From NCBI RefSeq assembly GCF_004000435.1, contig NZ_RBVZ01000001.1, forward strand, positions 620,001-684,000: a DNA stretch of 64,000 nucleotides, in the 5' to 3' direction. This document shows, in pieces, positions 1-64,000 of this stretch. Positions within the stretch are counted from its first letter, which is position 1. Every line of letters begins with the position of its first letter. The position numbers and the translations under genes were made by a program. The notes below the pieces were generated by a model, which saw only the letters and a list, made by a program, of their open reading frames with translations, was not told where the DNA came from and ran no database searches. Source of the stretch: Alexandriicola marinus (GTDB lineage: Bacteria > Pseudomonadota > Alphaproteobacteria > Rhodobacterales > Rhodobacteraceae).

Positions 1-2
1 CC

Positions 3-494
3 ACCGTGGATGCGGACGGGATGCCGAATGTGCGCATGGTTCTTCTCAAGGAAATCGCGGCCGACAGTTTCGTGTTCTATACCAATTACGAAAGCGCCAA
101 GGGCCGCGAGCTGGAACTGTCGGGCAAGGCGGCCTTCGTGCTGCACTGGAAATCGCTGCGCCGCCAGATTCGGGTGCGGGGCAACGTCACCCGGGAAGAC
201 GGACCCGAGGCGGATGCCTATTTCGCATCGAGATCGCTCAGAAGCCGGCTCGGCGCATGGGCGTCGCGCCAGTCGCAGCCCCTGTCTTCGAGGGCGGCGC
301 TGATGGCCGAAGTCGCAAAAGTCACCGCCACGAAGGGCACGAATCCCCCCCGCCCTCCGTTCTGGGGCGGATTCCGAATCTCGCCGATCGAAATTGAGTT
401 CTGGGCTGATGGCGACTTCAGGTTGCATGATCGCTTTCGTTGGTCGCGCATAGATGGTTCCGGTAGGTGGAACGTTAACCGTCTCAACCCCTAA
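3..494 (+). CDS. pdxH: pyridoxamine 5'-phosphate oxidase, 3' part
   Basis: This is the C-terminal ~163 residues of the FMN enzyme that oxidises pyridoxamine/pyridoxine 5'-phosphate to pyridoxal 5'-phosphate in the cytoplasm. Visible family features are the N-side stretch with VRMVLLKE and [13 protein letters not shown], the central [16 protein letters not shown] segment, and the C-terminal RLHDRF block ending in RLNP, which carries the substrate-binding Arg and His. The reading frame is open from the first bases, so the true start lies left of the window. The GTG at base 6 is internal. The next gene begins 126 bp later on the same strand. Confidence 0.93.
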
Positions 495-620
495 ATTTCA
501 CGCTTCGTGAGTTGCAATTTACCTTGAGGGCTTGTGTTTCCGGGGCGAAACGTAGTCTTGTGAAGCCGTCGCAGGTGCGAGCCGTCAGGGGGGCTCTTTT
601 CGCGATACGGGACAAGTTGA

Positions 621-1169
621 ATGACTGATATGCAAGACACCAAGCGCTCGACCGTGGTCGGGCACGTTAAGTGGTTTGATCCGTCCAAGGGTTATGGGTT
701 CGTAGTGACGGATGAAGGTGGGCCGGACATCCTGCTGCATGCGAATGTACTGAGGAATTTCGGACAGAGCTCTCTGGCTGACGGCTCGGGTATCGAGTTG
801 GTCGTGCAGGAGACCGATCGGGGGATGCAGGCGGCAGAGGTTCTGTCTGTCACGCCGCCATCCACAACCTCGATGGGCGCGGGGCTCGCCGACCTCGAAG
901 GACACGATCCCGAGGAAATCGCCGCAAGACCGCTGGAACCCGCGCGCGTTAAGTGGTTCGATAAGGCGAAGGGCTTTGGCTTTGCCAATGTCTTCGGCCG
1001 GAGCGAGGACGTCTTCGTTCATATCGAAGTGCTGCGCCAATCCGGCCTAGCCGATCTCGCCCCGGGCGAGGCCGTGTGTATGCGGGTAATCGAGGGCCGG
1101 CGCGGAAGCCTGGCCGCGGAGGTGTTGGGATGGGACTCGGGCGTGCGCGAGGTCGGGTCGGACAGCTGA
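621..1169 (+). CDS. double cold-shock-domain protein
   Basis: This 182-residue protein has two cold shock domains, at about residues 13-75 and 107-172. Each carries an RNP1-like KGYGF or KGFGF core and an RNP2-like DILLH or DVFVH strand, so it should bind single-stranded RNA or DNA as an RNA chaperone. Two-domain cold-shock proteins of this size are common in alphaproteobacteria. The linker at residues 76-106 is acidic and probably flexible. The leader (495-620) has a small GC stem at 579-596 followed by four Ts, which might be regulatory, but the evidence is weak. The gene overlaps the start of the DUF192 gene. Confidence 0.9.
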   Translation: MTDMQDTKRSTVVGHVKWFDPSKGYGFVVTDEGGPDILLHANVLRNFGQSSLADGSGIELVVQETDRGMQAAEVLSVTPPSTTSMGAGLADLEGHDPEEIAARPLEPARVKWFDKAKGFGFANVFGRSEDVFVHIEVLRQSGLADLAPGEAVCMRVIEGRRGSLAAEVLGWDSGVREVGSDS

Positions 1170-1624
1170 CCATTGCGCTGGCGATTTGGTTGGCAGGTGT
1201 CGGCTCCCCGGCGCTGGCCACATGCCAGCAGGATGTCGTCAGCATAGAAGGCGACTTCGGAAAGGTGAGGTTCACGGTCGAAGTGGCCGACGAACCCGCC
1301 GAACGATCCCGGGGCCTGATGTTCGTCGAAGAGATGGGCCGGTTCGAGGGAATGCTGTTCGTCTATGAACGGCCCCAGCGCGCATCGTTCTGGATGCGAA
1401 ACACCCTGATCCCACTGGACATGCTGTTTGCCGGTTCCGATGGAACCGTGACGCGCATCCACCGCGATGCGATCCCGCTGGACGAGACGCCGATCCCGGG
1501 GGGCAACGATGTGCAATTCGTGCTCGAGATCAATGGCGGTCTGGCCGAGAGGCTGGGGATCGAAGAGGGCGCCGTGATGCAGCATCCCGCGATTGGCCCC
1601 GATGCGGCGTTGCCCTGTCCTTAG
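1130..1624 (+). CDS. DUF192 family protein, exported
   Basis: This 164-residue protein has an N-terminal hydrophobic stretch ending in an SPALA-type signal cleavage site, followed by a DUF192 domain (about residues 40-150). Family hallmarks are ERSRGLMFVEEM, the FWMRNTLIPLDMLF block and a GG-x-VQFVLEI stretch near the end. Function of the family is not established; an extracytoplasmic location is likely. The start chosen is the internal ATG that puts the signal peptide at the N terminus; the longer form from 1076 would add 18 basic residues. The first 40 nt overlap the cold-shock gene in another frame, so translation may be coupled. Confidence 0.87.
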   Translation: MGLGRARGRVGQLTIALAIWLAGVGSPALATCQQDVVSIEGDFGKVRFTVEVADEPAERSRGLMFVEEMGRFEGMLFVYERPQRASFWMRNTLIPLDMLFAGSDGTVTRIHRDAIPLDETPIPGGNDVQFVLEINGGLAERLGIEEGAVMQHPAIGPDAALPCP

Positions 1625-1668
1625 GGGCTTTTCAATGGCGCGCGCGCCGCGTATGGAAGGCCTCGGTC

Positions 1669-1745
1669 CGGGGCGTAGCGCAGCCTGGTAGCGCACCTGT
1701 TTTGGGAACAGGGGGTCGTGAGTTCGAATCTCTCCGCCCCGACCA
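1669..1745 (+). tRNA. tRNA-Pro (UGG anticodon)
   Basis: A full cloverleaf is visible. The 7-bp acceptor stem pairs CGGGGCG (1669-1675) with CGCCCCG (1735-1741). The anticodon stem CCTGT/ACAGG encloses loop TTTGGGA with anticodon TGG at 1703-1705, the T loop has GTTCGAATC, and CCA is encoded at the 3' end. Anticodon UGG reads proline CCN codons. It lies 44 bp after the DUF192 stop. Confidence 0.96.
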
Positions 1746-1825
1746 CATCCTTCTTCTGTTTGAGTAGGCGGCCCGACACCTGGATACCCGGTGTCGCGCG
1801 GTATGCCGTTGCATTCAGGGCCACT

Positions 1826-1872
1826 ACATCTAGAAGAGAATTGGCCACGGTGCGTGAATTCCATCTAGATGT
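1826..1872. repeat. imperfect inverted repeat
   Basis: Arms ACATCTAGA (1826-1834) and TCTAGATGT (1864-1872) are perfect complements. GAATT (1838-1842) and AATTC (1857-1861) continue the pairing toward the loop. No T run follows either side, so it is not a typical terminator. It may be an operator or a structured part of a transcript downstream of the tRNA. Confidence 0.5.
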
Positions 1873-2185
1873 GGGGTGTCGTGGCTTGTGGGCAACAGCC
1901 TGTCGGTCGCCTGGCGTGTCATCCCCCTGGCCGCTCCGGGCTGTGGGCAAGTCGGGGACAACTTCACCCGATGTCTGAATTCGATCGTCTAAACCCTTTG
2001 CTTGCCGGGGTTTCCGCGATCCGGTCGCGATCGCGCAACGACAGGTGGTCCGGGGGATGAATCGGTTGGCGCCGCGCGCCAATGCGGCGTCTCTCTGGGT
2101 CAAGTCATTTTTTGGCTCATCTTGTGTCAAAATTGCGTTGACCCGCTAGGGCTGGTTGGGCAGTTTGTGCTCGTTGCCCGACGGA

Positions 2186-2201
2186 ACACAAGATTTGGTG
2201 T
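2186..2201. promoter_or_regulatory. candidate NrdR box
   Basis: ACACAAGATTTGGTGT closely resembles the NrdR-box consensus (ACACWATATYTWGTGT-like) found upstream of ribonucleotide reductase genes; six of eight dyad pairs match. NrdR boxes usually come in pairs about 31 bp apart. At that distance (2155-2170) only the right half, GTTTGTGC, resembles a box. A further good half-site TCTTGTGT lies at 2120-2127. The site is 163 bp upstream of the nrdJ start, which fits repression of nrdJ by the nucleotide-sensing NrdR. Confidence 0.5.
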
Positions 2202-2363
2202 CGGGCATCGAGGGACAACCAATCTTTCTGGCACGATACGCTGGCTTTAGCCGGGCGGGAAACCGCTCCGGGAGGGAAGGGTTTGTCTCGGGGCATGTGG
2301 CGGAACGACGTCACGAAAGGTTTCATCAGGCGGCATCAGACCGCGCGACAGAGGGGCATCACG

Positions 2364-5300
2364 GTGAAGATCGAACGCGCATTCACGAAAAAGGGCCGGG
2401 ACGCCTACGAGGGCATCGAGTTCCGTCTCGGAACATCCGAGATTCGCAATCCCGACGGCACCGTGGTGTTTAAGCTGGAAAACCTCGAAGTGCCGGCCGC
2501 GTGGAGCCAGGTTGCCTCGGACGTGATCGCGCAGAAGTATTTCCGCAAGGCAGGCGTCCCCTCCGAGGTCGACCCCGTAAAGGAAAAGGGCGTCCCCGGC
2601 TGGTTGTCGCGCAGCAAGCCCGCCAAGGGCGCCGTCATGGGGGGCGAGACCTCGGCCAAGCAGGTCTTTGACCGCCTTGCCGGCGCGTGGACCTATTGGG
2701 GTTGGAAGGGTGGCTATTTCACCTCCGAAGAGGACGCCCGGGCATATTACGACGAGATGCGGTACATGTTGGCCCGCCAGATGGCCGCTCCGAACTCGCC
2801 TCAGTGGTTCAACACCGGCCTGCATTGGGCCTATGGAATCGATGGCCCGGCGCAGGGTCACCACTATGTCGACTACAAGACCGGCAAGCTGACCAAATCC
2901 GACAGCGCCTATGAACACCCCCAGCCGCATGCCTGCTTTATCCAGGGCGTGCAGGACGACCTCGTGAACGAGGGCGGCATCATGGACCTGTGGGTCCGCG
3001 AGGCGCGCCTGTTCAAATATGGCTCGGGCACCGGCACCAACTTCTCCATGCTCCGCGGCGAGGGCGAAAAGCTTTCGGGCGGTGGCAAATCCTCGGGCCT
3101 GATGGGCTTTCTCAAGATCGGTGACCGGGCGGCCGGTGCGATCAAGTCGGGCGGCACCACGCGCCGCGCGGCCAAGATGGTCATCGTCGATGCCGACCAC
3201 CCCGATATCGAGGCGTTCATCAACTGGAAGGTCATCGAGGAACAGAAGGTCGCCTCGATCGTCGCAGGCTCCAAGATGCATGAACAGAAGCTCAACGCGA
3301 TCTTCGCCGCGATCCGCGCATGGGACGGTATCGAAACCGATGCCTATGACCCGAAAAAGAACGAAGGTTTGAAAAGTGCAATTCGGGAGGCGAAGAAGGT
3401 CTCGATTCCCGAGACTTACGTCAAGCGCGTGTTGGATTATGCCAAGCAGGGTCACACGTCGATCGAATTCCCGACCTATGACACCGACTGGGACAGCGAG
3501 GCCTATGCCTCGGTTTCGGGCCAGAATTCCAACAACTCCATCCGCGTCACCGATGCCTTCCTCAAGGCCGTCGAGAACGATGAGGACTGGGAGCTGATCT
3601 CGCGCGTCGACGGGTCGGTCATCAAGACCGTCCGCGCCCGCGAATTGTGGGAGCAGGTGGGCCACGCGGCCTGGGCCTGTGCCGATCCGGGCATCCAGTA
3701 TCACGACACGGTCAATGCGTGGCACACCTGCCCGGCGGACGGGGCGATCCGTGGCTCCAACCCCTGCTCGGAATACATGTTCCTCGATGACACGGCCTGT
3801 AACCTTGCATCGATGAACCTGCTGCAATTCTTCCGCGACGGGAAATTCCTCGCCGAAGACTACATGCACGCGACCCGGCTCTGGACCCTGACGCTCGAGA
3901 TCTCGGTCATGATGGCGCAGTTCCCGTCCAAGGAGATTGCCCAGCTGTCCTATGATTTCCGCACGCTCGGTCTGGGCTACGCGAATATCGGCGGGCTGCT
4001 GATGAACATGGGCCTCGGCTATGACAGCGACGAGGGTCGCGCCATGGCCGGTGCGCTGACGGCGATCATGACCGGTGTCTCCTATGCCACCTCGGCCGAA
4101 ATAGCGGGCGAACTGGGGCCGTTCTCGGGCTACAAGCGCAACGCCGACAACATGCTTCGCGTCATCCGCAACCACCGCAACGCGGCCTATGGCAACGCGT
4201 CGGGCTATGAGGATGTCAACGTCGCGCCGGTTCCGCTCGATCATGCGAATTGCCCCGACCAGAGGCTTGTCGAGCTGGCGCGTGCCAGCTGGGACGAGGC
4301 GCTGGAACTGGGCGAAAAGCACGGCTACCGCAACGCGCAGGCCACCGTCATCGCGCCGACCGGGACGATCGGCCTGGTCATGGATTGCGACACCACCGGC
4401 ATCGAGCCCGATTTCGCACTGGTAAAATTCAAGAAACTCGCGGGCGGCGGCTATTTCAAGATCATCAACCGCTCGGTTCCTGCGGGCCTTGAAAAGCTGG
4501 GCTACAGCTCATCCCAGATCGAAGAGATCGTGAGCTATGCCGTGGGTCACGGCACCATCGGCAACGCGCCGGGCATCAACCACACCGCCCTGATCGGCCA
4601 CGGCTTCGACCCCGCGCAGATCGAAAAGGTGGAAGCGGCGCTGGCCTCGGCCTTCGACATCCGCTTTGTCTTCAACCAGTGGACGCTGGGCGAGGAGTTC
4701 TGCCGGGACACCCTTGGGATCCCCACCGAAAAGCTGAACGACCCGACCTTTGACCTGCTGCGTCACCTGGGCTTTGACCGGGCCGCGATCGAGGCCGCCA
4801 ACGACCATGTCTGCGGCACCATGACCCTCGAAGGTGCGCCGCATCTCAAGCCCGAGCATTACGTGGTCTTCGACTGCGCCAATCCCTGCGGCAAGAAGGG
4901 CAGGCGGTTCCTCTCGGTCGACAGCCACATCTACATGATGGCCGCGGCGCAATCGTTCATCTCGGGCGCGATCTCCAAGACGATCAACATGCCCAACGAC
5001 GCCACGATCGAGGATTGCCAGAAGGCCTATGAACTCAGCTGGTCGCTGGGTGTGAAGGCCAACGCGCTTTATCGCGACGGCTCCAAGCTGAGCCAGCCTC
5101 TGGCCTCTGCCCTGATCGAGGATGACGAGGAAGCCGAAGAAATCCTCACCTCGGGCAGCCAGCAGGAAAAAGCGGCCGTGCTCGCCGAAAAGATCGTGGA
5201 AAAGATCATCGTCAAGGAGATCATCCGGTCCGAACGGACGAAGATGCCCCAGCGCCGCAAGGGTTATACCCAGAAGGCGAATGTCGGTGGCCACAAGGTC

Positions 5301-6014
5301 TATCTGCGGACGGGCGAATACGAAGACGGCTCCTTGGGCGAGATTTTCATCGACATGCACAAGGAAGGCGCAGGCTTCCGCGCGATGATGAACAACTTCG
5401 CCATCGCCGTGTCGGTGGGCCTGCAATACGGGGTCCCGCTCGAGGAATTCGTCGACGCCTTCACCTTCACCAAGTTCGAGCCGGCGGGCATGGTGCAGGG
5501 CAACGATTCGATCAAGCAGGCGACGTCGATCCTCGACTACATCTTCCGCGAACTGGCGGTGTCCTACCTCGACCGCACCGATCTTGCCCATGTGAAGCCC
5601 GAAGGCGCGGCCTTCGACGATCTGGGCCGTGGCGAGGAAGAGGGCATCTCGAACGTGCGGCAACCGTCCGATGTGGCGGCGACCAAGTCGCTCGAGGTTC
5701 TCAAGCAGGTGATCTCGTCGGGTTATACCCGCAAGCGCCTGCCTCAGGATCTGGTGGTCCTGCAGGGCGGCATGGGGGCCGTGGCCTTCAACAGCGCCAG
5801 CGACCCGCAAACGGCGATCGAGACGATGATGCCCGCCGTTTCTGCGGCCGCCGAGACGGCCGTGGGCACGGTCACCACGCTGACCGCGCGGGACAAGGCC
5901 AAGATGCAGGGCTACGAGGGCGATCCCTGCGGCGAATGCGGAAACTACACGCTGGTGCGCAACGGCACCTGTATGAAATGCAACACCTGTGGCGGAACGT
6001 CTGGGTGTAGCTGA
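2364..6014 (+). CDS. nrdJ: adenosylcobalamin-dependent (class II) ribonucleotide reductase
   Basis: This 1216-residue enzyme reduces ribonucleotides to deoxyribonucleotides using adenosylcobalamin instead of a diiron or tyrosyl radical. Recognisable parts are the SGTGTNFS region, the NPCSEY...ACNLASMN active-site stretch, the APTGTIG[14 protein letters not shown] block, and the C-terminal [18 protein letters not shown] zinc-ribbon-like tail whose cysteines re-reduce the active site. GTG at 2364 was chosen because AGAGGGG lies 7 nt upstream and the protein then starts like its homologues; an in-frame ATG upstream would add 27 unlikely residues. It is monocistronic, with a strong terminator at 6163. 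Confidence 0.96.
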
Positions 6015-6032
6015 GACGAACAAAGGCGGCGG

Positions 6033-6054
6033 AACAAAATTCCAGAATTTTGTT
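6033..6054. repeat. perfect palindrome after nrdJ
   Basis: Ten-base arms AACAAAATTC and GAATTTTGTT are separated by CA. The element lies 19 bp after the nrdJ stop and before the main terminator. Short AT-rich intergenic palindromes of this type also occur at 26985-27030 in this window, between other genes. Confidence 0.6.
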
Positions 6055-6162
6055 TTGCCGTCACTCTTCCGGGGCGGGTGCGCTCGCCCCTGACGCGGAT
6101 CAGGCCGCAGGCAAAAAACCGGGCGGTAACTCAAATAGTGAGCCTGATCAGCGAGACTTACA

Positions 6163-6186
6163 GGGCCCCTTCGGGGGCCCTTTTTT
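6163..6186 (+). terminator. rho-independent terminator of nrdJ
   Basis: Stem GGGCCCC/GGGGCCC (6163-6169 with 6174-6180) closes a TTCG tetraloop and is followed directly by six Ts (6181-6186). This is a textbook intrinsic terminator for the plus strand. Confidence 0.93.
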
Positions 6187-6233
6187 CTGTGTCGGCGCGT
6201 TATTGTCGGGCGGCGGCTGACCCTGGACCCGCG

Positions 6234-7187
6234 TCAGAACTGGCGCGACAGGGTGAACCCGAGCCCGTTCTGGCTGACAGAGGGGGTGGCGTCGAATTCA
6301 CCAACCCGCAGCGCATCGGCATTGCGCAGAACGACTTCGCCGATCCCGATGCCCAGAAGCGTGCCCGCCACCATGTCGGAGACCCAGTGATTGTGCCCCT
6401 CGATCCGGCTTGCCGCGACGACGCCCATGGCCACATAGGGCCAGACCGCATCGTCGTAGACGCCCGACAGCGTGTGGGCCACGGCGGCATATTGGGTGAA
6501 GTGATAGGACGGGAAGGCCGTCCCCTCAAGCGTCGGCTGGATTTTCACGCCGTTCGAATTTCCGAAATCGAAGGGATCGATCGTCTGCGGCCCCTCCGTC
6601 TCGACCGCGTTGGCCAGATCGTCATAGGGCCGGTTGCGGCCGAAGATCGTCTTGAGCACGACCTGCGTCGTGATCACCGAATAGGCCAGCGCCTTGGTTG
6701 CGAGGATACCGGCCTGCTGATGCTGTTCGTTGCCGGTGGCGACGCCATAGGCATAAGCGCCGGCGATGCCTGTCATGATGTAGACATCCTCGTAGACGAA
6801 GCCCAGATCCTCGATCGGATCGCTCCACGGCAGGTCCAGGTCGGGCAGGACAAAGCCGGACAGGCCACGTTCGATCGTGTCCTGATAGGCTTGGGTGACC
6901 GGCACGTCCGCCACGATCAGGGCGCCCAGACCGAGGGCCGCGACGCCAAAGGCCTTCGGATAATCCAGCGGCAGGCGGGCGATGCCTAGAAGGTCCTCAT
7001 CGACCGTGCGGATGCCGTCCCAGATCAACTCTCCGCTGCGTTCCAGATCGGGGCCAAAGCTGAGCCGTATGGGTCCGTCATCGAAGTCAAAGCCCGCGTC
7101 GAACCCTTCGGGCATCGCGTCGGCACCTGCGACCCCGGCCAGACCAATGGCTGTGGCGGCCGCAAGGGCCATCATCTGTCTTGTCAT
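6234..7187 (-). CDS. PAP2-superfamily phosphatase, exported
   Basis: This 317-residue protein has a signal peptide (MTRQMMALAAATAIGLAGVAGADA) and a PAP2 lipid/acid phosphatase domain at about residues 155-290. The three catalytic motifs are KTIFGRNRP (K-x6-RP), PSYHFTQ (in place of PSGH) and SRIEGHNHWVSD (SR-x5-H-x3-D). It should hydrolyse phosphomonoesters or lipid phosphates outside the cytoplasmic membrane. The domain is preceded by a ~130-residue region of unknown role. The last residue is Phe after an alternating stretch, which resembles an outer-membrane strand, but one strand alone proves little. The start was set at the ATG with AGGGTGAGG upstream. Confidence 0.85.
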   Translation of the reverse strand: MTRQMMALAAATAIGLAGVAGADAMPEGFDAGFDFDDGPIRLSFGPDLERSGELIWDGIRTVDEDLLGIARLPLDYPKAFGVAALGLGALIVADVPVTQAYQDTIERGLSGFVLPDLDLPWSDPIEDLGFVYEDVYIMTGIAGAYAYGVATGNEQHQQAGILATKALAYSVITTQVVLKTIFGRNRPYDDLANAVETEGPQTIDPFDFGNSNGVKIQPTLEGTAFPSYHFTQYAAVAHTLSGVYDDAVWPYVAMGVVAASRIEGHNHWVSDMVAGTLLGIGIGEVVLRNADALRVGEFDATPSVSQNGLGFTLSRQF

Positions 7188-7327
7188 CCGAACCTCACCC
7201 TGACGAACCGCCATCCTCATAGCAAAGAGCAGGGCCGGGGCCTTGCGACGCCCGGCCGCACCGCGCATTGAGCGCGCGCGATGATGCAGGAAATCCACAA
7301 ATGGCAGCGTGGGGCAGCGCGGCTCGA

Positions 7328-9022
7328 TTATCCGATTAGCTCGAACCTTGTGACGTCGACCATGCCGCGGTCGGTGATTTTCAGGGCGGGGATGACGGGC
7401 AGGGCGAGGAAGGCCAGTTGCAGGAAGGGTTCGTTCAACGTCACGCCCAGCGATTTGGCTGCAGCGCGAAGCTCTTGGAGCCGGGCGCGCACCTCTTCGA
7501 AGGGGGCCAGGCTCATCAATCCCGCGACGGGCAGGGCAAGTTCCGCCAGAACCTTGCCGTCGCGAGCCACGACGAAGCCGCCCTCGATCTCTGACAGGCG
7601 GTTCGCGGCCAGCGCCATGTCATCGTAGTCGATGCCCACGCAGGCGATGTTGTGATGGTCATGGCAGACGGTGGAGGCGATGGCCCCGGCCTTGAGGCCA
7701 AATCCTTTGACAAAGCCCGTGGCGATATTGCCGTTCTTGCCGTGCCGTTCCACGACCGCGATCCGCACGAGGTCTCGGGCGGGATCGGGGCGCTTGTCGC
7801 CATCCTCGATCGGGATCTCTTCATGCAGATGTTCGGTGATGATCTTGCCTTCGAGGATGCCGATCACGTCGGTGTCCTCGCGGTTGGCGGTGGTTCGGAA
7901 ATCCTGCGGGCCAACCTGGGGCGCCTTGACGGAGTGCCGGCCCACGGGCGGGATGGTCGCGCGCGCGGCAAAGGCCGCGCCGGTCACCGGCACGCCGCCG
8001 GCAAAGACCTTCTCGACCTTGCAGCCTGCCACGTCCGACAGGGCCACGATATCGGCGCGCCGCCCCGGCGCGATCTGGCCGCGGTCCTTCAGGCCGAAGG
8101 CCTCCGCCCCCGAGAGCGAGGCCGCGCGATAGGCCGCCAGCGGCGGGCTGCCCAGACGGATCAACTCGGCCACCATGAAGTTCAGATGGCCCTCTTCGCC
8201 GATATCCAGCGGGTTACGGTCATCGGTGCACAGGCACATATAGGGGGCGGTGATCTGCGTCAGGAGCGGTTGCAGCGCGTGCAGATCCTTCGAGACGGAG
8301 CCCTCGCGGATCAGAACCCGCATCCCCTTTTGCAGCTTCTCGCGGGCCTCCCCGGCGGTGGTCGCCTCGTGTTCGGTGCGGATGCCGGCGGCGGCATAGG
8401 CGTTCAGATCGCTCCCCGACAGAAGCGGGCAATGGCCGTCGATATGGCGCCCTTCGAACAGGGCCAGCTTGGCCATCGCCGCCGGGTCGCGATGGATCAC
8501 GCCGGGGTAATTCATGAATTCCGCCAGCCCGATGCCCGAGGGGTGGTTCATCAGGGGGGCAAGATCCGCAGCCTCGATCCGGGCGCCCGCGGTTTCCATG
8601 TCGGTCGAGGGGACGCAGGACGACAGCTGCACGCGGATATCCATCAGTGTATGTGCGCTCGCCTCCTGAAAATAGCGGATGCCGTCGGGGCCGATCACGT
8701 TGGCGATCTCGTGCGGATCGCAGATCGCGGTGGTGACGCCCAGGGGCGTCACGCAGCGATCGAATTCGAAGGGCGTCACGAGGGAGCTTTCGATATGCAG
8801 ATGCGTGTCGATGAAGCCCGGCACGAGGGTCAGACCCGTCACGTCGATCACCTCGCGGCCCTCGTAGGCGGCGCCGATGCCCACGATCGTGTCTCCACAG
8901 ATCGCCACATCGCCCTCGATCATCGTGTCCGTGACCAGATCCCAGATCGTCCCGCCGCGCAGGACAAGATCGGCCAACTCGTCCCCACGGCCCTGGGCGA
9001 TGCGCTTTTCAAGATCAGCCAT
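7328..9022 (-). CDS. ade: adenine deaminase
   Basis: This 564-residue metal-dependent amidohydrolase is predicted to convert adenine to hypoxanthine plus ammonia in purine salvage. The metal-binding DTHLHIESS motif follows an N-terminal composite beta domain, and [11 protein letters not shown] is diagnostic for the adenine deaminase family. HCPLLSG and the later TDDRNP segment supply further ligands, and the C-terminal region (about 400-560) matches the deaminase-specific domain with VCHDHHNI. Length fits the family (~560-600). It lies 93 bp after livF on the same strand, so it may be read from the transporter operon or from its own promoter. Confidence 0.92.
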
Positions 9023-9115
9023 GACGGAACTCCTTTCACAGGGCAGGCTCTACACCTTTCCATGCGCAGTCTAGCCCAGCAAAGGGGCACGGGCGAGCCT
9101 TGGCGTGCCGCGCGG

Positions 9116-9823
9116 CTAGCCGGTTCCGAAATAGGCCGCGTCCAGCCTGGCGGGCTCTGCGCGAAGGGTCTGGGCGGGTCCGGCATAGCGGGGAATTCCG
9201 CCGCGCAGGACGATCGCGGTATCGGCAATGCCGAGGGCCAGTTCGGTGAATTGCTCGATCAGGAGAACGCCGGTGCCGCCCGCCTTGAGGCCCGCCACGA
9301 AGGTCATCAGCCGCTTGACGACCAGAGGCGCGAGGCCCAGCGACATCTCGTCGATCAGCAGGAATTTCGGCCGGCTCATCATGGCGTGGCCAAGGGCCAG
9401 CATCTGCTGTTGCCCGCCCGACATGGTGCCCGCGATCTGGTCCTTGCGTTCGGCCAGTTCGGGGAACAGGGCGTAGGTTTCGCGCAGCGTCTCGTCGAGG
9501 CCGGTGTCGAGGATCGATCCCGCCGCGCGCAGGTTGTCGTCGACGCTCAGCCGGGTCAGGACCCTGTGACCCTCGGGCACGGCCGCGATGCCGGCCCTGC
9601 GGATCGTGGCCGCGGGCTTGCCCGTCAGGTCCACACCGTCGAGGCTGACCGTGCCGCCGGTGACGGGCATCATGCCTGCAAGTGCCAGAACAAGCTCGGA
9701 TTTTCCCGCGCCATTGGCCCCCAGAACGGCCGTCACACTCCCGGGCGCGAGCGTCAGCGACACGCCATCGACCAGCTTGCGGCTCCCCCCGCCGACAGAG
9801 AGGTTGGCAACCTCGAGCGTCAT
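9116..9823 (-). CDS. livF: branched-chain-amino-acid-type ABC transporter ATPase, LivF type
   Basis: This 235-residue ATPase has Walker A GANGAGKSE, signature SGGQQQMLALGHAMM and Walker B FLLIDEMSLGL. The short length and QQQMLALG signature fit the LivF branch of the hydrophobic/branched-chain amino acid family. It pairs with LivG under the LivH/LivM membrane pore. It is the last transporter gene and overlaps livG by 4 nt (ATGA). The substrate is not readable; many members of this family import aromatic acids, amides or other carboxylates, and the promoter context links it to catabolism rather than nutrition. Confidence 0.9.
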   Translation of the reverse strand: MTLEVANLSVGGGSRKLVDGVSLTLAPGSVTAVLGANGAGKSELVLALAGMMPVTGGTVSLDGVDLTGKPAATIRRAGIAAVPEGHRVLTRLSVDDNLRAAGSILDTGLDETLRETYALFPELAERKDQIAGTMSGGQQQMLALGHAMMSRPKFLLIDEMSLGLAPLVVKRLMTFVAGLKAGGTGVLLIEQFTELALGIADTAIVLRGGIPRYAGPAQTLRAEPARLDAAYFGTG

Positions 9824-10539
9824 ATCCCGATCTCCTCTGTGCCCAGATAGGCGGCCTTGACCTTGGGATTGTCCAGCACCTCGGAGGTTGGGCCAAAGGC
9901 GATGCGCTTGCCGAAATCCAGAACCAGCGTCTCGGCGCAGATCTCGCGGATCAGGTCTACGTCATGGTCGATGACAAGCGTCTGGGCGCCGGTCTCGTCG
10001 TGGATCGCGCGGATCAGGCGGCCAAGCTGGCGAGTCTCGTCGATCGACAGACCACCTGCGGGTTCGTCGAACATGACGATCCGGGGGCTGCCGACAAGGC
10101 ATTTGGCGACATCCGTCAGACGCCGTTCGAAACTGTTGAGCGCCTCACCCGGTTTGTCCATCCGGTCGGCCATCCCCACCAGTTCGAGCATTCGAAGGAC
10201 CTCGGCCGACTTGCGGCCCCGTTCGGCGCGGCCATGGTCGATCTGGACCAGAACGTTTTCGAAGACGGTCAGATCCTCGGCGATTTCCTCCTTCTGGAAC
10301 GACCGGCGCAGGCCCCAGTGCGCGCGCCGGTGCGGGGCGAGGGCCAGGAGGTTCTGGCCGTCCCGTTCGATCCGTCCGCCTGCGGGTTCCACAAAGCCCG
10401 AGATGACGTTCATCAGGGTCGTCTTTCCGGCGCCGTTGGGGCCGATGATCCCGCCGATGGGTTGGGTGAATCTGGCCGAGACCTCGTTCAGGGCCACGAC
10501 GCCGCCAAAGCGGACGGTGATGTCTGTGATCTCAAGCAT
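9820..10539 (-). CDS. livG: branched-chain-amino-acid-type ABC transporter ATPase, LivG type
   Basis: This 239-residue ATPase has Walker A GPNGAGKTT followed by LMNVISGF, a LivG-type long insert with RRSFQKEEIAEDLTVFENV, a degenerate signature (SFERRLTDVAKCLVG in place of the usual SGGQ) and Walker B IVMFDEPAGGL. The unusual ABC signature deserves note, as LSYGEQR is the common form. The start used is the ATG giving MLEITDITVRFGG. The start overlaps the end of livM by 8 nt, so the two are probably co-translated. Confidence 0.87.
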   Translation of the reverse strand: MLEITDITVRFGGVVALNEVSARFTQPIGGIIGPNGAGKTTLMNVISGFVEPAGGRIERDGQNLLALAPHRRAHWGLRRSFQKEEIAEDLTVFENVLVQIDHGRAERGRKSAEVLRMLELVGMADRMDKPGEALNSFERRLTDVAKCLVGSPRIVMFDEPAGGLSIDETRQLGRLIRAIHDETGAQTLVIDHDVDLIREICAETLVLDFGKRIAFGPTSEVLDNPKVKAAYLGTEEIGI

Positions 10540-11524
10540 CGGCGCGCTCCTTCCGGGCGAACCGCGCGACAATCGCGCCGCGCAGCTGACCGGCGATCCC
10601 GTCAGGCGCGGTGATGACCGCATGGAGGAGACCCGCGCCGAAAATCACGAAGGCAAGGTCCGCATCGACGCCCCATGTCGACAGAAGCGGGGGCAGGATC
10701 TTGTAGAGCGCCGCCGCGATCACCGCGCCCTGCCAGTAGCGCGCGCCCCCCACGACGGCGAGCGCGAAGACCATCACGCTTTCGGATGCGCGGAAGGTGC
10801 CGTCATCCAGAAGACCCAGCGATCCGGCCAGTAGTGCGCCCGCCGCACCCCCCAGAAGGCCGCAGATCCCGAAGGCCCATGTTTTGTAGAGCGTGACATT
10901 CACGCCCGCCGCCATCGCAGCCGCCTCGGACCTGCGGATCATCGCCCAGGCGCGGCCCGGTTGCAGGCGGCGATGCAATTCGATCAGCAGGAAGCCCAGA
11001 AGCGCACAGATCGCGACATAGCGCAGGTAGGCCTCGGGCGACTGGGCAAGGGCAGGGCGGCGAAACGGCTCGCTCGACCCGATGGTCACGCCCCAGAACC
11101 CCTCGCCGCCATTGGGGAACTGGAAGGTGGCAAAGACGATCTCCAGCCCGCCCGCGGCCATCAGCGTCACCAGCGCGAGGTAGAGCCCGCGCAAACGCAG
11201 CGCCGGCAGAGCGAGGATCCAGCCGAACACCATCGTGGCAAGGGCGGAAAGGACGAGGTTCACCTCGAAGGGCAGGTCTGTGCCGTGGTTCAGCCGCAGC
11301 ATGACCCAGCCGCCCACGCCCATCAGGCCGACCTGCGTCAGCGAGACAAGGCCCAGCCGGGCATAGAGAAAGGCCACGCCCGCGATCGCCAGCGTGAAGC
11401 AGGCGGCCGAGGTAAAGACCGACAGCCAGTAGCTTCCGGCGAGTTCCGGAACGAGGAGGATGACGAATGCCGCGAAGCCGAGGCCGCTCCATCCGGACGG
11501 GGTGACGTGAAACAGGCCGCGCAT
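10532..11524 (-). CDS. livM: branched-chain-amino-acid-type ABC transporter permease, LivM type
   Basis: This ~330-residue protein has about nine hydrophobic segments and the LivM-type core with FLYARLGLVSLTQ near the N terminus and the cytoplasmic coupling stretch with VTLYKTWAFGICGLLGGAAGALLAG in two parts near residue 220. It forms the inner-membrane pore with LivH. The start was set at the ATG preceded by GGGAGGGAC, just 2 bp after the livH stop. Confidence 0.88.
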   Translation of the reverse strand: MRGLFHVTPSGWSGLGFAAFVILLVPELAGSYWLSVFTSAACFTLAIAGVAFLYARLGLVSLTQVGLMGVGGWVMLRLNHGTDLPFEVNLVLSALATMVFGWILALPALRLRGLYLALVTLMAAGGLEIVFATFQFPNGGEGFWGVTIGSSEPFRRPALAQSPEAYLRYVAICALLGFLLIELHRRLQPGRAWAMIRRSEAAAMAAGVNVTLYKTWAFGICGLLGGAAGALLAGSLGLLDDGTFRASESVMVFALAVVGGARYWQGAVIAAALYKILPPLLSTWGVDADLAFVIFGAGLLHAVITAPDGIAGQLRGAIVARFARKERADA

Positions 11525-11526
11525 GA

Positions 11527-12489
11527 TCAGTCCCTCCCGCCGAAGGACAGCCGCTGCCCGCGTTGCAGCCATAACAGGACGACCGCCGCGATGACGAAGG
11601 GCGCGATGGGCCGCACGCCGCGCAGGGGGGCGGACAGGGTCAGAAGGTTCTCGATCACACCCATCGAGAGCCCGCCGATCAGGACAGCGGTCAGATTCTC
11701 GAGCCGGCCGCAGATCGCGGCGGCGATGGAGGGGATGACCATGAAAGTGATCACGACAGGTTCAAGCCGGATCAGGTCGGCGAACATCAGCCCGGTGAAA
11801 CCGGCCAGAACACCGGCGATCGTCCAGGCAATCGTCTCGACCTTCAGGATCGGGATGCCCAGAAGCGCGGACAGGTCGCGATCATTCGCCAGCGACCGCA
11901 TCTGAAGCCCGATCCGGGTATAGGTCAGGAAGGCCCAAATGCCGATGACGATGGCGACCGAGGCAAAGAACACAAGAAGCCGGGTGGCGGTGACCCGCAT
12001 GCCCAGGATGCGCACGCCGATCGCGTCGGTCGGCAATTCGATCGAGCGTGGATCGTCGGCCCATATGAAGGATACCAGCCCCAGAACGATCAGCGCAAAA
12101 CCCAGCGTCGCCACGGCCTTGACCACGGTATCCCGCCACGCAAGGCGCGGCGCGATCAGCCGTCCGTAGAACAGCGTGATCGCCAGCGACACGGCCAGAC
12201 AGCCGAGCCACGATATCGGCGGCCAGATGCCCCAGTCGACCAATTGCCAAGCGGTCATGGCGCCCGCGGCCCCCGCGGCGCCGCCCGCGAAATTCAGAAC
12301 GCCGGTCGCACGGTAGAGCACGACAATGCCGATCCCGCCCAACGCATAGAGCGAGCCCACGGCAAGGCCCGATGCGATGAACAGCCCCACCATCTGGGGG
12401 CGGGGCGCGTCCCACGACAAGACACCGATGATCAGCGTCATCGCGACGGCCCAGGCCAGCCAGTTGGAATATTTCGACAGGTTCGCCAT
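11527..12489 (-). CDS. livH: branched-chain-amino-acid-type ABC transporter permease, LivH type
   Basis: This ~320-residue multi-pass permease has the LivH hallmark GSLYALGGIGIVVLYRATGVLNFA near the N terminus and a coupling-helix region IAWTIAGVLAGFTGLMFADL. It is the partner of LivM. The ATG at 12489 is used; a GTG two codons earlier is also possible. A 13-bp GC hairpin separates it from the binding-protein gene upstream. Confidence 0.88.
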   Translation of the reverse strand: MANLSKYSNWLAWAVAMTLIIGVLSWDAPRPQMVGLFIASGLAVGSLYALGGIGIVVLYRATGVLNFAGGAAGAAGAMTAWQLVDWGIWPPISWLGCLAVSLAITLFYGRLIAPRLAWRDTVVKAVATLGFALIVLGLVSFIWADDPRSIELPTDAIGVRILGMRVTATRLLVFFASVAIVIGIWAFLTYTRIGLQMRSLANDRDLSALLGIPILKVETIAWTIAGVLAGFTGLMFADLIRLEPVVITFMVIPSIAAAICGRLENLTAVLIGGLSMGVIENLLTLSAPLRGVRPIAPFVIAAVVLLWLQRGQRLSFGGRD

Positions 12490-12510
12490 TCGCACCCCGC
12501 TTTGAATGAC

Positions 12511-12544
12511 CGGCCCCCCGTCCGGTTCGATGGACGGGGGGCCG
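12511..12544. promoter_or_regulatory. 13-bp hairpin between binding-protein gene and livH
   Basis: Arms CGGCCCCCCGTCC (12511-12523) and GGACGGGGGGCCG (12532-12544) pair perfectly over an 8-nt loop. No T run follows in the direction of transcription, so it is more likely an mRNA-processing or stabilising element than a terminator. Such hairpins after binding-protein genes typically keep that message more abundant than the permease message. Confidence 0.7.
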
Positions 12545-12564
12545 GGTGACGTCGTCAGGGCCGA

Positions 12565-13818
12565 TCAGCGCAGGCCCAGTTCCGTCTCGATCGCGATGTG
12601 GCGCTCGAAATAGGGGCTGTCGTATTCGTAGCAGTCCCGCACGATTTCAAACCCGCCTTCGACGATCTGCACCATGTAACCCGCGTGGTTGGGCATGTGG
12701 AAATCGGCGTCGCCCACATAGTAGGGGCCGCACATCAGGTCGGAGGTATAGCCCGAGATGCCGCGGATCGCCTCGCTGACTTTGGCGCGGTCGCCCACAT
12801 CGGCCGGATCCATCTCGAGCATCGCCTTCACGAAGAAGCGGGCCGACAGGTAACCCGCCTGGCCGAACGTGTCGCGCGGATCGTCTTCATTGCCGAATTC
12901 ATCCAGCACCGCCACCCAGTTGAGCGCGTCGGGGCCTTCGAGGTTCAGCGGCGCAAGTTCCGCGTTCACGAAGACATGGCCATGCCAGTAGCTGCCCAGC
13001 TGATCGGGCACCGACAGGTCATAGAGCGGGGTCGGCGCGATCCAGTTGAACATGTCGCGCAGGTCCTGCTCCTCGGCGGCCGAGAGGATCGCAAGCGCGA
13101 TGCCCGCGGGCTGGTTGATCAGGATCGTATCCGCACCCGAAGCCAGCGCCTCGAGCAGGGCGGAGTTCACATCCGGTGCGCCGGGGTTGATCAGAACCGG
13201 CGTCGACTGACCGCCACGGCTTTCCATGAATTCGGCCACCGCGTTGCACGACCAGATGCCGTTGTTGGGGATGTTGAGCCCCATGCAGGCGATGTGTTCG
13301 GCGCCAAGTTCCTCCTGCGCATATTGCGCGGCGCCAAGGTTCGACGGCAGCGGCCCCTGGTTGGTGGAGACGAGGTTGGGCGTCTCGAAGCATTCCGAGA
13401 TCGCGCAGGCCGAGGCCATGACCATGATGTCGGCCGCCTCGTAGGTGCCGGCGTTCACGGCCATCTCGATGAACGATCCGTTGCCGACCATCGCCACCGT
13501 GTCGGTGTCGTTGACAAGGCGGGCTGCGGCCTGTGCCGCGGCCTCGGGGTTCCACTGGTCGTTCTCGACGAGGTATTCGATCGGACGGCCATGGATGCCG
13601 CCATTGGCGTTGACGCAGGCGAAATAGGCGGCGGCGGAATCCGTCGACGAGGTCCAGTCGCCGGGCGCGGCGTTGCCGTGGATACCGCCCACGAAGATCG
13701 GCTCCCCGGTTGCGGGCTCGCCGGTATTCGCGCCGCATTCGGCGGCGGCGAACGCGGGGCTGCCGAGCGCCAGAACCGCGACGGCGGCGGCGCCCAGTTG
13801 TTTGAGATCGGGTTTCAT
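12565..13818 (-). CDS. periplasmic binding protein of branched-chain-amino-acid-type ABC transporter
   Basis: This 417-residue protein has a clear signal peptide (MKPDLKQLGAAAVAVLALGSPAFAAAE) and a type I periplasmic binding fold. Features include PIFVGGIHGNAAPGDW near the start, NANGGIHGRPIEYLVENDQWNPEAA in consecutive parts, and VGNGSFIEM. The W and N-rich binding cleft differs from canonical Leu/Ile/Val binding proteins, so another ligand is likely. ATG at 13818 was chosen because it begins the signal peptide and has a GGAGGAGAC ribosome site. It lies 107 bp after the GMC oxidoreductase gene and may share its transcript. Confidence 0.87.
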   Translation of the reverse strand: MKPDLKQLGAAAVAVLALGSPAFAAAECGANTGEPATGEPIFVGGIHGNAAPGDWTSSTDSAAAYFACVNANGGIHGRPIEYLVENDQWNPEAAAQAAARLVNDTDTVAMVGNGSFIEMAVNAGTYEAADIMVMASACAISECFETPNLVSTNQGPLPSNLGAAQYAQEELGAEHIACMGLNIPNNGIWSCNAVAEFMESRGGQSTPVLINPGAPDVNSALLEALASGADTILINQPAGIALAILSAAEEQDLRDMFNWIAPTPLYDLSVPDQLGSYWHGHVFVNAELAPLNLEGPDALNWVAVLDEFGNEDDPRDTFGQAGYLSARFFVKAMLEMDPADVGDRAKVSEAIRGISGYTSDLMCGPYYVGDADFHMPNHAGYMVQIVEGGFEIVRDCYEYDSPYFERHIAIETELGLR

Positions 13819-13925
13819 CTTGTCGTCTCCTCCCTGGTGTGTGCCCCTCTCCCGGGGCAATTGTCCGACCGGGCCGTAATGGCCCGGGTCAGGTTCGATT
13901 GCGGGGCGCAGCGTGGCATCTGGTG

Positions 13926-15545
13926 TCACTCCGCTGCCTGAAGCTGGTCGGCCCGGATCAGATCGGCCGCTTTTTCGGCGATCATGATCGTAGGCGCATT
14001 GGTGTTGCCCGACACGATCCGCGGCATGATCGAGGCATCGACCACGCGCAGACCGCGCAGGCCGCGCACCCGCAGCGCGGGATCGACGACCGCCTCGGGG
14101 CCGGTGCCCATCGCGCAGGTGCCGACCGGGTGATAGACCGTCCGCGTCTGGGCGCGGATATGCGCCACAAGCCCGTCGTCTTCGGTCACCTCGGCGCCGG
14201 GGATCACCTCGGTCAGCCCGTGGCGGGCAAGGGGCTCCTGGCGCAGGATCTGACGTGCCAGCTTCACCCCGCGCAGCATCCGCTCCATGTCCGCGTCTTC
14301 GCGCAGAAGGCCAAGATCGATATCGGGCGGGCCGTCGGGGGCGGTGCGGGTGACGCTGCCCCGGCTTTCGGGCCGCAACAGGCAGGTGTGCAACGAGATG
14401 CCGTGGCCATATTCGATCATCCGTCCCCGGTGGCTTTTCAGGCCGGGGATGATGTGAAACTGGATATCGGGCCGCGCCTCAGCGGGGGAGGATCGGACGA
14501 ATCCGCCGCCCTCGACCATGTTCGAGGCGAACATCCCGCGCTGCCGGGTCAGCCAGTTGACCGCATCCATGGCGCGGGCGGGCAGGGCGCGCAGCGACAC
14601 GCCGTAGGGCACGGTCGAGCGGCTTCGGTTGATGATCATGCAATCGGCATGATCCTGAAGGTTGCGGCCCACGCCCGGCAGATCGTGAACCGGCGTGATG
14701 CCTGCGGCGCGCAGCGCCTCCGCCCCCCCGATGCCAGAGCGCATCAGGATGTCAGGGGACCCTACCGCCCCGGCGCACAGCACGATTTCTGCCCGTGCCG
14801 CAAAGTCGATCGCCGTGCCATCGGCGCGGCGCGCCCTGACCGTCCGGGCGCGTGTGCCGTCGAGTTCGATGCCGACCACCTCGAGGTCCGTCTCGATGCA
14901 CAGATTGTCCCGTTTGCGGGCGGACGAGAGAAAGGCCTCGGCGGTGGATTGCCGCCGCCCGCCGCGCTGGGTCACCTGAAACAGGCCCACGCCCTCGGGT
15001 TTGGGGACGTTGAAATCCGGGCAGGCCCGCATCTGCAACTGGCCCGCCGCCGCGACGAAATCGGCGTTCACGGGTGAAGGGTCGGGAATATAGGTCACCG
15101 AAAGCGGACCTGTCCGGCCATGCCAGTCATCGTCAAGCGACGGGTCGTCATTCGCCTCGGAGCGTTTGAAATAGGGCAGGACGGATGCGTAATCCCAGCC
15201 GGTGCAGCCCGCCTCGGCCCAGCCGTCGTAATCGGCGCGGTGGCCCCGGATATAGATCATGCCGTTGATCGCCGACGATCCGCCCAGAACCTTTCCGCGC
15301 GGCACCGATATGCGCCTGTGATCCAGCGCCTCCTGCGGTGTCGAGGCATAGAGCCAGTTGTGCCGCGGGTCCTTCGAAAGAAGCATCACGCCCAGCGGGA
15401 TACTGATGCGCGGGGATCGGTCGGCCGGGCCGGCCTCCAGCAGGCAGACGGTGACATCGGGCCGTTCGCTCAGCCGGGCGGCAAGGGTCGCCCCGGCAGA
15501 CCCGGCCCCGATGATTACGTAGTCGAAGACCCGCCCTGACCCCAT
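13926..15545 (-). CDS. GMC-family FAD oxidoreductase (alcohol dehydrogenase type)
   Basis: This 539-residue flavoprotein has the N-terminal dinucleotide-binding VIIGAGSAGATLAARL (residues 9-24), the GMC signature around RGKVLGGSSAINGMIYIRGH, and the second GMC signature near GAVGSPDILMRSGIG. The C-terminal YHPVGTCAMG holds the catalytic His, followed by SGNTNAPTIMIAEKAADLI. It should oxidise an alcohol to an aldehyde or ketone; choline dehydrogenase, AlkJ and polyethylene glycol dehydrogenase are relatives. No choline pathway partner is nearby. A promoter element shared with the P450 operon lies 145 bp upstream. The chosen start has only a weak ribosome site. Confidence 0.88.
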   Translation of the reverse strand: MGSGRVFDYVIIGAGSAGATLAARLSERPDVTVCLLEAGPADRSPRISIPLGVMLLSKDPRHNWLYASTPQEALDHRRISVPRGKVLGGSSAINGMIYIRGHRADYDGWAEAGCTGWDYASVLPYFKRSEANDDPSLDDDWHGRTGPLSVTYIPDPSPVNADFVAAAGQLQMRACPDFNVPKPEGVGLFQVTQRGGRRQSTAEAFLSSARKRDNLCIETDLEVVGIELDGTRARTVRARRADGTAIDFAARAEIVLCAGAVGSPDILMRSGIGGAEALRAAGITPVHDLPGVGRNLQDHADCMIINRSRSTVPYGVSLRALPARAMDAVNWLTRQRGMFASNMVEGGGFVRSSPAEARPDIQFHIIPGLKSHRGRMIEYGHGISLHTCLLRPESRGSVTRTAPDGPPDIDLGLLREDADMERMLRGVKLARQILRQEPLARHGLTEVIPGAEVTEDDGLVAHIRAQTRTVYHPVGTCAMGTGPEAVVDPALRVRGLRGLRVVDASIMPRIVSGNTNAPTIMIAEKAADLIRADQLQAAE

Positions 15546-15664
15546 GACGGGCTAGTCCCGGCCAGGGATCCCGGCTTTGTGCCGGGCGCTGGTCTGCCAT
15601 GTCCCGAGTGCCCGCGCGCGACCGGCGCGGCCTGGTGTCGATGTCACCGATGCATCCTCCCTCG

Positions 15665-15682
15665 ACGCCCGGGTCCGGGCGT
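15665..15682. promoter_or_regulatory. leader hairpin of GMC oxidoreductase
   Basis: Arms ACGCCCGG (15665-15672) and CCGGGCGT (15675-15682) pair perfectly over GT. It sits just downstream (minus strand) of the predicted -10 element at 15690-15695, so it would be at the very 5' end of a ~140-nt leader. A role in mRNA stability is possible. Confidence 0.4.
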
Positions 15683-15689
15683 TGAAGAA

Positions 15690-15721
15690 ACGCTAGCGTC
15701 ACGGCTTTGGTTTTCCTTTGG
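15690..15721 (-). promoter_or_regulatory. SARP-type operator/promoter for GMC oxidoreductase
   Basis: On the minus strand the order is CCAAAG, 5 nt, CCAAAG (15721 down to 15705), 9 nt, then TAGCGT (15695-15690) as a -10-like hexamer. The 11-bp repeat period and a -10 about 9 bp after the second repeat match the layout used by SARP-family activators. The P450 promoter at 17393-17424 has the same layout. On the plus strand the same bases overlap the -35 of the regulator gene, so autoregulation is plausible. Confidence 0.65.
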
Positions 15722-15747
15722 CAAATTGGCTGGGATCGCGTTAAGAT
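15718..15747 (+). promoter_or_regulatory. candidate sigma-70 promoter of the BTAD regulator
   Basis: TTGGCA (15718-15723), an 18-bp spacer and TAAGAT (15742-15747) resemble a housekeeping promoter. The predicted transcript start is ~15 bp before the ribosome site GGAAGGAA of the regulator gene. The -35 overlaps the CTTTGG repeat. Confidence 0.5.
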
Positions 15748-15768
15748 AGGACTGAACCGGAAGGAACG

Positions 15769-17277
15769 ATGCCCATGCCAGACACTGGCGCCACCGTGCC
15801 GAACGAAATCAACGCGACGCTGTTCTTTGCCGCGGACGAACCCGAATTCGTGGCGGGTGCGATGTCCCATGCGACGGGCGGCGAGCCTGTCCTTGCAATC
15901 ACCGGATCGGATGCCTTCGCGCGGCTGTTCGGTGCCGGTCACAGCATGGACTTTGCCGAGGCCCAGCTGGATTCGGTTCCCCTGAATATCGACGATGTTC
16001 TCGACCGGCTGCGCCAGCGGCTGGCCGCAGTGCCCGACGTGGCCTGCGTCGTGATCGACATGTCCTGGACACATGCCCCCGCGACAAGCGTCGGCGGCAT
16101 CGAGGGATGGGGCGATATCGCCGAGCGGCTGTGCGCGCGGCCCGGCGTGGCGGTCGTCTCGGCGTTCGACAAGGAATTCCTGGTCGAGGATCAGCTTCAG
16201 GCCGCGATGCGGGCGACACAGCAATTCATCTCGCCCTCGGGTCTGCGGGAAAACCCGCATTGGCTGCCCAATGAAATCCGGCTTGGTTCCACGCTGGATG
16301 AGAAGCTGGGCTTCATGCTGGGGCGGATCGTGCCGGAATTCGCGGGTTCGGGCGGGCTGCGTCGCATTGATCAGATGGCCGCGCGGGGCGGGGCGCCGGA
16401 CTGGCTCGACCGCGCGCCGCTTGTTCCGGCCGAGACCAGCGATCGGCCGCCGTGGTACATCCGCTGTCTCGGGCCCCTCGAAGTCTTTGCGGGCGGGCCT
16501 GAACCGGTCGACTGGCGCCAGCCGGGCAGCGCGCCCAAGAAGACGCGAACGCTTTTCGCCTACCTTCTGAATGCCGGTGAAAAGGGTGCCCATGCCGATC
16601 AGATCTGCGAATTGCTCTGGCAGGGGGAGGAGCCCAACGCCAAGAAGCGCGCGCGCCTGCACCATACGGTCGCAATGCTAAGGCGGACGCTGGGGGGGCA
16701 GGATGCCGTGCTGCGCATCGACGAAAGCTACCGGCTCAACGTGCCGCCGGGCAGCCGGATCGACGTCGACAGTTTCGAGCAGATCTGCAGACGCGGCCTG
16801 TCCTTTGCGCGCGCCGGCAAGAACGAGGCGGCGCTGAAGCTCTATCTCGAGGGGGAACGGCAATATCGCGGCGATCTCTTCGAGAACCTGCCGCATGAAT
16901 ACCTTTCGACCGAAACCGAAGACTGGATCATCCCGCGCCGGACGTGGCTGCGCGATATGGCGGTGCGGCTGCATTATGACATGTCCAAGCTGCTCCGCCG
17001 CTACAGCCGCCTCGGCGAGGCGCTCGATCATGCGCTCAAGGCGGTGGCGCTCGATCCGCTGAACGAGGCCGCCAACACCGAAGCCATGCGGGTCTTTCAT
17101 GCGCAGGGCCGGATCGAGGCGATGCACCGGCAGTTCCGGCAATACAGCGCCGCGCTCAATGCGATCGGTGTCTCGGCGCCGGGCCCGGAGGTGACCTCGG
17201 TGTATGGCGAGATGTGCCGCTCGCTCGATCATCTGTCGCCCACGCGGCGCAAGATGCGGGATCTGAGCCTGCGATAG
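15769..17277 (+). CDS. MEDS domain-OmpR-type HTH-BTAD transcriptional regulator
   Basis: This 502-residue regulator has three parts. Residues ~15-195 resemble the MEDS (methanogen/methylotroph DcmR sensory) domain, with the typical DMSW at 97-100. Residues ~228-325 are an OmpR-type winged helix (RTLFAYLLNAGEKGAHADQI, LHHTVAMLRRTLGG). Residues ~331-490 are a bacterial transcriptional activation domain (BTAD) with TPR-like helices (EALDHALKAVALDPLNEAAN). HTH plus BTAD defines SARP-like activators, which bind direct repeats of 11-bp period. It lies between, and probably controls, the GMC/Liv genes and the P450 operon. The MEDS part may sense a small hydrophobic or C1 effector. Domain calls are by eye; MEDS is the least certain. 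Confidence 0.8.
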   Translation: MPMPDTGATVPNEINATLFFAADEPEFVAGAMSHATGGEPVLAITGSDAFARLFGAGHSMDFAEAQLDSVPLNIDDVLDRLRQRLAAVPDVACVVIDMSWTHAPATSVGGIEGWGDIAERLCARPGVAVVSAFDKEFLVEDQLQAAMRATQQFISPSGLRENPHWLPNEIRLGSTLDEKLGFMLGRIVPEFAGSGGLRRIDQMAARGGAPDWLDRAPLVPAETSDRPPWYIRCLGPLEVFAGGPEPVDWRQPGSAPKKTRTLFAYLLNAGEKGAHADQICELLWQGEEPNAKKRARLHHTVAMLRRTLGGQDAVLRIDESYRLNVPPGSRIDVDSFEQICRRGLSFARAGKNEAALKLYLEGERQYRGDLFENLPHEYLSTETEDWIIPRRTWLRDMAVRLHYDMSKLLRRYSRLGEALDHALKAVALDPLNEAANTEAMRVFHAQGRIEAMHRQFRQYSAALNAIGVSAPGPEVTSVYGEMCRSLDHLSPTRRKMRDLSLR

Positions 17278-17392
17278 CGCGAATCGGACCGGCACCACGA
17301 AGGCCGCTTGCCCTTTGGGCTTTGGAAGGAGGCTGCTCCGCCTCGATCGGAAAAATCTCTTTCAAACAGGTGTTTGGCTTGGATTGCGTGGG

Positions 17393-17424
17393 CCAAAGAA
17401 AAACCAAAGACTAGTCCCTAGGCT
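17393..17424 (+). promoter_or_regulatory. SARP-type operator/promoter of the P450 operon
   Basis: CCAAAG (17393-17398), 5 nt, CCAAAG (17404-17409), 9 nt, then TAGGCT (17419-17424). Spacing and orientation relative to the gene are the same as in the GMC promoter; the 18-bp core at 17392-17409 matches the reverse complement of 15705-15722 at 17 of 18 bases. Two more CTTTGG hexamers lie at 17313 and 17320. The P450 ATG is 57 bp after the -10-like hexamer. Confidence 0.68.
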
Positions 17425-17481
17425 CATCCTCGACGGCGCGACACCACGGAGGATCGGTGGCGCGCCACGAGGGAGGACAGC

Positions 17482-18729
17482 ATGAACGCCTTGGATACCA
17501 TCCGCGGGTCGGATGCCTATGATCCGTATGATCTGAACAACCCGCATCCCGAATGGCACCGGTTCCGCGAGGAACAGCCCATCTTCTATCACGAGCCGTC
17601 GGGCTACTGGATCGTGTCGCGCTATGACGACATCAAGGCCATCTTCGACGACTGGAAGACCTTCTCGAGCGAGAACGCGCAAAAGCCCATGAGGCCGATG
17701 TGCGACGCGGCCCGGCAAGTCATGAAAGATGGCGGTTTCAGCGCCTATTCGGGTCTGACGGCGCGGGTTCCGCCCGATCATACGCGGATCCGCAAGATCG
17801 CGCAGGGCTGTTTCGGGCCTCGCCGCTTCAAGGCGATCGCCCCCCAGATCGAAGAGATCGTGGCCCGGCACCTCGACGACCTCGAAGAGGCGGGGCGCGC
17901 CGGCGGCCCGGTCGACTTCTGGCAGATCGTTGCCCATCCGGTGCCGGCCTATGTCCTGTTCACGCTGATGGGGATCCCCGACGAGGACGTGCCCCGGATC
18001 AAGAAATACGGCGAAAGCCGCTCGCGGATGACATCGTCCGACCTGACCGACGAAGAACAGGTCCCGGTGGCCCACGACATGGTTGCCTATTGGCAATACA
18101 TCCACGACCTGCTGGATATGCGGCGCGCGGAACCGGGCGACGATTTCCCCTCCGACCTGCTGCGCCTTCAGGCCGAGGGCGCCGAGATCAGCGACGAGGA
18201 AATCGCGGGCGTTCTCTATTCCACGCTGTTCGCGGGCCACGAGACCACGTCGACCTTCATGGGCAATTACGTGATCGAGGCGCTGCGCAATCGCGACGCC
18301 TGGGAGGCGATCAAGGCCGACCATTCGCTCATTCCCAACGCCATCGAAGAGATGCTGCGCTTTGCGCCCTCGGTTGTGGGCTGGCGCCGCAAGGCGCGCC
18401 ATGCGACCCAGCTGGGTGGGGTGGACCTGGCCGAAGGGGCCGAGATCCTGATGCTGACGGGCTCTGCCAATCGCGATGAGACGACTTTCCCCGAAGGCGA
18501 GCGGCTCGATATCTCGCGCGAGAATGCCCGAACCCATCTGAGCTTTGGCTACGGCATCCACTACTGCCTTGGGTTCCACCTCGCCAAGATGGAAGGGCAG
18601 GCCCTTGTGCGGCAATTGGCCGAACGGTTCCCGGACATGCGATTGGCCGAAGATTTCGTTCCCGAATACAATCGCAACATCACCTTCCGTGTTCCGAAAT
18701 CGGTCATGGTCGAATGGGAGCACGCTTGA
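17482..18729 (+). CDS. cytochrome P450
   Basis: This 415-residue soluble bacterial P450 has the I-helix oxygen-activating motif FAGHETT, the K-helix E-x-x-R in EEMLRF, and the heme loop FGYGIHYCLG with ligand Cys362. Bacterial class I P450s take electrons from a ferredoxin; a [2Fe-2S] ferredoxin is the last gene of this operon, but no ferredoxin reductase is in the window. It is expected to hydroxylate or O-dealkylate a small organic substrate. The stop overlaps the next start (TGATG), and GGGAGGACAG precedes the ATG. The substrate is unknown. Confidence 0.95.
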   Translation: MNALDTIRGSDAYDPYDLNNPHPEWHRFREEQPIFYHEPSGYWIVSRYDDIKAIFDDWKTFSSENAQKPMRPMCDAARQVMKDGGFSAYSGLTARVPPDHTRIRKIAQGCFGPRRFKAIAPQIEEIVARHLDDLEEAGRAGGPVDFWQIVAHPVPAYVLFTLMGIPDEDVPRIKKYGESRSRMTSSDLTDEEQVPVAHDMVAYWQYIHDLLDMRRAEPGDDFPSDLLRLQAEGAEISDEEIAGVLYSTLFAGHETTSTFMGNYVIEALRNRDAWEAIKADHSLIPNAIEEMLRFAPSVVGWRRKARHATQLGGVDLAEGAEILMLTGSANRDETTFPEGERLDISRENARTHLSFGYGIHYCLGFHLAKMEGQALVRQLAERFPDMRLAEDFVPEYNRNITFRVPKSVMVEWEHA

Positions 18730-19793
18730 TGAACGATCTCTTTACTCTTGATTTTTCAGAGATTGGTTCAGCGGATCATGCCCGCGTCGGCGGCAAGTGC
18801 GCCTCGCTTGGGGAGATGACGCAGGCCGGTGTCGCGGTGCCCCCGGGCTTTGCCGTGACGACGGAGGCCTTCTCCGCCATGCTCGATCATCACGGACTGC
18901 GCGACGAGATCGACCGCGCGCTCGATGGTGTGGACCCCGAGGATCTCGACGCGGTCGACCGTGCCGCGCAGGCGATCCGTATCCGCATCCGGTCGCACAA
19001 GTTGCCACCCGAGGTCGAGACCGCGATCCGCGAAGCCTATGCCGCGCTCGGCGATGATATGCCCGTCGCTGTCAGGTCGTCGGCCACCGCCGAGGATTTG
19101 CCGGATGCGAGTTTCGCGGGGCAGCAGGACACCTATCTGTGGGTGCGCGGCGCCGATGACGTGGTGACCCATGTTCGCGATTGCTGGGCGTCGCTCTATA
19201 CGACGCGCGCTGTGGCCTACCGCGAAAAGAACAACATCGCGCATGCCGGCGTTCTGATGAGCGTGGGCGTGCAAAAGATGGTCAATGCCCGCGCCGCGGG
19301 CGTCGCCATGACGCTTGACCCCGGAACCGGCGATCGCACCCGGATCGTGATCGAGGCCTCTTGGGGCCTGGGCGAAATGGTGGTTTCCGGCGTGGTCACG
19401 CCCGACAATTTCGTGGTGGAAAAGGTGCTCGAGGAAATCCTCGACCGCAAGATCGCGGACAAGCATGTGGAACTGGTGGGCGACGCCGAACTGGGGGAGG
19501 CTGTCGAACGCGAGGTCGAGGCGGCCCGCCGCACGGCCTGTTGCCTGAGTGATGCCGAGATACTGGCCGTCGCGCGCTTGGCCAAGCGTCTGGAAAAGCA
19601 GAACAAATGTCCGCAAGATGTGGAATGGGCCATCGACGCGGACCTGCCCGATGGCGAAAACCTTCTGGCGCTGCAATCGCGCCCCGAAACGATCTGGTCC
19701 CAGAAGAAGGCCGAGAAAAAGCCCGCGAGCTACATGACCGGCATGATGGGCATCGTGAATACGCTGAATAATCCGATCAGCAGCAAAGGCTGA
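18729..19793 (+). CDS. PEP-synthase-like ATP-grasp subunit (phenylphosphate synthase subunit-2-like)
   Basis: This 354-residue protein is only the N-terminal nucleotide-binding part of PEP synthase/PPDK. It shows GGKCASLGEM (ATP-binding Lys23), the VAVRSSATAEDLPDASFAGQQDTYL block, AAGVAMTLDPGTGDRT, and the domain-closing LQSRPETIW. It should use ATP to phosphorylate a His on a partner. Its ~39-kDa size, followed by a ~68-kDa His-domain subunit, resembles the two-subunit core of phenylphosphate synthase of anaerobic phenol degraders; rifampin phosphotransferase has the same parts in one chain. It starts inside the P450 stop codon and is followed after 30 bp by its partner. Confidence 0.88.
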   Translation: MNDLFTLDFSEIGSADHARVGGKCASLGEMTQAGVAVPPGFAVTTEAFSAMLDHHGLRDEIDRALDGVDPEDLDAVDRAAQAIRIRIRSHKLPPEVETAIREAYAALGDDMPVAVRSSATAEDLPDASFAGQQDTYLWVRGADDVVTHVRDCWASLYTTRAVAYREKNNIAHAGVLMSVGVQKMVNARAAGVAMTLDPGTGDRTRIVIEASWGLGEMVVSGVVTPDNFVVEKVLEEILDRKIADKHVELVGDAELGEAVEREVEAARRTACCLSDAEILAVARLAKRLEKQNKCPQDVEWAIDADLPDGENLLALQSRPETIWSQKKAEKKPASYMTGMMGIVNTLNNPISSKG

Positions 19794-19823
19794 TCATTCG
19801 ATCCATTCCAGGGAGGAAATTGA

Positions 19824-21641
19824 ATGGACGCTCAGAAACCAATGTTCCCAAGCGCCTTCGAGGTGGAGACACCGGCCGGTGCCGAGGGGTGGAAGGATCT
19901 CTACCCCTATTACACGCATTTTCAGCCCGCGCGGCGCGAAGAGGATGATGCGACCTTCTGGTTCTGCAATTCGCAGCACTGGCCGACGCCGTTCCGTCCC
20001 TTCGATACGATCATGCTGGATTTCGCGATCAAGGGGCTGGGGCAATACAACACCCGCCATCTGGTGGTCCCGCCCGCGAATGGCGTCGATTACCGTATCC
20101 TGAACGGCTATGTCTATTTCTCGCCCGTGGCCGTCGCGCCCGAGCTGATCGAGGCGCGCGTGCCGCAATTCATGGAACGTGCGGGCCATTATTTCCAGAA
20201 CTGGGGCGAGCTTTACGCCAACTGGAAGGAAAAGGTTCTCGCCATGATCGGCGAGTTGGACGCGATCGAATTCACCGCGCTTCCGGATGTGGAGGACATC
20301 GCGGTCGTGACCGGCGGCAAGGGGCTCGATTCCACCAACCAGCTGTTCGATCAATACGACAAGGCGATCGAGCTGTGCTACAAGATCTGGCAGTATCATT
20401 TCGAGTTTCTGAACCTCGGCTACGCGGCCTATCTGGATTTCTTCGGCTTCGTGAAGGAGCAGTTTCCGACGATCCCTGATCAGGCCATCGCCAAGATGGT
20501 TCAGGGCGTCGATTCCGAGCTGTTCCGCCCCGATGACGAGATCAAGAAGCTTGCCAAGCTTGCCGTCGAACTGGGCTGTGCGGATGCCCTGAAGACGGGA
20601 ACGGTCGACGAGGCGCTGGCCGCGGTGGCCAAGGCCCCGGGCGGGGACAAATGGCTTGCCCAATGGGAAGAGGCCAAGGACCCGTGGTTCAACTTCACCT
20701 CCGGCAACGGCTTCTATTCGACGGACAAGTACTGGATCGATCACCTCGATATCCCGATGGCCTATCTGCGCGACTACATCGAGCGGGTCGAGGACGGTGA
20801 CGAGATCATGCGCCCGACCGCCAAGCTTCTGGCCGAGCGTGACCGCATCACCGCCGAATACCGCGAGATGATGGACGCCGACGCGCAGGAGGTCTTTGAC
20901 GGCAAGCTGGGTCTGGCCCGCGTCGTGTTTCCTTATGTCGAGGATCACAACTTCTACATCGAACATTGGGCGCTGGGCGTGTTCTGGCGCAAGATGCGGC
21001 AGCTGTCCAAGCTCCTGTCCGATCAGGGCTTTTGGGAGAATGACGAGGACATGTTCTTCCTCAACCGCAACGAGATCCGTGACGTGTTGTGGGATTACTC
21101 CTCGTCCTGGGCCATCGGCGTGCGCAAGCGTGGCACCGAACTTTGGCCTGCCGAGATCGAACGCCGGCGCGGCATTCACAAGGCGCTGTCCTCGGTCCGG
21201 CCTCTTCCCGCGCTCAACAACCCGCCCGAGGTCATCACCGAGCCCTTTACCATCATGCTCTGGGGGATCACCTCGGATGCGGTGGAACGCTGGGTCGCCG
21301 CCGACGACACGTCGGGCGAGCTGAAGGGCATGGCCGCCGCCCCCGGCGAGGTCGAGGGCGTGGCGCGGGTTCTGTCGAGCCCAGATCAATTGTCCGAATT
21401 GCAGAAGGGCGAGATCCTTGTCACGCCCGTCACGGCGCCGTCATGGGCGCCGGTCTTCGGCAAGATCAGCGCCGCGGTCACCGATATCGGCGGAATGATG
21501 AGCCACGCGGCCATCGTCTGCCGGGAATACGGCCTGCCCGCCGTGACGGGAACCGGCAATGCCAGTTCGCGGATCGAGACCGGGATGCGTCTGCGCGTCA
21601 ACGGCAACACCGGCACCGTGACGGTGCTCGACGAGGCGTAA
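19824..21641 (+). CDS. PEP-utilising phosphohistidine-domain subunit (phenylphosphate synthase subunit-1-like)
   Basis: This 605-residue protein has a ~480-residue N-terminal region rich in Trp, Tyr and Phe, presumably binding the acceptor substrate, and a C-terminal swivelling phosphohistidine domain (about 510-605) with GGMMSHAAIVCREYGLPAV, where His561 is the expected phosphocarrier. Together with the preceding ATP-grasp subunit it would move a phosphoryl group from ATP to an alcohol or phenol, as phenylphosphate synthase and rifampin phosphotransferase do. The TIM-barrel pyruvate/PEP-binding domain of true PEP synthase is absent, which argues against PEP formation. The acceptor is unknown; a hydroxylated P450 product is the natural guess. 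Confidence 0.88.
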   Translation: MDAQKPMFPSAFEVETPAGAEGWKDLYPYYTHFQPARREEDDATFWFCNSQHWPTPFRPFDTIMLDFAIKGLGQYNTRHLVVPPANGVDYRILNGYVYFSPVAVAPELIEARVPQFMERAGHYFQNWGELYANWKEKVLAMIGELDAIEFTALPDVEDIAVVTGGKGLDSTNQLFDQYDKAIELCYKIWQYHFEFLNLGYAAYLDFFGFVKEQFPTIPDQAIAKMVQGVDSELFRPDDEIKKLAKLAVELGCADALKTGTVDEALAAVAKAPGGDKWLAQWEEAKDPWFNFTSGNGFYSTDKYWIDHLDIPMAYLRDYIERVEDGDEIMRPTAKLLAERDRITAEYREMMDADAQEVFDGKLGLARVVFPYVEDHNFYIEHWALGVFWRKMRQLSKLLSDQGFWENDEDMFFLNRNEIRDVLWDYSSSWAIGVRKRGTELWPAEIERRRGIHKALSSVRPLPALNNPPEVITEPFTIMLWGITSDAVERWVAADDTSGELKGMAAAPGEVEGVARVLSSPDQLSELQKGEILVTPVTAPSWAPVFGKISAAVTDIGGMMSHAAIVCREYGLPAVTGTGNASSRIETGMRLRVNGNTGTVTVLDEA

Positions 21642-21704
21642 GCCACGACAGGGGCCGGGCGTCTGTCGCGCGGCCCCCTCACAACCTTGCAGAGACACAC
21701 CCCG

Positions 21705-22307
21705 ATGACGAAGATCGCCGATACGGCGCGCTATGACCCTGTCTGGCGCGCGGCCGAACCCTACATGCGCGCGCGCCGCAACGACGTGCACATCCCGCTC
21801 AGCTTTGCATGGTGCCAGAGGCTTCTTGATCTGCACCCCGAGGCGGACCGCGATGTCTGCTCTCTTGCGATCCTGCTGCACGATATCGGCTGGTATTCCA
21901 TCGACATGGACCGGATCATCGAAGAGGGCTTTCGCTCCGACAACCCGCTGCAATCGGACGTGCGCTACCTGCACGAGGCCGAGGGCGTGCGTCTGGGCAC
22001 CGAGGTTCTGCGCGCGACCGGCTGGAGCGAGGAGATCATCGCGCAGGTGTGCGAGATCATCGACGGCCATGACACCCGCCCGGATCCGCACCATCTGAAT
22101 GACCGGATCGTGCGCGATGCCGACAAGCTCTGGCGGTTCGAGGTGACAGGCATCGCGGTGGCCTGTGACTGGTTCGCGGTGACGCCGCATGGCTATGCCG
22201 ACATGCTCGAGGCGCAGAAGGATATCCTCGAGACAGCGCCGGGCCGCGAGATGGCCGCGCGCGAACTGGCCGCGACGCGGGCCAAGCTGATGCTTCACGT
22301 GTTGTAG
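21705..22307 (+). CDS. HD-domain protein 1 (predicted dimetal hydrolase or oxygenase)
   Basis: This 200-residue protein keeps all ligands of a dinuclear HD site: His29, His59-Asp60 (LLHDIGW), His90, His122 (IIDGHDTR) and Asp138 (VRDADKLWR). Extra histidines beyond the minimal HD set are typical of two-metal members, such as nucleotide/phosphomonoester hydrolases and the HD oxygenases PhnZ and MIOX. In an operon with a phosphotransferase, a role on a phosphorylated intermediate is plausible. ATG 21705 was preferred over the TTG at 21687. A paralogue is encoded three genes on (23759). Exact chemistry cannot be read. Confidence 0.82.
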   Translation: MTKIADTARYDPVWRAAEPYMRARRNDVHIPLSFAWCQRLLDLHPEADRDVCSLAILLHDIGWYSIDMDRIIEEGFRSDNPLQSDVRYLHEAEGVRLGTEVLRATGWSEEIIAQVCEIIDGHDTRPDPHHLNDRIVRDADKLWRFEVTGIAVACDWFAVTPHGYADMLEAQKDILETAPGREMAARELAATRAKLMLHVL

Positions 22308-22322
22308 GGAAGGACCCGGGCC

Positions 22323-23762
22323 ATGGAGATGTTCATCGACGGCACGTGGCAGGCCTCTGACGGCGGCGCGACGTTCGAGGTGTCGAACCCCGCAACGGGC
22401 GCGGTGGTCGATCACGTCCCCGATGCCACGGCCACGGATGCCGATCGCGCCATCGCGGCGGCCGCACGTGCCTTCGACACATGGCGACACCGCCCGGTGA
22501 CGGAGCGGGTGGCGATCCTCAAGGCCTGCGCCGGGGCCATGCGCGACCGCGCGGACGAAATCGGCGCGCTTCTGCACGCAGAACTGGGCCGGCCGCTTGC
22601 GGGCTGCATCGGCGAGATATCCCGCTCTGCCGATCTGATGGACATTTACGCCGAAGAGGGCCTTCGCCTTCAGGCCACGATGGGCCTTGGCGGGGCCACG
22701 GGCGAAAAGACCATCGTGACCCGCGACCCCGTGGGCGTTGTCGTGGCGATCACCCCGTTCAACTATCCCGTCACGCTTCTTCTGTTCAAGCTCGGCGCGG
22801 CCCTCGCGGCGGGCTGCACGATGGTTGCCAAACCCTCCGAAGACACGCCGCTGTCGACACTCAGACTGGCCGCGATCTTCGCCGAGGCGGGATTGCCGCC
22901 GGGCTGTTTCAACGTGGTCACGGGGCAGGGCAGGGCTCTGGGCGAGGCGCTCGTCGAACATCCCGTCCCGCGCAAGATCGCCTTCACCGGCAGCACCGCC
23001 GTGGGCAAGGCCATCGCGGCGGCGGCGGCCGGCACGATGAAGCGTCTGACACTCGAACTGGGCGGTCAGTCTCCGGCCATCGTCTGCGCCGACGCCGATC
23101 TCGACAAAGCCACCAGTGCCATCGCCCGCCACGGCTTCGCCAATTCCGGGCAATTCTGCTACCGGGTGAACCGGGTCTATGTCGACCGTGCCATCCATGA
23201 CGCGTTCGTCGCGCAACTGACCGACAAGGTCGCGACCCTTACGCTTGCGCCCGCAGGGGGCGACGGGGATCTCGGCCCGCTCGTCAATTCCAAGATATAC
23301 GCCAACAGCGCCGCGCAGGTGGCCGATGCCCGGGACAAGGGCGCGCGGATTGTTCTGGGGGGCGACCGACAGACCGGTCCGGGCTTCGACGGCGGCCATT
23401 ACCTGCCGCCCACGATCATCGCCGATGCCACGCCCGACATGCTGATCCTGAGAGAGGAAACCTTTGGCCCGGTTCTGGGGATTTGCGCGGTCGACAGCCC
23501 CGCCGAGGCCCTCCGCCTTGCCAATGACAGCCGGTATGGGCTTGCGGGTTTCGTCTTCACACGCGATCTGGCCCGCGGTCTTGCCCTGTGCGAAGGGATG
23601 GAGGCCGGGTCGGTCTGGCTCAACGACATCCAGCGATCGTCGCATTTCGTGCCCTTCGGCGGCATGAAAGAAAGCGGTCTGGGTCGGGAAAAGGGCCGCT
23701 ACGGCGTTGAGGCTTATCTTGAATACAAGACCCTTTACCTGAGCTACGAGGTGCCGGAATGA
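22323..23762 (+). CDS. aldehyde dehydrogenase (NAD(P)+)
   Basis: This 479-residue member of the ALDH superfamily has the Rossmann-binding TPFNYPV and AKPSEDTP segments, catalytic Glu245 in LELGGQS, catalytic Cys279 in NSGQFC and the C-terminal FGGMKESGLGREKGRYGVE stretch. It should oxidise an aldehyde to the acid, as in succinate-semialdehyde or benzaldehyde/vanillin dehydrogenases. It follows HD protein 1 by 15 bp and overlaps HD protein 2 by 4 nt (ATGA). In the pathway it would follow alcohol oxidation by the GMC enzyme or the SDR. Confidence 0.93.
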   Translation: MEMFIDGTWQASDGGATFEVSNPATGAVVDHVPDATATDADRAIAAAARAFDTWRHRPVTERVAILKACAGAMRDRADEIGALLHAELGRPLAGCIGEISRSADLMDIYAEEGLRLQATMGLGGATGEKTIVTRDPVGVVVAITPFNYPVTLLLFKLGAALAAGCTMVAKPSEDTPLSTLRLAAIFAEAGLPPGCFNVVTGQGRALGEALVEHPVPRKIAFTGSTAVGKAIAAAAAGTMKRLTLELGGQSPAIVCADADLDKATSAIARHGFANSGQFCYRVNRVYVDRAIHDAFVAQLTDKVATLTLAPAGGDGDLGPLVNSKIYANSAAQVADARDKGARIVLGGDRQTGPGFDGGHYLPPTIIADATPDMLILREETFGPVLGICAVDSPAEALRLANDSRYGLAGFVFTRDLARGLALCEGMEAGSVWLNDIQRSSHFVPFGGMKESGLGREKGRYGVEAYLEYKTLYLSYEVPE

Positions 23763-24430
23763 CCGCAGAGACGCTGTTTCTTCCCCGCGATCTTCCACTT
23801 TGGCGGGATGCGCGGCCCTATCTGGATGTGCGCAACAACGACGAACACACGATCATCGCCTATGCGCTGGCCAGACGGCTGGTCGCGCTGACGCCGGGGG
23901 CCGAGGAAAGCGTCGTCCTGCCCGCGATCCTGCTGCATGACGTGGGGTGGAAAAAGGTCCCCGAAGACCTCTTGCTTCATGCGGTCGGGCGCAAGCCGAC
24001 CCGGCCCGACCTTGTCCGCGACCACGAGCTTTACGGGGTCGAGATCGCCCGGGAGATACTGGAACGCCACGCCCCCGAAGGGGTCGATATCGATGCCGTC
24101 TGCGAGATCATCGACGGCCACGACACGGTGAAGGAAGCCAAGTCGCTCAACGATGCGGTGGTGAAGGATGCCGACAAGGGCTGGCGCTCCACGCCGCATG
24201 GCATGCGCACCATCGGTGGCTGGTATGGCGTGGGCCCCGACGAGGTGCTGATCATGCTTGAGGAGAAATCCAACCCGCTGATGCTGACACCTGCGGGCCG
24301 CGCGCTGGCCGAAGGGCAGACAACGGCCGTCCGGACCGAGATGATGATCGAGGCCTGTCTCGGCCACGGGCCGGAATTCACCACGGCCCTGCCGCCGGGA
24401 AAGGGAGCCGACAAATGGCAACGCAACTGA
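23759..24430 (+). CDS. HD-domain protein 2 (paralogue of HD protein 1)
   Basis: This 223-residue protein carries His30, His60-Asp61 (LLHDVGWKK), His89, His121 (IIDGHDTV) and Asp137 (VKDADKGWR), the same six-ligand pattern as HD protein 1, and the shared block IIDGHDT...LND...DADK-x-WR shows the two are paralogues. It is longer at the C terminus. Two different HD proteins in one operon suggest two steps or two related substrates, or a heteromer. The gene overlaps the ALDH by 4 nt and the SDR by 16 nt. Confidence 0.82.
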   Translation: MTAETLFLPRDLPLWRDARPYLDVRNNDEHTIIAYALARRLVALTPGAEESVVLPAILLHDVGWKKVPEDLLLHAVGRKPTRPDLVRDHELYGVEIAREILERHAPEGVDIDAVCEIIDGHDTVKEAKSLNDAVVKDADKGWRSTPHGMRTIGGWYGVGPDEVLIMLEEKSNPLMLTPAGRALAEGQTTAVRTEMMIEACLGHGPEFTTALPPGKGADKWQRN

Positions 24431-25170
24431 ACCTCGAGGGCAAGCGCGTCATCGTCACAGGCGCCGCGGGCGGCCTTGGCCGCGCCTTTGCCGAGGCCTT
24501 TGCCGGGGCAGGGGCACGGGTTCTTGCCGCCGATATCGACGAGGCCGGCGCAGCGGAAACAGCCACCCGGATCGGGTCTGCCTGCTATGCCGCGCCGCTC
24601 GACGTGACGGACAGCTCCAGCTGTGCCGCGCTGGCCTCTGTCGCGCATGACGCGATGGGCGGCGTCGATGTTCTGGTCAACAACGCGGCTTATTTCGGCG
24701 GGCTGACCCGCGCGCCTTTCATGGAGATCGAAGAGGCCGACTGGGACCGCGCGATGAACGTCAATGCCAAGGGCGTCTGGCAGGTCACCCGGGCCATCGC
24801 ACCGATGATGCAGCAGGCCGGCGCCGGATCGATCATCAACATCGCCTCGGCCACCGTCTTTTCGGGCTCGCCCCAATGGATGCATTACGTGGCCTCCAAG
24901 GGTGCGGTCATCGCCATGACCCGCGTCATGGCAAAGGAACTGGGCGGCGACGGGATCCGGGCCAATGTCATCGCGCCGGGCTTCACCCTGACCGAGGCCA
25001 GCTTTGGTCATATGGAAGACGCCCGGAATTACGGTGTCGATCGCGCGGCCCTGAAGCGCAACGCCGAGGCCGGAGATATCGTGGGCGGGGTGCTCTACCT
25101 CGCCTCCGATCTTTCGGGCTTCATGACGGGCCAGACGCTGGTTATTGACGGCGGCAAGCAATTCATCTGA
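24415..25170 (+). CDS. short-chain dehydrogenase/reductase
   Basis: This 251-residue classical SDR has cofactor motif TGAAGGLG (residues 15-22), NNAA at 89-92, catalytic Ser145, Tyr158 and Lys162 (YVASK) and the C-terminal GQTLVIDGGKQF. Asp40 at the end of the second beta strand (LAADID) indicates NAD(H) preference. It probably oxidises a secondary alcohol or reduces a ketone formed in the P450 pathway. It overlaps HD protein 2 by 16 nt, and ferredoxin follows after 9 bp. Confidence 0.92.
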   Translation: MATQLNLEGKRVIVTGAAGGLGRAFAEAFAGAGARVLAADIDEAGAAETATRIGSACYAAPLDVTDSSSCAALASVAHDAMGGVDVLVNNAAYFGGLTRAPFMEIEEADWDRAMNVNAKGVWQVTRAIAPMMQQAGAGSIINIASATVFSGSPQWMHYVASKGAVIAMTRVMAKELGGDGIRANVIAPGFTLTEASFGHMEDARNYGVDRAALKRNAEAGDIVGGVLYLASDLSGFMTGQTLVIDGGKQFI

Positions 25171-25179
25171 GGAGACGAG

Positions 25180-25500
25180 ATGGTCAAGGTCACCTTTATC
25201 GAAGCCGACGGCACTCGCCGCGAGGTCGACGCGCCGGAAGGCGAGCCGCTGATGTATGCCGCGCGCGATGCCGGCGTGGCGGGCATCGTCGCCGAATGCG
25301 GCGGCTCGGCCATGTGCGCAACATGCCATTGCTACGTGATCGAGGCTGCGCCCGGCACCTTGCCCGAGCCGCGGGCCGACGAGGCCGACACGGTCGAGTT
25401 CATGGCCAACGAGCCGCGGGAAAACAGCCGGCTGACCTGTCAGATCACGGTGACGCCGGCGCTCGACGGGGCCGTCTTCGAAGTTGCGACGGGGCGATAG
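25180..25500 (+). CDS. [2Fe-2S] ferredoxin, adrenodoxin/putidaredoxin type
   Basis: This 106-residue ferredoxin has cluster ligands Cys40, Cys46, Cys49 (CGGSAMCATC) and Cys87 (LTCQI), the C-x5-C-x2-C-x(n)-C pattern of adrenodoxin and putidaredoxin. It is very likely the electron donor to the operon's P450. The GAGGAGACGAG ribosome site precedes the ATG. It is the last gene of the eight-gene operon; no NADH-ferredoxin reductase is adjacent, so one encoded elsewhere must be shared. Confidence 0.94.
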   Translation: MVKVTFIEADGTRREVDAPEGEPLMYAARDAGVAGIVAECGGSAMCATCHCYVIEAAPGTLPEPRADEADTVEFMANEPRENSRLTCQITVTPALDGAVFEVATGR

Positions 25501-25657
25501 GCCCCGACCACGCCCCCCTTGGTCTGCGCCCTGCTTCGGGCGGAAAAACGTCCGCCCCCGACAGAAGAGACCTGTCCGCGGCCCCGGCAATTCTGCTTTC
25601 GGCGACGGCCGGGGGCTGATAGATTAAAGCGGTCTTTTGTTGTTGCGGGGTTTGATC

Positions 25658-26980
25658 GTGTTGCGTGCCTGCGTGTTTGTCGTTGTCCTTCTTGCCCATG
25701 AGATCGTCTTTAGCCTGAGTGCACAGGCGCAGGGTCGCGATGACGTGGCCTATGCACAACGTGCGCTGACGTTTCTGGGGTTCGAGCCGGGCGTCGTTGA
25801 CGGGCAATGGGGCCGGAATTCCGACACAGCCCTGTCCGGGTTTCTCGGCGCGCTTGACAGGGCGCATGACGGAGCGCTGGACGCCGGAGATCTCGACCTG
25901 CTCCGACAGGCCGTCGCTGAGGTGCCGCCCGGTCCGGCCACGTCCTATGCAACAGCCAGGGAACCCGGGACGCCTCCCTTTCGGATACCGCGCCTGAGCG
26001 TTCCGGTCGGTCGGTATTTCCAGGACATCTTTCGCACCACGCTCGATATCGACGGGGATGGCGCGCGGGAGCTGTTCGTCGCCACCGCGATCTACGATCC
26101 CAGGGACGCGCGCGAACAGGCATCGCCCGGCTATTACGCGTTCTTTGCCAAAGGGGAACGGCAGCGATGGGAGCACCTCGATATCCTGACAGGCGACCAT
26201 GATGATATCTGCATCCACGCCCGAAAAGCCGTCGTCGCCGATTTCAACGGCGATGCGGTTCCCGACGTCTTCGTCGCCTGCCACGGATGGGATGGGCCGC
26301 CGTTTCCCGGCGAACGGAACAACATCCTGCTGTCACAGCCGGACGGGACCTACAGGATCGCGATCCCGTCTCCCGATGTGGGCTTCTTTCATGGCGCTGC
26401 CGCCGCGGATTTCGACCGCGACGGCGATCCGGATATCCTGGCTGTCGCGGGGACCCAGAGGGATCCACTCTTTGTCCTGCTTAATGACGGGACAGGACAA
26501 TTCCAGCGGGTCGACGGGTTCATTCCGCAGGGCACGCGCGGATCGCATACCTGGTTTACCGTCGAGGTCCCCGACATCAACGGGGATGGGTTCTACGACA
26601 TCCTTGTCGGGGGCCATGACTGGGAAGGCGGGCCGACCCGCGCGTTTCTCAATCCGGGGGACAACGATTTTTCGCGCGTCCGGGGCGAGACGTTGCCGGC
26701 CGTCCCCGGCATGGGTGTTGTCCTCGATTTCGCGGTCTCCGACGACGGCGCGCGGAACATCTGGGTTCTGCGCACTAGCGGGGGAGATGGCTCCTTCTAT
26801 GATGGTGTTGCGATCCAGCGGGTTTCCTGGCCCGGTCTTGTCTCCGAGATCGTGGAGGAAAAGCGCGGGATCCGTTGGGTGCCTCATATCGCTGTCTGGG
26901 AGGAGGATGGCATCGGCTATGTGGGAAGCGACGATGTCGCGGCGCCCTTCGGGCCCTTGATGCGTCGCCCGGCTGACTGA
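25658..26980 (+). CDS. exported FG-GAP/VCBS-repeat protein with peptidoglycan-binding-like N terminus
   Basis: This ~440-residue protein has a hydrophobic signal segment ending near AQAQG and a short region (AYAQRALTFLGFEPGVVDGQWGRNS) that looks like a peptidoglycan-binding domain 1 fold. The rest is repeats with calcium-loop sequences DIDGDGARE, DFNGDAVPD, DFDRDGDPD and DINGDGFYD, typical of FG-GAP/VCBS beta propellers. It is probably periplasmic or secreted and calcium-binding. The GTG at 25658 has CGGGG about 9 nt upstream; a TTG at 25637 is the alternative. It is 157 bp after the ferredoxin gene and is not obviously part of that pathway. Confidence 0.75.
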   Translation: MLRACVFVVVLLAHEIVFSLSAQAQGRDDVAYAQRALTFLGFEPGVVDGQWGRNSDTALSGFLGALDRAHDGALDAGDLDLLRQAVAEVPPGPATSYATAREPGTPPFRIPRLSVPVGRYFQDIFRTTLDIDGDGARELFVATAIYDPRDAREQASPGYYAFFAKGERQRWEHLDILTGDHDDICIHARKAVVADFNGDAVPDVFVACHGWDGPPFPGERNNILLSQPDGTYRIAIPSPDVGFFHGAAAADFDRDGDPDILAVAGTQRDPLFVLLNDGTGQFQRVDGFIPQGTRGSHTWFTVEVPDINGDGFYDILVGGHDWEGGPTRAFLNPGDNDFSRVRGETLPAVPGMGVVLDFAVSDDGARNIWVLRTSGGDGSFYDGVAIQRVSWPGLVSEIVEEKRGIRWVPHIAVWEEDGIGYVGSDDVAAPFGPLMRRPAD

Positions 26981-26984
26981 GTGA

Positions 26985-27030
26985 CGAATTCTTTGAAAGA
27001 ATTCGAACCGGAAACTTTGAAAGTTTCCGG
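26985..27030. repeat. tandem perfect palindromes between convergent genes
   Basis: The first palindrome has 10-bp arms CGAATTCTTT/AAAGAATTCG (26985-27005). The second has 11-bp arms CCGGAAACTTT/AAAGTTTCCGG (27008-27030). Both share the core CTTTGAAAG with a single-base centre. They lie between the convergent FG-GAP gene and the SDR gene and may act as bidirectional 3'-end elements. I recall similar elements between genes in Rhodobacteraceae, but this was not checked. Confidence 0.75.
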
Positions 27031-27044
27031 CCCCCCGGCAGGCG

Positions 27045-27842
27045 TCATCGCGCCAGAATGCCGCCGTCGATGACCAGCATGTTGCCGGTCATGTAATCCG
27101 TGGCAGACGAGGCAAGGTAGACCACGGTGCCGCGTATCTCTGCCGCTTCCGCCAGTCGGCCCATGGGCGTGTAATCCGCCATTTGCTGTGCGTGCTCCGG
27201 CGAGCGGGGGCGGGTTTTGGTTCGGAAAAAGCCGGGGATGATCGCGTTTACCTGGATGCCGAGCGAGGCGTATTCCAACGCAAGTTCGCGCGTCAGGCTC
27301 ACCACCGCGCCCTTGGCCGCGGCATAGGCCGGGCGGGGGAAGATGCCCGCCGCCGCCACGATCCCGAACATTGAGCCGATCATGATCACCTTGCCGCTGC
27401 CCTGCGAGACCATCTGCCCCAGCGCGGGGCGCACGGTGTTGTAGACACCATCGAGGTTGACCGCCGTGACCCGGTCCCAGTCCTCGCGGGGCATCTCGTG
27501 CAGGCGCCCGGGCTGGGCCTCAGATATCCCGGCATTCGGGATGACGATGTCGAGCGTGCCGAAACGCGCCACGGTTTGCGCCACCGCCGCCTCCATGGCC
27601 GCGGCGTCGGTCACGTCGGCGGTGAGGGGCAGCACCTCGGCTCCGGAAATCGTCGCGGCCGTCTCGGCCAGCGTCGCCTCATCGCGATCGAGCAGCGCCA
27701 GATGCGCACCGGCCTCGGCCAACGCGGCCGCCATCTCGGCGCCAAGGCCCTGACCAGCGCCGGTGATCAGGGCCGTCTTGCCTGTCAGGTCGAACATCCG
27801 GGGAAGGGGCAGGGCGCCGGCCCCGTGGGTATCACCGGTCAT
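27045..27842 (-). CDS. short-chain dehydrogenase/reductase of the biotin-carboxylase operon
   Basis: This ~265-residue classical SDR has cofactor motif TGAGQGLG, NAG in PNAGISE, catalytic Tyr and Lys in AYAAAKGAVVSL, and GNMLVIDGG near the end. Asp after beta-2 (LALLDRD) suggests NAD(H). The ATG at 27842 overlaps the HAD stop (ATGA), which supports this start; a later ATG at 27797 would give the more usual short N terminus. It is the last gene of the BCCP-BC-CT-HAD-SDR operon. Confidence 0.88.
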   Translation of the reverse strand: MTGDTHGAGALPLPRMFDLTGKTALITGAGQGLGAEMAAALAEAGAHLALLDRDEATLAETAATISGAEVLPLTADVTDAAAMEAAVAQTVARFGTLDIVIPNAGISEAQPGRLHEMPREDWDRVTAVNLDGVYNTVRPALGQMVSQGSGKVIMIGSMFGIVAAAGIFPRPAYAAAKGAVVSLTRELALEYASLGIQVNAIIPGFFRTKTRPRSPEHAQQMADYTPMGRLAEAAEIRGTVVYLASSATDYMTGNMLVIDGGILAR

Positions 27843-28672
27843 GGAGCGGGGAACCATGGCTGCGCGTCGATGCCGGCCAGAGTGTCGAGCAGGAGATGCG
27901 CCCGATGCGCGGGCTCGACCGCCTCGAAGGCGGCCGCGTCATAGGCGCCCGTCGTCACGCCGATCGTCAGCGCGCCCGCCGCCCGGCCCATCCGGATCTC
28001 CAGCTTCGGATCGTCGCCGATCACGGCGCTGGCCTCGGCGGGCACGCCGGTCAGGCCGCAGGCGATCTCCATTCCGGCGACAGAGGGTTTGCCCATCACC
28101 TCGGGCGCGATCCCCGTGCAATGCTCGATCGCGGCGGATACCGCGCCCGGTATCCCCACGATCCGCCCCTTCGAGGAGGCGACGAAGGGCGCGACGGAGC
28201 TGGTGAAGGGCTTGGCCCCGTCCCAGATCGCAGCGACGATCGCCTCGAGCGCGTCTGAGGACAGCGCCCGCGTATAGCCCACCATCACTGCACTGACGGG
28301 ACCCGCGGTCTTGACCGGCTCGACCATCTCGATCCCGGCCTGTGCGAGCGGGGTCCGGATCCCGTCATCGGCCAGCACCATGACCCTTTCGTGGCCGCGC
28401 GCCTTCAGAACGCCTGCGGCCACGACCGCCGGCGTCAGGAGATGGCCCGGATCGATCACGAGGCCCGCGTCGGCAAGCCTCGGGTAGTAATGATCGGGCG
28501 GAAAGAAGGTGCCGTTGGTATAGGCCACCACGGGCACCCCGCGCGCGCGGGCGAGCTCAAGGGCCTCGACCGCGCCGGGAAGCGGCTCGTAGGTGCCGGT
28601 TTCCTTGTCCATCATGGCCAGCGTGCCGTCGATATCGAAGACAAGCGCGCGGATCGGGTGGGGATGGGTCAT
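27839..28672 (-). CDS. HAD-superfamily phosphatase, NagD-like
   Basis: This 277-residue HAD hydrolase has nucleophile motif DIDGTL (Asp13/Asp15 area), motif II YTNGT, the C2-type cap of the NagD/subclass IIA group and the final GDDPKLEIRMGRAAG motif. It should cleave a phosphomonoester; NagD-like enzymes act on nucleotides, phosphoglycolate or 4-nitrophenyl phosphate. It overlaps both neighbours by 4 nt (ATGA), so it is co-translated with the carboxyltransferase and SDR. That a phosphatase sits within a biotin-carboxylase operon is unusual. Confidence 0.87.
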   Translation of the reverse strand: MTHPHPIRALVFDIDGTLAMMDKETGTYEPLPGAVEALELARARGVPVVAYTNGTFFPPDHYYPRLADAGLVIDPGHLLTPAVVAAGVLKARGHERVMVLADDGIRTPLAQAGIEMVEPVKTAGPVSAVMVGYTRALSSDALEAIVAAIWDGAKPFTSSVAPFVASSKGRIVGIPGAVSAAIEHCTGIAPEVMGKPSVAGMEIACGLTGVPAEASAVIGDDPKLEIRMGRAAGALTIGVTTGAYDAAAFEAVEPAHRAHLLLDTLAGIDAQPWFPAP

Positions 28673-30138
28673 GGGCGTCCTCCGGACAGCGAGAGTTTGA
28701 ACCCCGGTTTTTCGACCCGCACCGATCCCAGCCCCTTGCGGGAGGTCAGTTCCCGGATCAGGTCGAGCGCGGGGCGGGTGGCCGGATCATAGCTCCGCCG
28801 GGCGGGGCCCGCGGCCTTCATCGCATCGACCTGATCGCCGGGCATGACGGCGCGCAGCAGGAACTCCTCGTCCGGGCAGTCCCTGCCGATCCGCGACCTC
28901 AGCTCATCGAGCGAGGCCATCCGCGGCTCATCCTCCAGCTCGCGGGCGCGTTTCGACCCCCTGATCCGATCCTCGACCGCACCGTCCATCGGCATGGCGG
29001 GCGTGCCGAACCGGCCCAGCACATAGCGCGTCACCTCATCGGGCACCGTCTGGTAGCGGTCCTCGGAGGTGACGTTCAGCATCGCCTGCGTTGCCACCAG
29101 CTGGCTGAACGGCGTGACCATGATCGGATAGCCGAATTCGGCCCGGACGCGCGCGACCTCCTCCAGCACCTGCGGCAGAAGGTGTTCGCGGCCGGTTTCC
29201 TTCAGCTGGCGGATCATGGTGCCCATGACCCCGCCGGGGATCTGGTGGCGGAAATAGCCGCGGTCATAATCTCCGGGCCCGCGCGCAGAGAGCCCCTCGG
29301 CCCGGGCGAGCGCGGTCATGTAGCCATCCATCTCGGCCACTGCGTCATCGTCGACGTCGACCCGATGGCCCATGTCGCGCAGGTTGGCGGTGGTCTGGCT
29401 CATGGCGGGCTGGCCCGTGCCATTCGCCGCCGACGAGGCCGAAGTGTGCAGGCAATCGACGCCCGCCTCCGCCGCCTCGAGGTAGGAAAAGGCCGCAAGC
29501 CCGATCGTGGTGTGGGAATGGAATTCGAACGGGACGCGGCCCGCCGCCTGCCTTAGTGCGGGAAAGAGTCTGGCGGCCCGTTCGGGTGAAACAAGCCCGC
29601 CGGGATCCTTGACATAGATCTTGTCGAACCGGCCGGAGGCGCACAGCTCCCGGGTCTTGTCGCACCAATGCGCGTCGTCATGAAGCGGCGACAGCGTGAA
29701 GGTCAGCGCCGCCACGATCTGAGAGCCGCCCGCACGGCGCGTGACATCGGCCATGTTAAGCATCGCCTGGGTGTCGTTCATCGGGTCCATCACCGCGAAC
29801 CGCTCGATCCCGTTCTTCACCAGAAGACCGAAGGCGAATTCCATCAGCTCTTCGCTGGCGATTTCCCACGAGATGAAGCGCATGCCCGTGGTCAGGAACG
29901 ACAGGGGCGTGTTGGGCGTGGCTTCCTTGAAGAGACGGAGCCTCTCCCACGGGTCTTCCTGCTTGAACCGCACAGCCACGGCCATGTGGGTGGAGGTGGT
30001 GAAATCGATCGCCTCGAAGCCGATCCTGTCCATAACCGGCGCGATCTGGAGCATCATGCCCGTGTCGAGCCCGGTCGCCCCCCAGTTCGACTGGTTGCCG
30101 TCGCGCAGGGTCGTGTCGATCAGCGAAATATCGGTCAT
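28669..30138 (-). CDS. biotin-dependent carboxyltransferase subunit, pyruvate carboxylase/oxaloacetate decarboxylase type
   Basis: This 489-residue DRE-TIM-type protein begins with IDTTLRDGNQSNWG (the metal-binding DTTLRD motif), has a YVKDPGGL segment, where the family has the carboxylated or catalytic Lys before D-x-x-G, and FHSHTTIGLA as the metal-binding H-x-H. Its C-terminal ~180 residues match the PYC/OadA conserved domain. It lacks a fused biotinyl domain; that domain is a separate gene here. The acceptor could be pyruvate or another 2-oxo acid. There is no membrane beta subunit, so it is not a sodium pump. Confidence 0.87.
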   Translation of the reverse strand: MTDISLIDTTLRDGNQSNWGATGLDTGMMLQIAPVMDRIGFEAIDFTTSTHMAVAVRFKQEDPWERLRLFKEATPNTPLSFLTTGMRFISWEIASEELMEFAFGLLVKNGIERFAVMDPMNDTQAMLNMADVTRRAGGSQIVAALTFTLSPLHDDAHWCDKTRELCASGRFDKIYVKDPGGLVSPERAARLFPALRQAAGRVPFEFHSHTTIGLAAFSYLEAAEAGVDCLHTSASSAANGTGQPAMSQTTANLRDMGHRVDVDDDAVAEMDGYMTALARAEGLSARGPGDYDRGYFRHQIPGGVMGTMIRQLKETGREHLLPQVLEEVARVRAEFGYPIMVTPFSQLVATQAMLNVTSEDRYQTVPDEVTRYVLGRFGTPAMPMDGAVEDRIRGSKRARELEDEPRMASLDELRSRIGRDCPDEEFLLRAVMPGDQVDAMKAAGPARRSYDPATRPALDLIRELTSRKGLGSVRVEKPGFKLSLSGGRP

Positions 30139-31493
30139 GGCGTCGTGTCCATCCGTGTCAGAAGGTCTGGCAGATAGGTCGTGTCGACCCCGCCCGCGAC
30201 AAAAGCCGCATCCTCCATGATCGCGGCATGAAGCGGGGCGTTGGTCCTGACGCCCTCAAGTCGGATCACGCGCAGGGCGTCGCGCATCCGGGCGATGGCC
30301 TCGGCCCGGGTCGCGCCATGGGTGATCAGCTTGGCGATCATGGAATCGTAATGCGGCGGGATCATCGCGCCCGGCTGCATGTGGGTATCGACCCGCAGGC
30401 CGGGGAGGGAGGGGAACCAGGCGTCGCTCACCCGCCCCGGCGAGGGCATGAAGTTGTTGCCGATATCCTCCGCGTTCAGACGGCACTCGATGGCATGTCC
30501 GACAAGCCCGATATCGTCTTGCGAAAGCGCCAGCGGCTGCCCTTCGGCAATCGCGATCTGGAGGGCGATCAGATCGAGGCCGGTCACCTCCTCGGTCACC
30601 GGGTGTTCGACCTGAACCCGGGCATTCATCTCGAGGAAATAGAACTCTTCCCGCGCCACATCGACGAGGAATTCCACCGTTCCGAGGGAGCGGTAGCCTA
30701 TATGGCGCGCGAAGGCGCAGCCGGCCTCGAGGATGGCTGCGCGCAGCGTGTCGGGCAGATGCGGGGCAGGCGCTTCTTCGACCACTTTCTGATAGCGCCG
30801 CTGGATCGAGCAATCCCGTTCGCCGGCGTGCAGCACCTGCATCCCGTCGGACAGGATCTGCACCTCGATATGCCGCCCGGAGGTCACGAGGCGTTCGATA
30901 TAGACGCGGGCATCGCCGAAGGCCGCCGCCGCCTCTGACATCGCGAGGTCAAGCTGCGAGGCCAGTTCACCCGCGTGATCGACGCGCTTCATCCCGCGCC
31001 CGCCGCCGCCCGCCACCGCCTTGATCAGCAAGGGAAAGCCCAGCTCGTCGGCAAGGCGCATCGCCTCTTCGGTGGTCGCGACCGTGGCGCCCGGAACAAG
31101 CGGCACGCCCGCATCGCGGGCATGGCCGCGTGCGGTAAGCTTGTCGCCCACGGCCGCAAGGTTGTCGGGGCTGGGGCCGATGAAGATCAGCCCCACGTCG
31201 GCGCAGGCCTGCGCAAGATCGCGGTTTTCCGACAGGAAGCCATAGCCCGGATGGATCGCGTCACAGCCCATGCCCTTGGCCGCCTCGATCACCGCGCCGA
31301 CCGACAGATAGCTCTGGCTTGCCGGGGCGGGGCCAAGACAGACCGCGCGGTCCGCCAGCCGCGCGCCAAGGCTGTCGCGGTCGGCCTCCGACACGCCCAG
31401 AACCGTCTCGATCCCGATCGCGCGGGCCGTGCGGATCACGCGAACGGCGATCTCGCCGCGATTTGCGATGAATATCCGGGCGATCCGGGGCAT
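30135..31493 (-). CDS. biotin carboxylase subunit (AccC-like)
   Basis: This 452-residue ATP-grasp enzyme carboxylates biotin using ATP and bicarbonate. Motifs include IANRGEIAVRVIRTA, HPGYGFLSEN, the glycine-rich GGGGRGMKRV, ERDCSIQRRYQKVVEEAPAP and FLEMNARVQVEHPVTEE. Length equals AccC (~450). It is one base after the BCCP gene and overlaps the carboxyltransferase by 4 nt. Because it sits with a PYC-type carboxyltransferase instead of acetyl-CoA carboxylase genes, it probably serves this dedicated complex rather than fatty acid synthesis. Confidence 0.92.
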   Translation of the reverse strand: MPRIARIFIANRGEIAVRVIRTARAIGIETVLGVSEADRDSLGARLADRAVCLGPAPASQSYLSVGAVIEAAKGMGCDAIHPGYGFLSENRDLAQACADVGLIFIGPSPDNLAAVGDKLTARGHARDAGVPLVPGATVATTEEAMRLADELGFPLLIKAVAGGGGRGMKRVDHAGELASQLDLAMSEAAAAFGDARVYIERLVTSGRHIEVQILSDGMQVLHAGERDCSIQRRYQKVVEEAPAPHLPDTLRAAILEAGCAFARHIGYRSLGTVEFLVDVAREEFYFLEMNARVQVEHPVTEEVTGLDLIALQIAIAEGQPLALSQDDIGLVGHAIECRLNAEDIGNNFMPSPGRVSDAWFPSLPGLRVDTHMQPGAMIPPHYDSMIAKLITHGATRAEAIARMRDALRVIRLEGVRTNAPLHAAIMEDAAFVAGGVDTTYLPDLLTRMDTTP

Positions 31494-31494
31494 C

Positions 31495-31941
31495 TCAATC
31501 CGGCTTCACACGGATCAGCGTCTGGCCATGTTCGACCATCTCGCCATTCGGGGCCACGATCTCGGTCACGAGGCCGGTCACACCGGCGGTGACCTGGTTC
31601 ATCAGCTTCATCACCTCGATGATGCCGATCACGCTGTCGGGGCCGACCCTGTCGCCCACCGTGACAAAGGGCGGGGCGCCCGGTTTTGGGGCATGGTAGA
31701 AGATACCCAGCAAGGGCGCCGGCACCTCCAATCCTTCGCCGGTCAGTTCTGGTGGTGTCGCGGGGGCAGGTGCCGGCCTTGGGGTGGATGCGGGCTCTGC
31801 CGATGGTGCGAGGGGGGCAGGGGCGCCTGCCTTGCGCAGTTCCAGCTTGAGATCGCCCATCTCGAGGGTCAGTTCCTCGAAATCGGAGCCGTCGACAAGC
31901 CTGAGGATGTAGTCGATGTCTTCTCGCGTCAGCCCGCTCAT
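31495..31941 (-). CDS. biotin carboxyl carrier protein (AccB-like)
   Basis: This 148-residue protein has an AccB-like N-terminal region, a Pro/Ala-rich linker at about 40-68 and a C-terminal biotinyl domain with EVMKLMN (biotinylated Lys112 expected) in place of the canonical EAMKMMN. ATG at 31941 is used; an upstream in-frame start would add 17 residues. It is the first gene of the five-gene operon, and an IclR-type palindrome lies 83 bp upstream. Confidence 0.9.
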   Translation of the reverse strand: MSGLTREDIDYILRLVDGSDFEELTLEMGDLKLELRKAGAPAPLAPSAEPASTPRPAPAPATPPELTGEGLEVPAPLLGIFYHAPKPGAPPFVTVGDRVGPDSVIGIIEVMKLMNQVTAGVTGLVTEIVAPNGEMVEHGQTLIRVKPD

Positions 31942-32023
31942 CGCACGCGCCTCCCGGTTTGCGGCATCAGGTGGAGCAAGGCTAGGCAGCACGCGCCCGG
32001 CGGTAAACGGGTGGTCGCCGCTG

Positions 32024-32040
32024 GTTTCACCAGGTGAAAC
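32024..32040. promoter_or_regulatory. perfect palindrome, candidate IclR operator
   Basis: GTTTCACCAGGTGAAAC has perfect 8-bp arms around one base. It lies between the iclR-family stop (2 bp away) and the BCCP start. IclR-family regulators commonly bind palindromes of the GTTTCA-TGAAAC kind, so the adjacent regulator is the obvious candidate. Confidence 0.62.
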
Positions 32041-32042
32041 AT

Positions 32043-32849
32043 CTAGTGCGACAGCACGCGCCCGATGTCTCGCGCCGCCTCGGTGAGGGGGGGCGCGAAG
32101 GCCGCGATCGCGGCGTCGCGGTCGAAGATCCGGCGCGCCCAGGTGATGTTGATCACGCCGGGCACATCCGCGCCCGCGCGGATCGCCACGCCCAGCGAGT
32201 CGCGGGCATCATCGGCCTCGGACCGGCCAAGATCGAAATCGCCGCCGAAATCCGGGTCGCGCAGACCAAAGCCGCGGGTGCGCGTTTCGGTCAGAAGCCT
32301 GTCCACATAGCCGGGCAGATGCACCACTCTGTCGCCCCGGCGCTGCGACAGGCGCAGTCGGTCAAGCGTGGCCTCGCGCACGTTGTCGGCGCAGGCGGCA
32401 AGGTAGGCCCGCCCCGAGGCCGAGCGCAGCATGTTGATCTGGAACCCCACCGGCCCGAGCGGCACCTCCGCGACCCGGGTCCGCGAGGCGTTGGTCTCGA
32501 GCACCTCCATATGGGTCAGGCGCGGCGCGGCCAGTACAGATGGCCAGCTGACCTCGCGGCTCAGCCGGTCGAGGATGGGGGAGGCGGCCTCGACCAGTTC
32601 GGTCTCCCGGTCGATGGCCTGCGCCAGCGTCGAGAGCGAATAGGAGGCGATATAGGCGTTGTCGGCCATCCTTTGCCAGACGACGCCCTGTTCCGTCAGG
32701 GTCTTCAGGATCCGCAGAAGCGTCGCCTTGGGAAGGCCCGAAAGCCGGTGAAGATCGGCCAGCGACAGCGCGCCCGAGCGTTGCAATAGGCGCAGCACAT
32801 CCAGCCCGCGGGCAAGCGATCGGATCGACTTGACGTTCGGTGTGACCAT
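32043..32849 (-). CDS. IclR-family transcriptional regulator
   Basis: This 268-residue protein has an N-terminal winged helix (SLADLHRLSGLPKATLLRILKTL at about 28-50) and a C-terminal IclR effector domain (about 85-260) ending with VINITWARR. It lies upstream of the biotin-carboxylase operon on the same strand, and is divergent from an amino-acid-type ABC importer (165 bp between starts), so it may control both. The palindrome just after its stop is a candidate target. IclR regulators typically sense small aromatic or aliphatic acids. Confidence 0.9.
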   Translation of the reverse strand: MVTPNVKSIRSLARGLDVLRLLQRSGALSLADLHRLSGLPKATLLRILKTLTEQGVVWQRMADNAYIASYSLSTLAQAIDRETELVEAASPILDRLSREVSWPSVLAAPRLTHMEVLETNASRTRVAEVPLGPVGFQINMLRSASGRAYLAACADNVREATLDRLRLSQRRGDRVVHLPGYVDRLLTETRTRGFGLRDPDFGGDFDLGRSEADDARDSLGVAIRAGADVPGVINITWARRIFDRDAAIAAFAPPLTEAARDIGRVLSH

Positions 32850-33014
32850 GGTGACCGCAGTATGGGCGCGCGGGGCGCCGGCGCAATCGGCAATCGGGGC
32901 AAAACGGGCAAAGATAGTTGTGAAAGTCGGGCCCCGCCGACCCCGAGGGGGCTGGACAATTTGCCTGCCAGACCCAAACCTAGAGCGAATGAAAAATCAC
33001 CGGGGAGTCACCAC

Positions 33015-33839
33015 ATGAAACGCATCACGACCTCTGCCCTCGCCCTTGTCCTGTCGGCCGGAACCGCCATGGCCATGGGGCACAGCGACTGCGCGGCCGG
33101 CAAGACGCTTGTCGAAGACACGCTGACCATCGCCACCGGCAATCCCGCCTATTACCCATGGGTGATGGACGACAATCCCGAAAGTGGCGAAGGCTTCGAG
33201 GCGGCCGTCGGCTATGCCATCGCCGAAAAGATGGGCTATGGCCCCGACATGGTGACCTGGGTCCGCACCAGTTTCGACGAGGCGATCCAGCCCGGTGCGA
33301 AGAATTTCGATTTCAACATGCAGCAATATTCGATCACGCCCGAACGTGAGGCGATGGTTGATTTCAGCCTGCCTTACTACACCTCCGCGATGGCTGTCCT
33401 GACCACCAGCGCCGTCATCGAGGGTGGGGCGGAGCCCACGCTCGAGAGCCTCAAGGGCCTGAAATGGGGCGCCGTGGCCACCACGACCGCTGTCCCGATG
33501 CTCAACGAGATCATCCAGCCCGACAGCGACCCGCTTCTGTATAACGACAATGCCGATGTGAACGCCGCGATCATGGCGGGCCAGATCGATGCCGCCCTCT
33601 ATGACCTGCCCACCGCGCTGTATCTGTCTGCGGTCGTCGTCGATAACGGCGCGCTTCTGGGTCAGTTCCCGCCGGATCAGTCGGAAACGCCCGATCAGTT
33701 CGGCCTCCTGATGGAGGAGGGCAACCCGCTCAAGGAATGCGTGGACGCCGCCATCACCGAGCTGACCGAGAGCGGCGAGTTGGCCGCGATCGAGGTCCAG
33801 TGGCTGGCCGAGGCGACGGGCGTCCCGGTCATCCAGTAA
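33015..33839 (+). CDS. periplasmic binding protein of polar-amino-acid-type ABC transporter
   Basis: This 274-residue protein has a signal peptide (MKRITTSALALVLSAGTAMAMG) and the family 3 extracellular solute-binding fold, with the domain-1 stretch GFEAAVGYAIAEKMGY, the FDFNMQQYSITPEREAMVDFSLPYY block and LKGLKWGAVATTT. The ligand may be an amino acid or other small amine or acid. Its ATG has GGGGAG upstream, and TAAATG joins it to the permease gene. Confidence 0.9.
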   Translation: MKRITTSALALVLSAGTAMAMGHSDCAAGKTLVEDTLTIATGNPAYYPWVMDDNPESGEGFEAAVGYAIAEKMGYGPDMVTWVRTSFDEAIQPGAKNFDFNMQQYSITPEREAMVDFSLPYYTSAMAVLTTSAVIEGGAEPTLESLKGLKWGAVATTTAVPMLNEIIQPDSDPLLYNDNADVNAAIMAGQIDAALYDLPTALYLSAVVVDNGALLGQFPPDQSETPDQFGLLMEEGNPLKECVDAAITELTESGELAAIEVQWLAEATGVPVIQ

Positions 33840-34700
33840 ATGGCCGAGCAGGACCTTTATCAAAGCGCGGCGGGGGATAAACCCGCCGCACCGACCCGGC
33901 GCGAAGCCTACGAGGCGTCGGTCAGGCGGCGATCCAACAGGATCGCGCTGACCTCGACGGCGGTTGTGCTTCTGTCGGTCTTCATCCTCGTGCCGCTGGC
34001 TCCGGGATGGGAGGCGGTGCAACGGTCCTTCTTCAACGGCGAGGTCTTTGCCAAGACTTTCCCGGGGCTGCTGAACGCCTTCCTTCTGGATGTGATGATC
34101 TTTGCATGGTGCGCGCCGCTGATCGCGCTTGTCGGTCTTGGCATCGCGCTTTGCCGCGATGTGCGGGCGCCGGCGCTGTTCCCGCTGCGGCTTTTCGGGG
34201 CGGTCTATACGGATGTGTTCCGGGGACTTCCTGTCGTTCTGGTGATCTACCTGATCGGCTTTGGCATTCCGGGTCTCGGCCTGCCGCGACCTTGGAATTC
34301 GCCTTATATCTGGGGCTCTCTCGCGCTGATCCTTGTCTATGCGGCCTATGTGGCCGAGGTCATTCGTTCGGGCATCGATTCCATCCACCAGTCGCAGCGC
34401 GCGGCGGCGGCCTCGCTGGGCTTGTCGGATGCCGATACGATGCGGTTCGTCGTTCTGCCGCAGGCGATCCGCAACGTGGTTCCCGCGAACATGAACCTGT
34501 TCATCGCGCTGCAGAAGGACGTGGCGCTGTTGTCGTTCATCGGCCCGGTCGAGATCTTCCGGCAGGCCGGGGTCTACAAGTCCCTTTACGCCAATTTCAC
34601 GCCCTATGTGGGCGCTGCGCTGATCTTTCTGGCGCTGACGATCCCGGCGACCCGCTATGCCGATTACCTGATGAACAAGCAGAACAGGCGCCGCAGATGA
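33840..34700 (+). CDS. polar-amino-acid-type ABC transporter permease
   Basis: This 286-residue permease has a soluble N-terminal tail of ~35 residues, five or six membrane segments and the coupling loop [25 protein letters not shown] in consecutive parts, followed by [16 protein letters not shown], diagnostic for the HisM/GlnP type. A single permease gene implies a homodimeric pore. It abuts the binding protein and overlaps the ATPase by 4 nt (ATGA). Confidence 0.9.
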
Positions 34701-35428
34701 GCGCGAAATTGTCCTTGCGCGGGGTGCGCAAGAGGTTCGGCGATCACGAGGTCTGCAAGGGCATCGACCTCGACGTGGGCGAGGGCGAGATGGTCTGCCT
34801 GATCGGCGCGTCAGGCTCGGGTAAATCGACGCTTCTGCGCTGCATGAACCTGCTCGAGCCGATCGACGATGGGGCGATCTGGCTGGACGGGGACGATATC
34901 TCCGAGCCGGGGCGCGACCCGCAGCCGGTGCGCCAGCGCATCGGCATCGTGTTCCAGAGCTATAACCTCTTTCCGCACATGACCGCGTCCGAGAACGTCA
35001 TGCTGGCGCCGCGCCGGGTCAAGGGGCTGAGCCGGGACGAACTGCGCCCGCAGGTGACGGAGCTGTTCACCCGGTTCGGCCTTGGCGACCGGATGGAGCA
35101 TTATCCCGACCAGCTGTCCGGCGGGCAGCAGCAGCGCGTGGCGATCATCCGCGCGCTTGCGATGGCGCCCGAAATCATGCTCTTCGACGAGATCACGAGC
35201 GCGCTTGACCCAGAACTGGTGGGCGAGGTGCTCGACGTACTGCGCGATCTGCGCCGGCAGGGCATGACGATGGTTCTGGCCACACACGAGATGGGCTTTG
35301 CACGCGAACTGGCCGACAAGGTCTGCTTTCTGGATGCCGGCCGTATTCTGGAGCAGGGCCCGCCCGAGGCCGTCTTCGGCGCCCCGCGCGAAGAACGGAC
35401 CCGGGCCTTCCTGTCGCGCGTGCTTTAG
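34697..35428 (+). CDS. polar-amino-acid-type ABC transporter ATPase
   Basis: This 243-residue ATPase has Walker [11 protein letters not shown]-loop [16 protein letters not shown], signature [17 protein letters not shown], Walker [13 protein letters not shown] and the switch His in ATHEMGFA, all typical of the GlnQ/HisP group. The start overlaps the permease stop, and longer upstream starts are out of keeping with the family. Its stop codon interlocks with the convergent galU stop. Confidence 0.93.
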
Positions 35429-36309
35429 GCCGCGCGGCTGGGCTCGGCTGTCAGGCCGAATTCGGCAAAGACATCCGCGTAATCGGGATCCTGGCTGGCA
35501 AGGTGCAGGGTCGCGGCAAGCATTCCGGCCTTCGATCCGCAGTCGAACCGCTGACCGGAAAACCGGAAGCCCCGGAGCCCCAGTCGCGCCGCCCCGCGCG
35601 AGATCGCGTCGGTCAGCTGGATCTCGCCGCCCGCGCCGGGGGCCTGCGTTTCAAGATCGGCAAAGATCGACGCGTCGAGCACATAGCGCCCCACGACCGC
35701 CTCGCGCGACGGCGCGGTTGCCGGGGCGGGCTTTTCCACCATGCCGCGGGCCTTCATGATCGGGCCGTCCTGTTCTGTCACGGCGAGGATGCCGTATTTC
35801 GCGGTCTCCTCGCGCGGCACGGTCATGGTGGCCACCATGTGGCCCCCTTCATGGGCCGCGATCATCTCGGACAGAGCGCCCGGTGTGCCAAGGATCAGGT
35901 CATCGGGAAGGATGACCGCCACGGGACCTGGCAGAACCTCGTCCCGGGCGCACAGAACCGCATGGCCCAGACCCAGAGGCTCGGGCTGCATGACAAAGCG
36001 CACGTCGTCGGCCACGGGGCAAAAGGCACTTTCGGCCAGATCCTCGGCAAGGCCGTCCTTGCCGCGGGCCTGCAGTTCTGCGCGCAGGGCCTTGTCATCC
36101 ATCACATGGCGCTCGATCGCCGGTTTGGACGGGTGGGTGACGAAAACCATCCGTTCGATACCCGCCGCGCGGGCCTCGTCGATCGCATACTGGATCAGGG
36201 GGGTGTCGATGACCGGGAGAAGTTCTTTCGGCGTCGCCTTGGTCGCGGGCAGGAACCGGGTGCCAAGTCCGGCCACGGGGAAAATGGCGGTGCGCACGCT
36301 CTGTGTCAT
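35425..36309 (-). CDS. galU: UTP-glucose-1-phosphate uridylyltransferase
   Basis: This 294-residue enzyme makes UDP-glucose from UTP and glucose 1-phosphate. The nucleotide-binding [19 protein letters not shown] (in [10 protein letters not shown]...) and the [14 protein letters not shown] and GQRFDCGSK blocks are diagnostic. UDP-glucose feeds exopolysaccharide, glycolipid and osmolyte synthesis. It converges on the ABC ATPase with stops sharing bases (TTAG), leaving no room for an intergenic terminator. A 332-bp non-coding gap follows upstream. Confidence 0.94.
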
Positions 36310-36641
36310 CGAAAAGCCTCCTGTTGAATTGCTGCGTTGCGGAAAAGCATAGGGGCTGAGGTGAGATAGTCAAAAAACGACCAATGAATGTCGCTTTTGA
36401 TACATGACCTGCTGTATTTTGAGGCTCCGAGCAAGGTGATGTGCACATTTAGTGACCCCGGACGCGCCAATTTCCCGGTTTTGACGGTGCGCTCGGGGCT
36501 TTTTGCGGGTGCAGCATTGATTTTGGCGCTGCGGGATGTACATTTTACGACATGAATGGCCTGTAAGCGACATCCCGACCGTCCCATCGCACCCGCTCTC
36601 GGTGTGCACCCGACCTCGGCGCAACAAAATCCGGAACAGAC
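36310..36641. other. 332-bp divergent promoter region galU/gpsA
   Basis: No gene is supported here. It is less GC-rich than the flanks. For gpsA, TTGATT (36517-36522), a 16-bp spacer and TACATT (36539-36544) form a plausible sigma-70 promoter. An imperfect stem (36456-36467 with 36489-36498) followed by five Ts (36500-36504) could end a short transcript or be a leader structure. The segment 36535-36556 (TGTACATTTTACGACATG) is AT-rich and may bind regulators. Confidence 0.45.
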
Positions 36642-37784
36642 ATGAAGCATCAGCCTTTTCGCGGCGATCCTCGCCCCTCCCATTCACATGCCTATGACAA
36701 GGTTGCCGTGATCGGCGCCGGGTCATGGGGCACAGCCCTGGCCGCGACCCTTGCGCGGGCGGGGGTCGCGACGCGGATTTGGGGCCGCGACGGGGAGGTG
36801 GTCGACACGATCAACCGCAGGTCCGAAAACGCACGCCACTTGCCCACGATCGCCCTGCCGCCACGGCTCAGGGCGGTGCATGATCTGTCGTCGGCCCTGC
36901 AGGGCGCCGAGGCTGCGCTGATCGTGGTGCCTTCGGGCAGCATACGTACTGTCGCGCGGCAGGTCGCCGAACATGCGCCAAAGGGCATCCCCATCGCCGT
37001 CTGCGCCAAGGGGATCGAGGCCGAGACCGGCCTTCTCATGACGCAGGTCGCCGAAGAGGAATTGCCGGGCCACGTGGTGGGCTGCGTCTCGGGGCCGACC
37101 TTCGCGCGTGAAACCGCGATGGGCCATCCGACGGCCGCCACGGTGGCCTTTCCCTTTGCCTATGCCGACAGGCTGCGCCCGGATGACAGCCCGGCCGCCC
37201 GGCTGGCCATGTCGCTGTCGACAGAAAGCTTCCGGGCCTATGTCTCGGACGATTTGGTGGGGGTCGAGATCGGCGGGGCGGTCAAGAACGTGATCGCCAT
37301 CGCCTGCGGGATGATGACGGGCGCGGGCTTTGCCGAAAACACGCGGGCGGCCCTGATCACACGCGGCCTCGACGAGATGAAATCTCTGGCCGAGGCGCTG
37401 GGCGGCCGGCGCGAGACGGTGACGGGACTGTCGGGCATCGGCGATCTGACACTGACCTGTTCCAGCCCCACCTCGCGCAACATGGCGCTTGGGATGCAAC
37501 TGGGCCAGCGCGTGCCGCGCGAGCAATGTTTCGACGGCAAGCCGGTGGTCGTCGAAGGCGAGGCCAATGCCCGCTCCGTCACCGATCTGGCCCGCAGGCT
37601 GAGCGTCGAGATGCCGATCTGCGAGGCCGTCCGCGCCATTCTCCACGACGGTGCCGATCTTGGCACGACATTCGCCGCGCTGTGGGCCCGCCCCATCGAG
37701 GCCGAGCCGAAGGCGATGGACTTGTCCTTCAGCCACCCGGCCTCGGACAGCGCGATCCAGCAATTTGCAGAAAGGTTCTCATGA
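36642..37784 (+). CDS. gpsA: NAD(P)+-dependent glycerol-3-phosphate dehydrogenase
   Basis: This 380-residue enzyme reduces dihydroxyacetone phosphate to sn-glycerol 3-phosphate. VIGAGSWGTALAATLARAG is the Rossmann motif (starting about residue 23), and CAKGIE, SGPTFA and GAVKNVIAIACGM (with the catalytic Lys) are diagnostic. It has ~20 extra residues at the N terminus and is longer than the usual ~330. Being translationally coupled to a HAD phosphatase and near a GgpS-type synthase, it most likely supplies glycerol 3-phosphate for glucosylglycerol rather than lipids only. Confidence 0.92.
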   Translation: MKHQPFRGDPRPSHSHAYDKVAVIGAGSWGTALAATLARAGVATRIWGRDGEVVDTINRRSENARHLPTIALPPRLRAVHDLSSALQGAEAALIVVPSGSIRTVARQVAEHAPKGIPIAVCAKGIEAETGLLMTQVAEEELPGHVVGCVSGPTFARETAMGHPTAATVAFPFAYADRLRPDDSPAARLAMSLSTESFRAYVSDDLVGVEIGGAVKNVIAIACGMMTGAGFAENTRAALITRGLDEMKSLAEALGGRRETVTGLSGIGDLTLTCSSPTSRNMALGMQLGQRVPREQCFDGKPVVVEGEANARSVTDLARRLSVEMPICEAVRAILHDGADLGTTFAALWARPIEAEPKAMDLSFSHPASDSAIQQFAERFS

Positions 37785-38566
37785 CCCTGATCGAACAGAC
37801 ACGACCCAACCCCGATCTGTCCTCCAAGCCGCTTGTGCTTGCGACCGATCTTGATGGCACCTTCCTTGGCGGGACAGAGCAGGCGCGCCGCGCGCTCTAT
37901 TCCTGGATTGAGGACAACCGCCACATCGTGGGGCTTGTCTTCGTCACGGGGCGCGATCCCGGCTATATCCGGTCGCTGACCCGATCCAAGGGCATCCCGC
38001 GTCCCGATTACGTCGTGGGCGACGTGGGCACGACCATCGCCTCGGTCGATCGCGATCACATGCTGACGCCGATCCCCGAACTGGAGGCCGAAATCGCCAC
38101 CGCTTGGAACGACGCCTCGGCCCGTGTGCAATCCGCGCTGCACCGGATCAAGGGGCTGAGGCTGCAATCGACGGGCTTTCGCTACCGGGTCAGCTATGAT
38201 CTCGATGCCGAAACGTTCGACGACAGCGCCCTCGATATCGTGGCGGGGCTTGGTCTGGATGCGCTGGTGTCGGACAACCGGTTCTTCGATGTCCTGCCCA
38301 AGGGTGTGAGCAAGGGTCCGTCGCTTCTGCGCCTGATGACGCATCTGGGGATCGAGAACGATCGCTGCCTTGTGGCGGGCGATACGCTCAACGACCTGTC
38401 GATGCTGTCGCTTGGCCTTCCGGCCGTGGCAGTCGGCAATTCCGAACCCGCTCTGATCGAGGCGCTGAACGGGGCGCCGCATGTCCACTTCGCGAAAGGC
38501 GCGGGGGCCGCGGGCATCGCCGAGGCGATCCTCACACTCAACATGATCGACCGCACCGCAGCCTGA
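37781..38566 (+). CDS. HAD-IIB phosphatase, predicted glucosylglycerol-phosphate phosphatase
   Basis: This 261-residue protein has nucleophile motif DLDGTFLGG, motif II FVTGRDPGYI and the C-terminal KGPSLLRLMTHLGI...VAGDTLNDLSML block, the pattern of sucrose-/mannosyl-/trehalose-phosphate phosphatases (subclass IIB). Between gpsA and ggpS it most likely removes phosphate from glucosylglycerol phosphate. It overlaps gpsA by 4 nt (ATGA), and ggpS follows after 14 bp with AGGAGA. Confidence 0.85.
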   Translation: MTLIEQTRPNPDLSSKPLVLATDLDGTFLGGTEQARRALYSWIEDNRHIVGLVFVTGRDPGYIRSLTRSKGIPRPDYVVGDVGTTIASVDRDHMLTPIPELEAEIATAWNDASARVQSALHRIKGLRLQSTGFRYRVSYDLDAETFDDSALDIVAGLGLDALVSDNRFFDVLPKGVSKGPSLLRLMTHLGIENDRCLVAGDTLNDLSMLSLGLPAVAVGNSEPALIEALNGAPHVHFAKGAGAAGIAEAILTLNMIDRTAA

Positions 38567-38580
38567 AGAAAGGAGACGCC

Positions 38581-40068
38581 ATGTCATCCGATCTGGTTAT
38601 CGTCTATCACCGTCAACCCTACGAAGAGGTGGAGGAGGGCGGAAAGACCGTCCTTCGGGAAAACAAGAGCCCGAACGGGATCGTGCCGACGCTGAAAAGC
38701 TTCTTCGGCTCGGTCGACCGGGGGGCATGGATCGCGTGGAAGCTGGCAGAGGACCCGTCGAAGCCCGACTTCGACAAGGTGATCGAGATCAACGATGCCT
38801 ATGGCTCCTACTCGGTCTCGCGTCTGCCGCTTTCGGCCGAACAGGTGAGCGACTTCTATCACGTCACCTCGAAAGAGGCGTTCTGGCCGATCCTTCACAG
38901 CTTCAAGGAGCGCTACAATTACGACCCGGTCAACTGGCCGAATTTCCGCGAGGTGAACTGGGCCTTTGCAGAGGCCGCGGCCGCCGAGGCCGCGCAGGGG
39001 GCGCTGGTCTGGGTGCATGACTACAACCTGTGGCTTGTGCCCGGTTACCTGCGCAAGCTGCGCCCCGATGTGAAGATTTCCTTCTTCCATCACACGCCCT
39101 TCCCGTCGGCCGACATGTTCAACGTCCTGCCCTGGCGCAAGGAAATCGTCGAAAGCCTGCTGGCCTGTGATGACGTTGGCTTCCACATTCCGCGCTATGC
39201 GGCGAATTTCGTCTCGGTCGCGCGGAGCCTGTTCGACGTGGATACCGTCGAACGCACCCGCGTGCCGGACAAGTGGATTTCCGAGGGCACGGCGCTGACC
39301 GAACGGGCGGTTCCGACGCGGCTGTCCTATGATGGTCACGAAGTGGATATCAGCGTAACACCCGTGGGTGTCGACGTGACCTATATCGATGAGCAGGCCC
39401 GCTCTGACGCCGCGCGCGACAAGGCCGCTGTGATCCGCGCAGAACTGGGCGATGCCCAGCTGATCCTGTCAGTCGGCCGCACGGACTACACCAAGGGGGG
39501 CATCGAACAGCTCAGCTGTTTCGAACGCCTCCTGGAAGCCGATCCCGATATGCGGGGCAAGGTGCGGCTGATGCATGTCTCGGTCTCGGCCAACCGCAAC
39601 ATGACCGCCTATGAGGAGATCCAGAACGAGATCGAACAGATTGCGGGCCGGATCAACGGCCGCTTCGGCACGCTGGACTGGCAGCCGATCACGCTGATTT
39701 CCCGCGCGATCCCGTTCACGGAACTGGTCTCGTATTATCAGGCCGCCGATGTGGCATGGATCACGCCGCTGGCGGACGGGATGAACCTCGTGGCCAAGGA
39801 ATATGTCGCCTCGCGGATCGACGGCGACGGCGTTCTTGTCCTGTCGGAATTCGCGGGCGCCGCGGTCGAAATGGGCGATGCGGTCATCACCAATCCGTTC
39901 TCCAACCGCTCGATGGACAGCGCGATTCGCGCGGCCCTCGATATGCCCGAGGTGCAGCGCCGAGACCGGATGGCCCGCCTGCGCCGCGCGGTCGAGGAAA
40001 CGGATGTGCGGGACTGGGCGCCCAAGAGCCTTCTGGCCTACAAGGCGCCGGTCGTTCCCGCGGCCTGA
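38581..40068 (+). CDS. ggpS: GT20 glucosylglycerol-phosphate synthase
   Basis: This 495-residue glycosyltransferase of the trehalose-phosphate synthase family (GT20) has NGIVPTLKSFF near residue 37, VWVHDYNLWLVPGYLR, SFFHHTPFPS, VGRTDYTKGG (sugar-nucleotide-binding R and K) and TPLADGMNLVAKEYVASR. The N-terminal SPNGIVPTL block and the gpsA partner point to glucosylglycerol-phosphate synthase, which joins glucose (ADP-glucose in known cases) to glycerol 3-phosphate, more than to OtsA. The product glucosylglycerol is a salt-stress osmolyte. It is last in its operon, with a terminator 20 bp on. Confidence 0.85.
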   Translation: MSSDLVIVYHRQPYEEVEEGGKTVLRENKSPNGIVPTLKSFFGSVDRGAWIAWKLAEDPSKPDFDKVIEINDAYGSYSVSRLPLSAEQVSDFYHVTSKEAFWPILHSFKERYNYDPVNWPNFREVNWAFAEAAAAEAAQGALVWVHDYNLWLVPGYLRKLRPDVKISFFHHTPFPSADMFNVLPWRKEIVESLLACDDVGFHIPRYAANFVSVARSLFDVDTVERTRVPDKWISEGTALTERAVPTRLSYDGHEVDISVTPVGVDVTYIDEQARSDAARDKAAVIRAELGDAQLILSVGRTDYTKGGIEQLSCFERLLEADPDMRGKVRLMHVSVSANRNMTAYEEIQNEIEQIAGRINGRFGTLDWQPITLISRAIPFTELVSYYQAADVAWITPLADGMNLVAKEYVASRIDGDGVLVLSEFAGAAVEMGDAVITNPFSNRSMDSAIRAALDMPEVQRRDRMARLRRAVEETDVRDWAPKSLLAYKAPVVPAA

Positions 40069-40088
40069 GACGGGCTGGCGCGAAACGA

Positions 40089-40117
40089 AAAAGGCCGGGC
40101 AGAGCGCCCGGCCTTTT
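40089..40117. terminator. bidirectional terminator after ggpS
   Basis: Stem AAAAGGCCGGGC (40089-40100) pairs perfectly with GCCCGGCCTTTT (40106-40117) over a 5-nt loop. The A and T tails make it work on both strands, between convergent ggpS and the redoxin gene. Confidence 0.92.
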
Positions 40118-40134
40118 CACCTTTGGGGTATGCT

Positions 40135-40653
40135 TCAGCTGACGCCGCGCGCGGGATATCCCTTGTCCACAGCGAACGGCACCTTGGAGAGCAGGAATTC
40201 CAGATCGGGCCGCGACCATGGCATGTTCGAGATGTCGATCAGGTAGAGCCGTCCGTCGGGCCGGACCCAGTAAAGGCCGGGCTCGCAGAACATGTCGGCC
40301 TCGGCTTCCTTGATCGAGTTCGAGATCCACAGACCCCAGCTGCGCGCCGTGGCCTCATCCAGCGAATGCGCGATCTGAAGGTTCTTCAGCCCCCAGTCCG
40401 CCTTGGTCTGTTCGGCCAGTTTGCCCGTGTTCATCGAGGCCGCAACGACCGAGAAGCCGGCCTCTTCATAGGCCGGAACAAGTGCGTCGAGCTTGCCGAG
40501 ATAGCTTTGGCAGACCGGGCAATGCAGACCGCGATAGAACACGACCATGGTGAAATTGGCGGGCGTCTGCGCCGCAAGGTCGAAGGTGCCGCCGCCGACA
40601 AGGGGCAGGGACAGGGCCGGAGCCTGGGCTTCCGGCATGAGTTTGTATGTCAT
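40135..40653 (-). CDS. AhpC/TSA-type thioredoxin-fold peroxiredoxin-like protein
   Basis: This 172-residue protein has a thioredoxin-like fold with YRGLHCPVCQSYL, a C-x-x-C redox centre near residue 43-46 where peroxiredoxins have the peroxidatic Cys, and MPWSRPDLEFLL near the C terminus. It probably reduces peroxides or disulfides. The ATG chosen starts MTYKLMPEAQAP; an upstream in-frame start adds 20 basic residues with no support. It follows the OsmC gene by 10 bp, and the two form an oxidative-stress pair. Confidence 0.85.
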   Translation of the reverse strand: MTYKLMPEAQAPALSLPLVGGGTFDLAAQTPANFTMVVFYRGLHCPVCQSYLGKLDALVPAYEEAGFSVVAASMNTGKLAEQTKADWGLKNLQIAHSLDEATARSWGLWISNSIKEAEADMFCEPGLYWVRPDGRLYLIDISNMPWSRPDLEFLLSKVPFAVDKGYPARGVS

Positions 40654-40663
40654 GTGCTTTCCT

Positions 40664-41125
40664 TCAAAGGGGTTTCGTCGACCAGTTTTCCGTAATCGTC
40701 GTGCCCGCGGCACGCATCACCTTGGCGACCGGGCAGAACCGGGCGAGATCGGCTTTCATGGCCTCCATCTGCTCGGGCGTGCCATCTGTGGCCACGTCGA
40801 TATCCATGATGACGTCCGGGAACGGAACGTCGATCTCTTCCATCAGCATGGTGCCGCGGCGGTCGAATTTCGCGGTCAGGACGATGGTCATCTCGCCCAT
40901 CTCGAAGCCCATCTGCTGGGCGATCCGCTTGGAGATGACGTTGGTACAGCCGATCAGGGACGACATCAACGTCTCGGTCGGGGTGAGGCCCATGTTGGTG
41001 CCATCCCGCTCGAACGGCTCGTCGATCGTGCTTGCGACGTCGCGCGCGGTAATCTGCGAACGGGCATGCGTCTCGCCCGTCCCGGTCACTTTCATCTGCA
41101 CGACTGTCTTTGGTCGGATCGCCAT
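40664..41125 (-). CDS. OsmC/Ohr-family protein
   Basis: This 153-residue protein matches OsmC-type thiol peroxidases in length and in the two conserved cysteines: one in SLIGCTNVISKRIAQQMG, the other in ARFCPVAKVMRAAG. Such enzymes reduce organic hydroperoxides. It is the first gene of a two-gene operon with the redoxin, and is divergent from the molybdenum hydroxylase genes. Confidence 0.88.
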   Translation of the reverse strand: MAIRPKTVVQMKVTGTGETHARSQITARDVASTIDEPFERDGTNMGLTPTETLMSSLIGCTNVISKRIAQQMGFEMGEMTIVLTAKFDRRGTMLMEEIDVPFPDVIMDIDVATDGTPEQMEAMKADLARFCPVAKVMRAAGTTITENWSTKPL

Positions 41126-41142
41126 GTCGTCTCCCCGCTTGC

Positions 41143-41162
41143 TATTTATAGAATGATAAATA
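41143..41162. promoter_or_regulatory. AT-rich inverted repeat osmC/Mo-hydroxylase
   Basis: TATTTAT and ATAAATA form perfect 7-bp arms around AGAATG in the 99-bp divergent spacer. It could be an operator for either gene. Two sites in the TRAP-transporter spacer (48654 and 48713) begin with the same TATTTAT-N6-[AC]TAA pattern. Confidence 0.5.
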
Positions 41163-41224
41163 AGCTGCGGGTCAGGGAGATGTCACGTCACCATATCGTG
41201 GCTTGATATGCAGGGAGGATAGCT

Positions 41225-42046
41225 GTGAAAGCTCAGGATTTCCGCTATGAGCGTCCGTCCACCATGGACGAGGCGCTTGCGATTCTGGCAGATACGGATC
41301 AGGAGGCGCAGCCGCTTGCCGGCGGGCAAAGCCTGATGCCGATGATGAATTTCCGACTGGCCGCGCCGGACGTGCTGGTGGATCTGGGGGGTGTGCCGGA
41401 ACTGTCCGGCATCTGCGAGGATAACGGCGAGATCGTCATCGGCGCGATGACGCGGTACCGCGATCTCATGGCCTCCGAGATGGTGGCGCGCGACGTGCCG
41501 CTGCTGGCCGCGGCGCTGCCGCATATCGCGCACCCCGCGATCCGCAACCGCGGCACCCTCGGTGGAAGCCTCGCGCTGTCGGACCCGGCAGCCGAAAGCC
41601 CGGCCGTTCTTCTGGCGCTGGGCGGCAGCGTCGATCTGAGGTCGGCCAGCGGGCAACGCAGCGTGGCGGCGGACGAGTTTTTCTTCGGGCTCTACGAGAC
41701 GGCCCGTCAGCCCGAGGAACTGATCACCGCTGTTCGCCTGCCAAAGGCGGCGCCCGGACATCGCTTCGGGTTTTACGAAATCACCCGGCGGCATGGGGAT
41801 TACGCGATGATCGGCGTCGCGGTCGCGCAGGCGCCCGATTGGCGGATCGCCTTCTTCTCGGTCGCGGGCACGCCGCTCCGCGCCACGGACGCCGAGGCTG
41901 TGCTGAATGCGGATGCCTCGGATATCGACGCCGCCGTCGCCGCGCTTGCCTCGCTCGAGATCGACGGCGACCGGCATGGCGATCCTGCGATGAAACGGCA
42001 TCTGGCCGGCGTTGCACTGCGCCGCGCCATCGGAGGGATGAGCTGA
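41225..42046 (+). CDS. molybdenum hydroxylase, FAD-binding medium subunit
   Basis: This 273-residue subunit is of the CoxM/CutM type, with LAGGQSLMPMMNFRLA, the FAD-binding AHPAIRNRGTLGGSLALSDPAAE stretch in two parts and a C-terminal CO-dehydrogenase flavoprotein domain. It passes electrons from the Mo site via FeS clusters to FAD. The start is GTG with AGGGAGG upstream. The small and large subunit genes follow directly. Confidence 0.92.
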   Translation: MKAQDFRYERPSTMDEALAILADTDQEAQPLAGGQSLMPMMNFRLAAPDVLVDLGGVPELSGICEDNGEIVIGAMTRYRDLMASEMVARDVPLLAAALPHIAHPAIRNRGTLGGSLALSDPAAESPAVLLALGGSVDLRSASGQRSVAADEFFFGLYETARQPEELITAVRLPKAAPGHRFGFYEITRRHGDYAMIGVAVAQAPDWRIAFFSVAGTPLRATDAEAVLNADASDIDAAVAALASLEIDGDRHGDPAMKRHLAGVALRRAIGGMS

Positions 42047-42523
42047 ATGAGCCAGACACAAGATATCACCGTCACCATCAATGGCGAGACGATCCACGCG
42101 ACCGTTCCGGTGCGCCAGAACCTTGCCGATTTCCTGCGCAACGGGCAGGGGCTGACCGGCACCCATGTGGGCTGCGAGCATGGCGTCTGCGGGGCCTGCA
42201 CGCTCCTGATGGATGACCAGACAGTCCGGTCCTGCCTGACACTGGCCGTGCAGGCCGATGGCGCCTCGATCACCACGATCGAGGGGCTTGGCGCGCGCCC
42301 CGATACAAAGGCGCTGAAGGCGGCCTTCACCAACCGCAACGCCCTGCAATGCGGCTATTGCACGCCGGGCATGCTGGCGTCGGCGCTCGAATACATCGAA
42401 AGCGGTGCGCCCGCCGATCGCACCGCGATCCGGGAGCACCTGTCGGGCAATTACTGCCGCTGCACCGGGTATCAATCCATCGTCGACGCCGTGTGCGAAA
42501 CCATCGAAGGGAGGCAGTCATGA
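42047..42523 (+). CDS. molybdenum hydroxylase, [2Fe-2S] small subunit
   Basis: This 158-residue subunit carries two [2Fe-2S] clusters. Cys43, 48, 51 and 63 form the plant-ferredoxin-like cluster (GCEHGVCGAC), and Cys102, 105, 137 and 139 form the helical-domain cluster (CGYC, YCRC). It starts immediately after the FAD subunit stop and overlaps the large subunit by 4 nt (ATGA). Confidence 0.94.
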   Translation: MSQTQDITVTINGETIHATVPVRQNLADFLRNGQGLTGTHVGCEHGVCGACTLLMDDQTVRSCLTLAVQADGASITTIEGLGARPDTKALKAAFTNRNALQCGYCTPGMLASALEYIESGAPADRTAIREHLSGNYCRCTGYQSIVDAVCETIEGRQS

Positions 42524-44895
42524 GCGGACCTCTGACAGATCTGGACCGGCCGAACAGCTATATCGGTCGCGCGGTGCCCCGCGCGGATGCCGCCCGCCTT
42601 CTGGAAGGGCGGGGCCGCTTCGTGGATGATCTGCAACTGCCACGCATGTTGCATGCCGCCTTCCTGCGATCCCCCTATGCCCATGCCCGGGTGAACGGCT
42701 TCGATCTCGAGGCCGCGCGCGCTGTGCCGGGGGTCCATACCATCCTGACGGGCAAGGACCTCGAAGGCGTGGTCGAACCCTATGTCGGCGTCCTGAGCCA
42801 CCTCGCGGGCCTTCAGTCGGCGCCGCAGATGCCGATGGCCGTCGATGTCGCCCGCTGGCAGGGCGAACCGCTGGTGATGGTCATCGCCGAGAGCCGCGCC
42901 ATCGCCGAGGATGCGCTGGGCCTGATCGAGGCCGATCTCGACCCGCTCGATCCGGTCACCGACCCCGAGGCCGCGCTTGAGCCGGGTGCAGCCCTGATCC
43001 ACGACAGCCTCGGGTCGAACCTCGCGTGGGAACGCACGGTCGATGTGGGGGACGTGGACGCGGCCTTTGCCGCCGACGGTGTCACGACGGTCGAGCGCAG
43101 CTTCACCTTTGGCCGGCATACCGGCGTCACGCTGGAAACCCGGGCCGCTGTGGCGGCGTTCGATCCGTCGACCGATCAGCTGACGTTCTGGTATTCGGGG
43201 CAGGCGCCCCACATGATGCAGTTCATCTTCGCCAAGCATCTTGGCCTGATGGAAGAGGACGTGCGCGTCATCGCCCATGACGTAGGCGGCTCCTTCGGGA
43301 TCAAGATCCATACCTATGGCGACGAGGTGGCCACGGCGGCGGCGGCAAAGTTGCTGGGCCGGCCGATAAAATTCGTGGCCGACCGGCTGGAAAGCTTTCA
43401 GACAGATATCCACGCCCGCGATCACATCGTGAAGGGGCGCATGGGCCTGACGGCCGACGGCAAGATCGCCGCGCTGGAATTCGATGACATCACCGGGATC
43501 GGGCCGTTCTCGATGTATCCGCGCACCTCGGCCATCGAGGCCAACCAGGTGCTCAACCTGACCGGCGCGCCCTATGAGATCGAGAATTACCGCGCCCGGT
43601 CGCGCGTCGTGTTCCAGAACAAGAACCTGATGTGCCAGTATCGCGCGGTGGGCCATCCGATCGCCATGGCGATCTGCGACTGCCTGCTTGAGGATGCCGC
43701 GCGCGAGATCGGGATGGACGTGGCCGAGGTCCGCAGACGGAACCTGATGGCCGATGACAGCTATCCCCGGCAATCGGCCTCTGGCATGAAGCTGGCCGAT
43801 CTGAGCCACCAGCAAAGCCTCGAGAAACTTCTCGAGATCATGGACTACAACGGCCTGCGCGCCGATCAGGCACAGGCCCGCAAATCGGGCGTCTACCGCG
43901 GGATCGGTCTTGTGAGCATGGTCGAGGTCACCAATCCGTCGCCCGCCTTCTACGGGATCGGCGGCGCCCCCATCGCAAGCCAGGACGGCGCGACCGTGCG
44001 GCTGGATGCGGGCGGTGGATTGCGGATCAGTTCCTCGGTGACCGAACAGGGGCAGGGGACGAACGGCATCCTTGCCCAGATCGCGGCCGATCGGTTCGGC
44101 ATCCCGATCGACAGGGTCCGGGTCACGACCGGCGACACCGACACCGTGCCCTACGGTGGCGGCACATGGGCATCGCGCGGGGCCGGCATCGGCGGCGAGG
44201 CGATGTTGCAGGCCGCGGTCGCGCTTCGCGATCAGGTGCTCGACGTGGCGGCGGTCATGCTTCAGACCGAACCCTCCAAGCTGGATATCCGCGACGGTGC
44301 GGTGACCGATCTTGACGGGTCCGAGCGCATGACCCTGTCCGATCTGGCCCGCACGGTCTATTATCGCGGCAACGAATTGCCCTCGGACATGAAGCCCGAA
44401 CTTGTGGCGACCCGCCACTACAGGGTCACCGATTTCCCCTTCGTCTTTACCAATGGCGCGATGGCCGCCCAGGTCGAGGTCGATGTGGAAACGGGGATGG
44501 TCAAGGTCCTGGGCTTCTGGGCCGTCGAGGATTGCGGCCGGGTGATCAACCCGATGCTCGTCGATGAACAGGTGCGCGGCGGTGTCGTGCAGGGGATCGG
44601 CGGCGCGCTCTACGAGGAATGCCTTTATGACGAGGAAGGGCAGTTGCTGAACGCATCGATGGCAGATTATGAAGTGCCCATGGCCGCCGAGATGCCCGAT
44701 ATCGTCGTGGCGCATGTCGAAACGCCGACACGGACCTCCGAGCTTGGCGCCAAGGGCGCGGGCGAGGCGGGGACGGGCGGTGCACCGGCGGCGCTGATGA
44801 ATGCCGTCAACGACGCGCTGTCGCCTCTGGGGGGACGGATCCACCAGATGCCGATGACGCCCGAACGTATCCTCAAGGCGTTGGGCACGGTGTAA
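42520..44895 (+). CDS. molybdenum hydroxylase, molybdopterin-binding large subunit
   Basis: This 791-residue xanthine-oxidase-family subunit has IGRAVPRADAARLLEGRGRFVDD at the start in two parts, VGGSFGIKIHTYGDE, and the catalytic Glu749 in KGAGEAGTGGAP. The loop at CQYRAVGHP lacks the AY-x-CSFR signature with the Cu-binding Cys of true CO dehydrogenase, so it is a hydroxylase of another kind, acting on an aldehyde, N-heterocycle or similar. No dedicated maturation gene (XdhC/CoxD-like) is adjacent. Confidence 0.92.
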   Translation: MSGPLTDLDRPNSYIGRAVPRADAARLLEGRGRFVDDLQLPRMLHAAFLRSPYAHARVNGFDLEAARAVPGVHTILTGKDLEGVVEPYVGVLSHLAGLQSAPQMPMAVDVARWQGEPLVMVIAESRAIAEDALGLIEADLDPLDPVTDPEAALEPGAALIHDSLGSNLAWERTVDVGDVDAAFAADGVTTVERSFTFGRHTGVTLETRAAVAAFDPSTDQLTFWYSGQAPHMMQFIFAKHLGLMEEDVRVIAHDVGGSFGIKIHTYGDEVATAAAAKLLGRPIKFVADRLESFQTDIHARDHIVKGRMGLTADGKIAALEFDDITGIGPFSMYPRTSAIEANQVLNLTGAPYEIENYRARSRVVFQNKNLMCQYRAVGHPIAMAICDCLLEDAAREIGMDVAEVRRRNLMADDSYPRQSASGMKLADLSHQQSLEKLLEIMDYNGLRADQAQARKSGVYRGIGLVSMVEVTNPSPAFYGIGGAPIASQDGATVRLDAGGGLRISSSVTEQGQGTNGILAQIAADRFGIPIDRVRVTTGDTDTVPYGGGTWASRGAGIGGEAMLQAAVALRDQVLDVAAVMLQTEPSKLDIRDGAVTDLDGSERMTLSDLARTVYYRGNELPSDMKPELVATRHYRVTDFPFVFTNGAMAAQVEVDVETGMVKVLGFWAVEDCGRVINPMLVDEQVRGGVVQGIGGALYEECLYDEEGQLLNASMADYEVPMAAEMPDIVVAHVETPTRTSELGAKGAGEAGTGGAPAALMNAVNDALSPLGGRIHQMPMTPERILKALGTV

Positions 44896-44972
44896 TCCGC
44901 AGCCCTCCCGACGACCGGGACGCCAAATCTGTCACACAATGACGCGCCGGTTGGGCGCGAAGGAATGAGTTC

Positions 44973-45596
44973 ATGACAACCCTGTGCTACGCGAAAAAGA
45001 CCTGCTCCATCGGCATCCACGTGCTGATGGAGGAGATCGGGGAACCTTACGATTTGCGGATCGTGGATTTCTCGAAGAAGGAACAGAAGACGCCGGAATA
45101 CCTCGCGCTGAACCCGAAGGGCAAGGTCGCGGCGCTGGTGCGCGACGACGGAAGCGTGGTGACGGAATTCGCGGCAATCGCCATCTGGCTGGCGCGCCAG
45201 CACCCCGAAAAGAACCTCTTGCCCGAAGATACCGAAGGTCTGATCCGCACGCTCGAGGCCATGGATTTCATCATCGGCACCGTTCACATGCTGTCGTGGC
45301 GGATGTACCGGCGCCCGGACGCCTATTCCGACATCCCCGAGGCGATCGAGCAGCTGAAGGTCCGCGGCAAGGACGCGATGATGGCGGCACTTGCCGTGGT
45401 CGACGAACAGCTTGAGGGCAAGGAATGGGTCATGGGCGACACCTTCACCATCGCCGATACCGCCCTCTATTATAACGAATATTGGGCCGTTGACGTGGCG
45501 GGCTGGGAGCTGCCGCCCAACGTCATGGCGCATTACGAGCGGATGAAGCAGCGTCCCTCCGTTCAGGCCAGTCGCAAGCTGGAAGGCGTCGACTGA
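44973..45596 (+). CDS. glutathione S-transferase
   Basis: This 207-residue GST has a thioredoxin-like N-terminal domain starting TLCYAKKTCSIGIHVLMEEIGEPY, with Cys in the position of the beta-class catalytic Cys10 (K-x-CS), LNPKGKVAAL with the cis-Pro region replaced, and an all-helical C-terminal domain with FTIADTALYY. It follows the Mo-hydroxylase by 77 bp and may be co-transcribed, perhaps detoxifying a reactive aldehyde or epoxide. Confidence 0.88.
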   Translation: MTTLCYAKKTCSIGIHVLMEEIGEPYDLRIVDFSKKEQKTPEYLALNPKGKVAALVRDDGSVVTEFAAIAIWLARQHPEKNLLPEDTEGLIRTLEAMDFIIGTVHMLSWRMYRRPDAYSDIPEAIEQLKVRGKDAMMAALAVVDEQLEGKEWVMGDTFTIADTALYYNEYWAVDVAGWELPPNVMAHYERMKQRPSVQASRKLEGVD

Positions 45597-45778
45597 GGCG
45601 CGCCAGCCGGACGGCATGGTCCTGGACCTGACCGAAGTTCGATCATTGGTCGCGGCGGCGTGCAAGCGCCGGCGCGGACCTGTCTTCACGCGAGCAGTGG
45701 CGTGAAGGCGCCGATCGCCGTGGTGTCCGATTCCTCTTCCGTTTGACAGGCCAACCGGGCGCGGGTGATGCTGGGCAT

Positions 45779-46126
45779 ATGAGCCACAAGATTTTCGGGA
45801 TGGCCGTTTCGGCGGTCTATCCCCACTACATCAGGAAAGTCGAAAAGAAGGGCCGGTCGCAAGCCGACCTCGAGACCGTGGTGTCATGGCTGACCGGCTA
45901 TGATGCTGCGGGTCTCCGTCAGCAGCTGGACGCAGGCACCGATTTCGAAACCTTCTTTGCCGAAGCCCCCGCCATGAACCCGGACCGGCGAAAGATTACC
46001 GGCGTAATTTGCGGGATCCGGGTGGAGGATATCGAAGATCCGCTGATGCAGGAGATCCGCTACCTCGACAAGCTGGTCGACGAACTCGGCCGCGGCAAGA
46101 AGATGCAGAGCATCCTGCGGAGCTAG
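45779..46126 (+). CDS. DUF2200 family protein
   Basis: This 115-residue protein matches the DUF2200 family, recognised from MSHKIFGMAVSAVYPHYIRKVEKKGRS (two parts), the VVSWLTGY stretch and the MQEIRYLDKLVDELGRGKKM tail. No function is established for the family. The ATG at 45779 gives the family's usual N terminus. The 182 bp upstream hold no gene that I can support. Confidence 0.85.
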   Translation: MSHKIFGMAVSAVYPHYIRKVEKKGRSQADLETVVSWLTGYDAAGLRQQLDAGTDFETFFAEAPAMNPDRRKITGVICGIRVEDIEDPLMQEIRYLDKLVDELGRGKKMQSILRS

Positions 46127-46167
46127 AGCTGCGTGGCCATGGAAGTAACCTTGAAAGGAACGCCAAG

Positions 46168-46365
46168 ATGAAGAAACTGATCGCTCTTCTCGTGATGGTG
46201 CCGGTATTCGCCCTGTCGGCCTGTGATGAACTGAACCTCGATCCTCAGCTGGAACGTGCGGCCATCGGTGCGGCGATTGGCTGTGCTGCGGGAGAATACC
46301 TGGTCGATGGGCGTTGCGTCGAAGGCGCCGTCATCGGTGCAGGCGTCGGTGTCTTCACGGACTAG
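46168..46365 (+). CDS. small lipoprotein
   Basis: This 65-residue protein has a lipoprotein signal MKKLIALLVMVPVFALSAC with lipobox ALSAC (Cys19). The mature part has a glycine-zipper-like AAIGAAIGCAAGEYL and GAVIGAGVGVF, which suggests a membrane-associated helix pair. AAAGGAA precedes the ATG. Function unknown. Confidence 0.75.
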   Translation: MKKLIALLVMVPVFALSACDELNLDPQLERAAIGAAIGCAAGEYLVDGRCVEGAVIGAGVGVFTD

Positions 46366-46525
46366 GACGCGTCCACTCCCGTTGCGGGGCCAGCCTTGCC
46401 CTTGGGCGATTGTCGGTGATCCGTGCCTTTCGCCAGAAGGTTCTTCTTGCAATTCCATGTCCGATTTGCAGGGTGTTATCTGTCGAACCGGCCGTGAATA
46501 CAGTTCCTTGGTGTGAGGGTTGCCC

Positions 46526-46882
46526 GTGAATTTCGAGGACAGGATCAGAACGGTGTTTTCGATCCCGCTCGGGTTCATTCTGGGTGTAATCGGGTCGGGC
46601 GTGGCAGAGTTGGCCTCCGTGACCAGCTGGAAGATCTTTGCAATATTCCTGGGTGTCGTGGCCCTGTTTTTCCTGTTCGAGTGGATTTCGGACAAGGGGA
46701 GCCTGAAGGCCATGGAAGCGCTGAGCGACCGGTCCGAGGCCGAACTCAAGGACATTCGCGAACGCAAGCTCCTGGGCAGCCATTCGCCATGGCCCCGTTA
46801 TCTTTTCCTGATTTCGGCGGCTGTGGGCGTTCTGGCGTGCCTTGTCTGGTCCCCGCTGGAGATACTGGAAGCTCTAACCTGA
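46526..46882 (+). CDS. small membrane protein, unknown function
   Basis: This ~118-residue protein has two close hydrophobic segments (about residues 12-30 and 36-54) and one C-terminal (about 93-113), separated by a charged cytoplasmic loop with EALSDRSEAELKDIRERKLLG. GAGGG 8 nt before the GTG supports the start; a TTG two codons earlier is possible. No family was recognised. Confidence 0.6.
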   Translation: MNFEDRIRTVFSIPLGFILGVIGSGVAELASVTSWKIFAIFLGVVALFFLFEWISDKGSLKAMEALSDRSEAELKDIRERKLLGSHSPWPRYLFLISAAVGVLACLVWSPLEILEALT

Positions 46883-46919
46883 GGGCAGGGCGCATGCCCC
46901 GCCCTCTCCTGCGCTGGTC

Positions 46920-47453
46920 TCAGCCCTCTTCGAGATCGCCTTCTGCGTTGACCCGCAGGCCTGTCTTGTGGCTCTGCTCGAGGATCTGTGGCGCCCAGGC
47001 GACGCGGCCGCCGTCCTGAGTCGTCTCTTTCGAGCCGATGATCGCCATCAGCATCGCATAGTCGTCGCCCACGTTGCGAAAGCCGCGAAAGACGCCCGGC
47101 GGGAAAGAGATCACGTCAAAGGGATCGATCTCGATCTCCTTGTCGCCCTCCGCGCCCCAATAGGCCGCCCAGCGGCCCGTGAGGGGGATGAAGACCTCGA
47201 TCGTCTCGTGCGCATGGAGTGCCGCGCCCTTGCCGGGTTCCGCACCCACATAGGTGATCCCGAAGTAACGGGCATCGGTGATCGAGGGGGCAAGGTCCTT
47301 GTCTTCGGTCACGCCGCGCCCGATGACGTTGAAGATGTCGCGGTGATATTCGGGGATGCGGGTGTCGACGTAGGCCTGCTTCGAGCCCTTGAGCTCCTTG
47401 TAGCGGGCCACGCGCTCCAGCATTTCCTCGACGCTTGGTTCGATGATATCCAT
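46920..47453 (-). CDS. cupin-domain protein
   Basis: This 177-residue protein has a single cupin barrel, with HAHETIEVFIPLTGRW (metal-ligand His-x-His and Glu) and the second motif FPPGVFRGFRNVG. The metal-binding His of motif 2 is not evident. It could be a dioxygenase, isomerase or ligand sensor. It is downstream of the TRAP binding-protein gene on the same strand, beyond a strong terminator. Confidence 0.8.
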   Translation of the reverse strand: MDIIEPSVEEMLERVARYKELKGSKQAYVDTRIPEYHRDIFNVIGRGVTEDKDLAPSITDARYFGITYVGAEPGKGAALHAHETIEVFIPLTGRWAAYWGAEGDKEIEIDPFDVISFPPGVFRGFRNVGDDYAMLMAIIGSKETTQDGGRVAWAPQILEQSHKTGLRVNAEGDLEEG

Positions 47454-47486
47454 CGGTCTGGTCCTGTCTGAAGGTCTTGGAATCAA

Positions 47487-47514
47487 AACGGGCGGCCCGT
47501 TCGGGCCGCCCGTT
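47487..47514 (-). terminator. hairpin terminator after TRAP binding-protein gene
   Basis: Arms AACGGGCGGCCCG (47487-47499) and CGGGCCGCCCGTT (47502-47514) pair perfectly over TT; on the minus strand it is followed by a short T run (GTTTTGATT). It lies 10 bp after the binding-protein stop. Confidence 0.85.
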
Positions 47515-47523
47515 GTATCGATC

Positions 47524-48594
47524 TTAGTCGATCACGTATTCGACTGGCCACTCATAGCTGCTAGCGGCCACCGCATCGAGATAGGCCTGCATGACCTCCG
47601 ATCCCGGCATGCCACGACCGTCGGCTTCCTTGGCCTGCTGGTTCGGGAAGCTGGTGAGTGACTCGGCCCAGCCCGCACGCACCTCGGGGGCAAGGTCGTT
47701 GACCCTGGCGCCAACCTCGATCAGACCCTCGATCCCGCGCTGCTGGGCGGCGTTGAGCGAGGCACCGGCCTGCTCCTCGTAGGCGCGGCCCACTTCGAGG
47801 ATGATCTGCTGAACATCTTCGGGCAGGCGGCTCAGCGAGCGTTCGTTCATTGTCAGCGCGTTCACCGCCATCGCACCGAAACCGATCCGGGTGTAATAGG
47901 GCGACGGCTCATAGAACTTGAAGCCAAGATAGGCGGACGGGAACATCAGCCAGCCGTGGTAGACGCCCGTCTGAAGCGACAGATAGCCGTCGGGCAGGGT
48001 GGACTGAACCGGGATCGCACCCGCGAATTCAAGCCACGGCAGGTTCGGACCGGCGCCGCCGATCTTCACACCTTCGAGGTCGGCCACGGTTTCCCACGGG
48101 TCGGTCGTGCCGAGATGGTAGTTGTCCCAGCCATGCAGGCCCAGAAGGATCTGGCCATATTCTTCCGAGAATTGCTCGGTCAGCCACGGCACCTGGTCAT
48201 AGACGGCGCGAGTCGTGGCCATGGCCTCGATCGAATCCTGCGGCCCGAACGGAGCATAATAGGGGAAGTTGTGCAGGAACAGCTTGGCTGGTTCAAAACA
48301 GATGCAGAAGGCGCCGATGTCGAGGATGCCGTTCTGAACCGCCTCGAGCGTTTCGGCCACGCCCGCGATCGCGCCGCCGTAACCTTCGACGAATTCGATC
48401 TCGTGCTCTGTTTCCTCGGCCACGCGACGCACCACTTCGGGCACGAAAAAGTTTGCCGTATCAGTCACATAGACGGACGGCCCGTTCGGGTGACCCGATC
48501 CGATCCGAAGCGTGAACGTATCGGCTGTCGCCGCTGCGCCCCAGACCATGGCCATTGCCGTACCAGCGGCAACTATTGCGTTCTTAAGTGTCAT
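47524..48594 (-). CDS. TRAP transporter periplasmic binding protein (DctP family)
   Basis: This 356-residue protein has a signal peptide (MTLKNAIVAAGTAMAMVWGAAATAD) and the DctP fold, with LRIGSGHPNGPSVYVTD near the start and LEGVKIGGAGPNLPWLEFAGAIPV at the hinge (two parts). The Arg that contacts the ligand carboxylate in most DctP proteins is not at the usual RVRVPG-like place here. It is transcribed divergently from the two membrane subunits, which is less common than one operon. Confidence 0.88.
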   Translation of the reverse strand: MTLKNAIVAAGTAMAMVWGAAATADTFTLRIGSGHPNGPSVYVTDTANFFVPEVVRRVAEETEHEIEFVEGYGGAIAGVAETLEAVQNGILDIGAFCICFEPAKLFLHNFPYYAPFGPQDSIEAMATTRAVYDQVPWLTEQFSEEYGQILLGLHGWDNYHLGTTDPWETVADLEGVKIGGAGPNLPWLEFAGAIPVQSTLPDGYLSLQTGVYHGWLMFPSAYLGFKFYEPSPYYTRIGFGAMAVNALTMNERSLSRLPEDVQQIILEVGRAYEEQAGASLNAAQQRGIEGLIEVGARVNDLAPEVRAGWAESLTSFPNQQAKEADGRGMPGSEVMQAYLDAVAASSYEWPVEYVID

Positions 48595-48653
48595 CAGTTC
48601 CTCCCATCAGACATGAAACACGTCCCTCGGCCCCTTCCTCCCGAGAAAGGGCT

Positions 48654-48671
48654 TATTTATCGTTCGCTAAC
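48654..48671. repeat. direct repeat copy 1 in TRAP promoter spacer
   Basis: TATTTATCGTTCGCTAAC is 15/18 identical to copy 2 at 48713-48730, 59 bp away in the same orientation. Both lie in the 203-bp spacer between divergent TRAP genes and are probably operator sites, perhaps for the GntR regulator encoded at 51653. Confidence 0.6.
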
Positions 48672-48712
48672 TACCTCACAGAATCTGCAACCGGTCAAGC
48701 CTCGAGACGCGC

Positions 48713-48730
48713 TATTTATCGATTGCTAAT
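48713..48730. repeat. direct repeat copy 2 in TRAP promoter spacer
   Basis: TATTTATCGATTGCTAAT is the second copy of the element at 48654-48671. It lies 67 bp before the small TRAP subunit start and could overlap its promoter. Confidence 0.6.
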
Positions 48731-48797
48731 CTTGGCTTGACCCTTCGTCTCGTTCCGCTAGCGTTGCACGAAACAAAGGTCGAGGGAGGGGCCGATC

Positions 48798-49319
48798 ATG
48801 TCTGTGGACACCCGTGTTGCACGGGCCATTCACCTGTTCGCGGCGTTTTGGACGCTGTGTCTAGCGGTTTTGATCTTCTTTGACGTCATGGGACTAAAGT
48901 TCCTGGGACGCCCGGTGCCCGGCACCAAGGAGATCATCCAGAACTCGGTGGTGGCCATTACCTTCCTGCAGATCCCGCTGGCGATCTACTCCGGTTCGAT
49001 GTTGCGCACCTCGATTCTGGCCGATGCGGTGCCGCCGTTCGTGCAAAAGCTCTTGCGCACATCCATGTCGATCCTCGGCTTCCTCGTTTTCATGACGATT
49101 CTCTGGAGCACCTGGCCCGCCTTCTTCGATTCCTACCGGATCGGGGAATACGAGGGCGAGGGCTCTCTCAGGGTGCCGACATGGCCCGTGCGCGGCACGG
49201 TTCTGGTGATGTCGGGCTTCGCTGCCTGGGCCTACCTGACGATGATCTGGCACGATTGGCGCGGAAATCTGATCGACGGGCAGGCCGCACCGGGCGCCTA
49301 TATGGGCGGGGAGAACTGA
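48798..49319 (+). CDS. TRAP transporter small membrane subunit (DctQ family)
   Basis: This 173-residue protein has four predicted membrane helices (about 10-30, 45-65, 90-110, 135-155) with VPGTKEIIQNSVVAITFLQIPLA in the second, typical of DctQ. It pairs with the large subunit 3 bp downstream. GGTCGAGGGAGGGGCC precedes the ATG. Confidence 0.85.
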   Translation: MSVDTRVARAIHLFAAFWTLCLAVLIFFDVMGLKFLGRPVPGTKEIIQNSVVAITFLQIPLAIYSGSMLRTSILADAVPPFVQKLLRTSMSILGFLVFMTILWSTWPAFFDSYRIGEYEGEGSLRVPTWPVRGTVLVMSGFAAWAYLTMIWHDWRGNLIDGQAAPGAYMGGEN

Positions 49320-49322
49320 TCC

Positions 49323-50639
49323 ATGGGTGGTGATATCGTTCTGTGGATGCTCGGCCTTCTGGTCCTGCTGATCCTTCTGGGCACGCATATCGGCGTGGCG
49401 CTTGCGATCTGTTCGGGGATCGGCGTCTGGCTGATGCTGGGCGCGCTGGAGCCCGCGATTTCGATCCTCGGCAACACCGCCTACGAGGCGGTAAGAAAGG
49501 ACGTCTTCGCGGTGATTCCGCTCTTCGTTCTGATGGGGGAATTCATATCCAAATCCGGGGCGGCCGGGGATCTGTACCGCGTCTGCGACCGCACGATGAA
49601 GCGGCTTCCGGGACGGCTGGCAATCGCCACGATCACCGGCAACACGATCTTTGCCGCCGTGACCGGGGTGTCGATCGCCTCGGCCGCAGCCTTCAGCCGG
49701 ATCGCCTATCCCGAGATGATGAAGGTGGGCTACAAGCAGACCTTCGCGCTGGGGGCCGTGGCGGGGTCTGCCTGCCTTGGGATGCTGATTCCGCCCTCTG
49801 TCCTGCTGATCGTCTGGGCAATCCTGACCGAACAGAGCGTGGGTGCGCTGTTCATCGCGGGGATCATTCCGGGCATCGTTCTTGCGTTGTTGTTCATTGC
49901 CTACGTGATCATTGCTGCGGTCCGTTCGCCTGACGTGGCGCCACCCTTCGATGGCGATCTGGTGAAACTCACGCCCGAAGAGGTCCGCTCCGAGGTGATC
50001 GGCAGCTTCGGCATCATCTTCCTGATCTTTCTGGTGATCGGCGGAATCTGGACGGGCTGGTTCAACCCGACGCAGGCGGCAGGTTTCGGCGCGCTGGGTG
50101 CGCTGCTGATCGCGGTCATCAAAGGGCTGGGCTGGCGCGAACTCTATCAGGCGGTCCTGCAGGCGGGGCGCACGACGGCGCCGATCATGTTCCTTCTGAT
50201 CACGGCCTCGATGTATTCGCGGCTTCTGGGGATCGGCGGCGCGGTCAACTTCATCCAGGGGCTGTTCGCGCAGGCGGGCCTCGATCCCTGGCAGGTGATC
50301 GCGCTGATGGTGGTGATCTGGCTGATCATGGGGATGCTGATCGACAGCGTGTCGATCATCCTTCTGACGGTTCCGATCTTCTCGCCCATCGCCGCCAGCA
50401 TCGGGATCGACCCGATTGCCTTCGCGATCTTCGGCATCCTCGTGATCGAGGCGGGGCTGCTGACGCCGCCGTTCGGGCTTCTGGTCTATACCGTCCGGGG
50501 GGCGGTGCCGGACAAGACGGCGACGCTGGGCAAGATCTTCATCGGATCGACCCCCTATTTCGTGCTGATCCTCGTGGCGGCCTTCATCGTCTTGTTCATG
50601 CCGTGGCTGGCGACGGCCTTGCCCGCGGCGTTGCTATAG
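49323..50639 (+). CDS. TRAP transporter large membrane subunit (DctM family)
   Basis: This 438-residue protein has ~12 hydrophobic segments and the DctM hallmarks GTHIGVALAICSGIG, SIASAAAFSRIAYPEMMK, AGSACLGMLIPPSVLLIVW and the C-terminal LIDSVSIILLTVPIFSPIAASIGID stretch (given in part). It forms the sodium-coupled pore. The metallo-beta-lactamase gene follows after 11 bp, so uptake and first-step hydrolysis may be coupled. Confidence 0.93.
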   Translation: MGGDIVLWMLGLLVLLILLGTHIGVALAICSGIGVWLMLGALEPAISILGNTAYEAVRKDVFAVIPLFVLMGEFISKSGAAGDLYRVCDRTMKRLPGRLAIATITGNTIFAAVTGVSIASAAAFSRIAYPEMMKVGYKQTFALGAVAGSACLGMLIPPSVLLIVWAILTEQSVGALFIAGIIPGIVLALLFIAYVIIAAVRSPDVAPPFDGDLVKLTPEEVRSEVIGSFGIIFLIFLVIGGIWTGWFNPTQAAGFGALGALLIAVIKGLGWRELYQAVLQAGRTTAPIMFLLITASMYSRLLGIGGAVNFIQGLFAQAGLDPWQVIALMVVIWLIMGMLIDSVSIILLTVPIFSPIAASIGIDPIAFAIFGILVIEAGLLTPPFGLLVYTVRGAVPDKTATLGKIFIGSTPYFVLILVAAFIVLFMPWLATALPAALL

Positions 50640-50650
50640 GGAGAAACATC

Positions 50651-51535
50651 ATGTCCGCTTCGCTGAAAGCCCCGATCCGCCCCGCGATCCACCGCTTTCG
50701 TCTGGGCGAGGCGGACGTGACCACGATCCTCGACGGGGCGATTGTCCTGCCGCAGGTGTCGCCGCCCTACGCCACCGACATGACGGAGGAGCGGCGGGCC
50801 GAGGTTGCGCACGAGAATTTCGTGCCGGCCGACAAGACGGAAAACGCCTTCACGCCGACCCTGATCACGACCGGTGGCAAGCTGGTCGTGTTCGATACCG
50901 GTTGGGGCGCGCTGGGTCATGACAAGGGTGCGGGCAATCTTGTCGCGCGCATGGCCGAGGCGGGCTATGCACCCGAAGACGTCGACGTGCTGGCCCTGAC
51001 GCATTGTCATCCAGATCACATGGGCGGGCTTCTCACCGATGGCGAGATGACCTTTCCCAATGCACGCCACGTCGTGGGGCGTGTCGAATTCGAGGCCTGG
51101 AGCACGGGCGAGGGCATCCCCGAGAAGCGCGCCCACAACAAGGAATTGTTCGACAAGATCGTGGCGCCCGTCGCCGACAGGTTTGACCTGATCGAGGGCG
51201 GGGCAGAGATCGCGCCCGGCCTTTTCGCCGAGGAGGGCTTTGGCCATTCCCCGGGCCACATGATGTACCGGCTCGATCAGGGCAAGGATCAGCTTCTGGT
51301 CTGGGGCGACGTCACGAACCATTATGCCTTTTCGCTGCGCCATCCGCGCGCAGCGATTGCCTTTGACGACCATCCCGAGGCCGCGACCGCGACCCGGCTG
51401 CGCGTGCTTGACATGGTGGCGACCGACCGGATTCTCGTGGCTGGTCATCACATGCCGTTCCCCTCTGTCGGATATGTCGAGGCGACGGGTGACAGCTATC
51501 GCTGGGTCCCGCTGACCTATCAGAACTGGATCTGA
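50651..51535 (+). CDS. metallo-beta-lactamase-fold hydrolase
   Basis: This 294-residue protein has the Zn-binding motif THCHPDHMGG (His118, His120, Asp122, His123), then GHSPGHMM, WGDVTNH and AGHHMPFP as further ligands. N-terminal features (FDTGWG) resemble N-acyl homoserine lactonase and other lactonase-type members. Placement right after TRAP transporter genes suggests hydrolysis of an imported lactone or ester, though quorum quenching is possible. The ATG has GGGAGAAACATC upstream. Confidence 0.88.
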   Translation: MSASLKAPIRPAIHRFRLGEADVTTILDGAIVLPQVSPPYATDMTEERRAEVAHENFVPADKTENAFTPTLITTGGKLVVFDTGWGALGHDKGAGNLVARMAEAGYAPEDVDVLALTHCHPDHMGGLLTDGEMTFPNARHVVGRVEFEAWSTGEGIPEKRAHNKELFDKIVAPVADRFDLIEGGAEIAPGLFAEEGFGHSPGHMMYRLDQGKDQLLVWGDVTNHYAFSLRHPRAAIAFDDHPEAATATRLRVLDMVATDRILVAGHHMPFPSVGYVEATGDSYRWVPLTYQNWI

Positions 51536-51624
51536 GCGCGCGTCGCGCAGCTATCGGATTTCGTGATCCACACTAGCCGAATCGATAATGGTTTACCCCA
51601 TTGACCGACTCACTCTGACAGTCT

Positions 51625-51638
51625 TGTGATATTTCACA
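51625..51638. promoter_or_regulatory. short palindrome upstream of GntR gene
   Basis: TGTGATATTTCACA has arms TGTGA/TCACA around TATT and ends 14 bp before the GTG start. Its position, next to the ribosome site, fits an autorepression operator for the GntR regulator. The 4-bp spacer differs from the 6 bp of CRP sites. Confidence 0.4.
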
Positions 51639-51652
51639 GGGAGGACAGTTGA

Positions 51653-52300
51653 GTGGATCTAATTCGTCACCGAGTACTAGATCGTATACGTAGTGATATT
51701 TTCACCTGCGAGATCCCGCCAGGCGCGGAGATCCGTGAAACCGAACTTGCCGAGAAATACGAGGTTTCAAAGAGCCCTGTGCGCGAAGCGCTTCAACGAC
51801 TGGAGTTTGAGGGTCTGGTAGAGACGCTGCCCCGCAAGGGCCATCGCGTGACGCCGATCTCGATTTCTGATGCCTCTGATATTTTAGAGATGCGCGAAAC
51901 GCTCGAGGCTGCGGCTGTTCGCCGGATGGTCAATGAATGCGAGGACGCGCAACTCAAGCCTCTGGATCGCTGGCGGGATGCCGATACCAGCTCGATCGAG
52001 GCCTTCGCCGAATACAACCGCGATTTCCACATCGCGCTGGCCGATCTTTGCGGGAACGGCCGGCTGGCCGAAGACGTGCGGCGGCTGATGTACAGTTATG
52101 ACCGGCTCTGCGTCGTGTCGCTGTCGCAGATCAGGGACGACCTTGGCGGCTTCGAACAGCCGCTGGCTGATCACGTGGCCCTGATTGATGCCATCCAGGC
52201 CCGCGACGCCCGTGCGGCAGTGCGTATCGTTGACCGGCATCTTGGCGCGTCGCGCCGAAAGATCATGAAAGGGCTTTCGCGAAGGCCCATCGTCGAATGA
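51653..52300 (+). CDS. GntR-family regulator with FCD domain
   Basis: This 215-residue regulator has an N-terminal winged helix (IRETELAEKYEVSKSPVREALQRLEFEGLV, in two parts) and a helical FCD ligand domain (about 75-205) with LEMRETLEAAAVRRM, NRDFHIALADL and HVALIDAIQARDARAA, whose Asp/His residues bind metal and carboxylate. It starts with GTG behind GGGAGGACAG. Its first ~60 nt are AT-richer than the flanks. It sits between the TRAP/MBL genes and the ABC operon and could control either. Confidence 0.92.
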   Translation: MDLIRHRVLDRIRSDIFTCEIPPGAEIRETELAEKYEVSKSPVREALQRLEFEGLVETLPRKGHRVTPISISDASDILEMRETLEAAAVRRMVNECEDAQLKPLDRWRDADTSSIEAFAEYNRDFHIALADLCGNGRLAEDVRRLMYSYDRLCVVSLSQIRDDLGGFEQPLADHVALIDAIQARDARAAVRIVDRHLGASRRKIMKGLSRRPIVE

Positions 52301-52327
52301 CGACCAAACGGAATCTGAGAGGACAGG

Positions 52328-53134
52328 ATGCTCATGGAAACATCTGAGATCGCACCGGCCGAGACGGCAGGCATCGCACCGGGTGCCCCGATCGTGCATG
52401 GGACGAATGTCGGCAAGACATTCGCCGGCGGCTCGGTCGTGGCGCTGGAAGGGGCGACTTTCGATATCGCTAAGGGAGAGTTCGTGTCGCTTGTCGGGCC
52501 TTCGGGCTGCGGGAAATCCACGCTCCTGCGCCTGATTTCCGGCCTGATCGACCTGAGCAGCGGCCAGATGTCGGTGCATGGCGACCCGGTCAAGGGGCCG
52601 CGCACCGATGTGGGCATGATGTTCCAGAAGGCCACGCTTCTGGAATGGCGCACCGCGATCGAGAATGTCCTTCTGCCGACCGAACTCAACGGGACCATCA
52701 CCGCCAAGGACAAACGCCACGCGGCCGAGTTGCTGGAACTGGTGGGGCTCAAGGATTTCATGTTCAGCTATCCCAGCCAGCTGTCCGGCGGGATGCAGCA
52801 GCGCGTCGCGCTGGCGCGGCTGTTGCAGACGGGCGCGGACGTGCTCCTGCTGGACGAACCGTTCGGCGCGCTCGATGAATTCACCCGCGAACACCTGAAC
52901 GTGGAACTGATGCGGATCGTTGCCGAATTCGGCGCGACCACGATCTTCGTGACGCACAACATCACCGAGGCGATCTTCCTTGCCGACCGGGTGGGTGTCA
53001 TGACACCGCGCCCCGGTCGCCTGGCCGCCATGGTTCCGGTCAATTTCCCGCGTCCGCGTGAGCTGTCGCTTCAGACGACGCCGGAATTCAACGTGCTGGT
53101 CGAACAGGTTCGAAACACGCTGGGGTCGCACTGA
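52328..53134 (+). CDS. nitrate/taurine-type ABC transporter ATPase
   Basis: This 268-residue ATPase has Walker A GPSGCGKST, Q-loop MMFQKATLLEWRTAIENV, signature LSGGMQQRVALARLL, Walker B VLLLDEPFGALDEFTRE and VTHNITEAIFLADRV, all typical of the SsuB/TauB/NrtD group. It overlaps the first permease by 1 nt. 27 bp separate it from the GntR gene. Confidence 0.93.
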   Translation: MLMETSEIAPAETAGIAPGAPIVHGTNVGKTFAGGSVVALEGATFDIAKGEFVSLVGPSGCGKSTLLRLISGLIDLSSGQMSVHGDPVKGPRTDVGMMFQKATLLEWRTAIENVLLPTELNGTITAKDKRHAAELLELVGLKDFMFSYPSQLSGGMQQRVALARLLQTGADVLLLDEPFGALDEFTREHLNVELMRIVAEFGATTIFVTHNITEAIFLADRVGVMTPRPGRLAAMVPVNFPRPRELSLQTTPEFNVLVEQVRNTLGSH

Positions 53135-54012
53135 TGGCTGTCACCGATCAGGTTGCGGGCGAGGGCGGTGGCAAGCCGCTGATGAGCATCGGGATGCGGC
53201 GGATGATCAATCATGCCGCGATCTTCCTGACGCTGATCGCGCTTTGGGAATTCGGATCGCGGATCGGCTGGCTCGACCCGCTGTTCTATCCGAGGCCCAC
53301 CGCGATTCTCGAATCCTTCTGGCGCATCTACGTCACCCAGGCCAACGTCTGGCATCATCTTTATGTCTCGCTCGGGCTGGTCTTCATCGGGTTTGCTGCA
53401 GGCTCGATCCTCGGGGTCGGGCTGGGCGCGCTGGTGGGCTTCAATCCGGTCGTGCGGCGGTTCCTTCAGCCCTATGTCATCGTGCTCGAGGCCACGCCCC
53501 GGATCGCCGTGGCGCCGCTTCTGATCGCGGCTCTCGGCTTTGGTGCGCCGCCCAAGATCGCGATCATCATGCTGGTCTGTTTCTTTGCGCCCTTCATCAA
53601 CACCCTTTCGGGCGTGGTGAACGTGAACGAGGAGAAGCTTGAACTCTTCCGCTCCATGGGCGCCTCCAAGATGCAGACCCTGCGCAAGCTGGTTCTGCCC
53701 GAGGCCGTCCCCGTCATCATGGCGGGCGAGCGGCTGGCGCTGACCGCGGCCCTGTCGGGTGTGCTCGTCGCCGAATTCATCCTGCGCGATCAGGGGATCG
53801 GCGCGCTGATCCTGACCTATACCCGCAACCTGAACATGGCCTCGGCCTTCGCCTGCATCTTTACGCTGACGATCATCGGGTTCCTGATCTTCAAGGGAAT
53901 GGAAGTGCTCGATCACCGGATCGCATTCTGGAACCATTCCGATGCGACCGACCGGATGAGCGAAAAGCGCGCCCGCGCCTGGGGCAACTTGACGGGAGGC
54001 CGGAATGTCTGA
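53134..54012 (+). CDS. nitrate/taurine-type ABC transporter permease 1
   Basis: This 292-residue permease has ~6 membrane segments and the coupling stretch EKLELFRSMGASKMQTLRKLVLPEA (two parts), diagnostic of the SsuC/TauC type. FYPRPTAILESFWR near residue 50 is also typical. It overlaps the second permease by 8 nt; two distinct permeases imply a heterodimeric pore. Confidence 0.9.
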   Translation: MAVTDQVAGEGGGKPLMSIGMRRMINHAAIFLTLIALWEFGSRIGWLDPLFYPRPTAILESFWRIYVTQANVWHHLYVSLGLVFIGFAAGSILGVGLGALVGFNPVVRRFLQPYVIVLEATPRIAVAPLLIAALGFGAPPKIAIIMLVCFFAPFINTLSGVVNVNEEKLELFRSMGASKMQTLRKLVLPEAVPVIMAGERLALTAALSGVLVAEFILRDQGIGALILTYTRNLNMASAFACIFTLTIIGFLIFKGMEVLDHRIAFWNHSDATDRMSEKRARAWGNLTGGRNV

Positions 54013-54853
54013 CGCAACCATCGCATCCAAGGAGCCGAAGCCCCTCTACCTGCGCCTCGTGCCGCATATCGGGCTGTTCCTGCTGATCCTGCTGCTTTGG
54101 GAAATCGCTGTGGTCACCGATGTGATCGCCACGATCATGATCCCCAAACCCACCGCGATCATGGGCGCCATTTGGGAGTTGTATGTCACCGAAGGCACCA
54201 TCTATTCGCATTTCTTCATCACCCTGTTCGAGGCTGTCGCAGGCTTCATGATTGGGGCGGCGATCGCGATCTCGCTGGCCGTCAGCTCTTCGCTGTCAGA
54301 GACGTTCAAGCGCTATGTCACGCCCTACGCGGTCGTGTTGAACGTGACGCCGGGGATCGCGCTGACACCTGTTGTCATCGCGTGGTTCGGCTATGGCATG
54401 GGCTCGAAGGTGGCGCTGGCCGCGATCATCAGCTTCTTCCCGATCTTCGTGAACACGCTGACGGGCCTGACCAAGATCGACCGGGAACGCGAGGAATTGT
54501 TCCGTTCGCTCGGTGCATCGCATCGCGATATCTTCACCAAGCTGCGGGTGCCTGCGGCCCTGCCGCTGATGTTCGCGGGGCTCAAGATCGGTCTGACCAC
54601 GGCGCTGATCGGCGCGGTCGTCGCGGAATTCGCGCAGGCGACAGCCGGTGTGGGTGTCCTGATGAACCGGTTCTCGTTCCAGCTTGATATGGCCTCGTCC
54701 ATCGCCACGCTTCTGAGCATGACGGTGATGGGGCTTCTGATGTTCTATTCTATGGAGTTTCTCGACGACAGGATTGTCTTCTGGCGGAGAGAAGCGCGCA
54801 GGGCGGCCGCCTCGCGCGCAAGGGCCCGAGCCTGGGAGGCAGGGCTGAAATAG
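54005..54853 (+). CDS. nitrate/taurine-type ABC transporter permease 2
   Basis: This 282-residue permease is a paralogue of the preceding one, with MIPKPTAIMGAIWELY and the coupling stretch REELFRSLGASHRDIFTKLRVPAALPL (two parts). The basic tail (RREARRAAASRARARAWEAG) is unusual but may simply be cytoplasmic. The binding protein gene follows after 37 bp. Confidence 0.9.
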   Translation: MSDATIASKEPKPLYLRLVPHIGLFLLILLLWEIAVVTDVIATIMIPKPTAIMGAIWELYVTEGTIYSHFFITLFEAVAGFMIGAAIAISLAVSSSLSETFKRYVTPYAVVLNVTPGIALTPVVIAWFGYGMGSKVALAAIISFFPIFVNTLTGLTKIDREREELFRSLGASHRDIFTKLRVPAALPLMFAGLKIGLTTALIGAVVAEFAQATAGVGVLMNRFSFQLDMASSIATLLSMTVMGLLMFYSMEFLDDRIVFWRREARRAAASRARARAWEAGLK

Positions 54854-54890
54854 TAAAAGAGATATCACTCTTTTCAGGGAGGAAAGACCC

Positions 54891-55931
54891 ATGTCCTACA
54901 TGAAGTCACTTGTTGCATCCACGGCGCTTGCCGCCATGCTCGCGCCCGGGGCGCTGGTTGCCCAGGATCTCGACGCGGTCCGCATGATCAACCCGCTGCC
55001 GCGCTCGACCGTTTTCTACCCGCTCGTCGTTGGTGAAGCGATGGGCTACTTCGAGGAAGAGGGCGTTGTCGTCGAACTTCTGCCGTCCGACACCTCGATC
55101 CCCTATGTGGCCTTCGTCCAGAACGGTCAGGCCGATCTGGCGATGCTCGACGCGACCGAAACGCTGAACGCGGTCATCGCCGGGACCAACATCAACACCG
55201 TCTACGAAGTGATGCAGAACGCGCCGGAAAGCGTGGCCGTGGCCGCGACCAGCGACGCGACCAGCATGGCTGATCTTGTCGGCACCACCGTCGGCCTCGT
55301 GTCGGACCGTGACCGCGCCTTCCTTCAGGCCGCTCTCGATGCCGAAGGCCACTCGATCGACGATGTCCAGACGGTTGTTCTGGGCGAAAGCGGCCCGACG
55401 CTGGCCGCCGCCGTGCGCGATGGCTCGGTTTCGGGCCTCGTGGGGTCGATCAACGACTGGGCCGGCCTTGAAGGCGCAGGCATCCAGGTCAAGCTCATCA
55501 CCCCCGAAGAGCTTCTGGCGAGCCCCGCCAACACCTTCGCGATGAACGTCGACATGATCGAAGAGCGTCGCGAGTCGATCGAAGGCTTCCTGCGCGCCTG
55601 GAGCAAGGGCATGTATGTGTCGGTCAACCACCCCGACGTGGTCGAGACGATGCTGCGCGCCGCTGTTCCCGAAGAGTGGGAAAACGAGGCCGCCGGCATC
55701 AGCCTTCTGAACGGTGTGATCGGCATGAACGTGTCGACAACCCCGCGTGCGGGCGACCTGCAGACCGAAGTCTGGTCCAACATCCAGCCGCGGCTTCTGT
55801 CGTCGGGCGCGATCGAGCGTGAAGTCGATCCGGCCGACTTCCTGAACGACACCTACATCGACGCCGCCAACGATTTCGATCGGGCCGAGGTGGATGCCGA
55901 GGCAGAAGCCTGGCGCGCAGAAAACATGTAA
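54891..55931 (+). CDS. NMT1/THI5-type periplasmic binding protein
   Basis: This 346-residue protein has a signal peptide (MSYMKSLVASTALAAMLAPGALVAQ) and the SsuA/THI5-like fold, with PLPRSTVFYPLVVGEAMGYFEEEGVVVELLP near the start (in parts), FVQNGQADLAML and VSGLVGSINDW. Members bind sulfonates, thiamine precursors, nitrate, phthalate or other aromatic acids. An amidohydrolase follows, which favours a carboxylated organic ligand. Confidence 0.88.
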   Translation: MSYMKSLVASTALAAMLAPGALVAQDLDAVRMINPLPRSTVFYPLVVGEAMGYFEEEGVVVELLPSDTSIPYVAFVQNGQADLAMLDATETLNAVIAGTNINTVYEVMQNAPESVAVAATSDATSMADLVGTTVGLVSDRDRAFLQAALDAEGHSIDDVQTVVLGESGPTLAAAVRDGSVSGLVGSINDWAGLEGAGIQVKLITPEELLASPANTFAMNVDMIEERRESIEGFLRAWSKGMYVSVNHPDVVETMLRAAVPEEWENEAAGISLLNGVIGMNVSTTPRAGDLQTEVWSNIQPRLLSSGAIEREVDPADFLNDTYIDAANDFDRAEVDAEAEAWRAENM

Positions 55932-55934
55932 TCT

Positions 55935-55952
55935 TCGCCTGATTTCAGGCGA
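55935..55952. promoter_or_regulatory. hairpin after ABC binding-protein gene
   Basis: TCGCCTGA and TCAGGCGA pair perfectly over TT, 3 bp after the stop codon. No T run follows, so it is more likely a stabilising 3' hairpin than a full terminator; the amidohydrolase gene starts 82 bp on. Confidence 0.6.
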
Positions 55953-56034
55953 GACGACTTAAGACTGCCTCGTCCGGAGCGATCCGGGCGGGGCTTAACC
56001 TCACCCCTGACCTCGGCACAATGCAGGATTCCCG

Positions 56035-57126
56035 ATGACACATGCCACGATCGATACGCCGGAACTCGGCTCTGAAGACAACCGATACGGCCCGACCGCC
56101 GCGCGCCCCGCGCCCAGCGACAAGCGACGCCTTTCCTCCAAGACGGTGGATATCCACGCCCACGTGAGCATTGCTGCCGCATGGGATTACATGACGCCGC
56201 ATTTCGACGCGTCCAAGATCGCGATGGTCAAGCACTCCAACGACGAGACCCGCGCGCTCAACATGAAACAGGACAAGGACCGGACTGTGGCGATGAAGGA
56301 TCGCGACGACCGTCTGCGCGTTCTGGATGCCATGGGCATCGACATGCAGGTTGTGGCGCCGATCCCGTTCCAGTGCTGGTATCAGTCGCCGCCCGAGCAT
56401 TGCATCAAGGGCAGCCAGATCGTGAACGACGGCATCGCGGAATGGGTCGGCGGCGCTGCTGACCGGTTCGTGGGTCTCGGCACCGTGCCAATGACCGAAC
56501 CCGAAGAGGCCGCGGCCGAACTGACCCGCTGCATGACTGAACTGAACATGAAGGGCGTGCAGATCCTGACCAATATCGACGGCGAGGAGATTTCCAATGC
56601 CCGCTTCGAACCCTTCTGGAAGAAGGCCGAGGAACTGGGCGCGCTGGTCATGGTCCACCCGAATGGCTTCACCCAGGGTGACCGGTTCGAGGATTACTAT
56701 TTCGCCAACGTGATGGGGAACCCGCTCGAGACGTCTCTGGCGCTCGCGCATCTGATCTTCTCCGGCACGATGGAGCGGTTCCCGAACCTCAAGATCCTCG
56801 GCGTTCACGGGGGCGGTTATCTGCCCGCTTATTCCGGTCGGATCGACCACGCCTGGGGCGCACGCAAGGACAGCGCCGCGGGCCTGCCCAAACCGCCGAC
56901 CGAGTACCTCAAGCGGATGTATTTCGACTCGGTCGTCTTCACGCCCGACCAGCTGGAATACCTCGTCGCGCAGTATGGCGCAGACCACATTGTCATGGGC
57001 ACCGATTACCCGTATGACATGGCTGATTACGACCCGGTCGAGCACATCGTCTCGTCCGATCTTTCCGAGGCCGACAAGGCCGCCGTCGCAGGCGGTTCGG
57101 CCCTGAAGCTGCTCGGTCTAGACTAA
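56035..57126 (+). CDS. amidohydrolase-2 family enzyme (ACMSD/aromatic decarboxylase-like)
   Basis: This 363-residue TIM-barrel enzyme has the metal-binding DIHAHV (His41, His43), a metal His in MVHPNG, HGGGYLP, and the C-terminal MGTDYPYD with catalytic Asp. This is the pattern of ACMS decarboxylase, gamma-resorcylate and 5-carboxyvanillate decarboxylases and related hydrolases. About 35 extra residues precede the first motif. After an ABC importer it is likely the first catabolic enzyme for the imported compound, acting as a decarboxylase or hydrolase. Confidence 0.87.
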   Translation: MTHATIDTPELGSEDNRYGPTAARPAPSDKRRLSSKTVDIHAHVSIAAAWDYMTPHFDASKIAMVKHSNDETRALNMKQDKDRTVAMKDRDDRLRVLDAMGIDMQVVAPIPFQCWYQSPPEHCIKGSQIVNDGIAEWVGGAADRFVGLGTVPMTEPEEAAAELTRCMTELNMKGVQILTNIDGEEISNARFEPFWKKAEELGALVMVHPNGFTQGDRFEDYYFANVMGNPLETSLALAHLIFSGTMERFPNLKILGVHGGGYLPAYSGRIDHAWGARKDSAAGLPKPPTEYLKRMYFDSVVFTPDQLEYLVAQYGADHIVMGTDYPYDMADYDPVEHIVSSDLSEADKAAVAGGSALKLLGLD

Positions 57127-57133
57127 GCAGCGC

Positions 57134-57165
57134 CGCCGTCCGGCTTTGGGAGGGGCCGGACGGCG
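57134..57165. terminator. hairpin between convergent amidohydrolase and permease genes
   Basis: Arms CGCCGTCCGGC (57134-57144) and GCCGGACGGCG (57155-57165) pair perfectly over a 10-nt loop between convergent genes. Neither side has a long T run, so its strength as a terminator is uncertain. Confidence 0.6.
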
Positions 57166-57173
57166 ATGATCTT

Positions 57174-57911
57174 CTAGATGAACATCCGGATGACCATGCG
57201 CAGCCCGATCAGAAGCATCAGGCCAAGCAGCAGTTTGCGGAACAGTTCTGCATTGATCCGTTTGCGGATCACGGCGCCCAGCTGAAACCCGACGACCGTC
57301 GCCACGACCGCGCCGACCGACAGGGGCAGGAGCGACAGCGTGAAGACCGACGCCAGCGACAGCCCGGAGACGAGGCCAAGCCCCCCCATGAAGAACAGGA
57401 ACCCCGCCGAGATCACGAATTCCTCGCGCGGGGTCTTGAGCGCGGCGCAATAGATCATCACCGGTGCCTTGACCGCGGACAACCCGCCCGCGATCCCCGA
57501 AGCGATGCCGAAGGCGGCCTGCCATCCGGCGGCCTTCGTTACAGGGAAGTCCACCTTGAAGAGGGCGGCCACCGCAAACAGGATCAGCGTGATCCCGACG
57601 ATCCCGCCGACGATGTCGCTGGGGATATGGGGCAGGGTCTGCGACACGATGAAGGTCGTCCCGAAGGTAAACGCCCCCGCCACCCAGTATTCGGCGACCA
57701 CCTGCCGCCATCGCTCGCCCGTCACGATCTGCTGGATATTCGTCACCACGATGGGCAGCGACAAGAGCGCGACGCCCAATGCGGGTTCGATGAACAGCGG
57801 CAGGATCGACATGGCCACGGCCGGAAGGCCGATGCCGATGGCGCCCTTGACTGTGCCGGCCACGACAAGGGCGACCATGACGATCACGATGGTGATCGGA
57901 TCGAGGATCAC
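57174..57911 (-). CDS. TauE/SafE-family permease
   Basis: This 245-residue membrane protein has ~8 hydrophobic segments and the paired repeat pattern of the family, with VVAGTVKGAIGIGLPAVAMSI near the N terminus and GIASGIAGGLSAVKAPVMIYC in the second half. The family includes exporters of sulfite, sulfoacetate or other organic anions formed from sulfonates. It overlaps the upstream dehydrogenase gene by 4 nt. Confidence 0.88.
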   Translation of the reverse strand: MILDPITIVIVMVALVVAGTVKGAIGIGLPAVAMSILPLFIEPALGVALLSLPIVVTNIQQIVTGERWRQVVAEYWVAGAFTFGTTFIVSQTLPHIPSDIVGGIVGITLILFAVAALFKVDFPVTKAAGWQAAFGIASGIAGGLSAVKAPVMIYCAALKTPREEFVISAGFLFFMGGLGLVSGLSLASVFTLSLLPLSVGAVVATVVGFQLGAVIRKRINAELFRKLLLGLMLLIGLRMVIRMFI

Positions 57912-58786
57912 GTCTCGTCCTTCTCCAGCCGGCCCTCGCGATAGACCTCGTAGACGCCGGCGGTATCCAGATCCATCGGCAGTTCGGCATAGGCGATATC
58001 ATAGACTTCGCGCACCGCATCGAACATAGGCGTTGCGCAGCCCTGAACCGCGATATCCCCGCCGATCACCGAAAGGTCTTTCTCGAACATCGACATGTTC
58101 GCCGTGGCGGGCCGGTATTCGCCCGAGATCATCATCGGCATCCGCAGTTCCAGCATCCGCGACTGGCCCGCACCGGTGGACAGCATCTTGTAGACGAGGT
58201 CATCCGGCAAGCCGTGGGAACGGGCATAGTGCAGCGTTTCGGCCGCCGCGCAATTGTGGAGCGCCACCGCATGGTTGGCCACGTATTTCAGCCGTGCGCC
58301 GTTGCCGAATTCGCCACCATAGATCGTGCCCTTGGTGAATTTCTCGAGGATGGGTTCGATCTTGCGCACCGCCTCTTCGGGGCCGGAGGTCATCATCAGC
58401 AGGTCCTTGACGCGGGCCTGCGCCCCGGTGCCGCTGACCGTGCAATCCAGCATTACGCCGCCCGCCCCGTCGATCACCTCGCGCGCCGCGTGTTTGTCGG
58501 CAAGCGCGAACGTGCCTGTCTCGGCCACGATCTGCCCCGGCGCGATCAGGCCCGCCAGTTCACCCACGACCGCGTGCAGAACCTTGGGCGAGGCCAGCGA
58601 CAGGATGATCAGGTCCGCATCCTGCACCCACGGCCCGAGCGTTTCTTGCGGCGTGCCGCCGACCTCGGCCAGCGCGGTGCGCGCGGCCTCCTGAGGGTCG
58701 GCGCCCTCAACCTCCGCCCCGCCCGCGAGCAGATTGCCCGCATAGGCGCTGCCCATGATCCCAAGACCTATGATGGCAACCTTCAT
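57908..58786 (-). CDS. 3-hydroxyisobutyrate-dehydrogenase-like oxidoreductase 1
   Basis: This 292-residue beta-hydroxyacid dehydrogenase has IIGLGIMGSAYAGNLL (cofactor), DCTVSGTGAQARVKDLLMM (substrate-binding SG block), and the catalytic-Lys region ARLKYVANHAVALHN. It should oxidise a 3-hydroxy acid or reduce a semialdehyde acid; the 6-phosphogluconate-like fold also includes tartronate semialdehyde and sulfolactaldehyde reductases. ATG 58786 was selected over a start 7 codons upstream. It shares an operon with the TauE-type permease. Confidence 0.88.
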   Translation of the reverse strand: MKVAIIGLGIMGSAYAGNLLAGGAEVEGADPQEAARTALAEVGGTPQETLGPWVQDADLIILSLASPKVLHAVVGELAGLIAPGQIVAETGTFALADKHAAREVIDGAGGVMLDCTVSGTGAQARVKDLLMMTSGPEEAVRKIEPILEKFTKGTIYGGEFGNGARLKYVANHAVALHNCAAAETLHYARSHGLPDDLVYKMLSTGAGQSRMLELRMPMMISGEYRPATANMSMFEKDLSVIGGDIAVQGCATPMFDAVREVYDIAYAELPMDLDTAGVYEVYREGRLEKDET

Positions 58787-58905
58787 GATGCACTCTCCCC
58801 TTTGCATTCGACATCAGGCTAAGGGGCCAACCGCCCGTGATCGCATCCGCAAATGGATGCGCGGCATTGGTCCCGACATTGCGGCGGGGCCGGGGCCCCG
58901 ACCGC

Positions 58906-59910
58906 CTAAAGTTCGACGGCCCGGCCGTTCTCGGCCGAGGCGATGATCGCCTCGAGGACCTCGATGTTATGGGTCATCTCGAAATCCGAATAGGGATAGG
59001 GCGTGCCATCCAGGATCGCCTCGCGAAAGGCCTCGAGGTTGGCGGTGACGCTATCGGTCCAGTCGAATTCCTCGATGATCGTGTCGTCGATCGAACGATA
59101 TTTCTCCATCGTGCACAGCCCGCCGGGCGTGTCGGGATGGGTTGCGTTGCGAATCTCGACCCACATGTCCGACCCGAAGATGGCCGTGCGCAGGTTGTGC
59201 GGCGTGTTCAGGATCGCCTGAATGCTGGCCGTCATCCCCTCTTCGAATGCCAGATGCACGGTGACCATGTCGCCGGTCTCCCAGCCGAGGCTGCGGTCGG
59301 CGGTGATCGCGTGAACCCGCTTGACCCGGCCGAAGAACCAGATCAGCAGGTCGGTCAGGTGGATGCCCATCTGGGTCATCCCCGCCGCCGGGGCATGCGC
59401 CTTCGAGGTGCGCCACGAGGTGGGCGGCAGGTCCTTGAGCTTGTTGTGGCTGAACGACAGCTCGGCATGCATGATCGTGCCCAGCTCCTGCGCATCGAGC
59501 ATCTTGCGCAATTGCTGGATCGCCGTTTCGAACCGGCGTTCGTGACCCACGCCCAGAACGACGCCCGCGTTGCGGCAGGCCTCGACGCTTCCGCGCGCAC
59601 CCTCGGCCGTCAGGGACAGGGGCTTTTCACAGAACACGTGCTTGCCCGCCGCGGCACAGGCGGCCACATGGGCGTCGTGCTGATCGTTGGGCGAGGTCAG
59701 GATGATGGCCTGTGTCGCGTCGTCGGCGAGTGCGGTCTCGAGGTCGGGCAGGGGGATCAGCCCCATCTCCCGGATCTCGCCATGGGCCTCGGTCGCGGGT
59801 TCGACCACGCCGCGCAATTCAAAGCGGGGATGATCCTTCAGACGCGAGGCGATATGCCGGCCCCACCAGCCGAAACCCACGACGATGACGGGAAGTTTCT
59901 GATCACTCAT
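58906..59910 (-). CDS. Gfo/Idh/MocA-family dehydrogenase
   Basis: This 334-residue oxidoreductase has a Rossmann motif VVGFGWWGRHIASRL, the catalytic FCEKPLSL (EKP motif), GVGHERRFETAI and the C-terminal barrel domain with GMTQMGIHLTDLL. The family oxidises or reduces sugars, cyclitols, tetrapyrroles and also phthalate-type dihydrodiols. The start overlaps the stop of the upstream gene by 8 nt. A 119-bp gap follows before the next dehydrogenase. Confidence 0.88.
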   Translation of the reverse strand: MSDQKLPVIVVGFGWWGRHIASRLKDHPRFELRGVVEPATEAHGEIREMGLIPLPDLETALADDATQAIILTSPNDQHDAHVAACAAAGKHVFCEKPLSLTAEGARGSVEACRNAGVVLGVGHERRFETAIQQLRKMLDAQELGTIMHAELSFSHNKLKDLPPTSWRTSKAHAPAAGMTQMGIHLTDLLIWFFGRVKRVHAITADRSLGWETGDMVTVHLAFEEGMTASIQAILNTPHNLRTAIFGSDMWVEIRNATHPDTPGGLCTMEKYRSIDDTIIEEFDWTDSVTANLEAFREAILDGTPYPYSDFEMTHNIEVLEAIIASAENGRAVEL

Positions 59911-60769
59911 GCGATGCCACCCATGCTGCAAGAAGCGAGGCATCCCGGGTTCCGAACCCATCCGCCTCTGCCCGTTTCGCCTGTTCCAGAGCCGCCGAGA
60001 TTAACGGCACGTCGCTGCCGCCTCCCAGTGCCTGCATCAGGCCCATATCCTTGATTGCCGTCTCCATCTGGAACGCCGTGGCGCCATCTGTTCCATCGGC
60101 CAGAAAGGCCCCGATGGGCCCGACGCGCCGCTTGGCCGCGCCGATCGCGCCGGAGCTGTCGGCCAGAATGCTGAGCGCCTGTTCGGTGTCGATGCCTCCC
60201 TTGCCCGCAAGGCGCAGCGCCTCGCCAAGGGCGCCCCAATAGATCATCAGTGGCAGGTTGATGGCGAGCTTCATCGCCGCGCCCGAGCCCATCGGCCCAA
60301 GGTGTTCCAACCTGCGGGTGATCTTTTCCAGAACCGGTTTCGCGGCCGCAAAGGCCGCCTCGCTTCCGCCGGCAAGGCCCAGAAGCTGGCCCTCGCGGGC
60401 CGGCCCCACCGTGCCCCCCACCGGGCATTCCAGCAGCTGACCGCCCGCGGCGGCCACCTTGGGTTCAAGGGCGCGGCTTGTCTCGGGTGCGGTCGTCGTC
60501 ATCTCGACGATGGTCTTGCCCGCCAGATCGGCGGACAGAAGCCCGTCCGGCCCGTCATAGACCTGCGCGATGGCCGCGTCGTCGGTCAGGATCGACAGGA
60601 TCACATCGCACTCGGCGGCAAGTGCGGCAGGCGATGCCGCGACCTTCGCGTCAAGCCCCTCGGCCTTGCCGGGCGATCTGTTCCAGACGATCAGGTCCAC
60701 CCCGTCCTCGACCAGCTTTTCAGCCATGGCGCGGCCCATCTTCCCGAGCCCCAGGATTCCGACTGTCAT
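59903..60769 (-). CDS. 3-hydroxyisobutyrate-dehydrogenase-like oxidoreductase 2
   Basis: This 288-residue enzyme has GILGLGKMGRAMAEKLV (cofactor), ECPVGGTVGPAREGQLLGLAGG and the Lys-containing GSGAAMKLAINLPL. The substrate block GGTVGPA differs from the SGTGAQA of enzyme 1, so the two paralogues probably act on different hydroxyacids. It is the first gene of the presumed minus-strand operon, 115 bp after the LysR gene. Confidence 0.88.
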   Translation of the reverse strand: MTVGILGLGKMGRAMAEKLVEDGVDLIVWNRSPGKAEGLDAKVAASPAALAAECDVILSILTDDAAIAQVYDGPDGLLSADLAGKTIVEMTTTAPETSRALEPKVAAAGGQLLECPVGGTVGPAREGQLLGLAGGSEAAFAAAKPVLEKITRRLEHLGPMGSGAAMKLAINLPLMIYWGALGEALRLAGKGGIDTEQALSILADSSGAIGAAKRRVGPIGAFLADGTDGATAFQMETAIKDMGLMQALGGGSDVPLISAALEQAKRAEADGFGTRDASLLAAWVASHE

Positions 60770-60884
60770 GATCTGTCCTCCCTCTTGTCCGATGAAACTA
60801 GCCCCCCGACGGGGCACGATGAAGCCCTTGAAACCGCGGGGTGATTAATCTTTCCGATAGAAGGAATGCGGGATCGTGATGGGC

Positions 60885-61808
60885 TCAGAACGCCTCGAGC
60901 ACGTCGCGGATGGATCGGGTGATCCTGTCCGACAAAAGCCGCGCGGCATCCGACAGCGCCTGATCGGACCGCTCGACCATGGCATAATCGAGCGGCAGGT
61001 CAGGGTGGCTCACGGGATTGAGCTGTCGCACCAGCCCGCCCTTGTCGGGATAGCAGATCGCCGAGGGAAGGATCGCGACCCAGTCGGATTGCGCGACCAT
61101 CTCGAGCGTGGCGAGCATTCCGTCAAGTTCCACCATCTCGGCCACGCGGATGCCCTGCGCCTTCAGAACATCACCTATCCGCCGCCGCCGGACGTTCAGT
61201 TCGGTCGGCACGACAAGCCGCGCGCCTTCGAGCGCGGATAGCGGGGCGGGTTCAAGATGGGTCAACCCCGCGATGGCCCCCGGACGCGAGACCAGAACCT
61301 CGCGGTCGCGGCCCGCGAAATTCGCGGTCAGCCCGTTGGGAATGTCGCCGGCGGGCACGAAGGCGAATTCCAGTTCACCGTCCAGAACGCGGCGCAGCAG
61401 GGAAAAGCTGTATTCCTCGGTCAGCGAGACCTGAACATTGGGGTGATCGGCCCGCATTCCCTCAACCAGATCGGTAAAGATGGCGCGGGTCAGCGACGGG
61501 ATCATCCCGAACTTGACCTTGCCCTGTATCTCGCCGCGCATCCGCATGACTGCGGCCTCGGTCTCCCACAGGGATTTGAGGATGCGCTGCCCATCGCGAT
61601 AGACGATCTCGCCCGCCGGCGTCAGGCCGATCCGGTTGCGCTCGCGCACCAGAAGCTGGGTCTGAAGCTGCTCCTCGAGGTTCTTGACCTGGGTCGACAT
61701 GCCCGACTGGGTCGTGTTCTCCCGTTCGGCCGCGCGGGAGAAGGATTGCTCCTGATAGACGGCCACCAGCGCCTGAAGCGCCCGGATGTTGATCCTGTGA
61801 AGGGGCAT
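60885..61808 (-). CDS. LysR-family transcriptional regulator
   Basis: This 307-residue regulator has an N-terminal helix-turn-helix (RALQALVAVYQEQSFSRAAERENTTQSGMSTQVKNLEEQL in parts) and a periplasmic-binding-like effector domain (about 90-295). It is divergent from the flavin reductase gene, whose promoter holds two dyad motifs, and upstream of the minus-strand dehydrogenase operon. AGGA precedes the ATG at 61808. Confidence 0.92.
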   Translation of the reverse strand: MPLHRINIRALQALVAVYQEQSFSRAAERENTTQSGMSTQVKNLEEQLQTQLLVRERNRIGLTPAGEIVYRDGQRILKSLWETEAAVMRMRGEIQGKVKFGMIPSLTRAIFTDLVEGMRADHPNVQVSLTEEYSFSLLRRVLDGELEFAFVPAGDIPNGLTANFAGRDREVLVSRPGAIAGLTHLEPAPLSALEGARLVVPTELNVRRRRIGDVLKAQGIRVAEMVELDGMLATLEMVAQSDWVAILPSAICYPDKGGLVRQLNPVSHPDLPLDYAMVERSDQALSDAARLLSDRITRSIRDVLEAF

Positions 61809-61819
61809 GGGATATTCCT

Positions 61820-61859
61820 GAAATCTGATTTCTACATAGGAGATATGACGTTTTATCAT
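61820..61859. promoter_or_regulatory. LysR-type dyad sites
   Basis: GAAATCTGATTTC (61820-61832) is a perfect 6-1-6 palindrome. ATGACGTTTTATCAT (61845-61859) has the T-N11-A layout with ATGA/TCAT arms that LysR regulators bind. Both lie in the 118-bp spacer between lysR and the flavin reductase gene. Confidence 0.6.
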
Positions 61860-61926
61860 TTTTCCAGATTTATCTCGCCGCCTATCTTTCGCTTGCTAGG
61901 TGTGAACAAACGAAACGGGTGGCCGG

Positions 61927-62418
61927 ATGCTGGATATGAAGTCATTTGATCCCAAGGAATTGCGGAACGCCTTTGGCTGTTTCGCAACGGGAGTGACGAT
62001 TGTGACGTTCTTCGATCCAGACGGTAATCCGTCCGGCGTGACCGTGGGGTCTTTCACCTCTCTAAGCCTGGATCCGCCGCTGTGCCTGTTTTCACTGGGC
62101 AAGGACAAGATCTCGAGCCAGTGGATCGAAGAGCATGGCGCATTCACGGTGAACGTTCTGGCCCGCGATCAGGGTGATCTGGCATGGCAATTCGCCACCC
62201 CCAAGGACGACAAGTTCGAGGGTGTGAACTGGACCGAAGCCAGCAATGGCACGCCCCGGATCGAAGGGGCGGTGGCCCATTTCGAATGCGGTCTGTGGAA
62301 GACCTATGACGGTGGCGACCATGTCATCGTGATCGGTCAGATCACCGAGATGGGATCGACAGATCGCGAACCGCTGATCTTTTGCCGGGGCAAGCTTGCC
62401 TCTGTCTCCGAAGGCTAG
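61927..62418 (+). CDS. flavin reductase-like FMN-binding protein
   Basis: This 163-residue protein has the flavin reductase domain, with FGCFATGVTIVTF near residue 16, GVTVGSFTSLSLDPPLCLFSLGK (two parts), FTVNVLARDQ and GDHVIVIGQI. Such proteins supply reduced flavin to two-component monooxygenases. No monooxygenase partner is in the window. A carboxymuconolactone-decarboxylase-like gene follows after 3 bp. Confidence 0.9.
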   Translation: MLDMKSFDPKELRNAFGCFATGVTIVTFFDPDGNPSGVTVGSFTSLSLDPPLCLFSLGKDKISSQWIEEHGAFTVNVLARDQGDLAWQFATPKDDKFEGVNWTEASNGTPRIEGAVAHFECGLWKTYDGGDHVIVIGQITEMGSTDREPLIFCRGKLASVSEG

Positions 62419-62421
62419 AAA

Positions 62422-63006
62422 TTGACAAATCTGCGCGTGCCCGACGCTGAGGCGGGGCCGCTGACGGATCGTCAGCGTGAAGTTATCGACCGTATCCGCA
62501 ACGGGCCGCGCGGCGCCGTTCAGGGGCCGCTGCGGGTCTGGGTTCACAGCCCCGAACTGGCCGACCGAGCGCAGGCGCTGGGGGCCTTTGTTCGGTTCGA
62601 CAGCAGCCTGACGCCGATCCAGTCGGAACTGGCGATCCTCGTGACCGCGCGGATCTGGTCGTCGGGTTTCGAATGGGCGCATCACGCGCCGATCGCCGCG
62701 CGCGAAGGTCTGCCAGATGCGGTGATCGATGCCATCGCACAGGGCAGGCAGCCCAGTTTCGACAGGGCCGATTTGCAGGCAATCTTCGATTTCTCGGTCG
62801 AATTGCACCGCGACCGTGCCGTCAGCGACGCCACATTCGAGGCGGCCATCGCCGAGGTCGGTCAGGTGGGAACGGTCGATCTGACAGGGATCTGCGGCTA
62901 CTACACGCTGATCTCGATGACGATCAACGCCTTCGCCGTTCCCGACGGAGAGGGGCCGCGCCTGCCGCGCCTCGACATGGCGCCAGAGGCCATGTTCCGC
63001 GACTGA
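62422..63006 (+). CDS. carboxymuconolactone decarboxylase/AhpD-like protein
   Basis: This 194-residue protein has an AhpD-like helical core (about 45-110) with ELAILVTARIWSSGFEWAHHAPIAAREGL, where the usual C-x-x-C is replaced (WAHH), so it is closer to gamma-carboxymuconolactone decarboxylase than to AhpD. The start is TTG, 3 bp after the flavin reductase stop, without a strong ribosome site, which suggests coupling. It may decarboxylate or isomerise a ring-cleavage product. Confidence 0.8.
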   Translation: MTNLRVPDAEAGPLTDRQREVIDRIRNGPRGAVQGPLRVWVHSPELADRAQALGAFVRFDSSLTPIQSELAILVTARIWSSGFEWAHHAPIAAREGLPDAVIDAIAQGRQPSFDRADLQAIFDFSVELHRDRAVSDATFEAAIAEVGQVGTVDLTGICGYYTLISMTINAFAVPDGEGPRLPRLDMAPEAMFRD

Positions 63007-63055
63007 CACGCCCCGGTTGCTTAGACGGGGGCAAGTCGCTACGGTTGGTTTCAAG

Positions 63056-63071
63056 TCGGGCAAATACCCGA
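63056..63071. promoter_or_regulatory. inverted repeat upstream of TetR gene
   Basis: TCGGG and CCCGA flank CAAATA, and outer GTTGG/CCAAC (near 63044 and 63077) extend the pairing imperfectly. It is 46 bp before the tetR-family start and could be its operator. Confidence 0.35.
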
Positions 63072-63117
63072 TGTAGCCAACAGCAAGGGACCTCGCCAAG
63101 GTTCCTGACCGGGAGAT

Positions 63118-63765
63118 ATGACTGATATTGCCGCCCCATCATTGAGGCCGAAGCAGAAGCGTTTGAGTTCTGAGGAAAGGCGCCGGGACATCCTTGAAAA
63201 GGCGATCCGCTTTTTCGCGATAAACGGGATGGCCAGTTCGACGCGCGACCTTGCCCGGGAGCTGGGGATCACCCAGCCTCTTCTGTATCGGTACTTTCCC
63301 TCGAAGGACGCCTTGATCCAGGAAGTCTACGAGGCCGTCTATCTGGACCGCTGGAATCCCGAATGGGATGAAATCATCTGTGATCGGTCCAGGCCGTTGC
63401 GGGACCGGTTGATTGATTTCTATGGAAAATACACAGACGCCATCTTCGAACCCGAATGGCTTCGGATCTATCTTTATTCCGGTCTGATGGGCGAAGAGAT
63501 CAACCGCAACTATGTCAATTTCATCGGCCAGAAGATCCTCAACCGGATCGTGCGCGAATATCACATCGAGCGCGGACGTCGCGCCGACGGGGTCAGCGAC
63601 AAGGAGATGGAACTGGTCTGGAACATGCAGGGCGGCATCTTCTATTACGGCGTGCGCGAAGTGATCTTCAACGCGCACGTCCCGCTGGACAAGCACTCCG
63701 CCATCGCGACCGCTGTCGACACGTTCCTGATCGGACTCGACGCTCAGCTGCCAGAGGCATCCTGA
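63118..63765 (+). CDS. TetR-family transcriptional regulator
   Basis: This 215-residue regulator has an N-terminal HTH (RRRDILEKAIRFFAINGMASSTRDLARELGITQPLLYRYFPSKDALI, in parts) and a helical C-terminal ligand domain. It is downstream of the flavin reductase and carboxymuconolactone-like genes and probably controls them or the convergent deacetylase-type gene. Its 3' end overlaps the convergent gene by 22 nt. Confidence 0.92.
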   Translation: MTDIAAPSLRPKQKRLSSEERRRDILEKAIRFFAINGMASSTRDLARELGITQPLLYRYFPSKDALIQEVYEAVYLDRWNPEWDEIICDRSRPLRDRLIDFYGKYTDAIFEPEWLRIYLYSGLMGEEINRNYVNFIGQKILNRIVREYHIERGRRADGVSDKEMELVWNMQGGIFYYGVREVIFNAHVPLDKHSAIATAVDTFLIGLDAQLPEAS

Positions 63766-64000
63766 AGCGCCGAGCGATACCAGTCGCCGATCTCGCTGGC
63801 CGTCATCCACGCCACGCCGTCATGACCCTTGATGTAGTCGAAGAGCGCCTCGAGATACTTGATGCGGTGCGGAACGCCGGTGATGTAGGGATGGATCGAG
63901 ATCGCCATGACGCGGGCATTCTCGGCGCCTTCCTCGTAGAGCCGGTCGAACTGGTCGCGGCCCCGGTTAAGGAATTCGTCCGAGGTATGGCCCTGAAGCG
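63744..64000 (-). CDS. polysaccharide deacetylase-family protein, 3' end only
   Basis: The last 84 codons are visible in a minus-strand frame running off the window edge. The stretch MAISIHPYITGVPHRIKYLE and the tail FDYIKGHDGVAWMTASEIGDWY match the C terminus of NodB-type polysaccharide deacetylases of the PuuE/allantoinase-like group, which includes cyclic amide hydrolases. The N terminus lies right of the window. It overlaps the tetR 3' end. Confidence 0.82.
   Translation of the reverse strand, partial: LQGHTSDEFLNRGRDQFDRLYEEGAENARVMAISIHPYITGVPHRIKYLEALFDYIKGHDGVAWMTASEIGDWYRSALQDASGS

Follow-up and report, generated by a model that had tools for sequence, protein, structure and literature searches.

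A cre-type operon of Alexandriicola marinus with two paralogous HD-domain proteins, both probable phosphatases and one very probably the CreD orthologue

The window analysed here is a stretch of 64,000 nucleotides of Alexandriicola marinus (contig NZ_RBVZ01000001.1, positions 620,001 to 684,000). It carries two HD-domain proteins, HD1 and HD2, on either side of an aldehyde dehydrogenase (ALDH) gene, with a split phosphotransferase upstream (Table 1), an arrangement that a sequence-only reading had already described. ALDH and HD2 overlap by 4 bases and HD2 and the short-chain dehydrogenase (SDR) by 16 bases, while the spacers from CreH to HD1 and from HD1 to ALDH are 63 and 15 bases; genes this tightly packed, from CreH through SDR, are likely to form one operon, as that reading had assumed.

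Table 1. Features of the locus, with window positions and the basis of each assignment.
Feature	Position	Strand	Basis
BTAD/SARP-like regulator	15769..17277	+	Pfam BTAD; occupies place of actinobacterial IclR
Cytochrome P450, CreJ-like	17482..18729	+	PDB matches 5gwe/5xjn
Dikinase ATP-binding component, CreI-like	18714..19793	+	Pfam PPDK_N, 383 bits
Dikinase substrate and swivel component, CreH-like	19824..21641	+	NCBIfam PRK08296.1-2, 1006 bits (cut-off 650)
HD1, putative HD phosphatase with dinuclear motif, very probably CreD orthologue	21705..22307	+	Pfam HD, ligands, creD slot, tree, model
Aldehyde dehydrogenase (ALDH), CreC-like	22323..23762	+	Pfam Aldedh, 525 bits
HD2, old HD1 paralogue by the tree, probable second phosphatase	23759..24430	+	Pfam HD, full ligand set, tree, model
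Short-chain dehydrogenase (SDR), CreG-like place	24415..25170	+	Pfam adh_short_C2
2Fe-2S ferredoxin, CreF-like	25180..25500	+	Pfam Fer2
hpe-type carboxylase operon: IclR, BCCP, biotin carboxylase, carboxyltransferase, HAD phosphatase, SDR	27045..32849	-	NCBIfam

The best PDB matches of the P450 are 5gwe and 5xjn, which we take to be CreJ (E ~1e-125, the next match being at 1.9e-67; 48% identity to the 5gwe chain). The CreI-like protein is 53-55% identical to Rhodococcus CreI-like proteins, and the CreH-like protein, whose swivel histidine lies within GGMMSHAA, is 60% identical to a Rhodococcus counterpart. The corresponding values against Rhodococcus cre loci are 54-55% for SDR, 42-44% for the ferredoxin and 39-40% (two loci) for ALDH. 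A CreJ-like P450, CreI, CreH, SDR, ferredoxin, HD protein and ALDH thus stand together, and by homology the operon appears to encode a cre-type alkylphenol pathway. The BTAD/SARP-like gene adjoins the P450 gene in all five loci of the same family that have the operon.

HD1 (200 residues from its ATG; the longest open reading frame begins at a TTG, 21687) and HD2 (223 residues) score 34.1 and 37.2 bits against the Pfam HD profile (cut-off 22) and are 37% identical. The predicted metal ligands are H29, H59-D60, H90, H122 and D140 in HD1, and H30, H60-D61, H89, H121 and D139 in HD2. All are invariant in 85/85 HD1-type sequences and in the 51 HD2-type sequences, save for one row of the latter that is gapped at H59, D60 and H90 (HD1 numbering); a set so conserved is not a product of chance, and the earlier description of the ligands holds. 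An arginine (R24 in HD1) stands five residues ahead of the first ligand histidine in all 136 sequences; the motif pattern demanded R, K, H or Q here, and no row was lost by that demand. Such an arginine is reported to be strict in HD phosphatases, typically three residues before the histidine (PMC8177086).

The motif H..HD..H..H..D has been reported for the dinuclear phosphatase YqeK and is common to YqeK and the HD oxygenases (PMC8177086); the sequence-only reading had noted the extra histidines in two-metal HD hydrolases and in the diiron oxygenases PhnZ and MIOX. The ligands are spaced 30/30/32/18 in HD1 and 30/28/32/18 in HD2, similar to 29/32/26/18 in YqeK (computed from the residues given in PMC8177086). 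YqeK, a diiron Ap4A hydrolase, also has the helical HD fold and the preceding arginine, but differs from HD1 and HD2 in gene context and in its substrate, theirs presumably being an aryl phosphate rather than Ap4A. From this match in motif we predict a two-metal centre in both proteins. The predicted models (pLDDT 92.9 for HD1, 91.9 for HD2) have the helical HD fold. No solved structure is close: the HD profile matched seven PDB sequences, YqeK not among them, with 2pq7 the best (E 0.0034), searches of PDB sequences with HD1 or HD2 singly gave chance matches only, and Foldseek with HD1 returned nothing at E <= 0.001. The nearest folds are 2pq7 and YpgQ (Z of 17.3 and 16.1 for HD1, 16.7 and 16.1 for HD2); PhnZ, MIOX and YfbR are not among the fold matches listed, which excludes none of them.

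For Corynebacterium glutamicum, a table in PMC7764795 gives creC as an aldehyde dehydrogenase, creD as a phosphohydrolase, creE and creF as subunits of the P450 system, creG as an alcohol dehydrogenase, creH and creI as kinase subunits and creJ as the P450 subunit. In Corynebacterium sp. J010B-136, whose P450 is 88% identical to the 5gwe chain, the order P450-CreI-CreH-SDR-ferredoxin-FAD reductase-HD1-ALDH runs through this list backwards and puts HD1 in the creD slot; HD1 takes the same slot at other actinobacterial loci judged against the C. glutamicum list. In the window HD1 lies between CreH and ALDH, a slot shared with creD on the ALDH side only. Position, together with descent through the homology of these relatives, makes HD1 very probably the CreD orthologue; in the literature on the C. 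glutamicum locus tags we found no paper that settles the family of CreD. The two systems have in common the split dikinase, CreJ-like P450, ferredoxin, dehydrogenase, ALDH and phosphohydrolase. The window differs in its second HD paralogue within the operon, its BTAD instead of IclR regulator, its adjoining carboxylase operon and an operon without an FAD ferredoxin reductase (CreE), the nearest homologue of which in the genome (43%) is on another contig.

In a midpoint-rooted tree of 61 chosen rows, the HD1 group (35 rows on one side) and the HD2 group are split with 100/100 support. HD1 of the window falls with the actinobacterial cre HD proteins (100/100 branch) and HD2 outside this HD1/CreD group, in a group of its own (100/100). 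The two proteins are thus paralogues, as first supposed, and on the tree HD2 is an old paralogue of HD1; the split rules out a recent duplication inside the window operon. A search of the whole genome with HD1 (E <= 0.001) matched HD1 and HD2 only.

Among 80 actinobacterial cre loci, a set that does not include C. glutamicum, HD1 was found in 76 and the other four are cut by a contig end, so that it is present in 76/76 loci not cut before its place. HD2 is linked in 44 of the 80, and HD1 stands alone in 33. When 31 HD1-only genomes were searched for HD2, 18 gave no match and 11 carried HD2 away from the cre locus. HD2, linked in 44/80 loci and absent from those 18 genomes, is accessory and dispensable to the cre pathway, and a strict need for it is rejected; it is a widespread second copy and a putative phosphatase. 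Its presence changes 17 times on the CreH tree, against an average of 21 for shuffled labels (7 and 4 of 500 shuffles were as low), on a tree with long branches (L125, L105) and a count that may overstate, because the label 'none' takes in cut loci (L029, L038, L081), loci judged at the locus only and not genome-wide (L017, L088) and L039, whose genome carries HD2 at a second cre locus. With these changes, HD2 is not tied to a single dikinase lineage.

The order HD1-ALDH-HD2 is kept in the five same-family loci with the operon and also in genome G623, where HD1-ALDH accompanies a very divergent dikinase and a 19-kb stretch holds no P450 match. HD1-ALDH is also present in G380, which is the sixth genome of the family to carry HD1 and has no CreH. 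Because the pair occurs in these two settings, the substrate range of HD1 may be wider than the cre intermediates. At E <= 1e-10 the HD1/HD2 family was found in two of the 398 genomes sampled within the phylum, the window's own included, at most eight first-look candidates being scored per genome.

The sequence-only reading had proposed action on phosphorylated intermediates or even oxygenative cleavage. The former is supported by the cre-type operon and by HD1 in the creD slot. The latter would make HD1 and HD2 diiron oxygenases of the PhnZ or MIOX kind, breaking C-C or C-P bonds in a phosphorylated intermediate, and draws on the six-ligand motif that they share with PhnZ, TmpB and MIOX. The YxxE loop of PhnZ and TmpB, sought in the 20 residues before the first histidine, is present in 0/85 HD1 and 0/51 HD2 sequences; since MIOX is also without this loop (PMC8177086), its absence by itself is compatible with a MIOX-like enzyme. 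The Phn-HD model TIGR03276 matched neither HD1 nor HD2 at E <= 1, although at this threshold it hit two other places in the window's genome and gave some match in 13 of the 14 control genomes; a Pfam scan (E <= 0.01), with a library in which the presence of the MIOX model is unconfirmed, gave no MIOX match to either protein. The invariant arginine of the YqeK-type motif speaks against an oxygenase, as does the creD slot, and the operon already has a P450 for oxygenation. The missing loop, the lack of a Phn-HD match and the arginine lead us to reject the oxygenase reading, which we hold to be extremely improbable.

Nucleotide phosphatases of the YpgQ or YfbR kind, lying in the operon by chance, would fit 2pq7 and YpgQ as the nearest folds of both proteins; among folds with biochemical studies YpgQ comes nearest, a mononuclear enzyme whose substrates are NTPs (PMC8177086). 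However, YfbR and YpgQ bind one metal through H..HD..D (PMC8177086), whereas HD1 and HD2 conserve two extra histidines (H90 and H122) and so fall outside this type. HD1 is also present wherever a cre locus is intact up to its position, and two phylum genomes of 398 are not a housekeeping spread. The ligand set and the narrow spread lead us to discard a housekeeping nucleotidase, to which we assign a very small chance; placement in such a clade, named beforehand as the result that would speak against the proposal, was not found. The HD-GYP motif H..HD..H..HH..D (PMC8177086) is likewise absent, an aspartate following H122 in 136/136 sequences.

Taken jointly, it is quite probable from these comparisons that the operon is cre-type, that HD1 and HD2 are both phosphatases and that HD1 is CreD. 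The operon would follow the cre route to break down 4-alkylphenols. Its split dikinase would phosphorylate the phenol hydroxyl, P450 and ferredoxin would oxidize the resulting aryl phosphate at its alkyl side chain, and SDR and ALDH would take the alcohol and aldehyde toward the acid. HD1 would then dephosphorylate the oxidized aryl phosphates at its predicted two-metal centre, with the invariant R24 assisting in phosphate removal. HD2 would be a second phosphatase with the same mechanism, most likely for substrates whose side chain or oxidation state suits HD1 badly, the two acting as exit gates beside ALDH. Such a division of labour is conceivable, at somewhat less than even chances.

HD2 might instead be a house-cleaning phosphatase that returns dead-end aryl phosphates of a promiscuous dikinase to free phenols and serves no pathway step. 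The related HpeHI phosphorylates acetosyringone, which does not support growth of its host, as well as several other phenols (PMC12167813), and HD2 comes and goes on the CreH tree and lies away from the cre locus in 11 of the 31 genomes. Its place inside the operon, between ALDH and SDR in 5/5 same-family loci with the operon and overlapping both genes in the window, tells against this, and we consider it rather unlikely.

The carboxylase operon on the opposite strand has biotin carboxylase and carboxyltransferase genes whose products are 62% and 63% identical to those of a locus on a Rhizobium plasmid where dikinase, carboxylase and HAD occur together. Like the Hpe/Acv pathway for hydroxyphenylethanones (HpeHI, HpeCBA, HpeD), the window combines a homologous split dikinase with a carboxylase and HAD phosphatase layout; unlike it, the carboxylase operon lacks its own dikinase, and CreH of the window is nearer to cre types (60%, Rhodococcus) than to the Rhizobium hpe type (46%). 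A carboxylase and HAD without their own dikinase hint that one kinase serves two branches. We tentatively suggest, as a minority reading, that methyl side chains would pass through P450 and ALDH to a benzoate and ethyl side chains through P450 and SDR to a phosphorylated acetophenone for the neighbouring carboxylase, the phosphate being kept as a handle until HD1, HD2 or HAD recognizes the right side chain and frees the product. If true, cre and hpe would here be joined in an aerobic route for 4-ethylphenol, with HD1 and HD2 as gates that read the side chain. In literature searches, whose coverage leaves out most subscription journals, we found no paper joining cre and hpe in one organism and none naming UPF0261 a kinase.

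What appear to be new are the two-phosphatase form of Rhodobacteraceae-type operons and the adjoining hpe-type carboxylase with HAD phosphatase and no dikinase of its own. What had been HD proteins near an ALDH can now be assigned to a named, probable pathway, one that points to an aryl-phosphate, non-nucleotide role for HD-domain phosphatases with the dinuclear motif; the 2020 review of the superfamily does not use the words cresol, aryl or CreD in its main text. The assignment raises the question of how a cre-type pathway spares its first phosphorylated product from hydrolysis, and whether a pair of paralogues solves this by telling side chains apart. Phenols of the cresol and lignin types are common both as pollutants and as feedstocks, and the adjoining carboxylase renders a combined cre/hpe route testable.

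The two HD-domain proteins of the window, HD1 (200 residues) and HD2 (223 residues), are encoded in a run of eight genes that are all arranged head to tail. Junctions are tight, with overlaps at P450/CreI (16 bases), ALDH/HD2 (4 bases) and HD2/SDR (16 bases); the remaining intergenic gaps measure 30, 63, 15 and 9 bases. In the PDB the P450 best matches 5gwe and 5xjn (E about 1e-125, next match 1.9e-67), described there only as 'Cytochrome P450', which we take to be CreJ of the Corynebacterium glutamicum 4-cresol (cre) pathway. The PEP-utiliser protein is assigned to PRK08296 (1006 bits versus a cut-off of 650); together with the ATP-binding protein it is similar to CreHI, HpeHI and PpsAB, split dikinases described as phosphorylating phenols (PMC12167813). 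In C. glutamicum, creC is tabulated as benzaldehyde dehydrogenase, creD as phosphohydrolase, creE and creF as two P450-system subunits, creG as 4-hydroxybenzyl alcohol dehydrogenase, creH and creI as the two 4-methylbenzyl phosphate synthase subunits and creJ as a P450 subunit (table in PMC7764795). A second source (PMC9549646) counts CreD in the alkylphenol oxidation system and gives the roles of CreE and CreF as ferredoxin reductase and ferredoxin, respectively. 4-Hydroxybenzoate hydroxylase scores above cut-off in all seven genomes searched, which fits 4-hydroxybenzoate as the end product; one of the seven, G380, has the enzyme and lacks the operon.

Positions of features in the window and in the plasmid or genome records of relatives (L numbers)
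Feature	Record	Positions	Strand
GMC oxidoreductase	Window	13926-15545	-
BTAD regulator, upstream of the eight-gene run	Window	15769-17277	
P450, PPDK_N-type ATP-binding protein (CreI), PEP-utiliser protein (CreH), HD1, ALDH, HD2, SDR, 2Fe-2S ferredoxin	Window	17482-25500	+
HD1	Window	21705-22307	+
HD2	Window	23759-24430	+
BCCP, biotin carboxylase (BC), carboxyltransferase (CT), HAD, SDR and IclR regulator	Window	27045-32849	-
UPF0261 (Tm-1-like ATP-binding)	L104	4936-6168	
UPF0261	L106	5883-7130	
UPF0261	L131	3972-5204	
UPF0261	L132, L133	about 5989-7176	
HD1 locus with UPF0261	L125	8433-16873	
HD1 locus with UPF0261	L023	6797-13089	
Phosphorylate-carboxylate cluster	L136	1020-13175	

A single scan with the P450 alignment against genome contigs yielded 196 relatives; the best 80, all actinobacterial, were retained. 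C. glutamicum is absent from these, and the likeness to CreD was drawn from its gene list and from the sequences of the relatives. The closest of the best 80, Corynebacterium sp. J010B-136, has the order P450-CreI-CreH-SDR-Fd-FAD reductase-HD1-ALDH, which is the C. glutamicum cre list reversed, with an HD1-type protein in the place of creD. Of the 80 loci, 76 carry HD1, and each of the four others (L029, L038, L057, L091) is cut by a contig end; the HD1/ALDH order is swapped in a few (e.g. L048, L079). In the window HD1 sits between CreH and ALDH, an order unlike that of the actinobacterial cre loci. By place and descent, HD1 is the predicted CreD.

Both proteins match Pfam HD above cut-off, and none of the NCBIfam models reaches its cut-off on either. 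The HD1 ligands are H29, H59-D60, H90, H122 and D140; HD2 carries the same set, which is invariant in 85 HD1-type sequences and, bar one gapped row, in 51 HD2-type sequences, confirming the full H, HD, H, H, D set claimed from sequence inspection. Most HD phosphatases are described as binding one metal via H..HD..D, and YqeK as dinuclear through H..HD..H..H..D (H21, H50, D51, H83, H109, D127) (PMC8177086). HD1 and HD2 share these six ligands with YqeK at similar spacing (30/30/32/18 and 30/28/32/18 versus 29/32/26/18). The arginine ahead of the first histidine, given as a feature of HD phosphatases (PMC8177086), is invariant in all 136 HD1- and HD2-type sequences. Predicted folds are of high confidence (pLDDT 92.9 for HD1, 91.9 for HD2) and lie nearest to 2pq7 (HD1: Z 17.3, rmsd 3.1, 163 aligned; HD2: Z 16.7, rmsd 3.4, 167 aligned) and YpgQ (HD1: Z 16.1, rmsd 3.6, 169 aligned; HD2: Z 16.1, rmsd 4.2, 173 aligned). 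Foldseek, run with the HD1 model only, listed nothing at E <= 0.001, its best match being 2pq7 (0.0018). The HD profile found only 2pq7 below E 0.01 among PDB sequences (0.0034); over the aligned region, 2pq7 retains both extra histidines and the final aspartate.

The sequence-only reading had proposed either action on phosphorylated intermediates or oxygenative cleavage. The oxygenases PhnZ and TmpB are reported to carry a YxxE loop before the first histidine (PMC8177086); this loop occurs in none of the 136 sequences. At E <= 1 a Phn-HD model matches two other places in the window's genome, neither of them HD1 or HD2 (controls: sub-cut-off matches in 13 of 14 genomes). MIOX is described as likewise lacking the loop (PMC8177086), so its absence alone does not touch a MIOX-like reading, against which the creD slot of HD1 counts. 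Oxygenative cleavage is thus not borne out, and action on phosphorylated intermediates is upheld by that slot, the cre-type dikinase operon and the YqeK-type motif with its arginine. Together these features support phosphate removal as the probable function of HD1 and HD2. Long HD1 relatives occur in six further genomes, all of the same family: G034, among 60 relatives searched, and G197, G202, G207, G243 and G380, among 389 genomes sampled from the order, where two further matches are weak (E about 1e-4). G380 has HD1 and ALDH and no operon. With at most eight first-look candidates scored per genome, the profile (E <= 1e-10) matches 2 of 398 sampled phylum genomes and 1 of 385 class genomes, the window's own counted in each. 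This sparse spread rules out housekeeping proteins.

A tree built from 61 selected sequences places the 35 HD1 and the 26 HD2 members on either side of one branch (support 100/100). Within each group the actinobacterial rows form one set and the alphaproteobacterial rows another; the one exception, HD1 of G380, belongs to neither. The pair is therefore not a local duplication. Among the best 80 of the 196 relatives, 44 have HD2 linked to the cre locus and 43 have both HD proteins there; linked HD2 mostly lies directly upstream of the regulator in actinobacterial loci. Of 33 HD1-only loci, the genomes of 31 were searched for HD2 (all except L081 and L088). An HD2-type protein (54-61% to R. ruber HD2) lies away from the locus in 12, in one case at a second cre locus (Arthrobacter sp. 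C2, L045), and none was found in 18; R. opacus has a 37-residue HD2 fragment at a contig edge. Given these absences and the 17 changes that HD2 presence needs on the CreH tree (shuffled mean 21), HD2 is dispensable. We infer that it is an old, optional paralogue of HD1. Retention of HD1-ALDH-HD2 inside the operon in all five same-family loci that have one speaks for a real role. Ferredoxin is present in four of the five (none seen in L019) and an FAD reductase in three (L019-L021).

Several other layouts were observed. The GMC oxidoreductase adjoining the BTAD regulator has homologues (65-73%) at the corresponding position in L018 and L022, which are also the two relatives with the carboxylase in their genomes; the L019-L021 stretches hold little sequence on this side. 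It may oxidize a pathway alcohol. In hpe-type (hydroxyphenylethanone) carboxylase and HAD clusters with no split dikinase in the stretch seen, UPF0261 directly precedes BCCP in five of five plasmid records (L132 and L133 are from one species; L104 and L131, the latter pBAR1 of Sphingomonas bisphenolicum, share one UPF0261 accession). UPF0261 precedes BCCP in neither of two dikinase-bearing carboxylase clusters (L105, L134), and a looser relative, L135, lacks annotated UPF0261, dikinase and HAD. UPF0261 may phosphorylate hydroxyphenylethanones as a kinase of an unrelated kind. It also occurs in the two HD1 loci where the 19-20 kb seen gave no CreJ-like P450 match. The G623 locus combines a divergent dikinase (CreH 23%, CreI 40%) with SDR, UPF0261, HD1, ALDH and HD2; in G380, in whose genome CreH was not found, HD1-ALDH is divergent from TRAP-UPF0261-aminotransferase. 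A Rhodococcus oxybenzonivorans plasmid (L136) encodes PEP-utiliser, AMP-binding, PPDK-like, carboxylase, thiolase and tyrosine-phosphatase-like proteins, the last of these perhaps a further phosphatase fold in a phosphorylate-carboxylate cluster. In Arthrobacter sp. C2, CreH/CreI-like genes (51%, 41%) with carboxylase and HAD lie upstream of one cre locus (L039), besides the second, HD2-bearing one.

The neighbouring carboxylase operon has a counterpart on a Rhizobium plasmid, where the same carboxylase and HAD follow their own split dikinase (BC 62%, CT 63%, HAD 41%), a layout matching the Hpe pathway. The Hpe carboxylase is described as acting only on phosphorylated ketones, with NagD-like HpeD taking off the phosphate (PMC9618137). 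The window's CreH has one full-length match in the window's genome. CT is also encoded in G034, about 57 kb from CreH, and in G243, about 7 kb from it, with 72-75% identity; at this level it was not found in G197, G202, G207 or G380. Since the window's genome, G034 and G243 group on a single branch of the CreH tree, the co-occurrence may reflect one evolutionary event instead of three. These observations suggest that one kinase may serve both the cre and the carboxylase branches. HD1 is a further member of an enzyme kind already known, CreD; what is new about the window's operon is the second HD protein, HD2, and the operon's possible link with the carboxylase.
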